From: Porphyra umbilicalis
Lineage: Eukaryota > Rhodophyta > Bangiophyceae > Bangiales > Bangiaceae
DNA: 64,000 bases
Assembly (NCBI GenBank): GCA_002049455.2
Contig: KV918766.1
Location: forward strand, 1 to 64,000
Direction: 5' to 3'
Shown: positions 1 through 64,000 of the stretch, piece after piece
Layout: the number at the start of each line of letters is the position of its first letter
Position numbering within the stretch: position 1 is the stretch's first letter
The notes under the pieces: model-generated
Told to the model about the DNA's origin: nothing
What the model saw: only the letters and a program-made list of their open reading frames with translations
Database searches by the model: none
Translations under genes and position numbers: made by a program

Positions 1-1289
1 CGACGGCGCGGTCGACCGCCGGTGATGGCCACTCACGCCACAACGCCTCTGCCGCCAAGTCGCCCGTCGACGAGAAGAGCAGCGATGTGCACAAAGGGGG
101 GGTGGACCCGTCGGCGCAGGCGGCGACAACGGTCACGGGGGGGGACCTCACGACCGTGGAGGGGGGGTGGTCGGGGTCTTCCCGACGTGGGGAGGGGGTC
201 TCCGGCATGGTCGCCGGCGGTGGTGGTGATGGCGCCCGTCGCCGGTGGCGGCGGGCACCGCCACGGGTGGTCCGCCGAGGGCATCCGCCTCGCAGTCGGC
301 AGCCGCACGCCCGACGTCGGCCGCAGGCTGCTCGGCGTCAGGGACACCATCTTGTCCATGTGCAGCACGCGGCGCGCCGTCTGTGGCGGCTGCAGCGTCG
401 GCGGCAGCCGAGGCATCCCCTCCCCGCCGCCCGGATTCACCTGATCCAGCACGAGCACAAGCAAGCAGCAGGCTCTGCCGCTTCCCGGATCGAGACTGAC
501 TGCCAACCTCGTGAACTAGCGCGACCCACAGCTTCTGATTTGACAGTAAACTGGGAATTTTCTCGTCCCTCGCCGGCAGCGGGAGCTGCTCGCAAAGCGA
601 TTTGCGAGGCAGTTTGCGATTGTCCACTCGTCCCATCGCGGCGAGCCCACGAGCCCGCTCTCAACGCCGCGAGGGTGATTGCACCCAAACGTGACGATGT
701 GCTGCACGGTCCTTCGAGAAGTCCCGAGATCCAGCACCTAGCACCGAACAGGACTGTAACAGAATCGCATCTGTTGGGCGTCTGTTCGGCAACAGACGCC
801 GAACAGAATGGCGTTCTGTTGGGGCTGCCTCCTGCAGCGACGATCACGGCGGTGATCCGCCGCGGGGTTTCTCCCCGTGGCGCCGCCCCGCCGCGCGCCC
901 GCCCGCGGTGCGCCGCAGCGGCGGGTGGCCCCGCCGGGGGTGCGCGCATGGCACCCGCCGTTTTGCACCCATTCGCGTGGCACGTGCCGGGCGGCGCGGC
1001 CGCGGGTCGGCGCGGCGCGACCTTCAGGCCGCCGCCGCCGGCGCCACTGCCGACCGGGCGCGCTGTGCGGGCCGCTGCCATTGTCTTCTAGTCCCTGCCG
1101 GTGGCGGGTGCCTCCCGCCCTCTCTCCCGCTGCCTGGCCCTCGTCGCGCCTCTCCGTTCCATCTCCCCGTGTCACCCGTGCCCCCGTCCCCCTCCTCGCA
1201 GTGTCTGCCCCCTCGACCGCCTCCTCCTCCCCCACCTCGGTCCCCCCCGCCCCCCAACCCCCCCTCCCCCCCCCCCCCCACCCCCCACC
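1..1289. other. GC-rich stretch without a supported gene
   Basis: Several long open frames overlap here on both strands, but all are Arg/Ala/Pro/Gly low-complexity translations expected from very GC-rich DNA, and none shows a domain. The only distinct structures are a short perfect hairpin near 777-800 and C-runs just before the gene that starts at 1290. Confidence 0.5.
777..800. repeat. Perfect 10-bp-stem hairpin
   Basis: GGCGTCTGTT at 777-786 is followed by CGGC and then by its exact reverse complement at 791-800. A second overlapping palindrome pairs 782-790 with 798-806. It lies in a patch rich in CTGTT/AACAG words (760-825). A role is not evident. Confidence 0.6.
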
Positions 1290-2296
1290 ATGATTGTCGG
1301 CGCGTGGGCCCCCCCCTCGTCGCCGCCTTTTGGTCGGTCCTCACCGGCGCCGTCTCGGTCACCCTCGTCCTCACCGAACTCGGCGGCGGGCGCCCCGTCC
1401 AAATCCCGCGCATCTCTGACGCGTCCATCGCGTCGCCGTCGACGCGCGTCGCGTTTATCATCCTCGGCGTCTTTTCCGCCGCCTTGCTCTGGGCCGCCGC
1501 CGCCACCGTCTACACCGTCATCCTGTCGGCGCCGCACGGTGTGCAGCGGCGGCGGCGGCGGCGCGCCGACGGCGGGGGCGTGGAGGTTGGCGCCCCGCCG
1601 CCGACCGACTCGCCGTCCGTGCCGCCGGCGCCGCCCGTGCCGCGGTGGCTCTCCCGCGCCGCCCTCCTCTGCGCGGCGGTCGCGAGCGTCGGCCTCGTCG
1701 TGGCGTCGTCGACCGACGTGTTTAGCGACGCGCACGACAATGCGGTGGAGGTGTATGTGGTGGCGGAGCTGGTGTGGCTCGCCGTCGTCCTCGCCGTCCT
1801 CTACCGCGGCCGCTCGCGGACGGGCGCCGTATCCCTCGCCGCCGCCGTGACGGCCGCGGTCGGCGTGGCGGTGGCGGTGGCGATGCTCGTCGCCTCCCTC
1901 ATCCTCATCCGCAACGAGACGGACGGCGTGAGCGTCGTGACGCCGGCGACGCTCGCCGCGCGGGAGCGGGTGCCGGCGAGTGTCAGCGCCTACTTTAACG
2001 TGTTTTCCCTCGGCGAGTACATCTTTTTGGTGTCCTTGTCGGCCTTTAACTTGTGTTTGGCGTGGGCGCTCCGCCACGACCGGGTGCACTTTGGGCCGCC
2101 CGCCGCGGCGGTGGGCGTCGGCGGGGGGCGGGGGGTCCGCTCCCTGTCGTCCTCATCCATCTCGTCGGACGAGGAGGCGGGCAAGGGGGGTGCGCCGGCC
2201 GCCGCCGTGCCGGCCGCCGCCGTGCCGGCCGCCGCCGTGCCCGCCGCGGTCGCGCCAACCGTGACTTTATCGTCGCCCGTACCAAGGGGGGGTTGA
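1290..2296 (+). CDS. Frag1/DRAM/Sfk1-like multipass membrane protein (frame break at a C-run)
   Basis: The product is a polytopic membrane protein of about 335 residues. Hydrophobic segments cover LVAAFWSVLTGAVSVTLVL, a helix after the PRISDAS motif, a helix after PRWLSRA, the VVAELVWLAVVLAVL stretch, an Ala/Val-rich helix, and a last helix after VSAYFNVFSLGEY. The ISD motif after the first helix and the VSAYF...E signature before the last are typical of the Frag1/DRAM/Sfk1 family, whose members sit in endomembranes or plasma membrane (autophagy and lipid roles in animals and yeast). I chose ATG 1290 because it has a CCACC context. It reads nine residues to an 8-C run (1309-1316), after which the conserved protein continues in another frame; one extra C would join them. 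The C-tail has four AAAVP-type repeats (about 2197-2250) and an acidic serine patch. The family call is good; cellular role unknown. Confidence 0.62.
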
Positions 2297-3814
2297 AGGT
2301 GGGGGCGGGGGGCGGCCGCCCGACGGTGTGTATAGAGACAATAACGAGGAGGCGCTCGGCTGCTACTTCCTTTTCTTCACTTTCCTGTTCCTTGTTTTTG
2401 CGGCGGCCCCCTCTACCGACGAGACGCTCGGCTGCTACTGCCACCGATTTCCATGGCCGACCCCTCGTGTCGCGGTGGCTCGGCCGCGCGGCTGGCGCGT
2501 CGGTCGGTACCTGCCGTCCGCCGGCGCGCCCCCCCCACCCCCCCGCCCGGCACCCCCCCACCCGCTCCGACGGCAAGCGCCGGTAGCGGTAGCGTAGCGC
2601 GTCGACGTGCCGCCCAGCCCCCCCCCCCCCCCTCCCCCCCACCGCCGCCACCGCCCCCACGCGCCCCCACACGACGGCGGCGGCCGCGTGGCGCGCGCGC
2701 CCCCGCGCCCGGCCCGCGGCGGACCGCGCGTGCGTCGGCGCCGCCGACCGGCGCGCCCCCCCGCCCGCGCGTCACCGCGGCGCCGCCCGGCGCCGCCCGG
2801 CGCCGCGCCGCCGCCTCGGCGGGCGTGCGCCGCCCGCCGACGGTGCCGCCGCACGGCGGGCCGGGACGCGGCCGGCCCGACAGCGGCGGGGCTGGGGGCC
2901 CGCACGCACCCCCCCCCCACCCGGGTGGGTACCCTGCTGCGGTGGCAGGCGCGGCCGCGCGTGCCGTGCGGGGCGTGGCCGTTTGGCACGCGTGGAGGGG
3001 TGCAGCTATGAATAGAGTCACACCGATCCGTGACTCGTCCACGTGGCTGGCACGACGCAGTCCGGGCGCCCTGCCAACTCCTCCACGCGTCGCGCGATCA
3101 TCAGTGACGCTTCCCCGACGCGGGCGCGCCCCACGGGGCGCGGCGGAACCATGGCGCGCGTTGGGGCCGTGGACGCGCGCCCCGCCGTCCCCCCGCTTCC
3201 CCCTCTGCCGGCAGGATTTTTGGGTCCTCCAACGCCGACCGCTCCGTGCGCGGCGTGGCGCAGGGGGGGACCCCGCCAGTCCACGCTGACATGATTACCG
3301 GCGGGCGTCCGTGTCAGCCGTTTTTTGGGGGCGCCGGCGGCGGCGCTGCCCCCGCCGCCGCCGCCGCTGCCGCCACCGCCGCTACCGCCGCCGCCGCCGC
3401 CGCCGCCGCCGCCTCTGACGCCGCCACGCGCGCTCCCTGGTCGGCGGCGGCGACGGGGCCCCCGCGTGCCGCTGCCGCGCGCAACCGGCCGTGGGCGTGT
3501 GGGGCGGGGCGCCGGCGCGGGGCGCGCCGCCGGCGGGGGATGGCCGCCGCTCGGCCGCCCGCGCGGCCGCCGCCGACGCGGCGGCGGCGGCCGGCTGCCC
3601 GAGCGGCGGCGCCGGTCGCGCACGCCGCGTCGGCGTATACGCGGCGTGCCGCTGCCGCGGGTGGCCCTCGGCGTCGCGCCGCTGCGGCCCGTCAGAGGCT
3701 GCTGCGCAGGCCGCCCGCCCCCGCTCGCGCACCGCCGCAACGCCCGTCGCTGCGCGTGCCGCTGCTGCGCCTGCGCCGCCGCCCCCCCCCCTCCCCCCGC
3801 CCCCCCGCTCCCCA
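2297..3814. other. GC-rich intergenic region with CCG microsatellite
   Basis: No supported gene. It contains C-runs (around 2620-2660) and an interrupted CCG trinucleotide repeat at roughly 3345-3415. The region ends in a pyrimidine-rich C tract immediately before the ammonium transporter start and probably includes its promoter and 5' leader; no TATA box stands out. Confidence 0.45.
3346..3416. repeat. Interrupted (CCG)n microsatellite
   Basis: About 70 bp of nearly pure CCG repeats with a few CTG/CCA interruptions, upstream of the ammonium transporter gene. Confidence 0.7.
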
Positions 3815-6534
3815 ATGGCGCTCATGGCGCTGCTGCGGCGGTCGGTGCTGGCAACGACCGTGGTCGGCACCCTCACCGCCGTGGCGTCGGCCGCCGCCCC
3901 CGTGGCCGCAGTCGCTGCGGAGCCGCCCGCCGCCCCCGCCGCCGTCGCCGCCGCCGCCGCCGCCCGCCTCAACGCGTCGGGCACCGCAGAGGCGCTCGTC
4001 GCCATCCTCGACCAGCTCGACTTGGACCGGGCGGCGCTGGACGAGGCGTTTGTCACCCTGTGTGGCGTGCTCGTCTTCCTCATGCAAACGGGGTTTTGTA
4101 TGCTCACGGCCGGGTACGTGCGGCGCGAGGGAGGCGCTGCGACGGGGGGGGGTGGGGGGAGAGGGGCGAGAGCGTGCGCGCTGTGGGGTGTGTGTCTTAC
4201 CCGCTCGACGTGTGGGGAGGGCTAACTGGTTGCTCGTACGAACCACTCCTTTCGCTCAAGCGCGTCTTGCCCCCCCACCCCGGCCTGCGCACTGGTAGGT
4301 CTGTGCGCACAAAGAACGTTATGAACGTGCTGCTCAAGAACATGCTGGACTGCTGCACCGGCGCTATCGTTTTTTTCTTGTTTGGGTACGTTGTCGCGGA
4401 CCAATCCCGAGCGACGCTCCTGACCCGCACGGTCATCTGCCTGGTTGCCATCCGTCGCTCATGTGCACGACGTCGAGCACGTGTGGGGTGCTGACAGCCC
4501 TGTTGGTGGTGCTTGTGTTTTCTTCCCCTGCTCCGCTCACACCCGCCCCCTGGTCCTCGTTGGCGTAGGTACGCGTTTGCGCACGGCGAAGAGAGCAACC
4601 GCTTCATTGGTTACTCCCAGTTTGCACTCACCCGCTTTGACAACTTCTCCCACGCCGTCTTTTTTTTCCGGTGGACGTTGTCGGCGGCGAGCACGACGGT
4701 GGTCAGCGGCGCCATTGCGGAGCGCGCCACTTTTTACGCGTACCTCATTTATTCTGTGTGCATTTCTGGTTTTCTCTACCCAGTGATATCCCATGGCGTA
4801 CGTTTGGGGGGTGGGTGTGAGGGTGTGGTCAGGCTGTTTTGCGAGAGTGCCCGGCCCTCGTGTGCACTTCCTTGCCTGGTTTCTCACGGCACGGGACGCC
4901 TGTGCTTGTTGGCGGTGAATCGATTGCTCACTATCGTCAACCGCGACCTTTTGAGTATTGGCATGTATGTTTTCCTTCTCCTTTTGTTCGTGGGTGAGCA
5001 TGCGCCACCCTCTTGCCTCCGCCTGCTCGCTGCAGGTATGGGATGTCAACGGTTGGCTATCCGCCCATCGCCCAGACCCCGTGCTTGGCATCGGCATGAT
5101 CGATTTTGGTGGCTCTGCCGTGGTGCACATGAGCGCCGGCTTGTGCGGCTTCCTTGGCACCCTCATCATTGGGCCCCGCATCGGGCGCTTTGACAGCAAC
5201 GGAAAGCCTGTAGCAATTGCGGGCCACAGTGCCTCGCTCGTTGTGCTCGGAACGTGCGTTATCACTGACGAGAGAGGGGAGGCGCTGGGTGGAATACTGG
5301 TCGAGGCCTGAGCCTCAGACGCATGGTCGCCAGCGCACAAGCAGATGGTTGCGGCCATGACGCATGGGAAACTGACGGCGGCCTGCCAGCTCGTTTTTTG
5401 CGTGACGGTGTGGCTTTTGTGCTGCTGCTCGGAGTTGCGACGTGCAGGTTGCTGCTGTGCACCGGTGCTTTTGGCTTCGTACGTTGGATGTTGTGGTTAG
5501 CTCGGCGCTGACCGGCGAGCGAGGTGGTCCGGCATGCTTGGGAGCCACCATCCATCGAGTGCGATTGGCGGTGACAGCTTTGCCAGTCCTGCGGGCAGTC
5601 CCAGCTACTGACGCGCTTCCGCCTGGGCTTACCACCTTCTCGTCTGGTCTCACGGCACAACGCCTGCTGTTTTGTTTTTCACCCGACGGTCCCATGGTTC
5701 ATTCACAGAATGCCGGCTCGATGCTCCACGTCGCGACGCGCGCCGACCACGAGTTGTTTGGCGGCCGCAACATCGTGCTCTCGACCGGCGAGTCTGTCCT
5801 GGTTTCGCCCACCATGACCGTTTCGCGCTGCCTGGTAACGACCCTGCTCGGGGCGGCAATGTCAGCGCTGGTCGGGCTAGTTATTTCCAAGTGGGTGCTC
5901 AAGGTGTTTGACCTTATCTTCATCTGCAACTGCCTCTTGGGGTATGGCTTGCTCGGTTGCTATTGGGTGCGCCTCTGATGTCTCAAGCTGCTGAGACATT
6001 GCTCCTCTGTTTGCTGTGAGAGCGTGTCCATGGACGTGCGGCTCTTGGCGACTGACACGGTCGATGCTCGCCCGTTTTCTGTCTTCCCCCTTTGTCGCTA
6101 CCCTTCTCCTTTTCTGCTCCGCTCTCAGTGGTCTTGTTTCCATCACGGCCGGTTGTGCCACTTTGGAGCCCTACGCTGCCATGTGCGTCGGTGGCTTTAG
6201 CGCCGTGGTCTACTTTCTGGGCTCCCGCCTGGTCCTCCGCATCCGTGTGGATGACCCCGTGGACGCTTCTGCCGTGCACTTTGGGTGTGGCTTGTGGGGC
6301 GTCCTGGCCGTCGGCTTGTTCAGTTCAGAGCGGCTTCAAGCGGGCGCCGGCTTCCCCGTTACCCACTTTGGCCTCGTACATGGCGGTGACTGGGCGCTTC
6401 TCGGGTGCCAGGTCATTGGCATGGCGTCCGTCATTGGGAGCGTGACGGCCACCTGTGTTCCACTCTTCCTCCTTCTCCGCGCCTTTGGCATCCTCCGCGT
6501 CAGTGCGGAGCAAGAGGAAAAGGGCATCGACTAG
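3815..6534 (+). CDS. Ammonium transporter (AMT family), seven exons
   Basis: This is an Amt/Rh-superfamily channel that conducts ammonium across a membrane. My model, from in-phase GT-AG junctions that restore family motifs, is 3815-4113, 4299-4385, 4569-4797, 5036-5253, 5448-5478, 5709-5941 and 6129-6534, giving 500 residues. Most donors begin GTACGT, GTGCGT or GTATGG. A hydrophobic leader (MALMALLRR onward, to about residue 36) suggests a signal peptide. Family motifs follow: LVFLMQTGFCMLTAGSVRTK, FGYAFAHGEES, DFGGSAVVHMSAG (pore His 236), FGFNAGS, GLVSITAGCA and DASAVHFGCGLWG (pore His 416), then LRVSAEQEEKGID. Both pore histidines are present, so the core looks functional. The frame stops at TAG 6532-6534, but the next codons continue the family's HGxxAY tail (see the next entry). 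The 31-nt exon 5 is unusually short, but its junctions fit well. Confidence 0.88.
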
Positions 6535-7029
6535 TTTTACCACGGCGCGTCTGCCTACCCGGAAGGCACCCGCTCCCCGTGGGACGATAGTGCCGCTGGG
6601 TCGCCCCGCGTCGGCCAGTCGGCAGCGTCCTCGATTGCCGACGCCCTTAACGCCGACGACTTGGGCGCCGACAACGGCAAGGCCGTCGGCCCCGCCGCCG
6701 TCGACAACTCCTTCCTGCTCCGTCGCCGCCTGGGGTCAGGGGGTGCGCCTGACATTGAGATGCCGCAGGGGAAACCACCGTCGCCTGCGTTTCGCGACCC
6801 AACGAGCGGAGTGACAGACAGCCATGCGGTGCCTGGCGCGGCCGCCTCTGGGCAGCAACCCTTGTCGACGGTCGACGCTGACCACATTGTGGCGGTTTGT
6901 CCCGCCACCTCCGACAACACCTTCTTTCTTGACCGAACCGGTTCCGGCGACGGCTCGGCGGCAGAGTCGGCCGCGCCCGCCGAGCCGGTCGGCGTTGCGT
7001 CTCGGTGGATGAGTGGGGCGGCCGAGTAG
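6535..7029 (+). other. In-frame continuation of the ammonium transporter after TAG
   Basis: After the TAG at 6532-6534 the same frame stays open for 164 codons, to TAG 7027-7029. Its first residues are FYHGASAYPEGTRSPW; the HGxxAY motif directly after a GID-type motif is the conserved cytoplasmic C-terminus of AMT proteins. The rest is hydrophilic and rich in Ser, Ala, Asp and Gly, with two similar NSFLLRR/NTFFLDR blocks. Options are stop-codon readthrough, a CAG/AAG/TAC-to-TAG mutation or base error, or an unrecognised splice. I favour this being part of the original transporter tail. Confidence 0.6.
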
Positions 7030-8502
7030 CGCCCACAGCCTACGAGCGTGTCCGTGCGTAAGGATGGCGACGGTGCGTCGTCAGTGGCGGTGGTCACGGA
7101 CATCACCAACAAGGCGGAGTTGTAAGGCGGGCGACACCGTCACGGCGACTGCGGACCACATTGAGTGAGTCGATTGCTGACTGTTTACTGAGTGTGGGAG
7201 GAGGGGGGGGGGGGGGGGGTCGCGCGAGTCGAGAGGAGCGGACGCATACTGCTGCCCGCCGGCACGGCTCCGCCCGCTTCAATACACATTATCGTCTGTT
7301 TATGGTGCGTCCTATGTTGTCAGCGTCGTGGCGGCTGACCTGCGCACAACGCGGTCACCCAATGGGTGCCACTGTCGCCCAGCCGCCCACACAACCTTGG
7401 CCAAAGCGGCCCAGACGACCACAACGCCCGCCGCCGAGGCGGCGACCGCCGGCCCCACCGCCGCCGCCGCCGTCGCAGAGGCGGCGGCCGCGGCCGGCGC
7501 CGCCGTCGATGCGGCGTGGCGGGTGGACGGGGCTGCCGCCTCGCGCCGCCATGGTTGCCGGAAACCAAGACGCGGCGACCGCCGCTGTCGCCGCTACCCC
7601 GGCGGCGGCCGACGCGAGCGCCTCTATCCCGACGCTTGTCCCCATCGCGGCGACGGGCGCGGTCGGCGCCGCAAAGTCAGATGTGTCCAACCAAAAGTGC
7701 GCACTGGGGCACCGCCGACGACGCCAACATGGAGCCGTCGGGCACAGCGCCGGGCATCTCGGGCGCGCGACAGTGCGTGGGCGGCCGGCTTGTTGCCGAC
7801 CGGAACGTCCGCCGCCGTCGTTGGTCCCCGGACTGCCGGCACCACCTCGTCCGCGGTTTTGGTCTACCCGTCGCCCGTCCCCTCTGGCGCGACGCCCGCC
7901 GCCGTCGGCATGGGCTTGTTGCTAACAGTGACAACGTCGGGCAACGCGGTGCAGAGGTGGCGATAGCACAACGGCTGCCCCTACCGCAGCCGCTGTCTGT
8001 AGTGGCGGCCGTCGCTGCAGAGGCCGCCGGCACTGTCGACCCCGCCATCGCCATCGCCGCCGCCATCGCCCGAGTCCGACTCGAGGCCTGGCGGCGGCAT
8101 TTGCGGCTGTCTGCCCCGCCGGTCTGGACCCGCGCGGGGTGCTCTTTATCGGTGGCCAGCGGGTTAGCCTGCGCAGTGCTCACTAACGCCAGGCTCGTGA
8201 CAAGCCGGAAATTCTTGTCACGCACCACCGGATTCTCGCACAGTAGCCTGCTTGACACGTCCCCCTGGGTCAAAAACGAGGGTCGTCTGTCAAAACACAG
8301 AAAAAAGCTTGACAACCCCGCTGCCATGGGCTCTACGCCCACTTTTTCTTACCTCTTCTGATAGAGGACGTCAGTACGACCACGATAAGCGCGACACACG
8401 TGAACGCAACGCCACCAGTTCACCATCCCTTCCTCCCGCCGTTGTGGCTCCGCTCCATCGTCCTCCGCGCCCAAAAAACAATGAACTACCCAGCGGGAAC
8501 AC
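7030..8502. other. Intergenic region, no supported gene
   Basis: It holds an 18-20 nt G-run near 7201-7220 and Ala/Arg-rich open frames with no recognisable domain. The part around 8130-8470 is less GC-rich and has AT-rich words (for example near 8283-8310) that could serve as 3' sequences of the two convergent neighbours. I see no RNA gene. Confidence 0.4.
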
Positions 8503-11249
8503 TCAACCCAACCCACAAACGGCCTGCCGCTCACGCCGCAACAGCGCGGCGCATCGCCCCTCGCGTGCGGGCGCAAGCGCAACGCACCCCTGGCGAGGGA
8601 CCTCCCCCTTAGCGCCCGCCGGGACCCCCCCCCCCCCCCGCCTTGCCCCGCCGCTCCTCCCGCCCCACGCCGCGCATGCCGCGGGCGTAGGCCACCAAGC
8701 CCGTGGCGGCGACCCCCCCCCCACGTACACGAGCCACCCCAAGCCCGGCTCGGCGCTGGTGGCGGCAACGGCGGCGGCGACCCCCCCCCCCACGCCGACG
8801 ACGAGCGCATTGTTGGCGGCCATAATTTTGGTCTGCGCCCGCAGCAGCCGCTCCGTCTCGGTCGCGCGGGCGGGCACGCGGATGTCCCCCCGCTCCAACC
8901 GCGCGAGCGTCGCGTCCATGGCCGCAATGCGCGACGGCGCCGCCGCGGCGGCCGCCGACGTGTCCGCCGCCGCCTTTTGGGCGGTCGCCACCAGCACGTC
9001 CGCGCGGCCGCCGAGGAGGGAGCGGAGGACGCCGCGCAGGGCGGCGCCCGGGCCCGCCCGCGCCCCGTCGGCCGCGTCGAGGCGCGCGGTGACGCGCTTG
9101 CCGGCGCGCGCGAGGAGGTCGTCGGCAAACGGTTTGGCGACGGCGGAAAACTTAAAGTCGGGGTCGAGCGTCAGGTTGACGCCCTCCAACGTGGAAAAGG
9201 CGCGGAGCACAAACGTAAACGTGGCGGGGATGCGGAACGGCTGGTCATAGGCGACCGAGTAGAGGTCGTCGCCAATGGCGGCGACGGTTTGGTCCCGCTC
9301 GGGCCGCGCCGTGAGGTTGTCGAGGAAAAACTGGATGGAGCGCCGCACCGGCAGCGGGTCCGCCGGCGGCAGCAGTGCGCCGACGGCAATGAGCGCGTCC
9401 ATCACCGCGCCCGCGTCCTTTTCCACAATGCCAAAGAGGACGTCGACGAGGGACTCGCGCACGTTGGCGGGGAGCACCCCCACCATCCCCGCGTCGTACA
9501 GGTAGAGCGTCTCGCCCGGACCGACGGCCGTGTTGCCCGCGTGGGGGTCGGCGAGGAACAGGCCCGATGGGCCGAGGATTTGGCGAAGGTAACACTCGGC
9601 CGACCGCCGCGCAATGAGGGCCGTGTCCATACCCGCCGCGCGCAGGGCGGCCACGTCGCTAATCTTAATGCCGGGCAGGTACTGCATGGTGAGGACGCGC
9701 GTCGACGAGTAGTCGGGGTACGTCTTGGGCAGCCGCACCCAGGGGGTGTCGGCAAAGTCGGCGGCCAGCTGCGCGGCGTTGGCCGCCTCGAGCCGAAAGT
9801 CAATCTCCTCAAAGAGGACCTTGCGGCACTCGTCATAAACGCCTGTGGCGTGGCGGCAAAGAGCAGGACAGAACAACAGGTAATGGCAGGCGAGAGAGCA
9901 GGCCGAGGCACCAACAGACGTGCCGATGGGCGTCAGTCGTGAGCGCCATACGCACGCGCAGGCAATACCGCCCCCGCCCAACAGGAGGTGTTCCACCGCC
10001 AGGCACGACGTCACGCCCAGGTCAACGACCCCCTGCCCCCCCCCCCCCCCCCCCCCCCCCCCATCCCCCACCCAGGCGATACTCGCCCGCCCAACGTACC
10101 GACCCAGTCGCGCGAGTTCCCCCCATACTTTTTGCTCCGCTGCAGGTACTCGGCGACGCCCTTGAGCGCCGCCAAGTCCAACTCAAAGAGCGCCGCGAGG
10201 CGCGGCCGCTGCACCTTGACGACGACCTCCTCCCCCCCCCACAGGCGCGCGCGGTGGACTTGGCTGAGGCTCGCCGCCGCGAGGGGCACCGTGTCAAACC
10301 ACGCAAACAGCTCCCCGACGGGGGCCCCGAGCTCCGCCTCAATAATCCGCGCGGCGGCCGGGTAGCCAAAGCCCGGCACGCGGTCTTGGAGGAGGGACAG
10401 CTCCTCAACAACCTCGGGGGGGAGGAGGTCCCCGCGCGACGAGGCCAACTGGCCAACCTTGATAAACGTCGGGCCGAGCTGCAAGATGCTCTCCCGCACG
10501 TCCCGCCCGAGGCGCCGCCGGCGGCCGGCGACCGCCTCCTCCGTCATCCCGCCGGCCATGTACGTCCACCGCTGGCCGTCGAGCCAGTTGCGGCCGAGGA
10601 CCGAGCCGAGGAAGGACCAGGTGCCGACAAAGCGCGAGAGGCTATTGTAGCCGGCGCCGCGCGCCCACGCGTACTCGCGGACGAGGCTCGGCGGCACCGT
10701 GCGGTCGTCGTCGGCGGCGGCGGCCGTGTCGCCGCCGTCGCGCAAGCCGACGGCGGCGCCGTCGGCGGCAGCGTCTGGCCGCCCGCGGGCGGGGGGGCGG
10801 GGCGCGTAAAATTCGGCGCGCAGCCGCCCGCGGCGGGGGGGCGTCGGCGCCCCGATGTACCGCGCGTCCTTGTACCGCGTCGCCGTGGACGGGCGGGCGG
10901 GCCACCGCACGGGGGGGTGGGGGTGGGGGTGGGGGTGGGGGTCGCCGTCGGCAGACTTGCCGGGGGGGGGGGGTGCCGCCCGCCACCGCGGGGGGTCGGG
11001 GGGGGAGGGCGCCACCGCCGCCGGCGCCACGCGCGTCGCCGCCGACCGCCGCCCGCGGGTGCCGGTCGGCAGGCGGCGGGCGGGGACGGACGGCGGCAGC
11101 ACGCCGGGGGGGGGGGGAGAAAGGCCGCCATGGCCGCCGACCGCTGGGCGCGGGGGGAGAGGGAACGGCGGCGGGCGGCTGGCTGCACGGACTGACGCCG
11201 GGACGCGGCGGCGACGACCGTCGTCGGCGTCGGGGGTGGCGACGTGCAC
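8503..11249 (-). CDS. ABC1/UbiB-family atypical kinase (ABC1K), two exons
   Basis: ABC1K proteins are protein-kinase-like ATPases of plastids and mitochondria linked to prenylquinone metabolism. On the minus strand, exon 1 runs from 11249 to 10100, a 257-nt intron (10099-9843, donor GTACGT, acceptor CACAG, containing a 20-plus-nt C/G run) follows, and exon 2 runs from 9842. The family signature KxGQ is present (FIKVGQLASSR, about residue 262), then the Ala-rich loop (PLAAASLSQVHRA), the ATP lysine segment (VVVKVQRP), the EIDFRLEA helix, ADPHAGN (catalytic-loop equivalent, about residue 482) and DAGMVG (DFG equivalent). The roughly 120-residue Arg/Pro/Ala-rich N-terminus could be a plastid transit peptide. 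An ATG at 11131-11129 reading MAAFLPPPP in another frame is an attractive alternative start if the C-run beside it holds an indel. The C-terminus after WLVYVGGG also crosses a C/G run and may be misframed. Confidence 0.85.
9843..10099 (-). other. Intron of the ABC1K gene
   Basis: Minus-strand donor GTACGTTGG at 10099 and acceptor ending CACAG at 9843 join the codon halves G and GC, giving RDWVG-VYDECRK, which restores the conserved ABC1 core. The intron includes a C-run on the plus strand near 10038-10063. The coordinates are given in minus-strand order. Confidence 0.75.
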
Positions 11250-11392
11250 GCGTCACGGCGGTGGCGGACGACAGGGGGGCAGGCGGGGACCGATACACGG
11301 GGAGCCGCTGCGGTTCGTGGTGCTCACGTCGACGGGGGACGCGCCCGCCTTTGGCAGCGGCGGCGCTGGGTGGGGTGCGTTGCCGCAGACGC

Positions 11393-11488
11393 CCCCCCGA
11401 GGGTGCGGGCGCCGCTTCCACCGCCCCCGCGCGCGCGGGGGCGGTGGCGCGCGGGGGCGGTGGAAGCGGCGCCCGCACCCTCGGGGGG
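11393..11488. repeat. Perfect 42-bp inverted repeat with 12-bp spacer
   Basis: 11393-11434 is the exact reverse complement of 11447-11488. Both arms are almost pure G/C with alternating GCGC at the tips facing the spacer. The right arm ends exactly where the candidate element 11490-14991 begins. It would form a very stable cruciform or RNA hairpin just upstream of the minus-strand ABC1K gene. Confidence 0.85.
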
Positions 11489-11489
11489 C

Positions 11490-14400
11490 ATGTAGTATCT
11501 GGGGCTCCCGATCACAATGCAAAATTTTGCATGGGGTGGTCCCTGACGAGCTCTGAGAGCGCTCGCTGCTCGTGGCTGGCACTGCGCGTCGAGGACGCGG
11601 CCCAGAAGCCACGCGGGAATGCCTTGACCATTGCATTTACTGCATGGCTGGTGCAATACCATGTCCTGGCGTGTGGTGTCGGTGGTCATAACGACATGCA
11701 TGGTCGAGCCCCCCCTGTGGGGTGCCGTGCGGCACCCCCTCTACAGAGCGGCCCACGCCCCCCCCTTGCACACTGCTGTGATCCACGCCTTCCGACCGCC
11801 GTATCGGCCGTGATGCCCGTATCTGCGACCGTTTCACCCACCGCCTGGCCCGCCCGCCCCCCCACCCCGCCCGCCCCCTCCCCCCACCCGCCCCCCCCCC
11901 CGCCCGGCCCCCCCCCCGCCCGCCCCCCCATCTGCTCCCTCTGCTCCCCCACTCCCGCTTTCCTGCTCTACTCTCTCCTGTTGGCGCTTTCCGACCAGCG
12001 GGGGCCGGCGGTGCGGGCGGCCACCACCCCTCTCCCCGCTGCGCCGCGCCGCGCCACCCGCGCCGCTGCGACTGCCGCCCCCGCTTTCTCTCCCCCCTGC
12101 TCTACCATCTACCTTTCACCGCTTCCCCGGTCCTAGCTCCCCCTGCGCCCTTCCTCCGCACTCCGGGTGGGGGGCGTTGCCAGCAGGCACCAGCCCCCAC
12201 CCCGCCGGGCCGCGGCGTGCTCCTCACCACGCTGCGGCCTACCCCCGCCCCGCTCCCCCCTCCCTGCCCGAGGGGAGCACTTTTACGCGTGGGCCAGGGG
12301 CAGGGGCTGTCGCCAGCGAGGGCAGCGGACGAATGTGGCAGGAAGAGGCCGGGGGCGGCATGGGTAGCCGACGGTGGGCGCGGCGTTCGGCGGGGCCGGC
12401 GGCCGGCGGCGGCGGCCGGCGGCGGGGACCGCTACCCACGGACGCGCACAGTGGTGGGCGCGGCTATCGGTAGAGGTGGGCAGTGGCTTGCGCCGCTGGC
12501 GGCAGGCACGGCCGGCGGCACAGGCCGCCTGCGGCAGGTACGACGGGTGGACGGCTGGGCGGGCAGGCGGCGGGGCGGGCAGGCGACAGGACTGGCAGCT
12601 TACAGGGCGGTGCGCGGCGGAGCGGCCTGCCGCTACTCATCTTCCCGCCGCTCCCCGCGTTCCCTCTAGCCTCCCCTCGCTGCGGGGTTGGGCGCCCCTC
12701 GCCGGGTCACGCAGGGGGGGGGGTATGCGTCATCTGTTTTCGGCTGTTGCTGGCTGCTGGGGTGCTTGTGAAGCCATGCACATAGCAGTGTGTGTCCACT
12801 CTGTCTCCACAGACCACTGTACACAACTAAGTGGGCCGTTAGTGGCCTCCTGTTACCAGTGGGTGCCAGAGTACATCGGAGATACAACCGCCCACAACGA
12901 GTGATGGGCCACGGATAAGTGTGCGTGAGGCTCTCATGGGACTGTTTGGGAGGGCCCAGAGTGCTTTGGCCGCATACCACCTCCACAGGGGGCTCGTACG
13001 CTAGCTATTGGGGTGGCTGGGAAGGCTGAAAGCACGTTACGCGCAGTGGGCATCCTATGTCAGTACTGGCGTGGCTTTTCAGTCTCTATCAGGAGTACAC
13101 CATGTAGCAACGCTAATGCACACAGAAAATTGGCCAGCAGACGGGCCGGGCGTCGTGGGGGGGTAGCGGTGTATCTCGCCGCTGTGAACTTGGATGGGCA
13201 AAAAGAGAAGGAAGGAAGCGTTTGTGGGCTTAGCGACTCACTATTTCGTTCCCAGGACCCTTCAGAGCATCAGAAACGAGTCTCTTTGAAAAAGTGATGT
13301 TTTGGTCGAGTTCGGCCCTGACGTGCCGTATGCTCCTCCTTCTTAGACCATATGGCAGCGGGGAACGCGGCGGTGACCAGACCATACTGATCCCCACCGA
13401 AGTTGAAAAAAATGGGGACATGGTACTGTAGGAGACATGAAACATTGTTTTCTTTGCAAAAAAAGATGCAGAACTGTTGTAGGCCGCAAGAGAAGCGCAG
13501 GGTCACAACCCACTGGATGGAACAGTGTCAGAGAAAACAAGTTATCCACTGGATTGGGCAGTGTCAGTGTCGATCTGCCGAATACACTGGATCTGAGATG
13601 CTGTCAGCGGGGGTCCATTCACACTGCCTGGTGGAGTCATCTCCAGCCTGCTCTGCCGCCAGGCCCCTCAGCTGGTTGCCACAACGGCTACGCCTGCCGT
13701 CGTCAGTGCCTTTCTTTCCTTTGCACTGTTTCTGACATGATGTTAGAAAGGTCCACCTCCCTCCTGCCCCCGTCCCCCATCTCTTTCCCCCAGCAGTGAT
13801 GCTTCTTCGCTGACCTCCCCCTGCAATCGCTGTTTCCCCCGCCCGCTGCTGCCTCCCCCGCCCGCTGCTGCCTCCCCCGCCCGCTGCTGCCTCCCTCGCC
13901 CGCTGCTGCCTCCCCCGCCCGCTGCTGCCTCCCCCACCCGCTGCTGCCTCCCCCGCCCATTTCTGCCTCCCCCGCCCGCTGCTGCCTCCCCTGCCCGCTG
14001 CTTCCCCCCCCCCCTCTGCTGTCCCCCCCGCTGCTGCATCTCCCCCGCTGCTGCACCCTCCCCCGCTGCTGCTCCCCCCCACCTCTGTTACTTCACCCCC
14101 ACCGTGGCTGGTCCCCCTCACCGCCGCTGGTCCCCCCACCGCCCATGTGCCCCCCACCGCCGCTGCCTCCCCCGATCGCCACTGCTTTCCCTCTCCGCCG
14201 CGGCTCTCCTGCCGACCGCCCACGCGTCGGGGTCGCCGCCGCCGACTGCCAGCGGGGGCGGTCGCCAGCGGCGGGGCGGCGGCCAGGGGCAGTGGCAGCG
14301 GCCGGAAGCGCGGGCAGCGGCCAGGGGCGGGGGCGGCGGCCAGCGGCGGGGGAGGTGCCCGGCAGCGCGGGAGGCCACCAAGTGCGGGGTCGGCGACCAG

Positions 14401-14991
14401 GGGCTGGGGTCGTGGCCGGCAGCGCGGGCGGCCGCCAAGGGCGGGGGGGTCGCCCAGAGGCGGGGTGGCTGGCTGGCCGCGCGGTCGGCTGTCGGCAGCA
14501 AGGGTGCCGCCCGGCGGTGGGGAGGTGGCTAGCGGCGGGGGCGGCGCCAGCAGTGGGAGCGACAGCCAGTGGCGTGGCCAAAAGCTCGGGGGGGTGGTCA
14601 GCGACAGAAGCGAGCGCGCAAAAACTGCGGCTACCAAGGGGGGGGGGGAGACAGCCAGGAAGGGGGGGGAGGCGGTCGGCAGGGAGGGGGCTGCGACCAG
14701 CAGCGATGGCCGTTGCCAGCAGCTGAGGAGGGGGATACATCAACAGCGTTGGACGCGCTGGAGCAAACCGAGGCAGACGGTCATACACAGACACGAGTAC
14801 AAGGGGTACAAGGAGTGTACTGAAGTACCATTCCTCTCACGTGGCATCATCCTCGCTCGAACCCCCCCCCCCCAGAAGCCCCGAAATCCCCTCCCCCACC
14901 CCCCCACGTGGCGGCACGACAGGCGTTCCCCCCCCCCCCACCACCCCATGCGGATTTTTTGCATTGTGATCGGCGTTCTCAAATACTACCT
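11490..14991. mobile_element. Candidate TIR element, 3.5 kb, Mutator-like signature
   Basis: The first about 50 bp (11490-11539) match the reverse complement of 14941-14991 at roughly 80 percent, including the block GATCACAATGCAAAA and the end CATGGGGTGG. Both sides are flanked by CTCGGGGGG (11480-11488 and 14992-15000), a possible 9-bp target duplication, the length typical of Mutator-like elements; it is low-complexity and could be chance. The interior has no transposase that I recognise: a C-rich tract (11837-11940), a less GC-rich part (12700-13800), a minisatellite and GGC-rich DNA. If real, it is non-autonomous. Confidence 0.45.
13838..14010. repeat. 18-bp minisatellite (CCCGCCCGCTGCTGCCTC)
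   Basis: About nine head-to-tail copies of an 18-bp unit with occasional substitutions (CTCGCC, CACCCG, CATTTC variants), running into degenerate CTGCTGC/CCCCC sequence up to about 14100. Minus-strand translation gives GRGRQQ/AGEAAAG repeats. I do not regard it as coding. Confidence 0.75.
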
Positions 14992-15163
14992 CTCGGGGGG
15001 GCGTGTGGCCGCCCACGCGCGCGCGTGGCCGCTGGCGGTGGGGCGGGTGGATGGAAAGGGGGCCGGCGGTTGAAGCTGATTGGCCCACCGCCCCCTCGGC
15101 CAGACACGGGCCGGCTGCCGCCCCTCTTTGGCTTGCGCGTGGCTGCCGCGCCCCGGCCTCGCA

Positions 15164-17202
15164 CACCTAAAGTTTAGTCAAGAGGGCCTAAAAGCGGACT
15201 TCTGAGTTTTTCATGTGAATCCGTCGTTCCATTGGCGATTACCTCATCATGCAATGGGCTCGCTTCACCTCATTGGTGGACGAGCGTACTGACATGGTCC
15301 AGGTGGAAATATAAAATGAGTTTCGAATGGGCTTGACGTGGCACTCAGCACCCAATCAACAAACGCTTGAACAATGACTATCTGATCTCACGATAAAACA
15401 AAGCGGCTCTGGGAGACGCATTCGGCAACATTTTTGATAGCAGTTTTATTAGCGAAGCTTCTAGTAGGGATCCATTCGCGTTCTCAACGCTCAGGCAGCC
15501 ACGTTGCATGAAATTGATGGCCCTGGTCTGTTTGATGGTCACCCTCTAGGCCATGTGATTGGATGATCCCATCTGTATGCCCAATCACGCGTATCCACGT
15601 TTCAGCATTCGATGGCCTACGATCGCTCTGGTCCAGAAGGATTACACATGCGAGCGATTACAGCTTCCTCCAAAAGCGTTTACAGATGCCTTCCTGGAAC
15701 CCCCACTGTACTCCACACAAGAGCCCCGAAATGGTCAGCAGCGCGCATCTTTGCGGCCATATCAGCACCGCGTCTCCGCCCTCTTCCGTCGTCTCGCCAT
15801 CTCGCCCCGCCGTCGGGCCTTTCACAGCACCCCTCCATCGTCGTCACCGCACCACCGTGCTCTCTCTTGGACGCGCTCGCCACATCCGCCCCTTTCTTTG
15901 CCCCCGCGCGCCGCATCCGCCCATTTCTTTGTTCCCCCCCCTTCCCCCCTCCGCACACCATGCACGTTGCGCTGCACTCAGGTACATTTTTTCTTCAATG
16001 TGTTCCTCGTCCTTCCCCGTCCCCCCCGCGAGCCTCAGCCGGGTTGTTTACTCTTCTGTTCTTCTTTTCTTGAGGCATCTGATCGCCTCTGCTGTCGACC
16101 TCCCCCTGCGTGTGGCGGCGCGCCGGGTGCTGCGCTTGTCTGCCTTGCTGACCATTTCTTTGTGCTGAGAATCATACGACAAAGATGAAGATACCAAATG
16201 GGGACTGACAATGGGGACGCTTTAACTGGAGAAGACAAAGGGACACAACAACAACTGGGAAAGAGGAAAGGGACCCAACGACGTCGTGGTCAGAAGAGTG
16301 AAGGAGCAGAACGAAAGGCCTCATTACAGTGCTGAAGCTCGGAATTCTGTGGCAGCATCGAAAAGAGACACTCCCCCGATGTACAACCATCATGCTGAAT
16401 ACTGCATCACATGATAAGTTAATTGCTCTGTCAGTAATCCCAACAATATTTGTAGAATGGGTGAAGCACTCGCTCGTGTGACGGGAAACACATTTGGCGC
16501 CTTAGGATAGAATCCTTATTGTTTGAGCAAACGTTATTTTGGAGTTGGACACACCGTTCGACTCAGCTCATCGAGATCTGTCCTGTGAGGCTATATCCAA
16601 GTCAATCTGATCGAATGTCAAGAACTGGTGGATGCGCACTGGTGACTACTGGCTTTTTCCCAAACTGTGAGTTTGTGTTCTCACGAAAAGTGGAAGCTTC
16701 GCTACCTGGTCCCTGCCCTGGGGGACCAACTTGTATTTCTGCTCGTCAGAGTCCACCCCCCCAATCCGACACCACCGCCAGAGCTACCGGTACGGTATTC
16801 ATAGAGCTCTTCCAAACCATGTAGCCACCTTTTCTATCCTTTGGGACTTCGCTCATGCTCTCTGACGTTCTTTTTGAAGCCGCAGCGGCCTGTACGGTGT
16901 CTCTGGGAGGCCTCCCAAGTGCGAAAGAGAGGTGGTCATAGCGGGAAAACAAGTAGGGGTCTTTGGGGTCCTGGTGACGTCCTCGACATCATCACGTAGT
17001 TGAGTAGCGTTTGAAGAAAAAAGCAATGAAAAAGACGTGTGCTGCACTGAGAAACTGGGTGGTCGAGCTCGTAGGCCGAAGCCTTCAGAAGCATGCTGCA
17101 GAGAGGGGTTGGACGGTCCGAATGAGACCTGTTGTCTGAATATATTCACAAAAAACTGTAATGACGAATACAAGAAGACCACTCTTGACTAAACTTTAGG
17201 TG
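15164..17202. mobile_element. Candidate TIR element, 2.0 kb
   Basis: 15164-15184 is the exact reverse complement of 17182-17202: a 21-bp perfect terminal repeat beginning CACCTAAAGTTTAGTCAAG. The interior (15185-17181) is clearly less GC-rich than its flanks. I recognise no transposase. An open frame at 15559-16188 (+) is Pro/Ser/Arg-rich without a domain. A target duplication is not evident (left flank ...CTCGCA, right flank ACCGAG...), so it may be old or the ends may extend. Confidence 0.5.
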
Positions 17203-17339
17203 ACCGAGCTCGGTCCGTTCCACCAAGATCCGGCCCTGCGCGCGCGGGCGGGGGAGCTCAGGATCCGCCCCGGCACCCCCGTGCCCGCGAGACGGTGTTG
17301 CGCGCCCGCCATTGCCCCCGCCGCCCGCGCCGCCGTGTG

Positions 17340-18912
17340 TATCCGTCTGACACCAGATAAGAACCCATGGCATCAGATAAGAACCAACTGTAAGGGTCGA
17401 TTCTTCACAGTGTTTACATACTAAGTGAGTTTCTGGATAATCAAACAGATGCCAACACTCAAACAGGAAGGCCCGTCTTCCCCCAAAGAAAAAATGGATT
17501 CTGTACTGAGACACATGAATGAAAAGAGCAGGTCTTCAGCTCGCCAACCATGTGATCAGCTTTTCCATACGCCATCGTCGTCGGCAGAGACGGGTTGCCG
17601 AGTGTTTTTGATGGGGTCTCTGTCCAGACGTTCCAACGGTCAATTTTTGGCTCAAATCGCCCTCTGCGACCCTGCCAAGCGTCCATTGCGCGCGCGGGCC
17701 AAAAATCTGACCAGGCAGAAAAGAACGATTCCCAGTCCTGAGCTCGTGTGTTGCACGTGGCGCGGCCCGAGCTACGGTAGTTCCACATGTCCATGTGAAG
17801 CGCACTTCCGGTGCAATGAGTACGCCAGATACAGCGGGGCATTCTTCATCACGTCGAGACGCTTCGGAGGCCATAAAGCAGTACATCCTCGTCGTCCCGG
17901 AAAGGCAATCCACATGGCTTCAAAGAAAAAACCTGGTCATACGACCCCGCTCAGGCCGATTTCAGAACCCAATGTGGGTCCACATGGCCAGAAATGGCTT
18001 TTGTGTCCCACCCCCAGTTAAGCTCCACTGCGCCGCGGGGGAGCTGTCAAAAGGAGCAGACCGAGTGGTGTCGGACGTTAACCTGGAGCTGTTGGTGTCA
18101 CGCCTCACCCCGGTGGTCCGCAAGAACCTGTCGTGCCCGACAATCGTGCAGGGAACGCTTTCGACAGCGGGACGAGCAACTGTTTTGACGGCGCCGGAGG
18201 TGCTGGCGGCTGTTCAGCAGCTTGACGCCGACAAGCTCAAGAATCAGCAGGACCTCGAGTTGGGTCGTCGGCAGAGGGAGGCGACGGTGGCAGCCAACAA
18301 GCCCAAAAAGGCCGAGCTGGCTGCAGCGCAGGAGCGCACGAAGTGGGCCAAGGTTTGGTGTCTGGTCAGTGAGGAGGCGGCCGAGGAGGGCCAGCACCGG
18401 CTGCACCGACTGTACCCGTCTCCCCGCAAGCTGGTCCTGCGGGAACGTGCCAACAAGCAGCGCAAGCTGTTTCATGTGCCCAACGCGGGTGATTGTCGCC
18501 AGCGTGGACTGCTGTGATCACGCCCTTGGTTCCTTTGTTCTTTTTTCTGTTCAAGCTGTGGTTGGATAGAATATTGCCAGGGTTTTCCAGGTTCTTGATT
18601 GGTGCAATAGGATTTACCCCCATAGACAGCTGACTCAATTCAGACGGTCACACATCAACACTGTGGTACAATTATCCGTCAACACTGCAGAACGCCTAGG
18701 TTTTCCCAGGATGCTTGATGGGTTGTTAACTGGTGTATACCCCGATACCGACCCACCTACCAACAAAAAGAGTGAAGCGTCCATTTTTTGTGGAAAAAAG
18801 ATGATGGAGGAGGGGAGGGTGAGCTAAGCCAAACGGTGTGCATCTCGAAGGAAGTGAACCTGTGGTTAATAAACGGGGACAGGATGGGTTCTTATCTGGT
18901 GTCAGACGGATA
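17340..18912 (+). mobile_element. TA-target TIR transposon, copy 1 (1573 bp)
   Basis: The ends are inverted repeats of 29 bp counting the flanking TA: 17340-17368 is the exact reverse complement of 18884-18912. The repeat begins TATCCGTCTGACACCAG, and a related subterminal copy of CAGATAAGAACC lies just inside. Flanking TA on both sides suggests a TA target duplication, as in the Tc1/mariner/pogo superfamily. An apparently identical copy lies at 22691-24263. The right end is 77 bp before the start of the glutathione peroxidase gene. It holds two overlapping plus-strand open frames, so it is probably an internally deleted derivative mobilised in trans. Confidence 0.85.
17795..18517 (+). CDS. 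Possible C-terminal transposase remnant (element copy 1)
   Basis: A 240-residue frame. Its second half runs LSTAGRATVLTAPEVLAAVQ and then a charged, probably helical stretch rich in Lys, Arg, Glu and Gln (ELGRRQREATVAANKPKKAE). Pogo/Jerky-type transposases often end with such a segment after the DDE domain, and the TA target fits that superfamily, but I see no DDE residues, so this is an inference. An overlapping frame (17425-18021, 198 residues) precedes it and may be the degraded upstream part. The identical sequence recurs at 23146-23868. Confidence 0.4.
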   Translation: MKRTSGAMSTPDTAGHSSSRRDASEAIKQYILVVPERQSTWLQRKNLVIRPRSGRFQNPMWVHMARNGFCVPPPVKLHCAAGELSKGADRVVSDVNLELLVSRLTPVVRKNLSCPTIVQGTLSTAGRATVLTAPEVLAAVQQLDADKLKNQQDLELGRRQREATVAANKPKKAELAAAQERTKWAKVWCLVSEEAAEEGQHRLHRLYPSPRKLVLRERANKQRKLFHVPNAGDCRQRGLL

Positions 18913-18989
18913 TACTACCGTGTCGCCCAAGTGCGTTACCGTGCCGCCGCGTGTGTTACCGTGGCGCCCTCCCCCGTCCTTTCCCCGGC

Positions 18990-20231
18990 ATGGCCAGCGT
19001 CCGCGCCGCCTTTACCGCCACCCTCCCCGCCCTCGGCCGCGCCGCGCCCGCCCGCCGCCTCGCCGCGGCGGCCGCCGCCGCCCGCCCCGCGCGCGCCGCC
19101 GTTGCCGCCGCGTCGCGCCGCGGCGGGGCGACCATGGCGGCGGCGGCGGGCAGCCTCGCCGACCTCGGCACCGTGCCGGACATTGACGGCGGGCCGCTGC
19201 CGCTGGCCGGCCGCCCGACGTTTGTCGTCAATGTGGCGTCAGAGTGCGGCTACACCGCCTCGGGCTACCAGCAGATGAAGGACGTGCTCGCCAAGTATGG
19301 GGACCGCGTCGCGGTCGTGGCCGTCCCGTGCAACGCCTTTGGGATGTGCGTTGGTTGCGCTGCGTGTGGGCGTGGGCAGCCGTGTGTGGGCGCTTGTTTT
19401 TGTTGCGGTGGCGGGACTCCCCTTGATGCGTGGCGGGGGGGGGAGGACGCCCGCCGCCCGTGCGCCTCTGTTGTTTTCAACCCTCTTCTGGCTCCTTGTG
19501 CTGCGAGCCGATCCCGCACCAGTCGGTACTGACGCGACGCTCCACGCTCTTGTCCTCAACGTGCTGCCTGTCGCACGGCGTTACCGCCGCCGCGATGGCC
19601 CGACCGTCGCGTCTGCCCGCCGCCCACCACCCGCCGCGGCGCACGCGCCCCCGTTGCCCCTCCCCCCCCCGTCCACAGGCAGGAGCCCGGCAGCGCCGAC
19701 CAAATCAAGTCCTTTGTCGCGTCCCGCGCGCCGGGCGTCCTCATCGCCCCAAAGTCGGCGGTCAATGGGGCCGAGGCGCACCCGCTGTTTGCGGTTGGCA
19801 AAACGGCCTTCCCGGGGGATTGCGGGTGGAACTTTGCGTGCCGCTGTACGTTTGCGGCGGGGGGCGTGGCGCCCCCCGTGGCCGTGGGCGGGCGGGCGGC
19901 CGAGGGGTGGCGGGCTTGTGGGGTGGCGCGCCGGTCGGTGTGGACGTGCATGCATGCATGGGGGGGGGGGGGGGGGTGAGTGAGGACGGTCTGCGACGGA
20001 CACTGACGCGCCCGCTGTCCCGCCTGCTTGCACGTGCACGCCGCTGTGTTTGTCCACCTGCGTGCTTGGTTCCCCCATCGGTCGGGCGTGTGACCCCGCG
20101 TGGTGCCCGCGCGCCCGCCGCACGTGCCGCCTCGCGCAGTCCTGTACGACAAGGACGGCAAGCCCGTGGCGCGCTTTGACAACGCCTCGTCGCTCACCGA
20201 CGTGACCGCCGCCATTGACCCGCTGCTGTGA
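18990..20231 (+). CDS. Glutathione peroxidase-like thiol peroxidase, three exons
   Basis: GPX-family enzymes reduce hydroperoxides with thioredoxin or glutathione. Exons 18990-19345, 19679-19845 and 20140-20231 give 204 residues, with GT-AG junctions that restore conserved motifs. A roughly 50-residue Ala/Arg-rich leader (MASVRAAFTATLPALGRAA) suggests plastid or mitochondrial import. Motifs are NVASECGYT (catalytic Cys; no selenocysteine), VPCNAFGM-QEPGS across intron 1, APKSAVNGAEAHPLF, and CGWNFACRFLYDKDG across intron 2 (the Trp-Asn pair of the active site). The tetrad glutamine expected in CNQFG is Ala here, which is unusual. I chose ATG 18990 because the leader begins there; an ATG 39 bp upstream is in frame but close to the transposon end. 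Confidence 0.87.
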
Positions 20232-20652
20232 GGGGGCGCGGCCGTCACGGGGCGACGGCGGGCGGCGGGCGCGCCGCCGCCGGCACACACCGACCGGGTT
20301 GCCCGACGGACAGACGAGTAAAAGGGGCAACGTCTTGTTTGGATGGGGGCGTGCACCGCCGCCGACGCGGGCGGCCAGACGCCCGGGCCGCGTGGGGGTT
20401 TGGGGACACCCGCGCGTCCCGGCCCCACTCCCTCCCCCCGCCTGTGGGCGGGCGTGGCCGGCCGACACGGCGCCCCACCGCGGCAAACGCCGTCCATCGC
20501 GGCGCCCCGACCCGCAGCCGCCCACGGCCACCGCGGGCGCCGCACGCGCGCGACCCCCCTCAAAAAACAACCCTACACGTGCCGGCGCCCGCACCCCCCC
20601 CAGACCCCCCCCCCCCGCCACCGTTTCCACCGCCCCCCCCCCCCGTCGGCGG

Positions 20653-21395
20653 TCACCTACCCCCCCCCGGAGCTTGGCCGCCTCTGCCTGCGCCTCTGCC
20701 GCCGCCGCCTCTGCGTCCCGCAGCCGCGCGTACAGGTACTCGGCGGTGATGCGCAGCGTCTCGACTTGCACGCGCAGGCGCGCGCGCTCGCCGCGCGCCT
20801 CCTTGGCGGCGGACCGCTTGGGGCGGCGGGCGGCGCCCGCCCCGCCCCCGCCGCCGCCGCCGCCGCCGCCGCCACCCCCGCCCCCCGCCGGCGTCGGCGA
20901 CGGCGGCGGCGGCGGCGGCGGCGGTGACACAGCCGCCGGGGGCGGGGGGAAGCCGCCGCCGCCGCGGCAGGCGGCGAGCAGCCATTGGCGCCGCCGCCGC
21001 CGCCGCCGGTGCCGCCGGCCACCGCCCCCCCCCCCCCCCCCACCTAGCTCGTCGGGGGGGGGCCGCCCGCCCCCCCCCCCCAGCGGCGGCGAGCCCCGTC
21101 CGCTTGAGGCGCCCCCACATGCTCGACGATTGGCGGCGAAAGGTGGCGCCCCCCCCCCCCCCCCCCGCGCCGGCGGGGAGCGCGGGGGCGTGTCGGCGGC
21201 GCCCCCCCCCCACTCGGCGCGGGGCGGGGGGCGCCCCCCCCCCCCCCCGCCCCCGAATGCGCTCCGCGGCGAGCTCCGACGCCGCCGCCGCCGCGCGCTC
21301 CTCGGCCGCCGCCGCGGCGGCGCGGGAGGCGGCGCACGCGGCGCAGCCGCCGCCGTCGCCCCCGTCCCCGTCCCCGTCGGCCGAGGAGGCAGACA

Positions 21396-21434
<39 letters not shown>

Positions 21435-21648
21435 CGCCGCCGCCAGTCACGTTGCGGCGGGCGGCAGAGGCGCCGCCGGGAGTCTGCCGCCCGCCGCCCG
21501 CCGGCGGCGTCGAGGCAGACGCAGACGCGCACGCGGGCGCGCCCGACCCGCCGCCGAGGTCGATGGAGGCGAGCGTCAGCCCCGCCGGGGAGTCGCCCCC
21601 GACGTTGCCGTCGCTGCCGCCGCGCGCGCGTTTGGGGTGGTGGGCGCC

Positions 21649-21680
<32 letters not shown>

Positions 21681-21868
21681 GCGACGCTGCGGAAGCGCCC
21701 GCGGCGGCGGCCGCACCCCCCGCCGCAAAGGGGAGGTCACTCCCCGCCTCGGAGCCACTCACCAGCCCCTCCTCGTCATCGTCAACGGCGCGGTAGTCGA
21801 CGCCCGCGAGGAGGTCTGACAGGAAGGCCGCGTCGTCCGAGCCCCCCGTCGGGGAGTCGGGCGCAAAC

Positions 21869-21924
<56 letters not shown>

Positions 21925-22140
21925 ACCCGACGGCGTCGGCCGCCAGCCCGGCGGCGGGAGCAACGGCGCCGCGCGGCGGCCGGCGGTGGGCGTGGCGCCG
22001 CCGGCGCCGCCGCCGGCGGCAGCGGCGGCAGCGGCGGCGGCGGCGGCGGCGGCAACGGTCGGCGGCGGGGGTCCCCGCGCCCCCGACGGCGGCGGCGGGG
22101 CGGCGGCGACGCCCGACCGCCGCGGCGGCGGCGGCACCAC
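20653..22140 (-). CDS. Low-complexity Ala/Gly-rich protein, possible regulator
   Basis: This minus-strand frame is open for 495 codons. It has poly-Ala and poly-Gly runs, a short acidic segment (SDLLAGVDYRAVDDDEEG), an Ala-Ser repeat and a helical AEERAAAAASELAAERIRG stretch. The last about 250 bp (20905-20660) read better in another frame, which gives a basic patch (RRPKRSAAKEARGERARL) followed by a coiled-coil-like segment (LRITAEYLYARLRDAEAAAA), resembling a basic/leucine-zipper arrangement. A splice or homopolymer frameshift near 20930-21060 could join them. The family is unknown. The many G/C runs make the exact frame unreliable. Confidence 0.35.
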
Positions 22141-22690
22141 CCCGCGCCCGCGGCGGATCGTGGGGGGGGACGTTGGCAGCGTCGGCGTGGCGGGGGGGGG
22201 GGGGGGGGGGGGGGGTCCCCGCCATGGCCGCGCCCCCCTGCGGCCGACCGTGGCGTGGCGGAGGTGGGGGGGGTGGGGGGGGTGGGGGGGGAGTCGTCGA
22301 CGCGCCCGCGGCGGGGAGGGGGCGCCCCGCGCGTCGACGGCCGCGCCGCGCAGCCGCCCGCCCGCCCGCCTGCACGCCGACGCCCCGGCCGTCGACGGCC
22401 ACGTGTGCGGCGGCGGACGGCAGGGGCGGCGGCGGCCGCCGCGGCGGCCGGGACGGCGCCAGCGGCACGCGCCAAGCGGCAGCGGCGAGGGCCCCGGGCG
22501 CGCCCCCGCGCCGGCGCGGGGGCACCCGCTCGCGAGTGGCCCGCGAGCGGGCGTCGTGGACCGACGCGGCCGCGACGGCGGCCGCCCGGCGGGCGCCCTG
22601 ACCGCCTGTCCCGCCCCGGCTGCCAGTCTCGAGGTTGGCTCTCTCCCACGCAGCGCACCGCTGCTGTTGGTGGGGAGCGGCCGCCACGCT

Positions 22691-24263
22691 TATCCGTCTG
22701 ACACCAGATAAGAACCCATGGCATCAGATAAGAACCAACTGTAAGGGTCGATTCTTCACAGTGTTTACATACTAAGTGAGTTTCTGGATAATCAAACAGA
22801 TGCCAACACTCAAACAGGAAGGCCCGTCTTCCCCCAAAGAAAAAATGGATTCTGTACTGAGACACATGAATGAAAAGAGCAGGTCTTCAGCTCGCCAACC
22901 ATGTGATCAGCTTTTCCATACGCCATCGTCGTCGGCAGAGACGGGTTGCCGAGTGTTTTTGATGGGGTCTCTGTCCAGACGTTCCAACGGTCAATTTTTG
23001 GCTCAAATCGCCCTCTGCGACCCTGCCAAGCGTCCATTGCGCGCGCGGGCCAAAAATCTGACCAGGCAGAAAAGAACGATTCCCAGTCCTGAGCTCGTGT
23101 GTTGCACGTGGCGCGGCCCGAGCTACGGTAGTTCCACATGTCCATGTGAAGCGCACTTCCGGTGCAATGAGTACGCCAGATACAGCGGGGCATTCTTCAT
23201 CACGTCGAGACGCTTCGGAGGCCATAAAGCAGTACATCCTCGTCGTCCCGGAAAGGCAATCCACATGGCTTCAAAGAAAAAACCTGGTCATACGACCCCG
23301 CTCAGGCCGATTTCAGAACCCAATGTGGGTCCACATGGCCAGAAATGGCTTTTGTGTCCCACCCCCAGTTAAGCTCCACTGCGCCGCGGGGGAGCTGTCA
23401 AAAGGAGCAGACCGAGTGGTGTCGGACGTTAACCTGGAGCTGTTGGTGTCACGCCTCACCCCGGTGGTCCGCAAGAACCTGTCGTGCCCGACAATCGTGC
23501 AGGGAACGCTTTCGACAGCGGGACGAGCAACTGTTTTGACGGCGCCGGAGGTGCTGGCGGCTGTTCAGCAGCTTGACGCCGACAAGCTCAAGAATCAGCA
23601 GGACCTCGAGTTGGGTCGTCGGCAGAGGGAGGCGACGGTGGCAGCCAACAAGCCCAAAAAGGCCGAGCTGGCTGCAGCGCAGGAGCGCACGAAGTGGGCC
23701 AAGGTTTGGTGTCTGGTCAGTGAGGAGGCGGCCGAGGAGGGCCAGCACCGGCTGCACCGACTGTACCCGTCTCCCCGCAAGCTGGTCCTGCGGGAACGTG
23801 CCAACAAGCAGCGCAAGCTGTTTCATGTGCCCAACGCGGGTGATTGTCGCCAGCGTGGACTGCTGTGATCACGCCCTTGGTTCCTTTGTTCTTTTTTCTG
23901 TTCAAGCTGTGGTTGGATAGAATATTGCCAGGGTTTTCCAGGTTCTTGATTGGTGCAATAGGATTTACCCCCATAGACAGCTGACTCAATTCAGACGGTC
24001 ACACATCAACACTGTGGTACAATTATCCGTCAACACTGCAGAACGCCTAGGTTTTCCCAGGATGCTTGATGGGTTGTTAACTGGTGTATACCCCGATACC
24101 GACCCACCTACCAACAAAAAGAGTGAAGCGTCCATTTTTTGTGGAAAAAAGATGATGGAGGAGGGGAGGGTGAGCTAAGCCAAACGGTGTGCATCTCGAA
24201 GGAAGTGAACCTGTGGTTAATAAACGGGGACAGGATGGGTTCTTATCTGGTGTCAGACGGATA
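22691..24263 (+). mobile_element. TA-target TIR transposon, copy 2 (1573 bp)
   Basis: Same length, orientation and, as far as I can read, same sequence as 17340-18912 (constant offset 5351). It is flanked by CT-TA on the left and TA-ATTGGGG on the right, so it has different flanks and is an independent insertion rather than part of a larger duplication. The lack of visible divergence implies very recent movement or gene conversion. Confidence 0.87.
23146..23868 (+). CDS. Possible C-terminal transposase remnant (element copy 2)
   Basis: Identical 240-residue frame to that at 17795-18517, with the same charged C-terminal region and the same overlapping upstream frame (22776-23372). It is probably not a complete transposase. 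Confidence 0.4.
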   Translation: MKRTSGAMSTPDTAGHSSSRRDASEAIKQYILVVPERQSTWLQRKNLVIRPRSGRFQNPMWVHMARNGFCVPPPVKLHCAAGELSKGADRVVSDVNLELLVSRLTPVVRKNLSCPTIVQGTLSTAGRATVLTAPEVLAAVQQLDADKLKNQQDLELGRRQREATVAANKPKKAELAAAQERTKWAKVWCLVSEEAAEEGQHRLHRLYPSPRKLVLRERANKQRKLFHVPNAGDCRQRGLL

Positions 24264-24345
24264 ATTGGGGTGTGGGGCGCCCGCCCGTTTTTCGCCGTGG
24301 ATGTGACAACGTCCAATCTTGGGCACCGTGCCTAGAAACAACAAA

Positions 24346-24483
24346 TGTGCGTCGACCGGCCTCTACGGGGCGATCAACGCCTAATCCGGTCTGCGATCGT
24401 CACCCAAGTACACAAATCGGGGTGCCACGGGGGCGGAAAACGGGTGCCCGCAGGGTGCCCACCAGTGGAGAAAGACTGTACCA
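24346..24483. repeat. Dispersed repeat fragment (copy also at 39262-39401)
   Basis: Two blocks, GTCGACCGGCCTCTACGG...ATCAAC and GGAGAAAGACTGTAC, with GCGATCGT between them, recur in the same order, orientation and spacing at 39262-39401. It lies between the second TIR transposon and the methyltransferase gene and is probably a remnant of a mobile element. Confidence 0.6.
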
Positions 24484-24581
24484 ATTATCGGCAGGTCGCG
24501 CTCACGCGCTCGCCCATTTTCGAGGGCACCCCGGTCGGCAGCGCGGCGTGCGCCCAGCCCGCGACACACCGACCCCCCCCG

Positions 24582-26075
24582 TCACGCCGACGGCTTGGTC
24601 CAACTCATGACCTTGGACAGGAACGCTTGGCGCGTGTCGTACGGGATGAGCCCGTGCGCCGCCGCCAGCGCGTCAAAGTCGGTCGAATGGTAGGTGCCGT
24701 AAAAGGGCTCGTGGAAGGACGCGGCAAAGCGGGCGGGGTCGAGCGGGAGCCCCCCGGCCGCCACCTCGGCCGCCTGCACGCTGTCGACCACGACGACGAG
24801 GCCGCCGGGCGCGAGGACGCGCGCCCACTCGGCAAACACCGCCGACCGCACGGCCGGCGGGAGCTCGTGGAGGAGGTACACGCTGAGCACGGCGTCAAAG
24901 GAGGCGTCGGGGAAGGGCAGCGCCTCTGCGGCGGCGCGCACAAACGACACGCGGGCGGTGGGCGAGCGCCCCGCCGCCGCCGTCGTGGACGTGTAGGTCG
25001 CCCGCGCTTGCGCGAGGTAGTAGGGGCTGATGTCCACATTGACGATGGGCGACGCGGGGTGCGCCGCCGCCAGGTCGGGGAGGACGCCCCCCGGGCCGAC
25101 GGGCACGTTGAGGATGCGCGGCGGGGTGGGGCGGAGGCGGAGGCGGCTGCCGCCCCCCCCGCGGGTGCGGCCACCCCCGGCGGCCCGAGCCGTCGCCCAC
25201 GCGTGCAGCGGCACGAGCCCCTGCCGCCGCATCATATCCGCGGTGCCGAAAAAGAGCATCTCCACCTGCACCGCGTACCGCGCCGCCGACGCGGTGGACA
25301 AGTACCCGTCCGTCTGGTGGTGAAAGTTGCGGAGGTAGTAGTTTGGGTAGGCCACGCCGCCGTCGTCGACGCCGCGCCCGCCGGCGCCGACGCGGGCGGG
25401 CACGTCCCGCACGGCGTTGGACGCTTGGCGCGCCGCCACCGCCGGCGCGTCGGCCACGTACGAGGCGAGCGCAGAGGCGGCGTGGCGCGGGGAGCGCGTC
25501 GTGAGGGGCGGCCGCGGGTACACCCGCGCGTCAATGTTGGCCGCGTCGGCGGCGAGGAGGCCCGCCACGGCGGCGGCGAGCCACCCAAACGCCGGCGCCG
25601 TCGGCACGGGGCCGGGGTAAAAGAGGCTGGCGAGCGCGCCGGGGCGTTCGTGGGGGGGGCTCGACGCCGTCGGTGCGGCCGCGTGGGTGGTGGCCGCGAC
25701 GAGCGCGGCGCTGGCGAGGCGGCCAGCGAGAAAAAAGCCGACGCGCGTCGCGGCGGTGGCCATGTAGGCCGCGCCGTCGGGGGTGGTGGGCGTCAGCGCG
25801 CCGACGGCGGCGGCGATGGAGCGAGGGAGGGGGGGGGCAGGGGGGGGCGGCGGCGGTGGCAGTGAGGCGTGACGAGGGCGAGCCGCCAGCGACGGGGGCG
25901 CCCGACGGCGCAGAGGGCCGGCCGTTGCGGCGGACATGGTGGGGCCCACACGGGCCACGGGCGACGGGCGGATCACCAGCCCGGGGCGGCGAGCCGACGC
26001 CCGCCCCGCACTGCCTCGTCGCGACAGGGGCCACCCGCGGGTGCCACTGACAAAAGCGGGCGGCGCCATGGCCAT
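24582..26075 (-). CDS. SAM-dependent methyltransferase, probably plastid-targeted
   Basis: A single-exon minus-strand gene of 497 residues. The C-terminal half is a class I (Methyltransf_11/UbiE-like) fold: RILNVPVGPGGVLPDLAAA (motif I, with the usual GCGTG varied to PVGPG), NVDISPYYLAQAR (motif II), EALPFPDASFDAVLSVYLLH (motif III and post-motif) and RVLAPGGLVVVVDS. Before it lies a block NYYLRNFHHQTDGYLS...MLFFGTADMMRRQGL that I take to be a lineage-specific cap. The first about 150 residues are Arg/Pro/Ala-rich, like a plastid transit peptide. I chose ATG 26075 (MAMAPPAFV); the frame is open for 70 codons further upstream. Substrate unknown. The motif I variation is notable but occurs in some members. 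Confidence 0.82.
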   Translation of the reverse strand: MAMAPPAFVSGTRGWPLSRRGSAGRASARRPGLVIRPSPVARVGPTMSAATAGPLRRRAPPSLAARPRHASLPPPPPPPAPPLPRSIAAAVGALTPTTPDGAAYMATAATRVGFFLAGRLASAALVAATTHAAAPTASSPPHERPGALASLFYPGPVPTAPAFGWLAAAVAGLLAADAANIDARVYPRPPLTTRSPRHAASALASYVADAPAVAARQASNAVRDVPARVGAGGRGVDDGGVAYPNYYLRNFHHQTDGYLSTASAARYAVQVEMLFFGTADMMRRQGLVPLHAWATARAAGGGRTRGGGGSRLRLRPTPPRILNVPVGPGGVLPDLAAAHPASPIVNVDISPYYLAQARATYTSTTAAAGRSPTARVSFVRAAAEALPFPDASFDAVLSVYLLHELPPAVRSAVFAEWARVLAPGGLVVVVDSVQAAEVAAGGLPLDPARFAASFHEPFYGTYHSTDFDALAAAHGLIPYDTRQAFLSKVMSWTKPSA

Positions 26076-27575
26076 TGCGGTGGGCAGGTGAGAAAAGCGT
26101 CGACTAGGACGCTGGGTGCCACACAGCGGTGCGTGGAAGAAGGGTAGAGAGCACGTCCACAGCGGGTGGCGGCGCACGGAGCTGCTGCCGGGTTCCAAGT
26201 GCTTGTTCCTGTCGTCGAGCGTTCTTGGCAACGGTGGTGACGAGCGAGACGCCTGCCGGTGAGGGACGCCGCAACGGAAAGGCACGGTGGCTTGGGAGTG
26301 ATGCCCCTTGTGCAGCAGCAGGTTGCTTCGGTGACGGTGGCGGTGTGCCTCTGAAGCAGTCGTGGGGGTGCCTTTGAACCTGTGTCGATCTGCCTCTGAG
26401 GCGACGGCGGCGGGAATTCACCCGGCCCTGCCTCTTCTTGTACCCGTCATGGGCGACGGGTAGGGAGGACTTTACTCCACAGAGCGTGGGGACCCGCCCG
26501 CCCGCGGGTAGCTCTGCCGCAGCGGGTGGTGTATGGCGGCCAGCCGGCCGATACCACCTCGTCGGTGGTCACCATACCCCACTGCGGTGGAGGCACCACC
26601 AGCGCTGCCTCCACTGCTGCGGAGAGCCTCGGCTTGGCCCGGCGCTGGAACCAGCACGACCGAGGGACCCTCATACGCAGGGCGCTTTGCCGGTGCCGCC
26701 CCCCAGCCCGCCCCCCAGCCCCCGCCCCCCAGCCCCCGCCCCCCAGCCGCTTGCGCAAGGCCGCAACGGGCGTGCGGCTGACTGGGCTCACCGTAAACCT
26801 CCTCGACAGGAGCCACTGCGCAGCCCGCCATGATGCACTAGCGTCGGGTCTGCTGTCGGGCCCACCTCATCCGTGCGGGCGCGGCGGGGGGGGCGCCGCG
26901 GACCTGGCGCGCGGGGATGGAGGCGGCGGCCGACGGCATGCACGCACCGCTACGCGGCGACGCTGCGCGGGAGCCACCCCGGCGGGGGCGGGGAGGGACA
27001 CGCTGTGGGAAATTGGTGCGGCTGAGTACGTAGGGTAGGCGGGTCGATTGGGGGGGTGCCCCGGATGGCGCGGCAGTGGGCCATATCTGGGCGGGACGGC
27101 GGCACTTTGACTGCCAGCGTGTCCTTTTTCGCCGACTGGTCAAACGCCCCATGTCAGGGCCAGGCTGACGTGGTGCATTTCAGTGTCATTAACTCCTCCT
27201 ACTCACGTGTGCGGTCATCGCGCAGCGCACGTGGACCGATGGAGTCGCCCAATCTCGGAGAGAATCTTGACAAATTAGGCCGACCTTTTTCGAGGTCTGC
27301 CAAGCATAAGTGTAAGTTTAGCTCCCTCTTGTTAGCGCTAATAGCGCCCTCGTGCTTTGTCGGTGCGATTGCCGGCCGCGCCGGCTGTCCCGTCGCGTCG
27401 ACGATGATCGTCACCGCGTCGCGCACACTCGCCCTGCCTGCTGCTGCCGCCGTGCCGGTTTCCCCCACCCTTTGTCTGCCGACGCCCCCCGCCACCACTG
27501 CCCCCCCCCGGTTGCGCCCGCCCACCAGTCCCCCACGCCCCACGGCGGCGGTCTCCCCCCCCGCGGCGCGGCGGC
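26076..27575. other. Intergenic region, no supported gene
   Basis: It contains a CCCCAGCCCCCGCC tandem tract (about 26698-26750) and a moderately GC-rich part (27060-27400) without a recognisable product. The divergent promoters of the methyltransferase (minus) and the eIF2B-like gene (plus) would lie here. No TATA box or RNA gene stands out. Confidence 0.4.
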
Positions 27576-28575
27576 ATGGACCCCCCCCCCCCCTCCCCCC
27601 CCCGTCCTCCCCCCCTCGACGCCCTCTGCCGCGCCGCCGCGGCGGGCGCCCTCCCCCCGCCGACGTGGCGACGCAAACGGCCACCCTTTGCCGCGCCGCC
27701 GTCTCCCTCGGCCCCCCACCGCCGCCGCCGCCGCCGCCGCCGTAGCCGCCATTGCCGCCGCGACCGCCGCGTCCGAGCCCGACGGCGTCGCCGCCGCCAC
27801 CGCCCGCCGCGCCGCCGCCATTGTCGCCGACGAGGCGGCCGCCGGCGCCGCTGCCGACGGCGGCGCGGCGGCGGGCGTCGGCGCGCTCCTCGTCGGCCTC
27901 ACGGAGCTCGTTGACGAGGCGGCCGACGCGGTGGCGGCGACCGCCGACGCTGCGGCGTGGCTACTGGGGGGGGTCGTCGGCGCCTCGGGGTCGGCGGCGG
28001 TGCTGCTGCTGGTGCCCGACGGGGAGGGGGGGGTGGCCGTCCCGGCGGCGGCCGCCGCCGCCGCCTCGTGCCCGGGCCTCCGCGTGCTGGTCGTTGGGTC
28101 GGGCGCGCCGGCGGCGGCGGCGGCGGGCCGCCTCGCCGCTGCCGGCGTCGACGCGGACGCGGTGCCCGCCGAGGCGGCGTATGCGGCCGCCGCGTCGGCG
28201 GGCGTGGCGGGGTTATGGGTGCCCGCTGTTGGCGTGCGTGCCGCCGCCGACGGCGGCGGCGCGGCCGTGACGGTGCCGGCGGGGGGGGGGTGGCCGTGGC
28301 GGCCGCCCGCGCCGCGGGCGTCGACGTGGCGGCGCTCGCGCCAACGTACGTGGTGGGTGTGGGAGGGGGGGGGGGGGCGCCCCGGTGGGGGGGGGGTCGG
28401 CGCGCCCCGCGTCTACGCGCCCCGCACCGAGGTGCTGCCGCCGGGCGACGTGGGGGCCCTCATCACGAGCGGGGGGGTCGTCGCCGTGGGGTACGTGGCG
28501 GAGCTCGAGCGGGGGCTGTTTGGCGGAGAGGGGGGGGGGGGGCGTGAGCCGAGGGGGCGCCCGACGCGCCGCTGA
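27576..28575 (+). pseudogene. eIF2B-like (IF-2B family, beta/alpha-type) gene with several frame breaks
   Basis: eIF2B is the guanine-nucleotide exchange factor of translation initiation. IF-2B-like signals appear in order but in changing frames: LDALCRAAAAGALPPP (frame of ATG 27576), then DVATQTATLCRAAVSLG, then SEPDGVAAATARRAAAIVAD (the family's QPSE-type helix), GLTELVDEAADAV, LRVLVVGSGAPAA, then VAVAAARAAGVDVAALAPTY in a new frame, and finally RTEVLPPGDVGALITSGGVV, matching the family's VPPxxVxLxxTxxG end. Breaks fall at C- or G-runs or a CCG repeat (about 27650, 27725-27745, 28282-28290, 28366-28400); one could be an unrecognised intron. Either the assembly has homopolymer errors or this copy is decayed. 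I lean to errors, since the protein signal between breaks is well kept. Family assignment is moderate. Confidence 0.5.
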
Positions 28576-28799
28576 GGACCGGGGACGGCGCCGTGTCGCC
28601 CTTGTGGCAGAGGGGCTGCGACCGTCGGGGCGGTGGGCGACAAGTGGGAGGAAATGAATAACGGTCTGCCACACCCCTTCCTACTCTGCCGCCCGTACGT
28701 GTAACGGCATTTGGCCGCGCGCGCCCACACCATGAACAAAAAAAAAAAGAACGGTATGCCTACTAGGCGGTCACTCCCCCTAACCCCCCCTCTGCCATG

Positions 28800-31145
28800 T
28801 CAATCCCCAGATGGCGGGGGCCCCCGGTCATCCACGTCGGAGCCCCCCCCCAGCCCCTCCCCCAAGGCGCGGCGCCACGTCTCCTCCACATGCATCCGGC
28901 TGTCCTTGGCGTGCGTTACGTAACCGAGGAGAGCCGCCCACAGGGTCAACCCCGCGAGCGCCCCGACGGGCATGCGGTAGGTCGACTGGACGACTTGGCG
29001 GGCGGCGGGCACGTCGCCCGTGAGGGACGCCACTACGCGGCGAAAGGCGCCGGCGGCGGCGGGGGTCAACTCCACGGCCATGCCGCCCGCCGACGACGGG
29101 TCGAGCTCCTTGAGCCACGAGAGGAGGGGGCCCCCGGCGCGCCCCGCGGGAGCAGACGAAGCGGCGGTGGAGAGGGGGGTGGGCGAGCCAGCATCGTCCG
29201 CGGCGGCGGCGCCGCCCGGGGCGCCACCCCCAACGCCCGGTGGCGCGTGGAGCGTGCGGGAGAGCTGGTAGCGGAATTCGGCGCCGCGGAGGAGGTAGCC
29301 CGCCGCCAGCGCCGTGTAGATGGCCTGGTTGTACGTGCTCGCGCTCATCTGCGCGGTCGCGTCGGCGAATGACACCCTGGTGGGCGACGGCGGTGGGCGC
29401 GCCACCGACGCGGCCGGTGTCGTGGACGTGGTGCCACCGACGGCCGCCACCGCTGACTCGGGCACCCCAGCACCCCCACCGCCGCCACTCTTTCGGTTGA
29501 CATCTGTCACCCTGTCCCCGCCCGGCCCGTAGCGGGTGAGGATGGCGTGTTGCATGGCCGCCAGACCCGCCGGCGACACGGCTGACCGGAGCACATCGAT
29601 CGTGGTCGGTGTTAGGTGAGCAATCGTCGAGTAGAGGGCCATCTCGGACCGCACGCACGCTGGGGAGAGGCGGGCGGCAGCAAGCTCCGACACCAGCGCT
29701 TGGTCCACCGCCCGCAGACTATCAGCCCCGAGGTGACGGTCGAGCACCTCGTTGATGTGGGGTCCAAAGCCCATGACGCCTGACAGGTCCGCATCTGCCA
29801 GAATCGAGCGGGAGTTGCCGTCGAGGCCGTCAACGGCATTGTCATCATCGTCGTCATCGCTGTCAGCGTCGTCCTCGTCATCGCTGTCGCTGTCGCTGTC
29901 GCTGTCAGCGTCGTCAAACTGGAGGCCGAGGAAGGAGGGTACGTCGCACAGCGCAATAGCAAAGTCTGCGTCGTCAAAGTTGACGTCCATCATCGTCACG
30001 TTATTGTGCACGTCGTCGTCGTCGTCTTCGTCGTCATCGTCATCGTCGTCCTCGTCTTCGTCCTCGTCCTCGTCCTCGTCTTCGTCCTCGTCCTCGTCTT
30101 CGTCCTCGTCCTCGTCCTCGTCCTCGTCGTCTCCGCTGTCATCGTCGTCGTCGTCCCCAATCACAACTTCGATCAACTCAATGACCAGCTCCCCCTCGTC
30201 CCCGTCCTCATCATCACTGTCCTCCTCCGCCGCATCGTCGTCGCTGTCCGACTCTTCGTCGTCCGCGTCCTCTGTGTCGGCGTTATCGGCAGCATGCCCG
30301 CTCTGCGACAGCCCACCCGCCCGCCACTTGTCGACTTGGAGGTACTCGAGGGAATCAGGGACAACCCCAAAGTCGACCTGCTGCCGACCATTGTCACCAA
30401 ACCCCCGCGCCGGCTGTGCGTCGGGCCGCCGCGGGCCGTCGCCGCCCTCAAGGCTGCCCGCCTCCTCGACCGTATAAATGCAGTCGAGCATGCCGCTGCC
30501 GAGAGCAGCGCCCCCAGTCGCGCCGACGCCGCCAAGGCCGCTGCGGTGGGTACCCGCTTGCAACGCTCCGTCACTCCCATCCTCAGAGGCACCACCTGGC
30601 GGGCCACTGCCAGACGCGGCGGCGTCACCGGCATCGGCGCTCCCCCCGGTCGGCCCGGGCTCGCTCCCACCGCTGCCGTTGACGCTGTCGTCCTCTTCAT
30701 CCCCGGGGCCCTCGCCAAAAAAGTTGTCCGACGCCCACACAAACATGGCCGAAATGTCCGCCGCGCCTTCACCCACGCCACGCCACCGCCTCCGTGCGCT
30801 TTGGGCAGCAGAGGGAGCCGCCACCCCGCGCTGTGGTTGCCTCGTCCCCCTCGGCCCAAGGCGGCTACCACAAAAGGACGTGCACCCGACCCCCGTCGGT
30901 GCCACCGCGTCCGCGGCCGCCACCGACTGTGGCCTCCTGGTCGCCACCCGCAATGAAGAACGTGGCAGCACGTCCCGCGGTGGTACGGCCGCCGCCACAA
31001 ATGCAGTAGGCCTGCAGGCCAACACCGTGAGGCCACCGGCCGTCGAGCCAGCGGCATTGGAACCGGTACTGGAACGGGGGAGGGGAGTGGCCGTTGCGGT
31101 GGTCGGCCCGCCACCTCCCCGAGCGTGGCGCTTGGGGGCACCCAT
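28800..31145 (-). CDS. DUF760-like plastid protein with long acidic tract
   Basis: A single-exon gene of 781 residues. The C-terminal part holds a pattern I recognise from DUF760 proteins of plants, algae and cyanobacteria: MALYSTIAHLTPTTIDVLRS with SPAGLAAM, then a linker and YNQAIYTALAAGYLLRGAEF (a helix ending in a GY-LR-AE-R motif). A C-terminal hydrophobic segment (VGALAGLTLWAALLGYV) may be membrane-associated. The middle holds about 90 residues dominated by Asp/Glu/Ser, encoded by GTC/CTC/TTC repeats on the plus strand. The N-terminus is Ala/Thr/Arg-rich and transit-peptide-like. I chose ATG 31145 (ACCATGG context); the frame is open 26 codons upstream through a poly-Gly stretch. Biochemical function of the family is unknown. 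Confidence 0.68.
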   Translation of the reverse strand: MGAPKRHARGGGGPTTATATPLPRSSTGSNAAGSTAGGLTVLACRPTAFVAAAVPPRDVLPRSSLRVATRRPQSVAAADAVAPTGVGCTSFCGSRLGPRGTRQPQRGVAAPSAAQSARRRWRGVGEGAADISAMFVWASDNFFGEGPGDEEDDSVNGSGGSEPGPTGGSADAGDAAASGSGPPGGASEDGSDGALQAGTHRSGLGGVGATGGAALGSGMLDCIYTVEEAGSLEGGDGPRRPDAQPARGFGDNGRQQVDFGVVPDSLEYLQVDKWRAGGLSQSGHAADNADTEDADDEESDSDDDAAEEDSDDEDGDEGELVIELIEVVIGDDDDDDSGDDEDEDEDEDEDEDEDEDEDEDEDEDEDDDDDDDEDDDDDVHNNVTMMDVNFDDADFAIALCDVPSFLGLQFDDADSDSDSDSDDEDDADSDDDDDDNAVDGLDGNSRSILADADLSGVMGFGPHINEVLDRHLGADSLRAVDQALVSELAAARLSPACVRSEMALYSTIAHLTPTTIDVLRSAVSPAGLAAMQHAILTRYGPGGDRVTDVNRKSGGGGGAGVPESAVAAVGGTTSTTPAASVARPPPSPTRVSFADATAQMSASTYNQAIYTALAAGYLLRGAEFRYQLSRTLHAPPGVGGGAPGGAAAADDAGSPTPLSTAASSAPAGRAGGPLLSWLKELDPSSAGGMAVELTPAAAGAFRRVVASLTGDVPAARQVVQSTYRMPVGALAGLTLWAALLGYVTHAKDSRMHVEETWRRALGEGLGGGSDVDDRGPPPSGD
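30011..30160. repeat. GAC/GAG-type hexanucleotide repeat encoding Asp-Glu tract
   Basis: Within the DUF760-like gene, the plus strand reads (CGTCCT)n/(CGTCTT)n interrupted by GTC runs, i.e. GAGGAC repeats on the coding strand. It encodes an alternating Asp-Glu tract flanked by poly-Asp. It is likely to vary in length between individuals. Confidence 0.75.
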
Positions 31146-31948
31146 GGTGGAGTGAACCCCCGCGCCTCGCGCCGCGGCGGAGCGGCCACCGCCGCCGCCG
31201 CCGCCGCCGCCGCCGCTGACCACGCTCGGGAGGGTGGCCGGTCACGCCGCCACACCGCAGTAGAGGGGATGAAGCAGTAAAACCGGTGGTTGAAGCTGGG
31301 TGCACGTCTGTCGTGCAGACCAATCCTTCAATGAGACGCCGTCGACAACTCAGTCCAGTGAGTCACCGCCGCCCCCCCCTCGCGCCGCCGTACGTCGCAG
31401 ACGGCCCCGTGCAACACGACGCGCCACCCGTCACCGCCCACCCTCACAGCGGCGCGTCACCGATCCGGGGCGTCCCACCCCGCCGGTCGCAGCACGGGGC
31501 GGATGCACAGCCGACCGGCCGCCGACCGGCCGCGAGGCGGTGGCAGCGGCGCGGGGCACGTCACGCCGACGCAACGGCTGGGCGTGACCCCAGCGTGCGA
31601 GGCCAGTGGAGCACCGCCACCACGGTGAGCTGCGCGGCCCGGACGTCCCGCCGCCCTCCGCCCAGAGGTCAGATTCATAGTTTCGTGGGGCGCCACAAGC
31701 GGCGGTTCCGGTGGGGTTTGTACGAGCCTCGCCCGAATCGAGCGCCGTTGCCACCAATGATGTCAAGGTCACAACGGCGGATCCAAGTTTGGGATGGAAC
31801 AGCGTCGCCGGAAAAGATCTCCATAGTTGGTCGGACTTTCGACGTGAGACGCGTTCTGCAATACAAAAAAATCAAGTGCAAAACCAATCCAAGATATGCA
31901 AATACTTTCTCGCACTTAATTATTGTTCACGTCGTGGACGTCGCCGGC
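31146..31948. other. Intergenic region upstream of the mobile-element cluster
   Basis: From 31200 to 31700 it is GC-rich with no supported gene. Composition falls after about 31840 (AATACAAAAAAATCAAG and similar), marking the transition into repeat-derived DNA. The DUF760-like gene's promoter should lie near 31150-31350. Confidence 0.4.
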
Positions 31949-31975
31949 GGCCAGGTCCCCATGCTATGGGGCGAT
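31938..31975 (+). repeat. Candidate element end (inverted relative at 47012-47056)
   Basis: GACGTCGCCGGCGGCC followed by AGGTCCCCATGCTATGGGG resembles the reverse complement of 47012-47056 (GACGTCGCCGGCGAGGCC followed by ACCTCCCCATGCCGTGGGG). The same CCCCATG core recurs as a palindrome at 45372-45407. Probably a terminal repeat of a mobile-element family; no target duplication was found. Confidence 0.45.
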
Positions 31976-33006
31976 TTTTTTTCTTTGATTACCTAGGGCA
32001 GGCTTCAGTTTGATTTCCGCGTGGTTTTAGTGTACTTGTGGAATTGACACGTGTTCAAGAAATCCATTACAATTTTCCTGTAGAATTCTCAGAAGGTCAC
32101 ACTTGTTCGTGTGCTTCGAAGCGAACGGACCGGCGGTGTCCATCGCGCGCCGTACGGACGCGACCACTCTGCGGTAGTCGTGGAACGCCTTGTGTGCTGC
32201 GGCGGCGATGCGTGGGAAAGTGCCGCCTCGGAGCACTGAGTGGAGCTGTGCAGGGGGCCCCGTGGGGCACCGCCTACGGTGAAAGAGGGGCAGTAGTAGA
32301 GATGGGTTTCTTGATTGCCAGATGTGGACTAGTCACCGGGGGCAGACGAGAGAAAAATGTAATGGGGACGGTGGAGTCACGGTCAGGGAGATGGCCGCCG
32401 CGGCCGCCGCCGCACGCGCGGGTCAGCGTCGGGTGACACACAGACAGGGTGTGCAAGGCGGGGCGTGGCGGCCGGCCACGGCCGCGTCGCGCCGCCATGT
32501 GGCTGCACTGACCGTGACTCCGCGCCGTGCGGGAGTGTGGCCACCTACACCTACGGTAACGTGTGCGGTGGTGGTGCCGCGCTCTTCGTCAAGCGGCACG
32601 ACGCCCGGTGGCCGCTCGCCCTCAGGCGTCGCGTCGCCGTGTGTGGCGGTCGTGCCCTCTGCACCCCCCTCTCGCCCGGTGCTCAATCCCGCCCCCCCCC
32701 CCCCCCTGCACCCTGAATGGCGCTGCATCCGCGGCGGAGCCGCCGCCGTCGCTGCCGCCATCACCGCCACTGTGGCGGCTGCCGGCACCGCCGTGCGGCG
32801 GCGGCGGCGGCGCGGGGCACGGCACGAGTCGCGTCGGGTGGCGGGCGGTCGGGCGTCGGCAGTCCCGGCATGTCTGGTGGTTTTTGCTTCTCTGTGACAC
32901 TTGCCTTGCCTCGGCCTTTTGGGGTTGCATGCTCCGAGGTGCTCATTGCGCTTCGCGCCTTCTTTAAAGGGGGGGGGCCGGCGGTGCCGTGGAGTGCGAT
33001 CGACTT
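31949..33006 (+). repeat. 1058-bp duplicated segment, copy 1
   Basis: It recurs at 45393-46450 in the same orientation (constant offset 13444). I could see only two substitutions (32150 C versus 45594 T; 32456 A versus 45900 G). It contains an AT-richer first part and a GC-rich part with a C-run (32693-32706). It ends inside open frames leading towards the JmjC gene, so it may be that gene's upstream region. Short open frames in it are not convincing. Confidence 0.85.
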
Positions 33007-33429
33007 GATCGTGGCAGTGTTGGCGGTGGGCAGAGTGGCGCTGATGATGATCAAGCACGCCGTAGTGGTGGTCGGTCTGACGATGGCCGAGATGGTGGCC
33101 GTGCCGGTCAAGGTGGAGGTACATGTGATGCGCGTCGTGGTACAGGCGGTGGGCGTGGTGCACAAGATGATCACGGGGGCCGCGCCCTTTGTCTGTCTGG
33201 TGCTAGTCGTCGAGATGCAGGCGTTCGCGCAAGTGAGGACAGCTGCGGTGATGATGGTGCCCGAGTTGTGCACCATGTTGGCGTGGGAGGGGGTCAGCTT
33301 CACTCTGATGGCAGGGGTTTTGTTCGTGCCGATGTGGGGCACGGCATTCGCCAAGTCGTTGATCTCAAAGATTGCGCGGCTACAGCCGCGGCCGAAGCGC
33401 TCTCTGACACCCGTGCTGGACATCGAAGC

Positions 33430-35397
33430 ATGGGCACCACCGCAGGACACAAAGGCCGTAGCGTGCAGCGCTCAAAGCGACGCCCGAGCGGGGATGGTCG
33501 AGGGTGCTTGAAAGACGCACTCTCTGACCAGCTACCCGCTGGTGACAGCACAGCCGCTCCACAAGCGGATGGCGCTCGTCAGGAACCGCGACGCTTGCAA
33601 CACGAGGACCCTGTCGTGGAGACGCGGGCTGCCGCGCCAATGGCCCTGGGCTTTCACCCAATTCCTATTACCTGCTTAAGTACCGTACAGGAACTCGGAC
33701 TGCATGGTTTGATTCGATCGCAGGCAGCGTCGATCCGTACATTTGGTGCACACGTGTTCCGAATAGTAACACCTGATATTCGACCTGTGCCATCTCTAGC
33801 GCCCCAGCGAAAGGTTGGGGTGAAGGTCCGGGTGCGGGTTCAGACTTTCCCGCAATACCCAACTATTGTCAGCGAGTCCTTCGCTGGCAGTGCAGAGCCA
33901 GACCCTGCTATCAAGCGCGACGGGCTCCAAGCACAGGTGCCGCCTGAACGGGAGATGATGCTATCGACTGCTGTTATCAAAAGAAGGATGCGCGAGAGCA
34001 CAACCGCTCTTCGCGCCCGATACAAGGGCTTCGGTGTACCGCAGTTCCTTCAGAACGTGAATGATCTGAGGGTCACCTGGGTGAGAGGTGTGACATCAAG
34101 CGGCCACGAGACAAGAGCCCTGAGTCCCGCAAAGCCTAATCCAATAGACGTGTACTACGTTTCGGACATGACTCCAGCCAATGAGGATGGGTGTGGCAGG
34201 AGCCTGAGTGACAGTGCCTGTGCAGCTGAACCGGAGCCCTTGCTGTCCAGTGAACGATTCCACAACCCTCGTACGCTGAACCACCACAGCATGTTAGGCG
34301 CATGTGCCACATACGAGGGTATCAACACTAGTCTGCTATACATGGGAAGCGCCGGCTCGCACTTCAGCTGGCATGTTGAAGACCATCTCCTTCAGTCGGT
34401 CTCCTACCTGCAGTCCGGAGCGAGTAAGTTCTGGTTTTTCGTTCCGAGATCTGAAGTCCCCAAGATGGTACGCGTCATGAGTGAATGCATGGACCCTGTC
34501 GTGCTGAAGGCAGCAGGAGGAGATGTGTGGAAGCTTCTCGCTGAAAAGGCCGTCTTGTGGCCGGCGTCGTTTTTCCTCGCCCACGGCATTCGCGTCGGCT
34601 TCCATGAAATGAAAGCAGGGGACTTCGTCGTCACGGGCTATGGTGTTCCGCACAGCGGCTTCAACGCAGGGACCAACGTAGCATCTGCAGTGAATATTGC
34701 GTGCACTGGCTGGCTTGTGCACGCGATTGAACACGCGGCCCAATGGCGTGGAAAGATTGGTATGCTGATTCCTTTCGAGAAGCTGCTGGTTCTTAGCGCT
34801 CTGAAGCTGGCTGATGGGAAGTGGTGGTGTGGTGACGCGCGATCCTACGAGGAATGCGACCCAGCAGAGTTCCAAAGAGACCTGAAAGTCATGACGTCCT
34901 ACTTGAAGGAGTACCTGGATTGCGTCCTGGAGTACATGAGTCGCAACTCGCACCCGGCGTGGAAGGGGAAGAAGCCAACTGTGCTGGACTTGCAAGCGGC
35001 CCCCCAGGGTGTTCAGCAGTTCTTCCGTGACAACGCGATTAAACCAGCGGGTAAACCCTTGGTACTCCCGAACGAGAACGAGGGAACCGCTACAGACTAC
35101 TCTGTCGACGGTGCGGCGTGTCCTCACTGTGGAATGGTCGTCTGGCTATCTGTAGTCGTGTTTCCGGCCTGCATTGAGCAGCTGGGAGATGGAGCAGGAC
35201 CTAGAGCGCCTATCTGTTGCTGGCGATGCGCGCCAGCCATGTACGACGACTTGCACTACAGGCCCGAGCAGGCCGACGGGAAGCAGCCGCTCCTAGTCGG
35301 ATGTCACTCTCCTTCGGTGGTGCAGCGGCTGTCCAATGGCCGCGCCTACTTGCTAGCGGATAAGTTGAAGAGAGTTGGGGCAGAGAGAGGTGACTAG
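33430..35397 (+). CDS. JmjN-JmjC 2-oxoglutarate/Fe(II) oxygenase, KDM5-like histone demethylase
   Basis: JmjC enzymes demethylate histone lysines in chromatin with Fe(II) and 2-oxoglutarate. From ATG 33430 (655 residues) I see a basic, NLS-like start (RSVQRSKRRPSGDG), a JmjN-like block (FHPIPITCLSTVQELG to RIVTPDIRPVP, residues about 73-120), a JmjC domain (HFSWHVEDHLLQSVSYLQSG to GYGVPHSGFNAGTNVASAVN) and a C-terminal Cys-rich segment (CPHCGMVVWLSVVV, CCWRC, residues about 564-600) like a partly degenerate C5HC2 finger. The iron ligands are His315, Glu317 and His408. Order and HVEDH/HSGFN motifs match KDM5/KDM4. The gene is intronless, much less GC-rich than host genes, and convergent with the transposase gene (433 bp between stops). 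Start uncertain: the frame is open back to 32989 inside the duplicated segment, and ATG 33640 also precedes JmjN. It may travel with the transposon. Confidence 0.82.
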   Translation: MGTTAGHKGRSVQRSKRRPSGDGRGCLKDALSDQLPAGDSTAAPQADGARQEPRRLQHEDPVVETRAAAPMALGFHPIPITCLSTVQELGLHGLIRSQAASIRTFGAHVFRIVTPDIRPVPSLAPQRKVGVKVRVRVQTFPQYPTIVSESFAGSAEPDPAIKRDGLQAQVPPEREMMLSTAVIKRRMRESTTALRARYKGFGVPQFLQNVNDLRVTWVRGVTSSGHETRALSPAKPNPIDVYYVSDMTPANEDGCGRSLSDSACAAEPEPLLSSERFHNPRTLNHHSMLGACATYEGINTSLLYMGSAGSHFSWHVEDHLLQSVSYLQSGASKFWFFVPRSEVPKMVRVMSECMDPVVLKAAGGDVWKLLAEKAVLWPASFFLAHGIRVGFHEMKAGDFVVTGYGVPHSGFNAGTNVASAVNIACTGWLVHAIEHAAQWRGKIGMLIPFEKLLVLSALKLADGKWWCGDARSYEECDPAEFQRDLKVMTSYLKEYLDCVLEYMSRNSHPAWKGKKPTVLDLQAAPQGVQQFFRDNAIKPAGKPLVLPNENEGTATDYSVDGAACPHCGMVVWLSVVVFPACIEQLGDGAGPRAPICCWRCAPAMYDDLHYRPEQADGKQPLLVGCHSPSVVQRLSNGRAYLLADKLKRVGAERGD

Positions 35398-35830
35398 ATC
35401 AGCAGCGTTTTGGTTGTTTCTGAGGTTCGGTCTTCTGGAATGAGTATGAGTTTGTTTGCGGCGACATGACGCGCGGAGGGTACCTTCGTGACGTATGCTG
35501 TATTTCTTTGATTCATTGGAATGTTTTGAAACGAGCACTCTCCAGACAAAGGTGCTATGGGTGGGAGCGCCTCAATCCGTGCTTTCTGCCCCGCCATTCA
35601 CGTAGCATTGGCATGGCTCGCGATCCACGAACTATCCCCACAATCCAAACTACAGCGTACAAGTTACGACGTCGGAAACAGGCTATGGCAAGAGTGCCCA
35701 TAGTGCAAAGACAGCATATTAGTGCAAGGACAGCATATTACCAAGTGAGGCGGACAGGTGTTAAGCATGCGCTGAACGCACTACTCTATCTACTGTGTGC
35801 ATGCTCTGCGAAAGATACATGTAGCTTCCC

Positions 35831-38800
35831 TCAACCACTCTTAAAATGAAAGCCCGACTTCTTGGTGAACAGAACGTTGTGCGTACAGCAAGGGAGAACA
35901 AAAGCAGACTGCTTCACCCGCTCAGCGCGCACGAGAGACACACTGGGTGTAGAATCAAGTGTGACCACCGCAGGTTTCCCCACGATGGATAAGGCCAAAT
36001 CCGACACTTTCCACGCTTCACACTCGAGGTGTAGCTCTTCCGCTATAGTGCCGATTGCTCGGACCCGACAGAATTGGAATCTCTGCACTCCTGTGGCACC
36101 GGAGTCGCTCACTCCGTCAGATGGCCCTCCGTCTTGGAGCACTGACACTGTCGACCCCTCTCGAATGAGGAATGATCTCTGCGGGTTCCTGGCTCTCCTC
36201 CAGAACTTGATGAGCGCGTTCGGTGCATGAGCCCTCCAGAGCTCCTCTGTCGAGACAGAGACGGTTCTCAGTGCTTCCTTGCCTCGCCAATCTCCGACGA
36301 TGGTAGATGCCAACCGCCGCTGCGGAGCGAGTCTGTGGAACGAGACGGCCTTCAACGGATTTCCGGCCAGGCCAAGCAGCCACGACGGAGGGATGCCATG
36401 CTCCTCTGGCATGGAGAGCGCCCTTGAGTACTGCTCTGTGTCTCTTCACCTCTGCATTGAGTACTCCGCTGCGTTTCGATGGTTACTCTGGCTGACCTCG
36501 CGCTTCGCCATCTGATGGAAGTTCTCAAATATCAGCTCGCATATTGCTGAGCCGAGCTGCACCAACGGTAACGTACGATAAAGAAGCTCGAGCAGGCGAT
36601 GGACAGACGGTCGCTCCCATTTTCCATTGAATGGTAGCAGGCGACGTAGCTCAATCATGAGGCTTTCGCCGAGACGTTGCAGCTCCACGACAGTTGGCCG
36701 CTCCCTTACGGCCTGCTCTCCGTCGGACGAAAGCGTAGGCCTATAAAATAGAGCAGTAGAAAACTGTCGTAGGGCCTTCAGTGCGCGAAGCGTAGTAACC
36801 GCATGTGTACAGGTAGTTGGAGTGTGCACACCATACTCCAAGACCGTGGGACTCACGGTAAGCAGCACGGCGTAGTCGGACATGGAAAGCGTTGTGCCAC
36901 CCATTTTTTCAGGCTCAAAGGAGGAAAGTACCGTGTGTTTCGGAACATGTTTTGCACTGCGGCGCATTTCCACCACGAACTTGTCACGCTGCTCAACAGA
37001 GAGTGACTCGTACGCTTCCATCAGTAGGTTGGATCCAATGTTGTAGTACAGAAGATGAGATGGAGCAACAATCACATGTTCGTGTATGTCAAACGTCCCT
37101 GGACCTCGAGCATCAGTCAGGCGCATCATCAGGCTACCTGACTTGTCCGTAACGCCGTTTAGGAGGAGTGCGTCTTTCAAAGCTTCGGCAGACAACTGGG
37201 TAGAAGTCTTCAGTGCGGACATGATGGCAGCTGTTCTCTCTTGCACTCTGGAGTATCGGGTGTCTTTGACATCAAAAGAAGCGGTGCTGCTCATAGCGCG
37301 CTCCTTCCTCTCACTCCTGGTCTTCGGGTGGACAATGTCGCAGCTGGTGCAGTGCTCAGTTCCAGGAGCTCCTACAGAGTTGGAGAACTTGGCAGCCATA
37401 GGAAAATCAAACACGCCGATGCACAAGAATACCTGCACCACGACGTTCTCCTTCGAGTACGCGTCATAGACAGCAACACCTTCTTTGCTCATTTGGAGCA
37501 TGTCCTCCACGACACGTCTCAGTAGAGCGTCAGGGTTTGCCCCAGGAGGCAAGTAGAAGAGTGGACGTACGGAGAAGGCACGGTCATCCAAGCTCAGAGA
37601 CGTGTACGCACCGTAGTACCCCTCTAAGCTCCCACGGCGTCGCTTGTACACGCTAAACTCATCACCGTACAATGAGACGTACAGAGTGTGTGGGTCTTTC
37701 TCCTTCAGCCCATCTTGGGCTTTCTCAGCCACTTGGTCCAGCTCGATCGGCTTCACTGCCGTCAAGAGGGACCACGAGTCCTTCTGGCGCTCGGACGAGC
37801 TGCGCGCGGCACTAACAAACACGCCTCCTGACCTCGTGAACCTCAAAGTGAGCCTGCAATCGTCTTGGAAGCACGACGCCCACGGCTCAGGAGGCTCAAA
37901 CTCATTAAGGACCTCAAACAGCCCCAGCAAGTCCCCAACTCGGAGAGTGCTCTGGGGAGCGTACGATGACTCTGAGATAGAGACGTCGCCGTCGGATGCA
38001 ATCGCTGTACTTTCCAATCGGGCCTGAAACCTTGTGTTGTCATCCAAGGAGACAGAGACAATGCATCCGATACCGTACATGTATCGATCTCTGAAAAAGC
38101 CGTTCTTGAAGTTGAAACGAGCCGGATCCCTGGCCGCCACTGTCTGAAAGAACTCTACAGGGCGCTCAACAGTCCCGGCGCGTGCATCCCCTTCGCGATG
38201 GAACAGAGCCGCTGTCACTGGGTCCCCAAAGTCCCTCTTTATGTGCACAGAGAACGGAATGTAGGACACAGTAACGTCAGGCAGCTTGCGGAGGGTCTTT
38301 CCTTTGCCAACGGGTAGCTGCCTCGTCGTCACCTCGCGTCTCAGCGGTATTGCGGAGTTCAACATTTTCTTTCGCATCTGTTGTAAGCGCCACCTCGACG
38401 GCCACCTCTCCTTGGGGCTGAATGAGTTCTCTGCCTCGCGCATGATGTCGTACTGCCGGAGTGTGAGACGAGCTCGTCCAAAGAGGTAGCCAAAGCACAG
38501 GAATTCCCGGCGAGAAGCAAACTGTCCAGGTGGTCGTTCTTCTTCACTGGAGATGTCTGTATCGTCCGAGGGACATCCATCAGGCTCAGAGTCTGAGGAC
38601 ATGACTACATCGTGGTAGACCTCCGCAGCGGCAGTGTGTGACGGCGTTTCTCCCAACGTGCTCGGGTTCTCCGTCACACAGATGCTTCCAGACTCCTCTA
38701 TGGTCATAGCTCTCGAACCTGTTGTACACGTGGCCCGTTGCGACTGAAAATGCCGGAGGTCTCCATCGGCAAGATCGAAGAACGCGGTGCCTCGAGGTCC

Positions 38801-38833
38801 ACGCCTGCGACGCTTCATCGTTTCGTTATGCAC
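35831..38833 (-). pseudogene. TNP2/CACTA-type transposase, interrupted by one in-frame TGA
   Basis: The minus-strand frame runs 795 codons from ATG 38833 to TGA 36448-36446, and then continues in the same frame for another 204 codons to 35831. The start is basic (MKRRRRGPRG). An acidic Ser-rich linker follows, then a transposase-like core: YVSLYGDEFSVYKRRRG (residues about 384-400), PLFYLPPGANPDALLRRVVE, MSKEGVAVYDAYSKE (about 450), CIGVFDFPMAAKFSN and GAPGTEHCTSCDIVHP (about 493). The sequence of a Gly-leu/val-x-Asp segment, an aspartate/proline strand and a CxxC motif is as in TNP2 transposases of CACTA/EnSpm elements. FENFHQMAKREVSQSNHR ends just before the TGA and is the family's helical E-containing segment. 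One point change could give the TGA (for example CGA to TGA). It could also be read through. Lower GC than host, intronless. Confidence 0.72.
36446..36448 (-). other. In-frame TGA inside the transposase frame
   Basis: Coding-strand context is ATG CAG AGG TGA AGA GAC. Translation before (AAEYSMQR) and after (RDTEQYSRALSMPEEHG) is continuous in one frame, so only this codon separates 795 upstream from 204 downstream codons. Confidence 0.8.
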
Positions 38834-39990
38834 TGTCTTTTTGACACGCTCACAACACGCAGAAGCGCAGTTCGGATCCCAGTAACAGGCACTTCAACGT
38901 ATAGCATATCAACCGTATTCGCAGGGAGGCGCTCACGGGGCGTGCCTGTGGACGCTGCGACGTAAGACAAAGGCGTCAACAAATTCGAGAGCGCAGTCTG
39001 AGATGCCGCCTGTGGGCCAGGAATGGTGCCGGAAGCCGAGATGCCAGCTTGAGTGACTGGCACTCAACCCGACCGATGACAGAGGGGGGAGTCCCAAGCA
39101 GAATCGATACGGATCAGACCGGTGGAAGGACGATAGGACGCTCGCTACTGTGCCAAGTACGAACAGAAGCCGAGCAAACAGGTCTCCACGCACTTCGGCT
39201 GTACAGTCTTTCTCCATTCTTGTCGCTTCCGTTCTTGTCCAGGGGGGGATAGCAACGAACGCGGTCGACCGGCCTCTACGGTACAATCAACAGCGATCGT
39301 GGCTCCCAATCATCGTCTTCTGCACGAAAAATGTGGGCTACTTTCTGGTCGTACGATCGCCATAGAGGGTGGACAGCATTGGAGAAAGACTGTACTGTGG
39401 CATGACAAGAGCCCAACACCGCTTAGCCGCGTGGGCTACATGCTCGCAAGAATCTAATTCGTCTCTATGCATAGAATCCTGAAGCTGGCCCCCTCCTTGA
39501 GCCGAACGAACCATCCGTGCAGCGTCCTACATCTTCGAGCGACGGACGATCGCAGAACTGGAACGTGCGCCGATCTCTAAAACAAGCGACAGAAAAATCT
39601 CTCAGACAATCCCAAAGATAGTCTGCTGCTCTGCTCTTCGATTGTTCCCACGGACTATCCACCGTGCAGTCCGCCTCTGATCCCAGGTCAGTTCGTAGGA
39701 TTATCCCGGTGAACAAGACAGAAGTCGCCCGAGAAGAGTTCTCTGCATTTTCCAAGAGAAAGAACCTATACCAATCCTGTGATGATTGTGGCGTGATATT
39801 GGGATCGTCCGTCGAACAATTCTAGGGACTCCTTCGTATCGATCCGTCGATCGCTGTGGGATAATTCAGCGGATAGTTCCAACCTGTGTGCGGGATTGAC
39901 CTGGCTGCACGAAAAGGACTGTCCTGTGGAAACCTCTGCAGACAGTCTCATTTAGGGGCCAGGATTAAATAAGGAAGAGGTCGCAAATCG
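38834..39990. other. Lower-GC flank of the transposase gene
   Basis: No gene supported. This side holds the transposase promoter and perhaps an element end. Short words such as GGACTRT, GATAGT and GGATTATCC recur (39640-39900), reminiscent of CACTA subterminal repeats. Composition returns to very GC-rich at about 39990-40020, a likely element boundary, but I found no matching inverted end on the JmjC side. Confidence 0.4.
39262..39401. repeat. Dispersed repeat fragment (copy also at 24346-24483)
   Basis: Shares GTCGACCGGCCTCTACGG, ATCAAC, GCGATCGT and GGAGAAAGACTGTAC, in order, with 24346-24483. Here it is within the flank of the transposase gene, which supports mobile-element origin for both. 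Confidence 0.6.
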
Positions 39991-39999
39991 CTGTGATAC

Positions 40000-42900
40000 C
40001 GCGGCGTGCGAATTCCCAGCCTCACTCGTGGCGCGCCCAAATACGGGGCGGCGCTGCTACCCGGCGGCAGCGGGAAGCGCACGGCCGCCTTTTGGTCGTA
40101 GGGGATGAGGCGGCGGGAGCCAGACGCAACAACCGTTGGCAGCGTCGCCGCGGGCGCGTGCGTCGCGTCGCCCAATCACGCGGGGCGGCCTGACGGCCGC
40201 GCGCGCGCGCCCGACCGTGCAGCTGCCGCTGCCTGTGGGCCGGGCCGCCGCGCCCCGCCGGCAGCACGTAGCGAGGTGGGAGGAGCCACGCACGCGCCCG
40301 CGTCGCCCGAAACCGCACGGCCGCCCGCCCGCCGAGGCGCTGCCCGAGGGGCCGGCGCAGGTCGGCCACGAGGTCACGGCTCGTGGACGGTGGCTGCCGC
40401 CGCACCAGCGGTGCGTGGCGGGCGCCGCGTGGACGCGCCGTCGTTTGGGTGACAAGGTCGGTGCGGGCGGCCACTTGTTGCGTCACTGGGGGTCCCGTCG
40501 GCGAGCGGGCCACGCCCCACGCGCACCTCGGTGGGATGCGTCGGCCCATGGGACGGCTCTCCCGTCATCACGGTTTTCATCGCCGTCGCCATCGTTGCCG
40601 TCCGTCGTCGCCGCCGTCGCCGTCGTCACCGTCGTCACCGCCGTCGCCGTTGTCGATGCTAGTGGCGGCGGCAACCGCCATGACCAGCGCGCCGAGCTGT
40701 TGCAGCTTCCAGGGTGTACCCGCATCAAGTATTTAGCACATTGGCACTTTGCAGCAGCAGCACGCACAGGCCGTGGACGTTTGCCGCGGCGCCAACGCGC
40801 GCGCCGCTATTTCCGTCGAGCAGGTCATTGGAAAGGACAAGGAGGAGCGCCACCACCGTGGCGGTCGCCTGTGGCGACGCGGCCGCCGGGCAGACCCCCT
40901 CCGCCGCCGCCCCCCGTCGCGCGCCGGCAAGCGCCACAACAGCAAACCCCACAGCTGCGGGCGATCCCCCCTCCTCTGTCGACGCCCGCCTCGGCCCACG
41001 GGCCAACCACATGCACCTCGGCGCGCGCGGCGCCGTCCGGCCCCGTCCCGACATCCCCTTGCCGACCACCGGCGGCGGCCACCACCGCGGCTATGGCCGA
41101 CACCTGGACGCCACCCGTGCCCGAGGGCGGCGGGTGCGGCGGCCGAGCGGCCGAGCGGCCACTCCATGGCGGGCGCTCCGCGTGCGTGGCCGCCACCGTC
41201 TTGACGGGGGAGCGTCGGGCGGACGGGCGCCGCAACGACGACGGGGGCCATCATGCCCAGCGTCGGGCGGGTGGGGGGCGCCCCAATGCTGCGGGGTGGC
41301 GCGGGGAGCGCCACGGCCATCGAGGGCCGACGCAGCCGTGGGGCAAGACGCCGAGACGCGCCGCGGCGGCGGCCGCCGCTGGAATGCGGGCGGGACGGGC
41401 CGTCGGCACGCGCCCGCGGGTGTCGACCTTGGGACGAGTGGCCAGCGGCAGGACGGGGCGGCGACACCTCGGCGCGCCGGTCGCGCGCCGCACCGGCCGG
41501 GTTGGTGGCGGCCCAACCGCCCCCACTTGGTCATACACCCCCACCGGTCTGGCCTCGGCCGCTGCCGGGGGTCGCGCGCGCCTCGTCCCCCCCCGCCCCC
41601 CCCCCCCCCCAGCCGCCATCCCCACCTCACGTCTGCTCCCGCGCTCGGCGGTCGCCCCCTCCGCGGCCGCCGCCCTCTGCCCACCGGCGGTTGCGCCGAC
41701 GGCAGGGGCGGCGGTGACCTCCCCCTCCCCGCCGCCGTGTTTGCAGCCGCACCCGCCGCCGCGCCCGCCGCCGCCGCCGCCGCCACCGTCGTGGCGTGGG
41801 TGACCGCCCGCACCGGGGGACGGCACGGGCGCGGGGGGGGGGCACACGCGTCATCCGCAGCAGCGGCAGAGGCGGCGGCGGGCGCGCGGGTGGCACCGCC
41901 GCCCCCACCGCCGCGAGGCGAGGACGGGGCGGGGTGGCACCGCCACCGGTGGCAGACGAGGGGGAGGGGGAGGGGACGCTGGTCAGCAATGGAAAACGGG
42001 CGGCCGGGGTCAACGTGTGGGCGGCGGCGCGGGTGGCAACGCCACCACCCCACCGCCGCCGCTGCCGCGGGAGGGGGAAGGCGACGCTCCTCCCTGGGCC
42101 GCGGCCACACGCGGGGCGGCGCGGCCGCCCCGTCGGCGGCCGCCCCGCGGCAGACGACGGCCGAGAGCGCGGGGCAGAGCCGACCCGACCGGCGGGGGCG
42201 GCAGCCGACGGCGGCAGCGCGGCCGCGGCGTCCCCGTCCGCCGCCAGCCAGCAGACGCAGCGGGCACCTGCGCGCCACGCCGCGCCCGCCGCCGCGCGCC
42301 GCGCGCCGGGGGGGGTGACGCCCGCGGCACCTGGGGCGGCGCGCGCAGGGCGCGCTGCGGCTCGTCGGGGGGGGGCACGGGGAGGGGAGGCGGGGGGGAG
42401 GCAGTCGCCCCCTCCCCCACCCCGCCGCGGCGCGGCCACGCAGGGCGCGCCGCCGCGCGGCGGGCGGCCGCCGCGCGGCGGGCGGCCGCCGCGCACGCAC
42501 GCCACGGGTCGGCGGCGGCTCCCCTTCGCCCGCCCGCCGCGCGTGGCGGGAGGCGCCCGCCGCCGCGCGCGCCGCCGCGGGGCGCGGGGCGACCCGCCTG
42601 GGGCGCGCCGCGCGGTCGGCCGCGGTGCGCGCGCACCCGCGCGGGCGGGGGCACGCCGCGCAGACGCCCGCGCGGGGTGGCGGGAGCGGCGGGGGGGCGG
42701 GGGGGGGGGGGAATGACCGCCGCTTGGGACTGGGTGTGTGCGTACTGTACACGAGGCCCGGCGCGGAGGCGCGGCGGCGGGAGGCCCACGCGGCGGCGGG
42801 GGGCCGGTCCTGGCCGCGCCGTGGGGGACCCCCGCCGCCCCCCGGCAGGGGAAGCGCCGTGGGGATTTTGTGTGGGTGGGCCGCGCCGGGCCGGGCGCGA

Positions 42901-45090
42901 GGTCGCCACGTGGCGATCTGCCCCGCGGCGCCCCCACGGTTTGGCGACGGGGTGGCTACGAAGCGGGGTAGCCCCCGCCTCGCGGGGTGTTGACAGTCCA
43001 GAGGCAACCAGCAAACGGGTCGGACGTGTATTTGTGTGGAGCGATTCTCGACTCTCCGTTTGCCGGTGGAATGACTGTGCTTGCCCAGTCTCGTGCTCGT
43101 CCCCATCCCCCGCGGTGCACCGCCGGCAGCGTCGGCAGCAGCACGTCCACCGCGGCAGCCACCTCGCCGTCCCCCCACCCTCCCGGGCAGCGACAATCAG
43201 GCGGCCAAAGCCCTGCAGTGGCGTGCCGTGTGGCTTCGCGCGGCGCACAACCGCCACGAGCACGTCCCCCGCTGCCGCGGCTGCCGTCGCTGACGCCACC
43301 ACCGCCGTCCCACCCCCCCCCCCAGTTGTACTCAGCAACCGTCGTGCCGCCATCAGTGCTGCCGCCGGCTCCATGTCCGCGGGGCCAGCCCAAAATGACC
43401 GCTGCTAGCGGGTTGGGGATTCCCCCCCCCCCAGCCCCAGCCGAGCGGCAGCGGCAGCGCTGCGGTGGTGGCCACGGCGGCAAGTGCGGACGGTGCCAGC
43501 CACCCACGTTTGTTACAAAGTGTACGTAATTGAACTGCTTCACCATTGTTCTTTTTCCCGCGCCGTTAGGCTTCACTACCAGGAAGGAGCTCCAGGCGCT
43601 TGCAGGCAGCCCAGAGTTGCCGCTACTGTACTCCAACCTGGGCGCCCAAACAGAGCACCATGCTGACGGATTTGTCGGGGCAGGTGCGACTGCCGTCCCG
43701 ACGGGCGGCAGTGGCCGATGACCGCCGCCACAGAGGTGGCGCCCCCCATCTGCTGCCCGTCCGTCGCGGGACGGACGTGGTGCACGCCCCGGGATGAGCG
43801 GGTCCGCACGGGGTGTGCGTTCTGTACGTGCTGCGGGAGTGCGGGCGGGCTAGAGACGGAATGCCGTGAGGGCGGCATACATAATGTCGAGCCCCGGGGG
43901 CTAGACCCGGGCGTAGGGAAGAGGCAGAGCGTTTACCTTCTCATCTGCGACTAGCTACCACAGGCGAGCACGAGCACATGCAAGCGCAGTCGAGCCGGGG
44001 GCGCGCTTCATTGACCAAGCTCTCACAGAAGACTGCCGCCACTGTTGTCGGGCAAGGACAGGGGAGGGGGAGCAAGTACACCGTGCTCCCCCTAGTCTGG
44101 TGTCAGCCAGCGGTACGAGCGACCGGGACCAGGATGCGAGGAGAGGACCCGAGCAGCATGAGTGGTGACACGGAGGGATAGGTGTGCGTGGCGGGCCGAG
44201 GGACGCGGGTAGCCTCACCTGCCGGTGAGGGAGCAGGCGAGGCTGTCGGTCGGTCGGCGCAGCGGCGTGCGCCTGGATGAGAGGAAAGTGCAGGACGGGG
44301 CACGAGTCCAGGACGGGCGAGTGAGAGAAGCGGGGCGAGGGGTCCGACTGAGGGCTGCGGGAACCGCCTTGAGAGGATATAGCTGACTGCAGCGGGGACT
44401 AGCCCCGGAGCAGTGGAGAAGACGAGGCATTTCTTTATCATCCATCTAGCCCGGGTTGAAGCGCAAGCACGCGGACGGCGTGCTTGTGTGCGGACATACG
44501 ACACGCGGACGGCTCGTTCGTGTGGGGTGCCTCACAACAGCCACGGCCACCGCATACCACATCCGCCGCAACCGCGATGGCCGCGGCGTTGCCAACAGCT
44601 CCCGTCGCTGGCATACCCACCGACGCCGGCGGTTTGTCTCGAGAAGCCTGTTGACTGTCCCTGGTTCTACCGATGGCTTCAGCGGTGATATGCCCGCCGG
44701 ACGTCGGCCCGGCGGCTGGGCCCAACGCACCGCCAAAGGGCCGACCCGGCCGTCACTGCCTACCATTGTGCCGCCCGACGAGCGCCGTGTATCTCCCCGC
44801 CTCTAGTTGCGCGGGCGGCTCCGTGCTCTCACCGGCCGCAGCCGCAGCGGTGACGCCGGCAGCTCCAGAGCGGCACGTCTGTCGGTCAGCCGCCACTCTT
44901 GGCGCGACGGGGTATGGAGCGGGGGGGAGGAGTTTTTTCCTGTTGCTGCCGGCGAAGCGAGCGGCTGGCACCGTCGTTACCATCGCCGACGTGCTAGCTG
45001 GTGCCACAGGGCGCGGCAGCAGTATGGAGTCCTTGTTTCGCCCCTCTGAGGTCGTGGCAGCTCGTGCGACAAAGACGAGGTCAAGCTGAA
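40000..45090. other. GC-rich region without a confidently supported gene
   Basis: Long open frames overlap on all frames, with Arg/Pro/Gly/Ala translations. A minus-strand start at 43374 (MEPAAALMAARRLLSTTGG, then VLVAVVRRAKPHGTPLQGFG) is the most protein-like piece, but it degenerates. There is a GTC/GCC trinucleotide tract near 40600-40660, C-runs at 41590-41610, and GC-only tracts at 42420-42700. From 43500 composition is milder, and 44670-45089 (+) is open with an Ala-rich translation. I name no product. Confidence 0.35.
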
Positions 45091-45100
45091 AATCGACTTA

Positions 45101-45152
45101 GTGCAGAAGCGTGGAGATGAGATGGAGTGCAGAAGCGTGGAGATGAGATGGA
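45101..45152. repeat. Two perfect tandem copies of a 26-bp unit
   Basis: GTGCAGAAGCGTGGAGATGA plus GATGGA occurs at 45101-45126 and again at 45127-45152. The preceding ATCGACTTAGTGCAGAA (45092-45108) recurs at 46443-46459, at the right edge of the duplicated segment. Confidence 0.8.
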
Positions 45153-45371
45153 CTGTACTGGGACTTGGCTGCTGGAATGTGGATTTAACGATGAATGAGT
45201 AGCCTGAACAGGCCCCCGTTCAGTGTCACCACGTGGATGATCCCTGGCCGCAATAATCAAACGGCCGACTTCAAAGATGCTCCCTGGTTGGCGGATGCAG
45301 GTGAGATAACGAAAGATAAAGTTCGCATCGACCAATCCGAGGCCACTTTATTTGAGATAACCACCCCAAGC

Positions 45372-45407
45372 CATGGGGACCTGGCCTCGAGGGGCCAGGT
45401 CCCCATG
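45372..45407. repeat. Abutting inverted element ends (15-bp arms)
   Basis: CATGGGGACCTGGCC (45372-45386), 6 bp (TCGAGG), and the exact reverse complement at 45393-45407. The right arm is the first bases of the duplicated segment; the left arm with its upstream GATAACCACCCCA resembles the end at 47012-47045. It looks like two element ends meeting head to head. Confidence 0.65.
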
Positions 45408-46450
45408 CTATGGGGCGATTTTTTTTCTTTGATTACCTAGGGCAGGCTTCAGTTTGATTTCCGCGTGGTTTTAGTGTACTTGTGGAATTGACACGTGTTC
45501 AAGAAATCCATTACAATTTTCCTGTAGAATTCTCAGAAGGTCACACTTGTTCGTGTGCTTCGAAGCGAACGGACCGGCGGTGTCCATCGCGCGTCGTACG
45601 GACGCGACCACTCTGCGGTAGTCGTGGAACGCCTTGTGTGCTGCGGCGGCGATGCGTGGGAAAGTGCCGCCTCGGAGCACTGAGTGGAGCTGTGCAGGGG
45701 GCCCCGTGGGGCACCGCCTACGGTGAAAGAGGGGCAGTAGTAGAGATGGGTTTCTTGATTGCCAGATGTGGACTAGTCACCGGGGGCAGACGAGAGAAAA
45801 ATGTAATGGGGACGGTGGAGTCACGGTCAGGGAGATGGCCGCCGCGGCCGCCGCCGCACGCGCGGGTCAGCGTCGGGTGACACACAGACAGGGTGTGCAG
45901 GGCGGGGCGTGGCGGCCGGCCACGGCCGCGTCGCGCCGCCATGTGGCTGCACTGACCGTGACTCCGCGCCGTGCGGGAGTGTGGCCACCTACACCTACGG
46001 TAACGTGTGCGGTGGTGGTGCCGCGCTCTTCGTCAAGCGGCACGACGCCCGGTGGCCGCTCGCCCTCAGGCGTCGCGTCGCCGTGTGTGGCGGTCGTGCC
46101 CTCTGCACCCCCCTCTCGCCCGGTGCTCAATCCCGCCCCCCCCCCCCCCCTGCACCCTGAATGGCGCTGCATCCGCGGCGGAGCCGCCGCCGTCGCTGCC
46201 GCCATCACCGCCACTGTGGCGGCTGCCGGCACCGCCGTGCGGCGGCGGCGGCGGCGCGGGGCACGGCACGAGTCGCGTCGGGTGGCGGGCGGTCGGGCGT
46301 CGGCAGTCCCGGCATGTCTGGTGGTTTTTGCTTCTCTGTGACACTTGCCTTGCCTCGGCCTTTTGGGGTTGCATGCTCCGAGGTGCTCATTGCGCTTCGC
46401 GCCTTCTTTAAAGGGGGGGGGCCGGCGGTGCCGTGGAGTGCGATCGACTT
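45393..46450 (+). repeat. 1058-bp duplicated segment, copy 2
   Basis: About 99.8 percent identical to 31949-33006. It ends at ATCGACTT, after which copy 1 continues GATCGTGG while this copy continues AGTGCAGAA, the same words seen upstream at 45092-45108. It lacks the JmjC gene downstream. Confidence 0.85.
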
Positions 46451-47011
46451 AGTGCAGAAAATTCGAATCAGATAAAGAGTTGTTATTCGATACCTTCCCG
46501 TGGAGGCGTGCAATAGGCCAGTTGTGGCGCTTTATTTTAGAATTCTCATCTTATGAGGCTTGACGAGTTTGCAAGATGAGACAAACACCTTATGCTCTTT
46601 GACGTGCTCTTTCTGATGGTGCTCCCTGCGATCTTCATGCTTCTCTCCTTGTCACGTAGCGCTTGTATCTGTCCAAGAACAAATGTCAGGTACGTTCGAC
46701 CTGCACGGAGAGCCTTGCACGAAATCGCTCTCTCAGGGGCAGTCCGCATGGATTGGTAGGCTACTTCTGAACCAAGCGGCCCTGGAGGCCTCGACCTTTG
46801 AATGCCTCTAGCTCCGTTCGGCACTGCACAAAAAAACTGAGATTTCTAAAGTAAAGCGCCACAGTTAGTACCTGAATGATTCGACAGAGTGGGTCTTCAC
46901 TGGCCACGTGTGTGATCCAGAACCAATCGATTTTGAATTAGAGCGATGACATTGGCTCAGCCGGTATCGATAAGTTATCGTCTCGGGCCATGTGAGCCAA
47001 TCATTCGAGCC
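46451..47011. other. Lower-GC spacer, no gene seen
   Basis: AT-richer than its surroundings; short open frames only (for example 46546-46824 minus). Probably mobile-element derived. Confidence 0.4.
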
Positions 47012-47056
47012 GATAACGACCCCACGGCATGGGGAGGTGGCCTCGCCGGCGACGTC
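47012..47056 (-). repeat. Candidate element end, inverted relative to 31938-31975
   Basis: GATAACGACCCCACGGCATGG followed by the GAGGTGGCCTCGCC block resembles 45354-45390 in direct orientation and 31938-31975 in inverted orientation. Confidence 0.45.
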
Positions 47057-47096
47057 GGCGCCGCGCCGCCGACGACGACCATGCCGGCTGTTTTGG

Positions 47097-48905
47097 ATTC
47101 CAGGCACGTGCGTGCCATACCCTGGCCTTCAGGGCGGTGGCGCGCTCGGCGACGCATTGACACCGGGCACGCCGGCCGGCTCTATGGCCGCGAGCGCGCA
47201 CGGCACAGTGGGGCTTAGACCATGTACCTGGAAGATCTTGTATCTGCTTGAATACAATTGGATACAAGCTGATACAAGCATCGATTTCTTGTACGGATCG
47301 GGTGCTTTTCGTACAAAGTTTTTGTATGGCGCTTGCACGACGCTTGCTCGGAGTGCACCGAATCGTTGCATGAACCTTGCACGGTGCCGTGCAGATTGTC
47401 TGTATCTGGTTGCACGGCGGTCGTACAGGCGCTACATGCAGCTCGTTTGACTCGCTTCTCAATAGAGAAGAGTCAAGCTGCGGCTTCCAGGGGCAGTGCC
47501 CGTCCACAGAGACTGCGCCACAGCAGTCCTAACCCACCTCGCTGCCCATCAGGGCAGTCTACGCAGGGTATACAAGATGTCAAGCATCCAACCCCAGACC
47601 ACCACCCCCCAACGAAAGTACTGGTGTACCAATGCGATGGGGTGCTTCTTGCATCTTTGGAGACGACAGAGACAAGCTTCCGATCATCTGAGGGGCGTGG
47701 ATGTGACCCGTTCGGCCTGGGTGGCGTGGGGCTACGATGCTGCCGTTTTTGACAGCACGAGTGTTACGGATGCGGGGGGGGTGAAGGTGCGGGGAGGGTA
47801 GGGTAGTGCATGTTACTGGGGTGAATATCAATAGGGCAGGTGTCCTGGTCGGGAGCATTACCAGCTGTGACGAGCACAGAGAAAAGCAGACACTGCCAGG
47901 TGATGCAAGGAATGTCCACTTTGGTGCAAGAGGACAGCACCCGGTGCAAGATCTCTGCGCGAATCCGCACAGATCTCGTGCAAGCTGCTTGCACGAAAGC
48001 AGTGTCCCAGATACAAATTTCTGGATGCAAGAAACACGTTTGTGGCCGCCATCGGTGCACAAAACGACGGACAGGGCTCGTTTTTTATAGACTCACATGC
48101 ACCTCTTCTGCGGTGCGAACGGTGCAAAAATGGGCTCTGGGCACCGTTTTGCGCGCCCAGGAGCCCCCCTTTGTACGGCACTTGTACGAGAAAACGGCCC
48201 TCAGAGGGTCGGAATCGACACCTTGCACCAACCGGTGCAAGCCAGATACAAGCAAATTCAAGGCCTTCCAGGTACCTGGTCTAAGATCTACTGTGCGGGG
48301 GCACGTATAGCCACGTTGCCGTGGTGGGGGGGGCGTCGGGCGGGGAAAGGGGTGCCGCCTCCGCCACCGCAGCGGCGGCGGCCCGCCGGCGTCGCGCGGC
48401 GCCCACGGGCGAGGCCGTCACTCCGCCACGCAGCGCACCTGCGCATGGCGGGCATGGCGGCCGACACGGCGCACGGGCAGGCGGGTGGGACTGATCGCCG
48501 CGCGACGAGGCGCCTGTAACCGCGCCGCTAGATGGCGTCAGCGACCGCCGACGCGCCGCCGCAATAGAAGACGGCGCGCAGGCACGATCACCCGCGGGTC
48601 ATCGTGGGCACGTCAAGCCCCGGAAGTCGCTGCGCGCGGTCACCGCGCGCAACTCTGGGCGGTAGAGGGGGCACGGGGCAGGCGCCGTCCGGGCCCAGTG
48701 ACCCCTATGGCAGGGCAATCCTTCTCAGCCACGTAACTCCATTCGCTTTTAGCGTCATCGCGACCCTTCCAACACTGACACGCCCTCAGATCCCTGAGGA
48801 CACGAATGCAGACTGCCACCTCTGAAACGGAGAGCAAGTCCCGTGATCTAAGTATATGTGTGCATCACTACACTTTGAGAGCACCCTGTCTTACAGGCCA
48901 GGGAA
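47097..48905. repeat. Tandem ~715-bp unit A, split by an insertion
   Basis: 47097-47203 plus 48299-48905 aligns with unit B (48906-49622): it starts ATTCCAGGCAC, runs through CCTGGCCTTCAGGGCGGTGG and GCCGGCCGGCTC, and ends with a GAGAGCACCCTGTC...CAGGGAA segment. The units differ by scattered substitutions, so the duplication is not recent. Open frames in it are Arg/Ala-rich and unconvincing. Confidence 0.8.
47204..48295. mobile_element. CACTA-like non-autonomous element (1092 bp) in unit A
   Basis: Ends are imperfect inverted repeats of about 47 bp: CACAGTGGGGCTTAGACC... at the left, and the right end read in reverse begins CACAGTAGATCTTAGACC... Both share GGTACCTGGAAG or GTACCTGGAAG and GCTTG. 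It is flanked by CGG on both sides (47201-47203, 48296-48298), a 3-bp target duplication as in CACTA/EnSpm elements, confirmed by the uninserted sequence in unit B (around 49009-49014). Inside both ends are many TACAAGC/TTGCAC/GCTTGTAT words, like CACTA subterminal repeats. The centre has no transposase. A TNP2-type transposase such as that at 35.8-38.8 kb could mobilise it in trans (inference). Confidence 0.8.
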
Positions 48906-49622
48906 ATTCCAGGCACATCCGTGCAATACCCTGGCCTTCAGGGCGGTGGCGCGCTCGGCGACGCATCGACACCGGGCATGCCGGCCGGCTCCATAGCCGC
49001 GAGCACGCACGGGGGCACGCACAGCCACGCTGCCGTGGCGGGGAGAATGTGGGGCGGGGAAAGGGATGCCGCCGCCGCCTCCGCAGCGGCGGCGGCCCGC
49101 CGGCGTCACGCAACGCCCACAGGCGGGGCGTCACTCCGCCGCGCAGCCCACCTGCGCACGGCGGGCAGGGAGGCCGACACGGCGCACGGGCAGGCGGGTG
49201 GGACTGATCGCCGCGCGATGGGGCGCATCCAACCGCGCCGCTAGGTGGCGTCAGCAACCGCCGACGCGCCGCCGCAACAGAAGACGGCGCGCAGGCACGA
49301 TCACCCGCGGGTCATCGTGGGCGCATCGAACCCCGGGAGTCGCTGCGCGCGGTCGCCGCGCGCAACTCGGGGCGGTGGGGGGGGGCAGAGGGGCAGACGC
49401 CGTCCGGGCCCGGTGGCCCTTGTGGCAGGAGAGTCCTTCTCAGCCACGTAACTTTATTCGCTTTTTAGCGTCATCGCGACCCTTCCAACGCTGACACGCC
49501 CTCAGATCCCTGAGGACACGTATGCAAACTGCCACCTCTGAAACGGAGATCAAGTTCCATTATCTAAGTATATGTGTGCATCACTACACTTTGAGAGCAC
49601 CCTGTCCTAAAGGACAGGGAAT
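48906..49622. repeat. Tandem ~715-bp unit B, uninterrupted
   Basis: Carries the intact site CGCACGGGGGCACGC corresponding to the insertion point in unit A. GC-rich first two thirds and a milder last 180 bp (from the TTCTCAGCCACGTAACT words). Confidence 0.8.
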
Positions 49623-50071
49623 GTCTGGCTTTTAAGTTTCGGGGGAGATGCAATTCCCTGGACTTTAGCCTACGGTGCTTTCTCACACCCACACGTCGAA
49701 AAAACAGTCCTTTTTTCCAGTGCACGTTGCGGGAGTACTTAAGAAAACGTTTTTGGCGGTCCGTTTGGCTCCCTACGCCGTTGGAGGACATCCCTCGGCG
49801 CTTTCTTGACTATGGGAACATGCGCCGGGGCTGCCCGCATCTTTCTGTGAAGTTGCTAGAGGTGGCGACGTCTTCATCGCCCGTACGGTCCGCGGAAGCA
49901 GAATCGTGGTAAAAAAGGTGCGTGAGGGCAGGTGCGGCGTTTACGGGGTCGTGGGGGCAGGTGGACGCGGCCACGAAGGGCCATGATGTCGCAATTCCGC
50001 GGTAGTTGGCCAGAATCCGGCTCTGCGGGCCCTGTGGGAGACGTCGGTTTTGATTTTTCAAACAGGGGGTC

Positions 50072-50944
50072 GTGTCGGCGCTGAATGCGCTGCGGCCTGC
50101 GTGGTCGCGTCCCTTCCCGCAACACCCGCGCGCGGCGGGTGGGGGCGGCGGCCACCGCCGCTGGCGGTGTTGCCGCCGCGCCTGCCGCCGACGCGGCGGT
50201 GAGCAGTGGACGACCGTGCGCACGACGCGCGCCCGCACACGGCAGCGAGTGGCGCCCGCGGCCGCGGCGGCCGCGGCCGCGGCGGTGCCGGCGGCGGCGG
50301 CGGCGGCGGCGTGGCGCCCCTGCTATTTTCTCGCTCCACCCCGCCGCCCGCCCCCCCGTTCCATCGACGGCTTCTTCCCCCCCCCTCCCCCTCTGTGGCC
50401 CCACATACCCCCCCTTCCCTATCCACCGCGTCGCCGCCGCGCACGTGCGCATCGCGCAGCTCGGCCTCGAGTCTGCGCTGCGGCAAGCGACGACTGCCCA
50501 GCCAGCGTCGGCCGGTGGTTTCTCGGATGGTGGCGGCCGTGCCTCGGTGGCAGCCGCCGCCCGCCACGGCGGTGGCGGCCGCTGCTGACCCTCCGGTGGG
50601 TGCGGCAGGAGCCCCTCGCGGCGATCACATACCCCCCCTCGGACGAAGACAAAGCGCTGGTCGTCGAGGAGCGTGCGGGCGGCCGCTACCCACCAGTGGG
50701 CGGGTACCCCCCCGACGGCAGCAGCTGCCGCTCGTGCGGGCCGCGGTGGACGCCGCGGCGGCGGTGGGCGGAGCGCCCCCTACGCCAGCAAGCGGTGGTC
50801 ACGTCGGCGACCGCCACCACCGCCGCCATGGCCGCCTTCCTCGTCTCCTTTTTTCTGATCTCCCGCTCGTACGTGCGCTCCCAAGCGGCGCCGGTCGTGC
50901 AGGTGACGCTCACCCGGGAGGCGGTGCTCGACTTGCCTATGTAA
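50072..50944 (+). CDS. Unrecognised protein with a C-terminal membrane segment (uncertain frame)
   Basis: 290-codon frame. The first two thirds are Arg/Pro/Ala-rich low complexity. The C-terminus is more protein-like: a hydrophobic helix (TTAAMAAFLVSFFLISRSYV) followed by a short tail ending VQVTLTREAVLDLPM. An alternative frame gives IHRVAAAHVRIAQLGLESAL near 50417-50480, which suggests a splice or frame break upstream. No family recognised. Confidence 0.35.
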   Translation: MSALNALRPAWSRPFPQHPRAAGGGGGHRRWRCCRRACRRRGGEQWTTVRTTRARTRQRVAPAAAAAAAAAVPAAAAAAAWRPCYFLAPPRRPPPRSIDGFFPPPPPLWPHIPPLPYPPRRRRARAHRAARPRVCAAASDDCPASVGRWFLGWWRPCLGGSRRPPRRWRPLLTLRWVRQEPLAAITYPPSDEDKALVVEERAGGRYPPVGGYPPDGSSCRSCGPRWTPRRRWAERPLRQQAVVTSATATTAAMAAFLVSFFLISRSYVRSQAAPVVQVTLTREAVLDLPM

Positions 50945-51148
50945 TGTATCTTTCGTCGTGTGAAAACAGTTCTATCGTTTTGCAAGTCCAGGGTGTTTTC
51001 GCGAACGCGCTTTCAGTCCTGAATCTGAATTCCGCCGGATCCCCGACCCCCGCCCCTCCCCGCCGCCGTGTTCGCTACCCACACCCCACGCAGTGACCGC
51101 CGTCGACGGCGCTTCCCTCCCGTCAAACCGCACTGCGGCGCCAGGCGC

Positions 51149-52846
51149 TCATTGCTCTTTCACATTGCCACTGTGGCCGCTGTCCGGCACCCCGGCTGCG
51201 CGCCACTCTGGCTGGCGGGGGCGCCGCCGCTGCGGTGCATGCGGGTGCCCCCTCTCCCCCCCCCCACTGTCGGCTGGATCCTTTGTGGGGCGACCCCGCC
51301 GCCGACCCGCCGCCGGCCGCGCCGCCCCCACCGTCGCCGCCTCTGGCGCCGTGCAGCGTTCAGGCGGCAGGGGGTGCCTCCCCCCCCCCGCTTTGCCCTC
51401 CCACCACCGGTCCGCCTTGCGCGTCACGTCGATGCGCAAGGTGTGCGTGTACGCCACGGTCGTTGCGCGCGGCCGCGTGTTGCGCGCGGGCGGGCGCACG
51501 CGCACGCCAAGCACCCGCCGCGGGAGCGTCACAAACCGCGGGTGCACGTACGCCTCGACGGTGACGAAACGATGGCAGCGGTGGCCGACGGCCGCCTCGG
51601 GCACCGTCCACACGGCGCTGAGGGCGTCCTTCTCTGCCATGTACCCCTGCGTGGCGGGCGGCGTGCGGGCAGAGGGGCGGCTCGTGTAGTAGGGGGACCC
51701 ATTGTCCAACGCCTTGAGCTCCCACCGCCAGGCGGCCACCGCCAGCGCGTCCCCCCCGGGTCGGCCCGCCGCGAGCGCGTACGGGGCGCGAAGGACCGCC
51801 ACTTCCGCGCCCGCGCCGCGGGAAACGGACAAGCCGCCCGGGCCGATGGACACGTTGACATCACGCGACGTGGTCGACACCGTGCCGATGACGGGTTTGG
51901 GGAGGGGCACCACCGCCGCCACCGCCCAGCTGGGGTGCGCGTCGATGAGGCGGATACCAAAGTCGACCATGTCCAGCAGCCGCTCGGGTGGGTGCACGAG
52001 GTCCCCGGGCGGAGACGCCCCAAACTGCAACGACGACCAGCGCGCCGTGAGGGTGAGCTGCCCGCCACACCGCTGCACGGACGTGTGGAGTACGCCCAGA
52101 AAGTTGAAGGGGATGGTCGCGGCGGGCATGCCGCCGGGCACGTCTGCCACAAACTTGATGAGGACGCGCGACGAGTCGTCCACGGGGAGGGTGCCGGAGG
52201 TCGTTGGAACGATGGAGCGCCGTGTGCTGCTGCTGGGAACCGCGATCGTCGAGACGTCCATGTCCTCGAGCGGTTCAAAGTCTGGGGGGCTTCCCGCGGC
52301 GGGTGCGTCGAGGTGCGTCGTGGCCCCAGGGAGGCCGTCGCGGCGGGTCGCACGCCCGTTTTGGTCGTCGACGAGATGACGCACCCAAGCGAGAGTGTCG
52401 TTCTGACGACCGTCACGGGTAGGGGACGCCGCCACGCGGCGCCCCGCGGACCCCTGCGCCCCGTCCGAGCCGGAGCTCCTCGACGCCGCCGCCTCTGACG
52501 TGGGGTCGCACGAATCATTGGTCAGCCGATCCTTCGCCTCTGCCTCGCACGGCAGTACCCACTCGGCGACCGCGCGCTGCCCGAGGCCGTCCCGCGTGGG
52601 CGAGCCGTCCGCGACCGGTCCGACTTTGACGACCCGATGGTGCTTTACCTCTTGCAAGGCCGCGTCGCGCCCGGGTTCCGCTGTAGCCCCCGTATTCTTG
52701 ACCAGCCAACTGTCTGGGAGCTTCTGCAGCGGCCGCGCCATGACCAGAGGACGAGGCGCGTCTCCCGGCGCCAACGCACGGCCTTGGAAGGTGATCCAAG
52801 CAGGGAGGGGTCCGGAGAGTCCGGTAGGATCGTGCCCCCCCTTCAT
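51149..52846 (-). CDS. Unrecognised protein with a regular alpha/beta region
   Basis: A 565-codon minus-strand frame whose middle is not low-complexity and looks genuinely coding. It starts with a polar stretch. From about residue 210 come SSRVLIKFVADVPGGMPAAT, NFLGVLHTSVQRCGGQLTLT, HPPERLLDMVDFGIRLIDAH, WAVAAVVPLPKPVIGTVS, ALAVAAWRWELKALDNGSPY and HRFVTVEAYVHPRFVTLPRR, alternating strands and loops. The first of these is faintly reminiscent of the lipid-binding START fold, but I would not assign it. The last about 60 residues are Arg/Gly/Pro-rich and may be past the true end. ATGs at 52846 and further in are all possible starts. Confidence 0.45.
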   Translation of the reverse strand: MKGGHDPTGLSGPLPAWITFQGRALAPGDAPRPLVMARPLQKLPDSWLVKNTGATAEPGRDAALQEVKHHRVVKVGPVADGSPTRDGLGQRAVAEWVLPCEAEAKDRLTNDSCDPTSEAAASRSSGSDGAQGSAGRRVAASPTRDGRQNDTLAWVRHLVDDQNGRATRRDGLPGATTHLDAPAAGSPPDFEPLEDMDVSTIAVPSSSTRRSIVPTTSGTLPVDDSSRVLIKFVADVPGGMPAATIPFNFLGVLHTSVQRCGGQLTLTARWSSLQFGASPPGDLVHPPERLLDMVDFGIRLIDAHPSWAVAAVVPLPKPVIGTVSTTSRDVNVSIGPGGLSVSRGAGAEVAVLRAPYALAAGRPGGDALAVAAWRWELKALDNGSPYYTSRPSARTPPATQGYMAEKDALSAVWTVPEAAVGHRCHRFVTVEAYVHPRFVTLPRRVLGVRVRPPARNTRPRATTVAYTHTLRIDVTRKADRWWEGKAGGGRHPLPPERCTAPEAATVGAARPAAGRRRGRPTKDPADSGGGERGHPHAPQRRRPRQPEWRAAGVPDSGHSGNVKEQ

Positions 52847-55800
52847 AGTAACGGACCGCGGCTACCGCTGGTTGTCCAAACAGCAGGAGCGCCAGGTCGG
52901 TGGGACGAGCACAAAGGGTGGGTGTGGGGGCAGTCAGTGCTCAAGCTCGCTGAACAGAAACAACATGCAACGGGAAGCCAAGCCGAGCGCTTTAACGCGC
53001 TCGACGCTGAGCCTTGAGCGCTCTCGGGTGCCCCCAGCCCCACCCGAAGTCGGCCCACCCGCAAGAAGGCACCTGGACAGGTTCGCACTCGGGCAATCTG
53101 GCACCATTTTTTCGAAGGGCTGTCTATGCTCGAACCGGTTGAACCCGCCCAGCGCGCCAGCCGAGTACCGCCCACAGTTGGTCATCAGGCAGCAAGGGCA
53201 AAACCCACGACCTTGGAGCTGTCAGGGCCTGCCAAATCCGACTGTCACCAAGCAGAGGGACTGTGAAGAGGCGGGGGACTGTCAACATCGTGACGTGCCA
53301 ACCGGCGCCTCCCGCGACGGCCACGATGTGCGGCGTCAGACCGCTGGCGGCGCTGACGGTAACTCACCATGCTCGATGCAACGACCACGTAGTCGGCGGC
53401 AAAAAGACGGCCATTGCAATTACAAGCTTAACGTTGCAGCGTTCTTTGTCGTGTCCTCTCACACGTTTGCAGCAAGGCCATCCTCCATGGACATTGTCAT
53501 TGCTGCGCTTGACACTGCGCTGAACGTCAACTGAACTGCAGAATCTGAGCAGCCACAAAAATCTTGAACTCCCCTCTGGTCGTCACGGGGAGCCGCGTTC
53601 GGTCCCCTCCACTGGGGCCCTCAGTCGTACAGTAGCAAGCGTCTCTACCAGGGACGGAAAAACACACAGGGCGCTGGGCGAAGCGAACAGCTTCGGAGAT
53701 GGACATTGTTATGGCCAACCGAGAAAGTTGAGCGAGGCGAACGACACAGAGAAAAAGAACAGACCAAACAAGCGACAACACGAGGTCCACCACCGATTGA
53801 CATTCTTTGCACAGCGCATCCCCCACAATGGCTGGGAAGGCCAGGACCACCCCTCTACCGCATAGCCGCCACTGTCGTCGCCGGTCGCGCCGCCAGCCTC
53901 GCAGGGTGACGGCTGCCCCGCCCCCTCCCGTCGCCTGGGTGAGCACCCCCCGCCACCGCGCGCCCCCGCTCCCGCGACGCCCAAGCCGTGTCTACCAGCG
54001 TATGGTCGAGACACTGCCGCCGCCGCGCCGCGTGGCGTCCCTTTCGAGGGGCCGTCCCTTCGCTTCGGCGGGGGGCCCTCGCCCGCCCGGCACCCCCTCC
54101 GCGGGCGCGGGTCGTGGCCCGTGCGTCCACGGCGGCGGCACAATGGCGCCGTCGGAGCGACGGCCGAGGCGGCGGCAAACACGGCCTCCCCCCGCCAGCC
54201 ACCCGCCGGCGGCGCAGAGGCGTGCCGCCGCCCGCCCGCCCCGGTCGCCCGCCCGCCCGCCCGCCCGCGCCCAGCACGCGCCTGATGAGTTGGTCTGGTG
54301 GGGCACGGCGGCCGCCCAGACGGGCGCCGCCGGCTGGCCCCGCCCACCCCCCCCCCCCCCCCACCGCACAGCACCGCGCCGGCGACACGGATGGAGGCCC
54401 GGGTACAGGGAATCGGCAGAGGCGCCGCCACTGATGCGGCGGCCGCAACGCCACGGCGGCGGGCGCGGCGGCGGCGGCGCCACCGGCAACGCGGGGTCGG
54501 CGCGCCCCCGCCAAACCCCGGCACGCGGCAGGGGGGGGAGTCGCCAACAGGGCGGCCACGGCGCGGCAGCCGCCCCGTGGGGAGGCACCGTCGCCGGCAC
54601 GGGCGTCCGTGGCGACGGCACCCGCCCGCGTGCCACCGCCGCCGCCGTCGCCGCCGCCGCCGCTCAACGCCGCTCCGCCGCCACCGCGCGTCGCCGCCGC
54701 GCGTCGGCGGCGGCGGCGGCGGCACCGCCGCGTCGACCGCGGCAGCCGCGGCGGCAGTGGGGTTGCCGACCGCCGCGACGCGCGCCGCCACACAACCCGC
54801 GGTGGGGGGGCGGCGGCAGCGGCGCCCACTCGACGGCGCCAATGGCCGCCGCGGGGAACCGCAGGGCGCGCACAGACGCCCCGCCGTCGGTGCCGACCAC
54901 GGCGGCACGCGGCACGGCGCGCCCCCACACTCTGTCGGCCGCGCGTCCGGGCGTGCCCGGCGCGTCGGCGCCCGAGCGCGCGTCGCCCTTCGGCGCCGCC
55001 CCCCCCCCCCCCCCCCCCCCCCCTCCCCCCCATTCCCCCGCCGCCCGGCTGAGCAGCAGCGGCTGCGCAAACGGGCGCCCATGGCCCCCGTCGAGCAGTT
55101 GGCACCCCCCGTCGGCGGTCGCCACGTCATCGACCCGGTGCCGCGGGGGCGTCCGCGCCCCACCCCCGCGCGACGGGCGCAAACGCGGCGACGCGCGCGG
55201 CGGCGGTCCGGGGCGGACGCCCCAACGCGGACCACGGGGTGACGGCGGCAAAGTGGCGAGCGCGCCCGACACACCCCGGCGGGGAGCGCGCGGTGTGGGA
55301 GGCACCCGCCGCCGCCGCGGCGGGCGGCGACGAGCTGCGCCCACCCCACGCCCCGCCTGTCGGGCGAGGGGCGCCACGGGGGAGACCGACATGTTTTTCA
55401 AAGGGGAGGGCGCGGCCGTGCGCGGACTGCAGGCGCGCGAGCGTGGCTGCCGTGTGGGGAGGGGAGGGGGGGAAGGAGCGTCGGGTTGGTAGCTGGGGGG
55501 GGGGGGGGGAGGGAGTGCCGCCGCCCTCGCCGTGTCCGTCGTTCAAAGCCGATGCGGGCGAGGGAGGCGGCGAGGCAGACGGCGGGGGGGATGCTTTTTG
55601 GGAGAAAGAGAGGGCAGAGGCGGGGCGCGGGGAGGTCGGCGACGCGGTGGCTGTGGGGGGGATGGTGGTGGCCGCCAGGGAGGTGCTGCTGGCGCGGCGG
55701 GAGGGGTGGCGGGGGGGCGCCCGTCGCCGAGACGGACGGGCGTGCGCGCCGCCCGCCGCTGGCAAGCCGGCGGGGGCACCACCGCCGCACATCCACGGCA

Positions 55801-56679
55801 GCAGCGTCCATCGGGAATGGGCAGCGGTGGCCAAGGGGGGGGTGGGCGCAGGGAGGATGATGGGGGCGGCGGCGCTCCGCGCCGGCCGCCAGCAGCGGCG
55901 GCACGGGTCGGCCCCGAGATGCAGCGTGCAGGCGCGCCGTCGGACGGTGGCACCAAGTCGGGACGTGGGGGATGGACGCGCCGCCGTTTGGGTCCCACAC
56001 GCCGGCTCGTGACCCGGCGGGTGCGGAACCGGCGCCCAGCCGGCGGCTCGCGCGTGCCAACCCCCGCCACCCGCCGGGGGGCTCTGATGGCGCCGTGTCG
56101 CCGCCGCGACGCGTCGGTCGGCGGGGCGGCCACCCCCCCCCCCACCCACAGGCACTCCATGCGGCCGAGCCCCCCCCCCCCCCCCCCCCTCCCGACGGCT
56201 GCCGCTGCGCCACCGGGCGGCCCGCCCGCCCGCCCCACCACCGCCGCCGCCACCGCCGCCGACACTGGCCGCCGAGGCGGGTGCGCGCGCGGGGCGTGGC
56301 CGCGGCGGGGCCCCCGACGGGGGTGGCTCCCCCCCCCGCCCGTCCGCCCCCCGCTGGGTCCGCCTGCCCCGCCAGCTGGCGGGGCCCGCGGGCGGCCGCC
56401 GCCGCCACTGGCAGCCGCCGCCGCGCCGCCGCGCGCGCGCGCGCGGCGGGCGGGCAAACCGGGCGACTCTCCGCCGCCGGGGCGACGACGCCCGTCCCCG
56501 CCAGCGGGGGGTGGGGGGGGCCCCACACCCCCGGGGGCGCACCCGCCTGCGTGGACCCCCGCCGCCCCCGGGCGGGCGGGCGGTCGGCGCGCCGCGTGGC
56601 GGCCGGCCAGCGCGCCGGTGCCCGCCGCGGCAGTCGCGTCCCGCCCCCCGGCGCGTGGGGTGACGGCGGTCGCCGGTCC

Positions 56680-56712
<33 letters not shown>

Positions 56713-57600
56713 GCGCTGCACGGGGGGGCGGCGCGCCCGCCATGATGCGGGCGGGGGGGGGGGGGGCGGCGCACCCTCGGTGACTAGTTCATGGCGGGGG
56801 GGGGCGCCGCTTTGGACGCGCCGCCGACGGCGGGCGTCGCCCGACGCGGTGGGGGAGGGGGGAGCGACGCGGCGCCGTCGGCGCCGCCGTCGTCAGCGAC
56901 CGGCGGCGGGGGCGCGCGTCGGAGCCCCCCCGCGCCCCGCGGCGCGCACGGGCGGCTGCGCGTGCGCCGCGCTGGTCGCCGCGCCCCTGCCGGCGGCGAC
57001 GCCCGCCGGCAGTGCCACCAGCGGCGCGGGGGGGCGTCCGTTGCGGCGCCGACGGGCGGGCGGGCCGCCCGCCGTCGGGGTGTCACCGACCGGCACACGC
57101 CGACACGTCACTTTGGGTGTGCTGCCGCCGCCGCCGGAGGGCGGCCGTCGTGGCCCGCGCCACGTGCCGCCCGCTCACGGCCCTGCGCCGGGCGCCACCG
57201 CGCGCCCGGTCGTCGATCGCCGCGTGGCGCGTCGCGGCGCGGGTCGACGCCCCGTCGGTGGGGCGCGGCGGCGGGTGGACCCGTCGCCCCGACGGTGGGG
57301 CGCGGCGGCGGGTGGACCCGTCCTCCTCCGCCGCCGTCGTGCCGCCGTGGTCGGCGGACACGGCGGCGGGGTGTGGTCCGCCCCACCCGTCGAATTGATC
57401 CGCGCGGGCGGCGGCGCCGAGGGGAGGCCGTCGGGAGCATCCAGACCCTGTATAAATATGGGTATAAATATAGGTGGGACCAACGGTCCCTCTGGTCGTG
57501 CCGCCGGCCCCGTCTGCCCCCTGGGTCGGCGGCGGGCGAGAGTGGCATTCGCGGCGCTGACTTCGACAGACGGAGGGGGCTGACCGCCACGCCGCTACCG
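52847..57600. other. GC-rich region without a supported gene
   Basis: 52900-53850 is milder in composition, with an open frame on the plus strand to 53534 lacking a domain. 53900-57400 is extremely GC-rich with C/G runs (54345-54361, 55001-55030, 56168-56188) and overlapping low-complexity frames on both strands. TATAAATA occurs twice at 57453-57475 (GTATAAATATGGGTATAAATATAGG), possibly core promoter elements, but I see no gene start that they would serve. Confidence 0.35.
57249..57322. repeat. Two tandem copies of a 37-bp unit
   Basis: GGTGGGGCGCGGCGGCGGGT followed by GGACCCGTC at 57257 recurs 37 bp later at 57294, with one substitution in the connecting bases. Confidence 0.7.
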
Positions 57601-58346
57601 CTGCAGCACGAGCGTTTTCAACTTCCTATGCTGGTGCTGCGTGTGGTTCGCGGGGATCTCTATGCCAAACCATCAAGGACGGCCGATGCTTGCCCAACCG
57701 GCAACAGACCCAAGCGCCGTTGTGTCTCTAGTGCGGCTCCCAGGAAGGGGAGGTCGGCGTGGTCTTTGACGATTGCGTGAGTGCATGGGTGGCCCCATCC
57801 GTGGCTTCCAGGCCCTGAATTCTGCTGCAAGTCATCCTCGGCCGCGCCACGGACGCGGGACGACTACGGCGCTCGAGCCGTACAGTACCTTAGGGGCCGC
57901 CAAGCCGCGCACCCGAAACGACCGCTTTAGCAGTCCCCCACAGTCCTGGACCACTGACACCTCGCTGACTGTCCTCCGCGGGCCGTCATTTGGGCTGTTT
58001 TCACCGCATGGTTGCGGCGAGGCGGGATTTGCAACCCCTGACAAGCGACAGACGCCACAAGCAATCTTCCACAACCGAGGGACTGGTGCGAGGAATCCTG
58101 AGAAGCCGACCACACAGCAGCCGTTTTGGGCCGAGCAACGTGCTTGACAAGCGTAGGACGCGACCGTTCCACCGTACCGATCGCACAGGCTCAGCAACAA
58201 GGGCGCCGGCGCACAATACAGACAGGGGAGGCACGGCAGGCTCCAGTGAGCAAACCCACAGACTGTAGTATGGCGTGGGCCCGCCCGATTGGCCATGAGT
58301 GATGTTGCGCCATGCCTCATCAGCCCCTCCACTCGCTGGGCCGGCA

Positions 58347-59956
58347 ATCGTCAGCTTCCGCTAGAATCGTGCATCGGGCCGCATCGGCTCGCATCAGGCA
58401 CAAAAGCCCATCGGATCGGCTATCCGATGGGGCCCGATGGGGCCCGATGACCCCCATCGGACTTGCATCGGGCGCCCATCGAACAGGGGCGCCGATGGGG
58501 CTGCTCTCGTGATTTAGACCGAGTTCAAGCCGTTTCTTTCCTCGACGGACGCTAGTGCTGCAAGGGACTAGATGTAAAGCACGCCACGTTTCTGCATAAG
58601 GACAAGAGAAAGTACGAGGATCATCTGGGAGGTGACGCAGTCCTGCACGACTTCGCATCACGGCGAGTCTGAGGGCCGGGTTGCGCGGCCTTCATCGGGC
58701 CGCGGCGCGATCCGACCACGCGCCACCGCCCTGCGCACCTTCCCCAATGTCCCCCTCGACGGTCCCGCCCGCGCACCACATGAGTCCGCTCACACGTACG
58801 CTTGCACGATTGGCCTTCATGGGCACGTAGCAGGTTTGTGGCCGTTCCTTCCTTTCTTTGGGGGCGGTCGGGTGCGAGGTACGCTAGATCCCTTTGTTCA
58901 CGCACTGTTCCATTCTTACCGTCTCGTCGTCGGCCAGCACTCTGTCGTCGTGCCACGCGTTTGGCTTCCGTCATCTTACTTTGTATCACGCTGCCTCTTT
59001 AATTGATGCCGCACCCTTCCAACCGCCCTGTCTTCTTCCTTCTTTTTCTTGAGAGATGGTCTTCATCCATCGCCGTCCTTCCTGTGTCGATTGTCTTGCT
59101 CTTTCTTGGCCCCTCTGCCTCTTTCGTATCTCTTCTGCACCCGTCTTCGCATGTGTCACAACCTTCGGTACCGAGAGCAGCGTTGTAGTCGCCCTTGACA
59201 TCAGTTCCTTACTCTGTATGATGAGCGGGCCTTTGGCATGAGTGATGGTGAGAGGGTTGTTTGGGCTGGTGAGCTGTCTGTCCGTCGGGAAGATACCTGA
59301 GGCGATAGTGCTCTTGTTCTTTTCGTCTCCTTATGGCTGGTACTTTGAGGCCCCGTCCTTGTGAATGGTCTTGCATCTTCCCTTTCTGCATTTGGTTCTC
59401 TTGCCGGGCTGCGAGGAAGCAGTACGTTGTTCTGCATCTGTCTTGCGTGTCCGTTAAGTGCGCGACGCGTGACTGGTACCGTCCATCGACGCGTTTTCTG
59501 TCTCAGGCATGCTCTGGATGCTTCCGCAGGTGCTGTGCCTTGCCATGCCATCGAACATGCGCAGGGTCGTCGATACAATAGGGGTAACTGGGAACGCATT
59601 GGAAGAACCAGGGAAAAGGACACGCGTCCTGTATCTGTGTCCTGTCCGAAGCTGGTACGTAGCTCGCCGTCGTCAACCAATTCTTTGTGCAATGGCGACT
59701 TGGCGCTTGCACATATCAGTACGGCCCTCAAGCATCGTGCAGCAACTCCAGTATTCCACGCTTTTGGTTGGTCAGAAAAGAGCTGTCAGTCAAGAAAGTC
59801 TCGTGACTTCCGCCGGTTGTGCCCGGTGGGGCCCGATGCAATCGGGCAAGAATCCCCATCGGGCGCCCATCAGTTCCAATCGGGCACCCTGTTCGATGCG
59901 CCATCGGCTCCCATCGGATCGGGTGTTCGATAGGCATCTTAGCGGAAGCTGACGAT
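58347..59956. mobile_element. Candidate TIR element, 1.6 kb, with CATCGGG subterminal repeats
   Basis: 58347-58363 (ATCGTCAGCTTCCGCTA) is the exact reverse complement of 59940-59956, followed inside each end by a related RRAT block. Immediately inside, both ends carry many CATCGG/CCCGATG words (58371-58500, 59823-59930), in both orientations. The interior is pyrimidine-rich and moderately AT-rich, without a recognisable transposase. No clear target duplication. Confidence 0.6.
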
Positions 59957-60249
59957 CACGCCGACACGAGTCGGTTGGGTTTGAAATTCATGGCCAGACG
60001 GGCTCGTCGACCGACACGGCAGGGCGCGCCGAGACTCGCTCGCGCGCGGAAAATTGACGCGCACCACCCGTTTGTGCCCCGCCTCCCGAGAAACGCATGC
60101 GTGTACCACCCGAAGCACTACCTTGTGCCTCCACCACGTCTGGTTGTGTAGCGGCTGACAAGCCACCGCAGAACGAGCTGGAAGCCCCCCACGTTCGGGT
60201 CCTGCGCACACGGGGCGTGGGGTGGTCCACCATGCGACACTGTACCGAC

Positions 60250-60385
60250 TACAGCCGTTCTCCCAAAAATCCCGCACTCCAACAGTTGCAAAAGAGTTCC
60301 AAATCGGCCTCCACGACCCCGCAGAGGCCGATTTGAACCTCTTTTGCAACTATTAGGGTGCGGGAACTTTGGGAGAACGGCTGTA
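60250..60385. mobile_element. Foldback MITE (136 bp) with TA ends
   Basis: Almost the whole element is an inverted repeat: about 62-bp arms (TACAGCCGTTCTCCCAAA..., through AGTTGCAAAAGAG, to CAAATCGGCCTC) around a short centre (CACGACCCCGCA), about 85-90 percent paired. TA at both outer ends is consistent with a TA target duplication. Confidence 0.8.
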
Positions 60386-62457
60386 GTTCAGACTATTTTC
60401 TATCAAGAACCCATTTTCGATTGCAACTAGATGGAACCGTTCGATGAAGATACATGGGACCAGATCGTGCCGTCGATAGAAAACATCCGCAACTATTGTG
60501 GACATTTGGAGCTGACAACCCGCGTTTTTGAGCGGTCTGCAGGGAGTTGATTCCGACCCGAGTACACGAAATTCGACAAATACGGAAGTACTGCTGTCGT
60601 CCGTCCTCGTCGCGTCGTCCCGTTCGGTCGACATCACTTCGTCGCGCTCTCGGGTGGCAGGCTGTGCGCGCCGCAACGCGTTATGCCGGACGGCATGAAC
60701 AGTGGGTTTTGGAGCGTGCCTGACAACATCCTGTCGAGACGACAACCGTGCTAACGTTGGAATTTTCAATTGCTCGGAGTTCTGCGACCCTTGCAAGGTC
60801 GACTTCTGAGTTCCACTGCATCAGCGAAACAGGTGCGTGGTGAAGTACCATGTCAGATCCTGTCGGCGTGGACCCTTGTGAAGAAGACGGGTACAATATT
60901 GGTCGTGACGACGGTGAGATGGACAACTCCGCGGCAGACTTAAATTGTAAGTTCCGCACAAGTGTTGACGAGACAGAGCTGCAGAGTAGTGGTCGACATG
61001 TGAGGATATGGAAGCCCGCATTGTCAAATAGTACTTGAGTGACTGTGTTTGGCTGATCACAAACGGATCAGTGAAAGTTGGCAGGACCACATCGCAATGT
61101 GGACTTTGATGGGTCTGTTGATCAGCAGAAAAATGCGCATCGAAGGCCATTTTCGGGGGTGCGATGCACAATCGCAGTGTCGATGGTGCCTCGATGGAAA
61201 ACAGGCCATGGCAGACGACGGTCCTCTGTACAGGACAGAGTGACCACAGGAATGAGGATTGGTCAGCAGTCCAAGCCGGCCTGCATGAGACACATGGCCG
61301 AAAGCGTGGGGCTGCAAACAGCCCTGACAGTTAGGAAGGCACGTCTCCATCCACGCCTCGCTCGCGAAGGGCGCAGCGGCTGCCAATCCGCGAGAGCCAC
61401 AAACAAGACGCGAGCGCCAGACCCGCCGTCGCACGTCATCGTGACAGGAGTGCAGCCGACGTCGCCAGGCCGATGGCTAGATTTTTGGGTGCCGAAGACA
61501 CTGGTCTTTTTGGTGACTGCGGCGCAGTTCGCCCCATTGGCAGGGGCCCTCAACGGAAGTTTGGGCGGCGCTGTCCGCGGTGTTTCGCTGCCCTTGCGTC
61601 CTGTTATTGAGTGGACCACAGCTGTCGTCGCTGAGATCTCGTCGCCGTCCTGTGGGTCCGCCACGCTGGTCTGGGGGCGTGGCGCCCTGGAACCCGGCGC
61701 CGGCGTCGACTCAAATGGAACCTGCGATTGATTGGGTCCGAGACCATTTTCGCACGTGCCTCGCAGCGTCAGCGCGCCGTTCGCATGTCAAGCGCCCACG
61801 CAGCCGCCCACGGACATCACTTCTTGTCGTGATACAGAGACGCAGAATTTGTGTTGGCACCCCCGACGGCCCGATCGAGCTCCTGCAGCCAGCGTAGGGC
61901 CAACGGGATTGCTCCATCATTTGCACGCACAGGTGCACTGTGTTAATCTCTTCGGGAGACCAAGCGGCGTTTGTCGCGGGGGCTCCCCCTCTCGCGGGGC
62001 CCTCACATACGGGTTTCCCTGGGGCCCCGCGCGTTGCTGCTCGGTGCGCCACCGCGGCGGTGCGCGGCGGTTGGCGGTGGCAAGAGGCGAGGACGTGCGC
62101 CCACGGACGCCGAAAAAAGCTGCTTGGTGCACGGCCATACTCATACATACGGCCTCCCGCGCGAGCGCCCAACCCCCCGCCGGTGTCCGGCACGAGCGCG
62201 CGGCTGCCAAATTGACAGCACGGATCAAATCGGGGGGCGACCTGCTTTTGCCTCTGGCAAAGGATCCACGTGCGCGTCGCCCACGCATGGGCGCGGCCAC
62301 GACGCGGGGCGCTGCGTTCAACAGCTCGAGCAGCGGCGCGCCGCAAGCTCAGACCCTCGCTGTGGCCCGGGCAATGCCGTGCCTCGCCGTGCATCGCTGT
62401 TGGGGGGGGGTGCACGCCCTGCAAAACCAGGCACCGCCGCTGCATGGTGTCCCCGTG
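60386..62457. other. Mixed-composition region, no supported gene
   Basis: 60390-61250 is lower GC. An open frame at 61078-61731 (+) includes a hydrophobic patch (FWVPKTLVFLVTAAQFAPLA) but no family signature. 61900-62450 is GC-rich with short inverted GGGGC/GCCCC words. It holds the upstream region of the zinc-finger gene. Confidence 0.35.
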
Positions 62458-62475
62458 CTGTACTGTACAGTACAG
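62458..62475. promoter_or_regulatory. 18-bp perfect palindrome upstream of the zinc-finger gene
   Basis: CTGTACTGTACAGTACAG is its own reverse complement, located about 120 bp before a TATA box. It could be a dimeric-protein binding site; this is inference from symmetry and position. Confidence 0.4.
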
Positions 62476-62593
62476 TAGTTTCCGAGAGCAACACGCAAAG
62501 CGCGGGGCTCGCGCTCCAGGCGCCCCAGGCGCAGGGCCTGTGACCAGGCGAGACCGCCCCGCGGCGATCGGCGCCGGCGAGCCACGGTCGGCG

Positions 62594-62601
62594 TATAAAA
62601 G
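62594..62601 (+). promoter_or_regulatory. TATA box (TATAAAAG)
   Basis: A consensus TATA box in very GC-rich surroundings. Transcription would be expected to start near 62620-62630, which fits the zinc-finger gene best if its start codon is 62829 rather than 62627. Confidence 0.55.
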
Positions 62602-62626
62602 GGGTGGCGCCCCCTGCCCCTCGATC

Positions 62627-63895
62627 ATGCAGCACACGGCGGCAGGCGTCACCGTGCTCGCCTCCCCACCCGCTCCCCGTGTGCCCACGCCAACGCCCTG
62701 TCCCTCTGGTCCAGCGTCGATCCTCTTGGGGAGCAAACGCCCCGCCTCTGGCGGCCGCTCGCGCCTCCCACACGCGGCCCCGCTGGGCGCCGTGACACAG
62801 CATCCCCCCCCATCCAGACCCGCGCCCGATGGACCTATCCACGCGCCTACGGGTGCTCGTGCAATCCCCGTCGCCGCTCCTTGGCGGCGGCGCCGTTGCG
62901 CGGCTGGCGGGCCTCACGCCGCGCCCGCAGCCGCCGCCGCCGCCGCCGACCGCCGCCGCGTGGCGGCTCGCCGTCCTTGCCGCGGGCGGCCGCGTGCCCG
63001 CCATCTGGGAGCTCCCCACCGCCGCCGCCGCCGCCGCCGCGGCGCCGGCGCGCGCGTCGCCGGCGGCGCGGCCGCCCCGGGAGCGGCGGCCATGGACCGC
63101 GCCGGCGCCGGTGCCGCGCCTCGCCGCCCACCGGCGGGCGGACGCGTTCAAGCCGGCTCCGCGCGGCGGCGGCGCCTCCCCCCGCCGCGGTCCGTCCGAC
63201 CCGCCGCCCGTGGCGTCGTCCCCCCGGCGGCCCGTGCCCCCCCGTCGTCGGCGACACGGCCGCCGCTCCCCCCCGCCTGGTCCGACGAGCCGTCGGCGGG
63301 CACCTTTTCCGCCGTCACCTCCCCGTCCATGCTCAGCCCCGACGGGCGCCCGTCGCCACCGGCGCCGGCTGCGGCGGCGACAGCGGCGGCGCCGTCGACC
63401 TGGTCGCCCCCCCGCAGCCCCCTGGGCGGACGCGACCGGTGGGCGTGGCCGCCCGCCGTCGCCCCACTCCCGCCCGCAACGGCGCGGCGGGCGCGGCCGG
63501 CGCTGCCCGTGCCGCCCGTGCCGCCGCCATCGCCCGTGGCGCTGCCGGCAGCGACGCCGCCGGGACTGGTGGCGCCCGGCGACGGGGCGGCCCCGACCGA
63601 CGGGCGCGACGGCGGGGCGGAGGGCGGGTCCCCCCCGCGGCCGAGCCGCCGCCGCGCGTCGCGCTCGCCGACGGTGTTCAAGTGCACGCACCCCGGCTGC
63701 AACGTCGTCTCCCGCTTCCGCTCGTACGCGCGCACACACGCGCGGTTGCACTCGTCCGAGCTGCCGTTTGTGTGTCCGGTGGACGGGTGTGGGCGGCGGT
63801 TCAAGTGGGCCTCCTCCCTCGGCTACCACAAGCGCCGGCACGCGGCGTTGGAGAAGCAGGCACAGGAGCTGCGGGCGTTTTGTGACAACTTTTAG
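62627..63895 (+). CDS. C2H2 zinc-finger protein (two fingers), probable transcription factor
   Basis: The frame ends with two tandem C2H2 fingers: CTHPGCNVVSRFRSYARTHA with RLH, then CPVDGCGRRFKWASSLGYHK with RRH (codons about 345-400), followed by a short helical tail (LEKQAQELRAFCDNF) and TAG. The C-x4-C spacing and aromatic/leucine positions are TFIIIA-type, so nucleic-acid binding in the nucleus is expected. A basic stretch (SRRRASRSP) before the fingers could be an NLS. The long Pro/Ala/Arg-rich N-terminus is uncertain: ATG 62627 is in the finger frame, but ATG 62829 in another frame reads MDLSTRLRVLVQSPSPLLGG and looks more natural. It would need frame changes at C-runs (63236-63242, 63272-63280) to reach the fingers. 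Finger assignment is firm; the start is not. Confidence 0.75.
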   Translation: MQHTAAGVTVLASPPAPRVPTPTPCPSGPASILLGSKRPASGGRSRLPHAAPLGAVTQHPPPSRPAPDGPIHAPTGARAIPVAAPWRRRRCAAGGPHAAPAAAAAAADRRRVAARRPCRGRPRARHLGAPHRRRRRRRGAGARVAGGAAAPGAAAMDRAGAGAAPRRPPAGGRVQAGSARRRRLPPPRSVRPAARGVVPPAARAPPSSATRPPLPPAWSDEPSAGTFSAVTSPSMLSPDGRPSPPAPAAAATAAAPSTWSPPRSPLGGRDRWAWPPAVAPLPPATARRARPALPVPPVPPPSPVALPAATPPGLVAPGDGAAPTDGRDGGAEGGSPPRPSRRRASRSPTVFKCTHPGCNVVSRFRSYARTHARLHSSELPFVCPVDGCGRRFKWASSLGYHKRRHAALEKQAQELRAFCDNF

Positions 63896-64000
63896 GGGGG
63901 AGGGGCGTGCAGCACCGTGTACAGAGTGCGGGGGTGTGTGTGACGTGGGGCTGAGACTTGTAGGGAAGCGTCGATGGCGCGACACGGAACTCAAACGAGT
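63896..64000. other. 3' flank of the zinc-finger gene
   Basis: G-rich first bases, then mixed sequence to the window end; no further gene seen. Confidence 0.4.

Follow-up and report, generated by a model that had tools for sequence, protein, structure and literature searches.

Background

According to the accessible portions of the articles cited here, several transposons carry proteins that act, or are thought to act, against silencing. In fungi, TET is carried by DNA transposons of several kinds, EnSpm, Plavaka and KDZ elements among them (Kojima 2025, PMC12730594). The element described below resembles these TET-positive transposons in being a DNA transposon, of the EnSpm superfamily as some of them are, with a 2-oxoglutarate/Fe(II) dioxygenase thought to be anti-silencing, and it differs from them in its enzyme: theirs is a TET/JBP protein that acts on DNA bases, whereas the red-algal element has a JmjC domain of the KDM4/KDM5 kind (PMC12730594, in part). 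Target duplications are 3 bp in the fungal EnSpm elements versus 2 bp here, and the word JmjC is absent from the accessible part of that article. Maize Spm/En, of the CACTA superfamily, encodes TnpA, which was reported to activate a methylated promoter (PMC10398659, PMC1636069). Spm/En is likened to the present element by description, not by sequence: both are CACTA elements with a second protein, but no JmjC is reported for Spm/En in the accessible parts of these sources. VANDAL elements likewise encode an anti-silencing protein, VANC, and contain noncoding tandem repeats, but VANC is described as a sequence-specific binding protein (PMC10398659). Animal CACTA elements of the SmTRC1 type share Transposase_21 and 2-bp duplications (there in 7 of 14 copies), but the accessible part of PMC1636069 reports no JmjC for them.

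What is already known is thus the 2-oxoglutarate-dioxygenase transposon of fungi (TET/JBP, EnSpm among them); what is new is the JmjC enzyme and its occurrence in a red alga. A search of the open-access literature, covering titles and the beginnings of abstracts, returned no JmjC-encoding DNA transposon. The reading that we favour, and consider rather probable by analogy with the systems above, is a two-gene CACTA element whose ORF1 is most likely a self-encoded histone demethylase that would keep the element unsilenced.

The element copy in the window

The window, i.e., the whole 64-kb stretch of DNA analyzed (C6:1-64000), holds a 5'-truncated copy of a CACTA-type element at 32998..39995, delimited by its identity to the copy on contig C8 (99.7% over 32998-39204 and 100% over 39390-39995). 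Leftward of 32998, the C8 copy goes on with sequence that the window copy lacks. The gene pair in the window represents the 3' portion of a red-algal DNA transposon belonging to the CACTA superfamily. The sequence-only reading had described two convergent intronless genes sharing a moderate GC content; both were located as claimed, each as one open frame, and the GC fraction was 0.53-0.60 over 33-40 kb versus as much as 0.87 in other parts of the window.

The remnant of ORF1, the 3' part of the JmjC protein gene, occupies 32998..35397 on the + strand, in a frame open from 32989 (802 aa). It contains a remnant of a Gly/Arg-coding minisatellite (33011..33268, +; 78-89% match to several units of the C8 copy, ~174 bp each), the JmjC domain (34336..34695, +; residues 450-569 of the frame 32989-35397; Pfam PF02373, 71.9 bits with a cut-off of 24, E 2.1e-18), and a Cys-rich tail (35119..35229, +), defined by an alignment of 28 copies. 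The iron ligands of the domain (H-x-E and the distal H) are present, as had been noted, and one cysteine of the tail that is kept in most other copies of that alignment is changed.

On the - strand, the ORF2 transposase runs for 795 codons up to an early stop (36446..38833). The frame matches Pfam Transposase_21/TNP2 (E 2e-8; PF02992 match at 37310..37546, -, 36.6 bits with a cut-off of 28.6), which bears out its earlier description as TNP2-like. The near-identical C8 copy has its transposase in a single, undivided frame of 1020 codons, so the separate frame at 35831..36412 (-, 193 aa) is the C-terminal part of the window transposase, beyond its early stop. The 433-bp gap previously given between the two genes stands as the distance from 35397 to 35831, but 35831 is the edge of this C-terminal frame and not of the frame 36446-38833. 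An insertion of ~185 bp (39205..39389), without counterpart in the C8 copy, lies beside the 6-bp direct repeat CTGTAC and is perhaps a small nonautonomous element. The right end of the element (39979..39995, -) reads CACAGCGATTTGCGACC inward, the same as in all 25 right ends aligned, apart from small variants. The window copy is truncated and partly broken, with its left part gone, an early transposase stop, a tail cysteine lost and an insertion; unbroken copies are present elsewhere in the genome.

Genome-wide pairing of the two genes

The 83.8-Mb assembly (665 contigs) was searched with both proteins of the window. Phycobilisome linker domains were found on seven of its contigs in addition to C665, the presumed plastid, which points most likely to a red alga; the high GC content would fit one resembling Porphyra. 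The JmjC gene is not single-copy: the JmjC protein had at least 59 matching stretches in the genome and the transposase at least 60, and the Pfam JmjC profile gave 105 matches genome-wide, all above the cut-off. The best-scored candidates were taken as match places (56 of 180 for the JmjC protein, 57 of 293 for the transposase, and 58 of 250 for the second-family search described below). Among the best 56 of 180 JmjC places, 43 had a transposase place within 6 kb (chance, ~0.8%), and 42 of the pairs were convergent. Conversely, 51 of the best 57 of 293 transposase places had a Pfam JmjC match within 6 kb, and all 51 were convergent.

The genome was also searched with the Transposase_21 profile; 150 of 176 candidates were scored, resulting in 136 matches, many of them below the curated cut-off. 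By the part of the profile matched, these fell into 69 matches of this element's type and 67 others. Among the matches listed, 60 of the 69 were within 6 kb of a JmjC match (60/60 convergent), and as an internal control none of the 67 others had JmjC within this distance. That this convergent arrangement recurs at dozens of loci rules out coincidence. A host gene that merely happens to lie beside a transposon was considered and rejected on the 60/69 versus 0/67 pairing together with the target duplications (see below), and the proposal of a transposon bearing its own JmjC gene is supported.

The 67 other matches, with profile starts below 60, make up a distinct, repetitive set of CACTA-type transposases. 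With JmjC-carrying and 67 JmjC-free Transposase_21 matches, the same genome offers a comparison of both within one nucleus.

A second JmjC family was represented by C212 and C164; the C212 protein was 35% identical to the window JmjC protein over 578 aa. In both, the JmjC gene and a transposase sharing 49% identity with that of the window are convergent (Pfam Transposase_21 E 0.042, below the cut-off), and this transposase contributed at least 10 further convergent JmjC pairs. The second family is an old one, laid out in the same way as the first. No transposase was found within the 6 kb fetched around C173, the third member of the family inspected. Downstream of the C173 gene (2327-5398 of the fetched locus) are frames that, by eye, resemble those of a retrotransposon, with a zinc knuckle and a reverse transcriptase-like part.

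In total, at least 75 of the 105 JmjC matches adjoin a transposase of the two element families, and JmjC gene counts in such genomes may therefore be inflated by transposons. Among the 30 JmjC domains without a paired transposase, four were inspected closely (C263, C30, C344, and C173); the first three look like host genes.

Termini, target duplications and superfamily

Six copies with differing flanks all stop at the position equivalent to 39995 of the window. By copy comparison and pattern searches, full copies were found to start with 5'-CAC[T/C]GTGTGTTGG[A/T]ATGAAGTTCCAGA and to end with GGTCGCAAATCGC[T/G]GTG-3', the last bases being CGC[T/G]GTG-3'. Altogether 24 left and 25 right ends were aligned, of which those of C2/C266 and C32/C259 are not independent because they have common flanks. 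CAC[T/C]GTG was present at the left in the 24 ends aligned (one with an added base), and, disregarding TCTG/TATG variants, 24 of the 25 right ends had GTG. Two candidate features were discarded: long terminal inverted repeats, since the right-end 17-mer occurs once each in C8, C15 and C27 and is absent from their left ends, and a left boundary at AATAAGGAAG, where C27 has an insertion.

Paired left and right ends delimit 12 elements of 11.5-36.7 kb, all but one below 24 kb (full copies mostly 11.5-23 kb), and inside them JmjC was found in 12/12 and Transposase_21 in 11/12 (the exception is C124). A matching 2-bp target duplication flanked 10 of the 12, all but C27 and C114, while mismatched pairings of flanks agreed in 6 of 132 cases. 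The two genes thus co-occur within common outer boundaries, as the sequence-only reading had proposed to check.

These boundaries bear on whether two neighbouring host genes were simply copied together by segmental duplication, with no transposon involved. Long similar stretches occur in some copies (C16 versus C391, 6.9 kb at 99%), and C2/C266 and C32/C259 have the common flanks mentioned above. In other copies, however, unrelated sequence adjoins ends that are exactly the same, and 2-bp duplications are present in 10 of 12; segmental duplication is refuted for the bounded copies, and overall its probability is negligible.

The CACTA/EnSpm (CMCT) group is characterized by CAC..GTG termini, Transposase_21 and a target duplication of 2-5 bp (accessible part of PMC12730594). 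The CAC..GTG termini, short target duplications and Transposase_21 of the present element place it in this group. The CMCT motif order is D, D, C(2)C, H(3-4)H, E; with residues assigned by eye, D, D, C(2)C and E were present in 8 of 8 copies and H(3)H in 6 of 8, and in the second-family transposase Y replaces the first H of the H(3-4)H motif (also by eye).

The JmjC protein could, alternatively, alter chromatin at target sites and so steer insertion or excision rather than guard the element's own expression. The same layout evidence would fit, and insertion duplicates only two bases; the flanks aligned at the element ends, on the other hand, showed no plain target-sequence preference, and we consider such steering improbable.

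Anatomy of full-length copies and domain content of ORF1

The C15 element (15,206 bp) consists, in order, of the left end, ~3.1 kb without an obvious gene, ~200-bp tandem repeats (3106-3746), ORF1 (3760-10929, a single frame of 2390 codons stop to stop), the ORF2 transposase (1010 codons), convergent to ORF1, and the right end. In C16, the ORF1 frame has 2570 codons stop to stop, and in C27 it is split. The encoded proteins are ~2,370 aa (C15) and ~2,560 aa (C16), so that the full-length JmjC protein is about three times as long as the window version. Its layout is an N-terminal domain, Gly/Arg-rich repeats, a conserved region, JmjC, and the Cys-rich tail.

The N-terminal part (~680 aa in the C15, C16 and C8 copies; 33% identity between C15 and C16) matched nothing of weight in Pfam or PDB and may be a novel domain or a highly diverged relative of a known one. 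A dead Ulp1-like protease, suspected there only because of the shape of a motif, found no support and was discarded. The Gly/Arg/Asp-rich region derives from coding minisatellites with periods of ~174-432 bp. GC-rich tandem repeats of ~197-200 bp lie directly upstream of ORF1 (C8 locus 1-863; C15 3106-3746) and are a possible binding or control region.

Pfam JmjC was found in 18 of 18 copies; Pfam assigned JmjC rather than TET/JBP to the window frame and the 18 copies. Pfam matched no ARID or PHD domain in either the window frame or the two ORF1 N-terminal parts scanned. The JmjN domain that had been read into the window protein was not borne out: Pfam detected it in none of the 18 copies, and a JmjN search of the whole genome, allowing E values up to 10, returned only C263 and, weakly, C30, both host-like genes. 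As for the C5HC2-like tail, the Cys-rich tail after JmjC is real and conserved in the 28-copy alignment, but its assignment to C5HC2 is not confirmed: zf-C5HC2 appeared in only 2 of 18 copies (E ≥ 1.2), and other zinc-ribbon families were weak too (best zf-ChsH2, E 0.012, 5/18). The NCBIfam search gave nothing, and a search for viral relatives yielded 13 pattern matches, none confirmed.

Conservation and selection

Residue conservation was assessed in 28 copies, i.e., the first 8 loci of the JmjC-protein search and 20 hand-chosen from its list. H-x-E and the distal H were all intact in 24 of them (C24 and C13 lack the E, C98 and C142 the distal H), and Lys in 26 (lost in C60 and C301). A further alignment (A1) comprised 18 of the 20 copies that had been preselected by a motif including HVED, and the invariance of those residues there is uninformative.

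Between subfamilies, dN/dS was 0.115-0.186 for JmjC (13 pairs, dS 0.38-2.08) and 0.086-0.152 for the transposase (5 pairs, dS 0.57-2.24). The JmjC part is under purifying selection across element subfamilies, and its low values, close to those of the transposase, indicate that JmjC is being maintained within the element. Close pairs gave 0.365-1.87 for JmjC (6 pairs) and 0.27 and 0.63 for the transposase, which is weak evidence given the few changes; the Gly/Arg part gave 0.82-1.07 (3 close pairs).

A host gene captured once and carried as a passenger, without use to the element, would agree with the existence of the related host gene C344 (see below). It is hard to reconcile with the between-subfamily dN/dS of JmjC, close to that of the transposase, and with the presence of JmjC in a second deep family, and we hold it to be very improbable.

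Relatives of the element JmjC

The nearest solved relatives of the element JmjC are JMJ13, JMJ14, KDM5 and KDM4, all histone demethylases, so the JmjC domain of ORF1 most likely demethylates histones. In a tree of 18 JmjC cores, the 11 element sequences formed one clade (100/98). Host C344 was sister to it (96/95), a link that is provisional given the long branches. KDM4D was joined by host C30, and JMJ14 and KDM5C were joined by host C263, both groups lying apart from the element clade (long branches). JmjN is present in the KDM4 and KDM5 families. The identification as a KDM5-like protein with JmjN is not supported in view of the 0/18 JmjN result, the genome-wide JmjN search and the tree, in which the element JmjC is separate from the KDM5-like host gene C263. 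Two of the conditions that had been named as refuting the transposon reading, a single-copy JmjC gene and its clustering with the host KDM5 gene, therefore fail.

In C344 (3311-6673), JmjC, linker and Cys tail are colinear with the element protein over 333 aa at 30% identity. The gene lies in DNA of 0.77 GC and, unlike the element gene, is not repeated beside a transposase; JmjN was not detected in it. From this similarity, C344 could be the donor of the element gene or a domesticated descendant of it.

Some JmjC proteins are not histone demethylases, and ORF1 might be an accessory to transposition, with a JmjC domain that hydroxylates the transposase or some other protein, or that simply folds and binds, rather than demethylating histones. 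The failure to detect JmjN in the 18 copies and in the genome search, the very long additional N-terminal and Gly/Arg parts, and the loss of iron ligands in 4 of 28 copies would all suit such a role. It is, on the other hand, at odds with the iron and 2-oxoglutarate residues being mostly kept under purifying selection and with histone demethylases being the nearest solved relatives; we regard it as unlikely, though worth keeping in view.

Proposed function of ORF1

In the favoured reading, that of a self-encoded histone demethylase, ORF1, as the second protein of the element, would correspond in function to the TnpA protein of maize Spm, an activator of its own methylated promoter. The N-terminal part of ORF1, together with the Gly/Arg repeats, would anchor the protein to element DNA or RNA; the ~200-bp tandem repeats just upstream of ORF1 are a possible tethering site, this targeting being a guess. 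The JmjC domain would then strip a repressive histone methyl mark at the element, and with the mark removed both element genes would stay expressed. By analogy with TnpA, VANC and the TET-carrying transposons, the likeliest use of such a protein is in protecting the element from silencing. We counted in favour of this reading the gene pairing, common ends, dN/dS, ligand conservation, second family, solved relatives and precedents, and against it the lack of a detected JmjN, the iron ligands broken in 4 of 28 copies, and the close-copy dN/dS of 0.365-1.87.

More tentatively, the element may represent an undescribed strategy in which DNA transposons use their own JmjC histone demethylase, inside a second protein of ~2,400-2,600 aa, to erase repressive marks on their own copies. 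Targeting would be subfamily-specific, conferred by the variable Gly/Arg repeats or by the tandem array ahead of ORF1, as with VANC and its repeats in VANDAL, and C344 would either have supplied the element gene or have been domesticated from it. VANDAL transposases belong to a different group from those of CACTA. Known elements resist silencing with proteins of the TnpA/VANC type, or with TET/JBP in fungi; a transposon lineage maintaining a JmjC enzyme would show that there is also a direct contest over histone marks, and in a red alga.

Other repeats near the element

Outside the element, 48296-49621 and 47097-47203 of the window resemble, at 86-92% similarity, a portion of the sequence that flanks the C15 element on its left, and constitute a dispersed repeat. 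The stretches 17771-18035 and 23122-23386 of the window, ~5.35 kb apart, were matched at identical coordinates in the flank of the C15 locus and form a within-window repeat.
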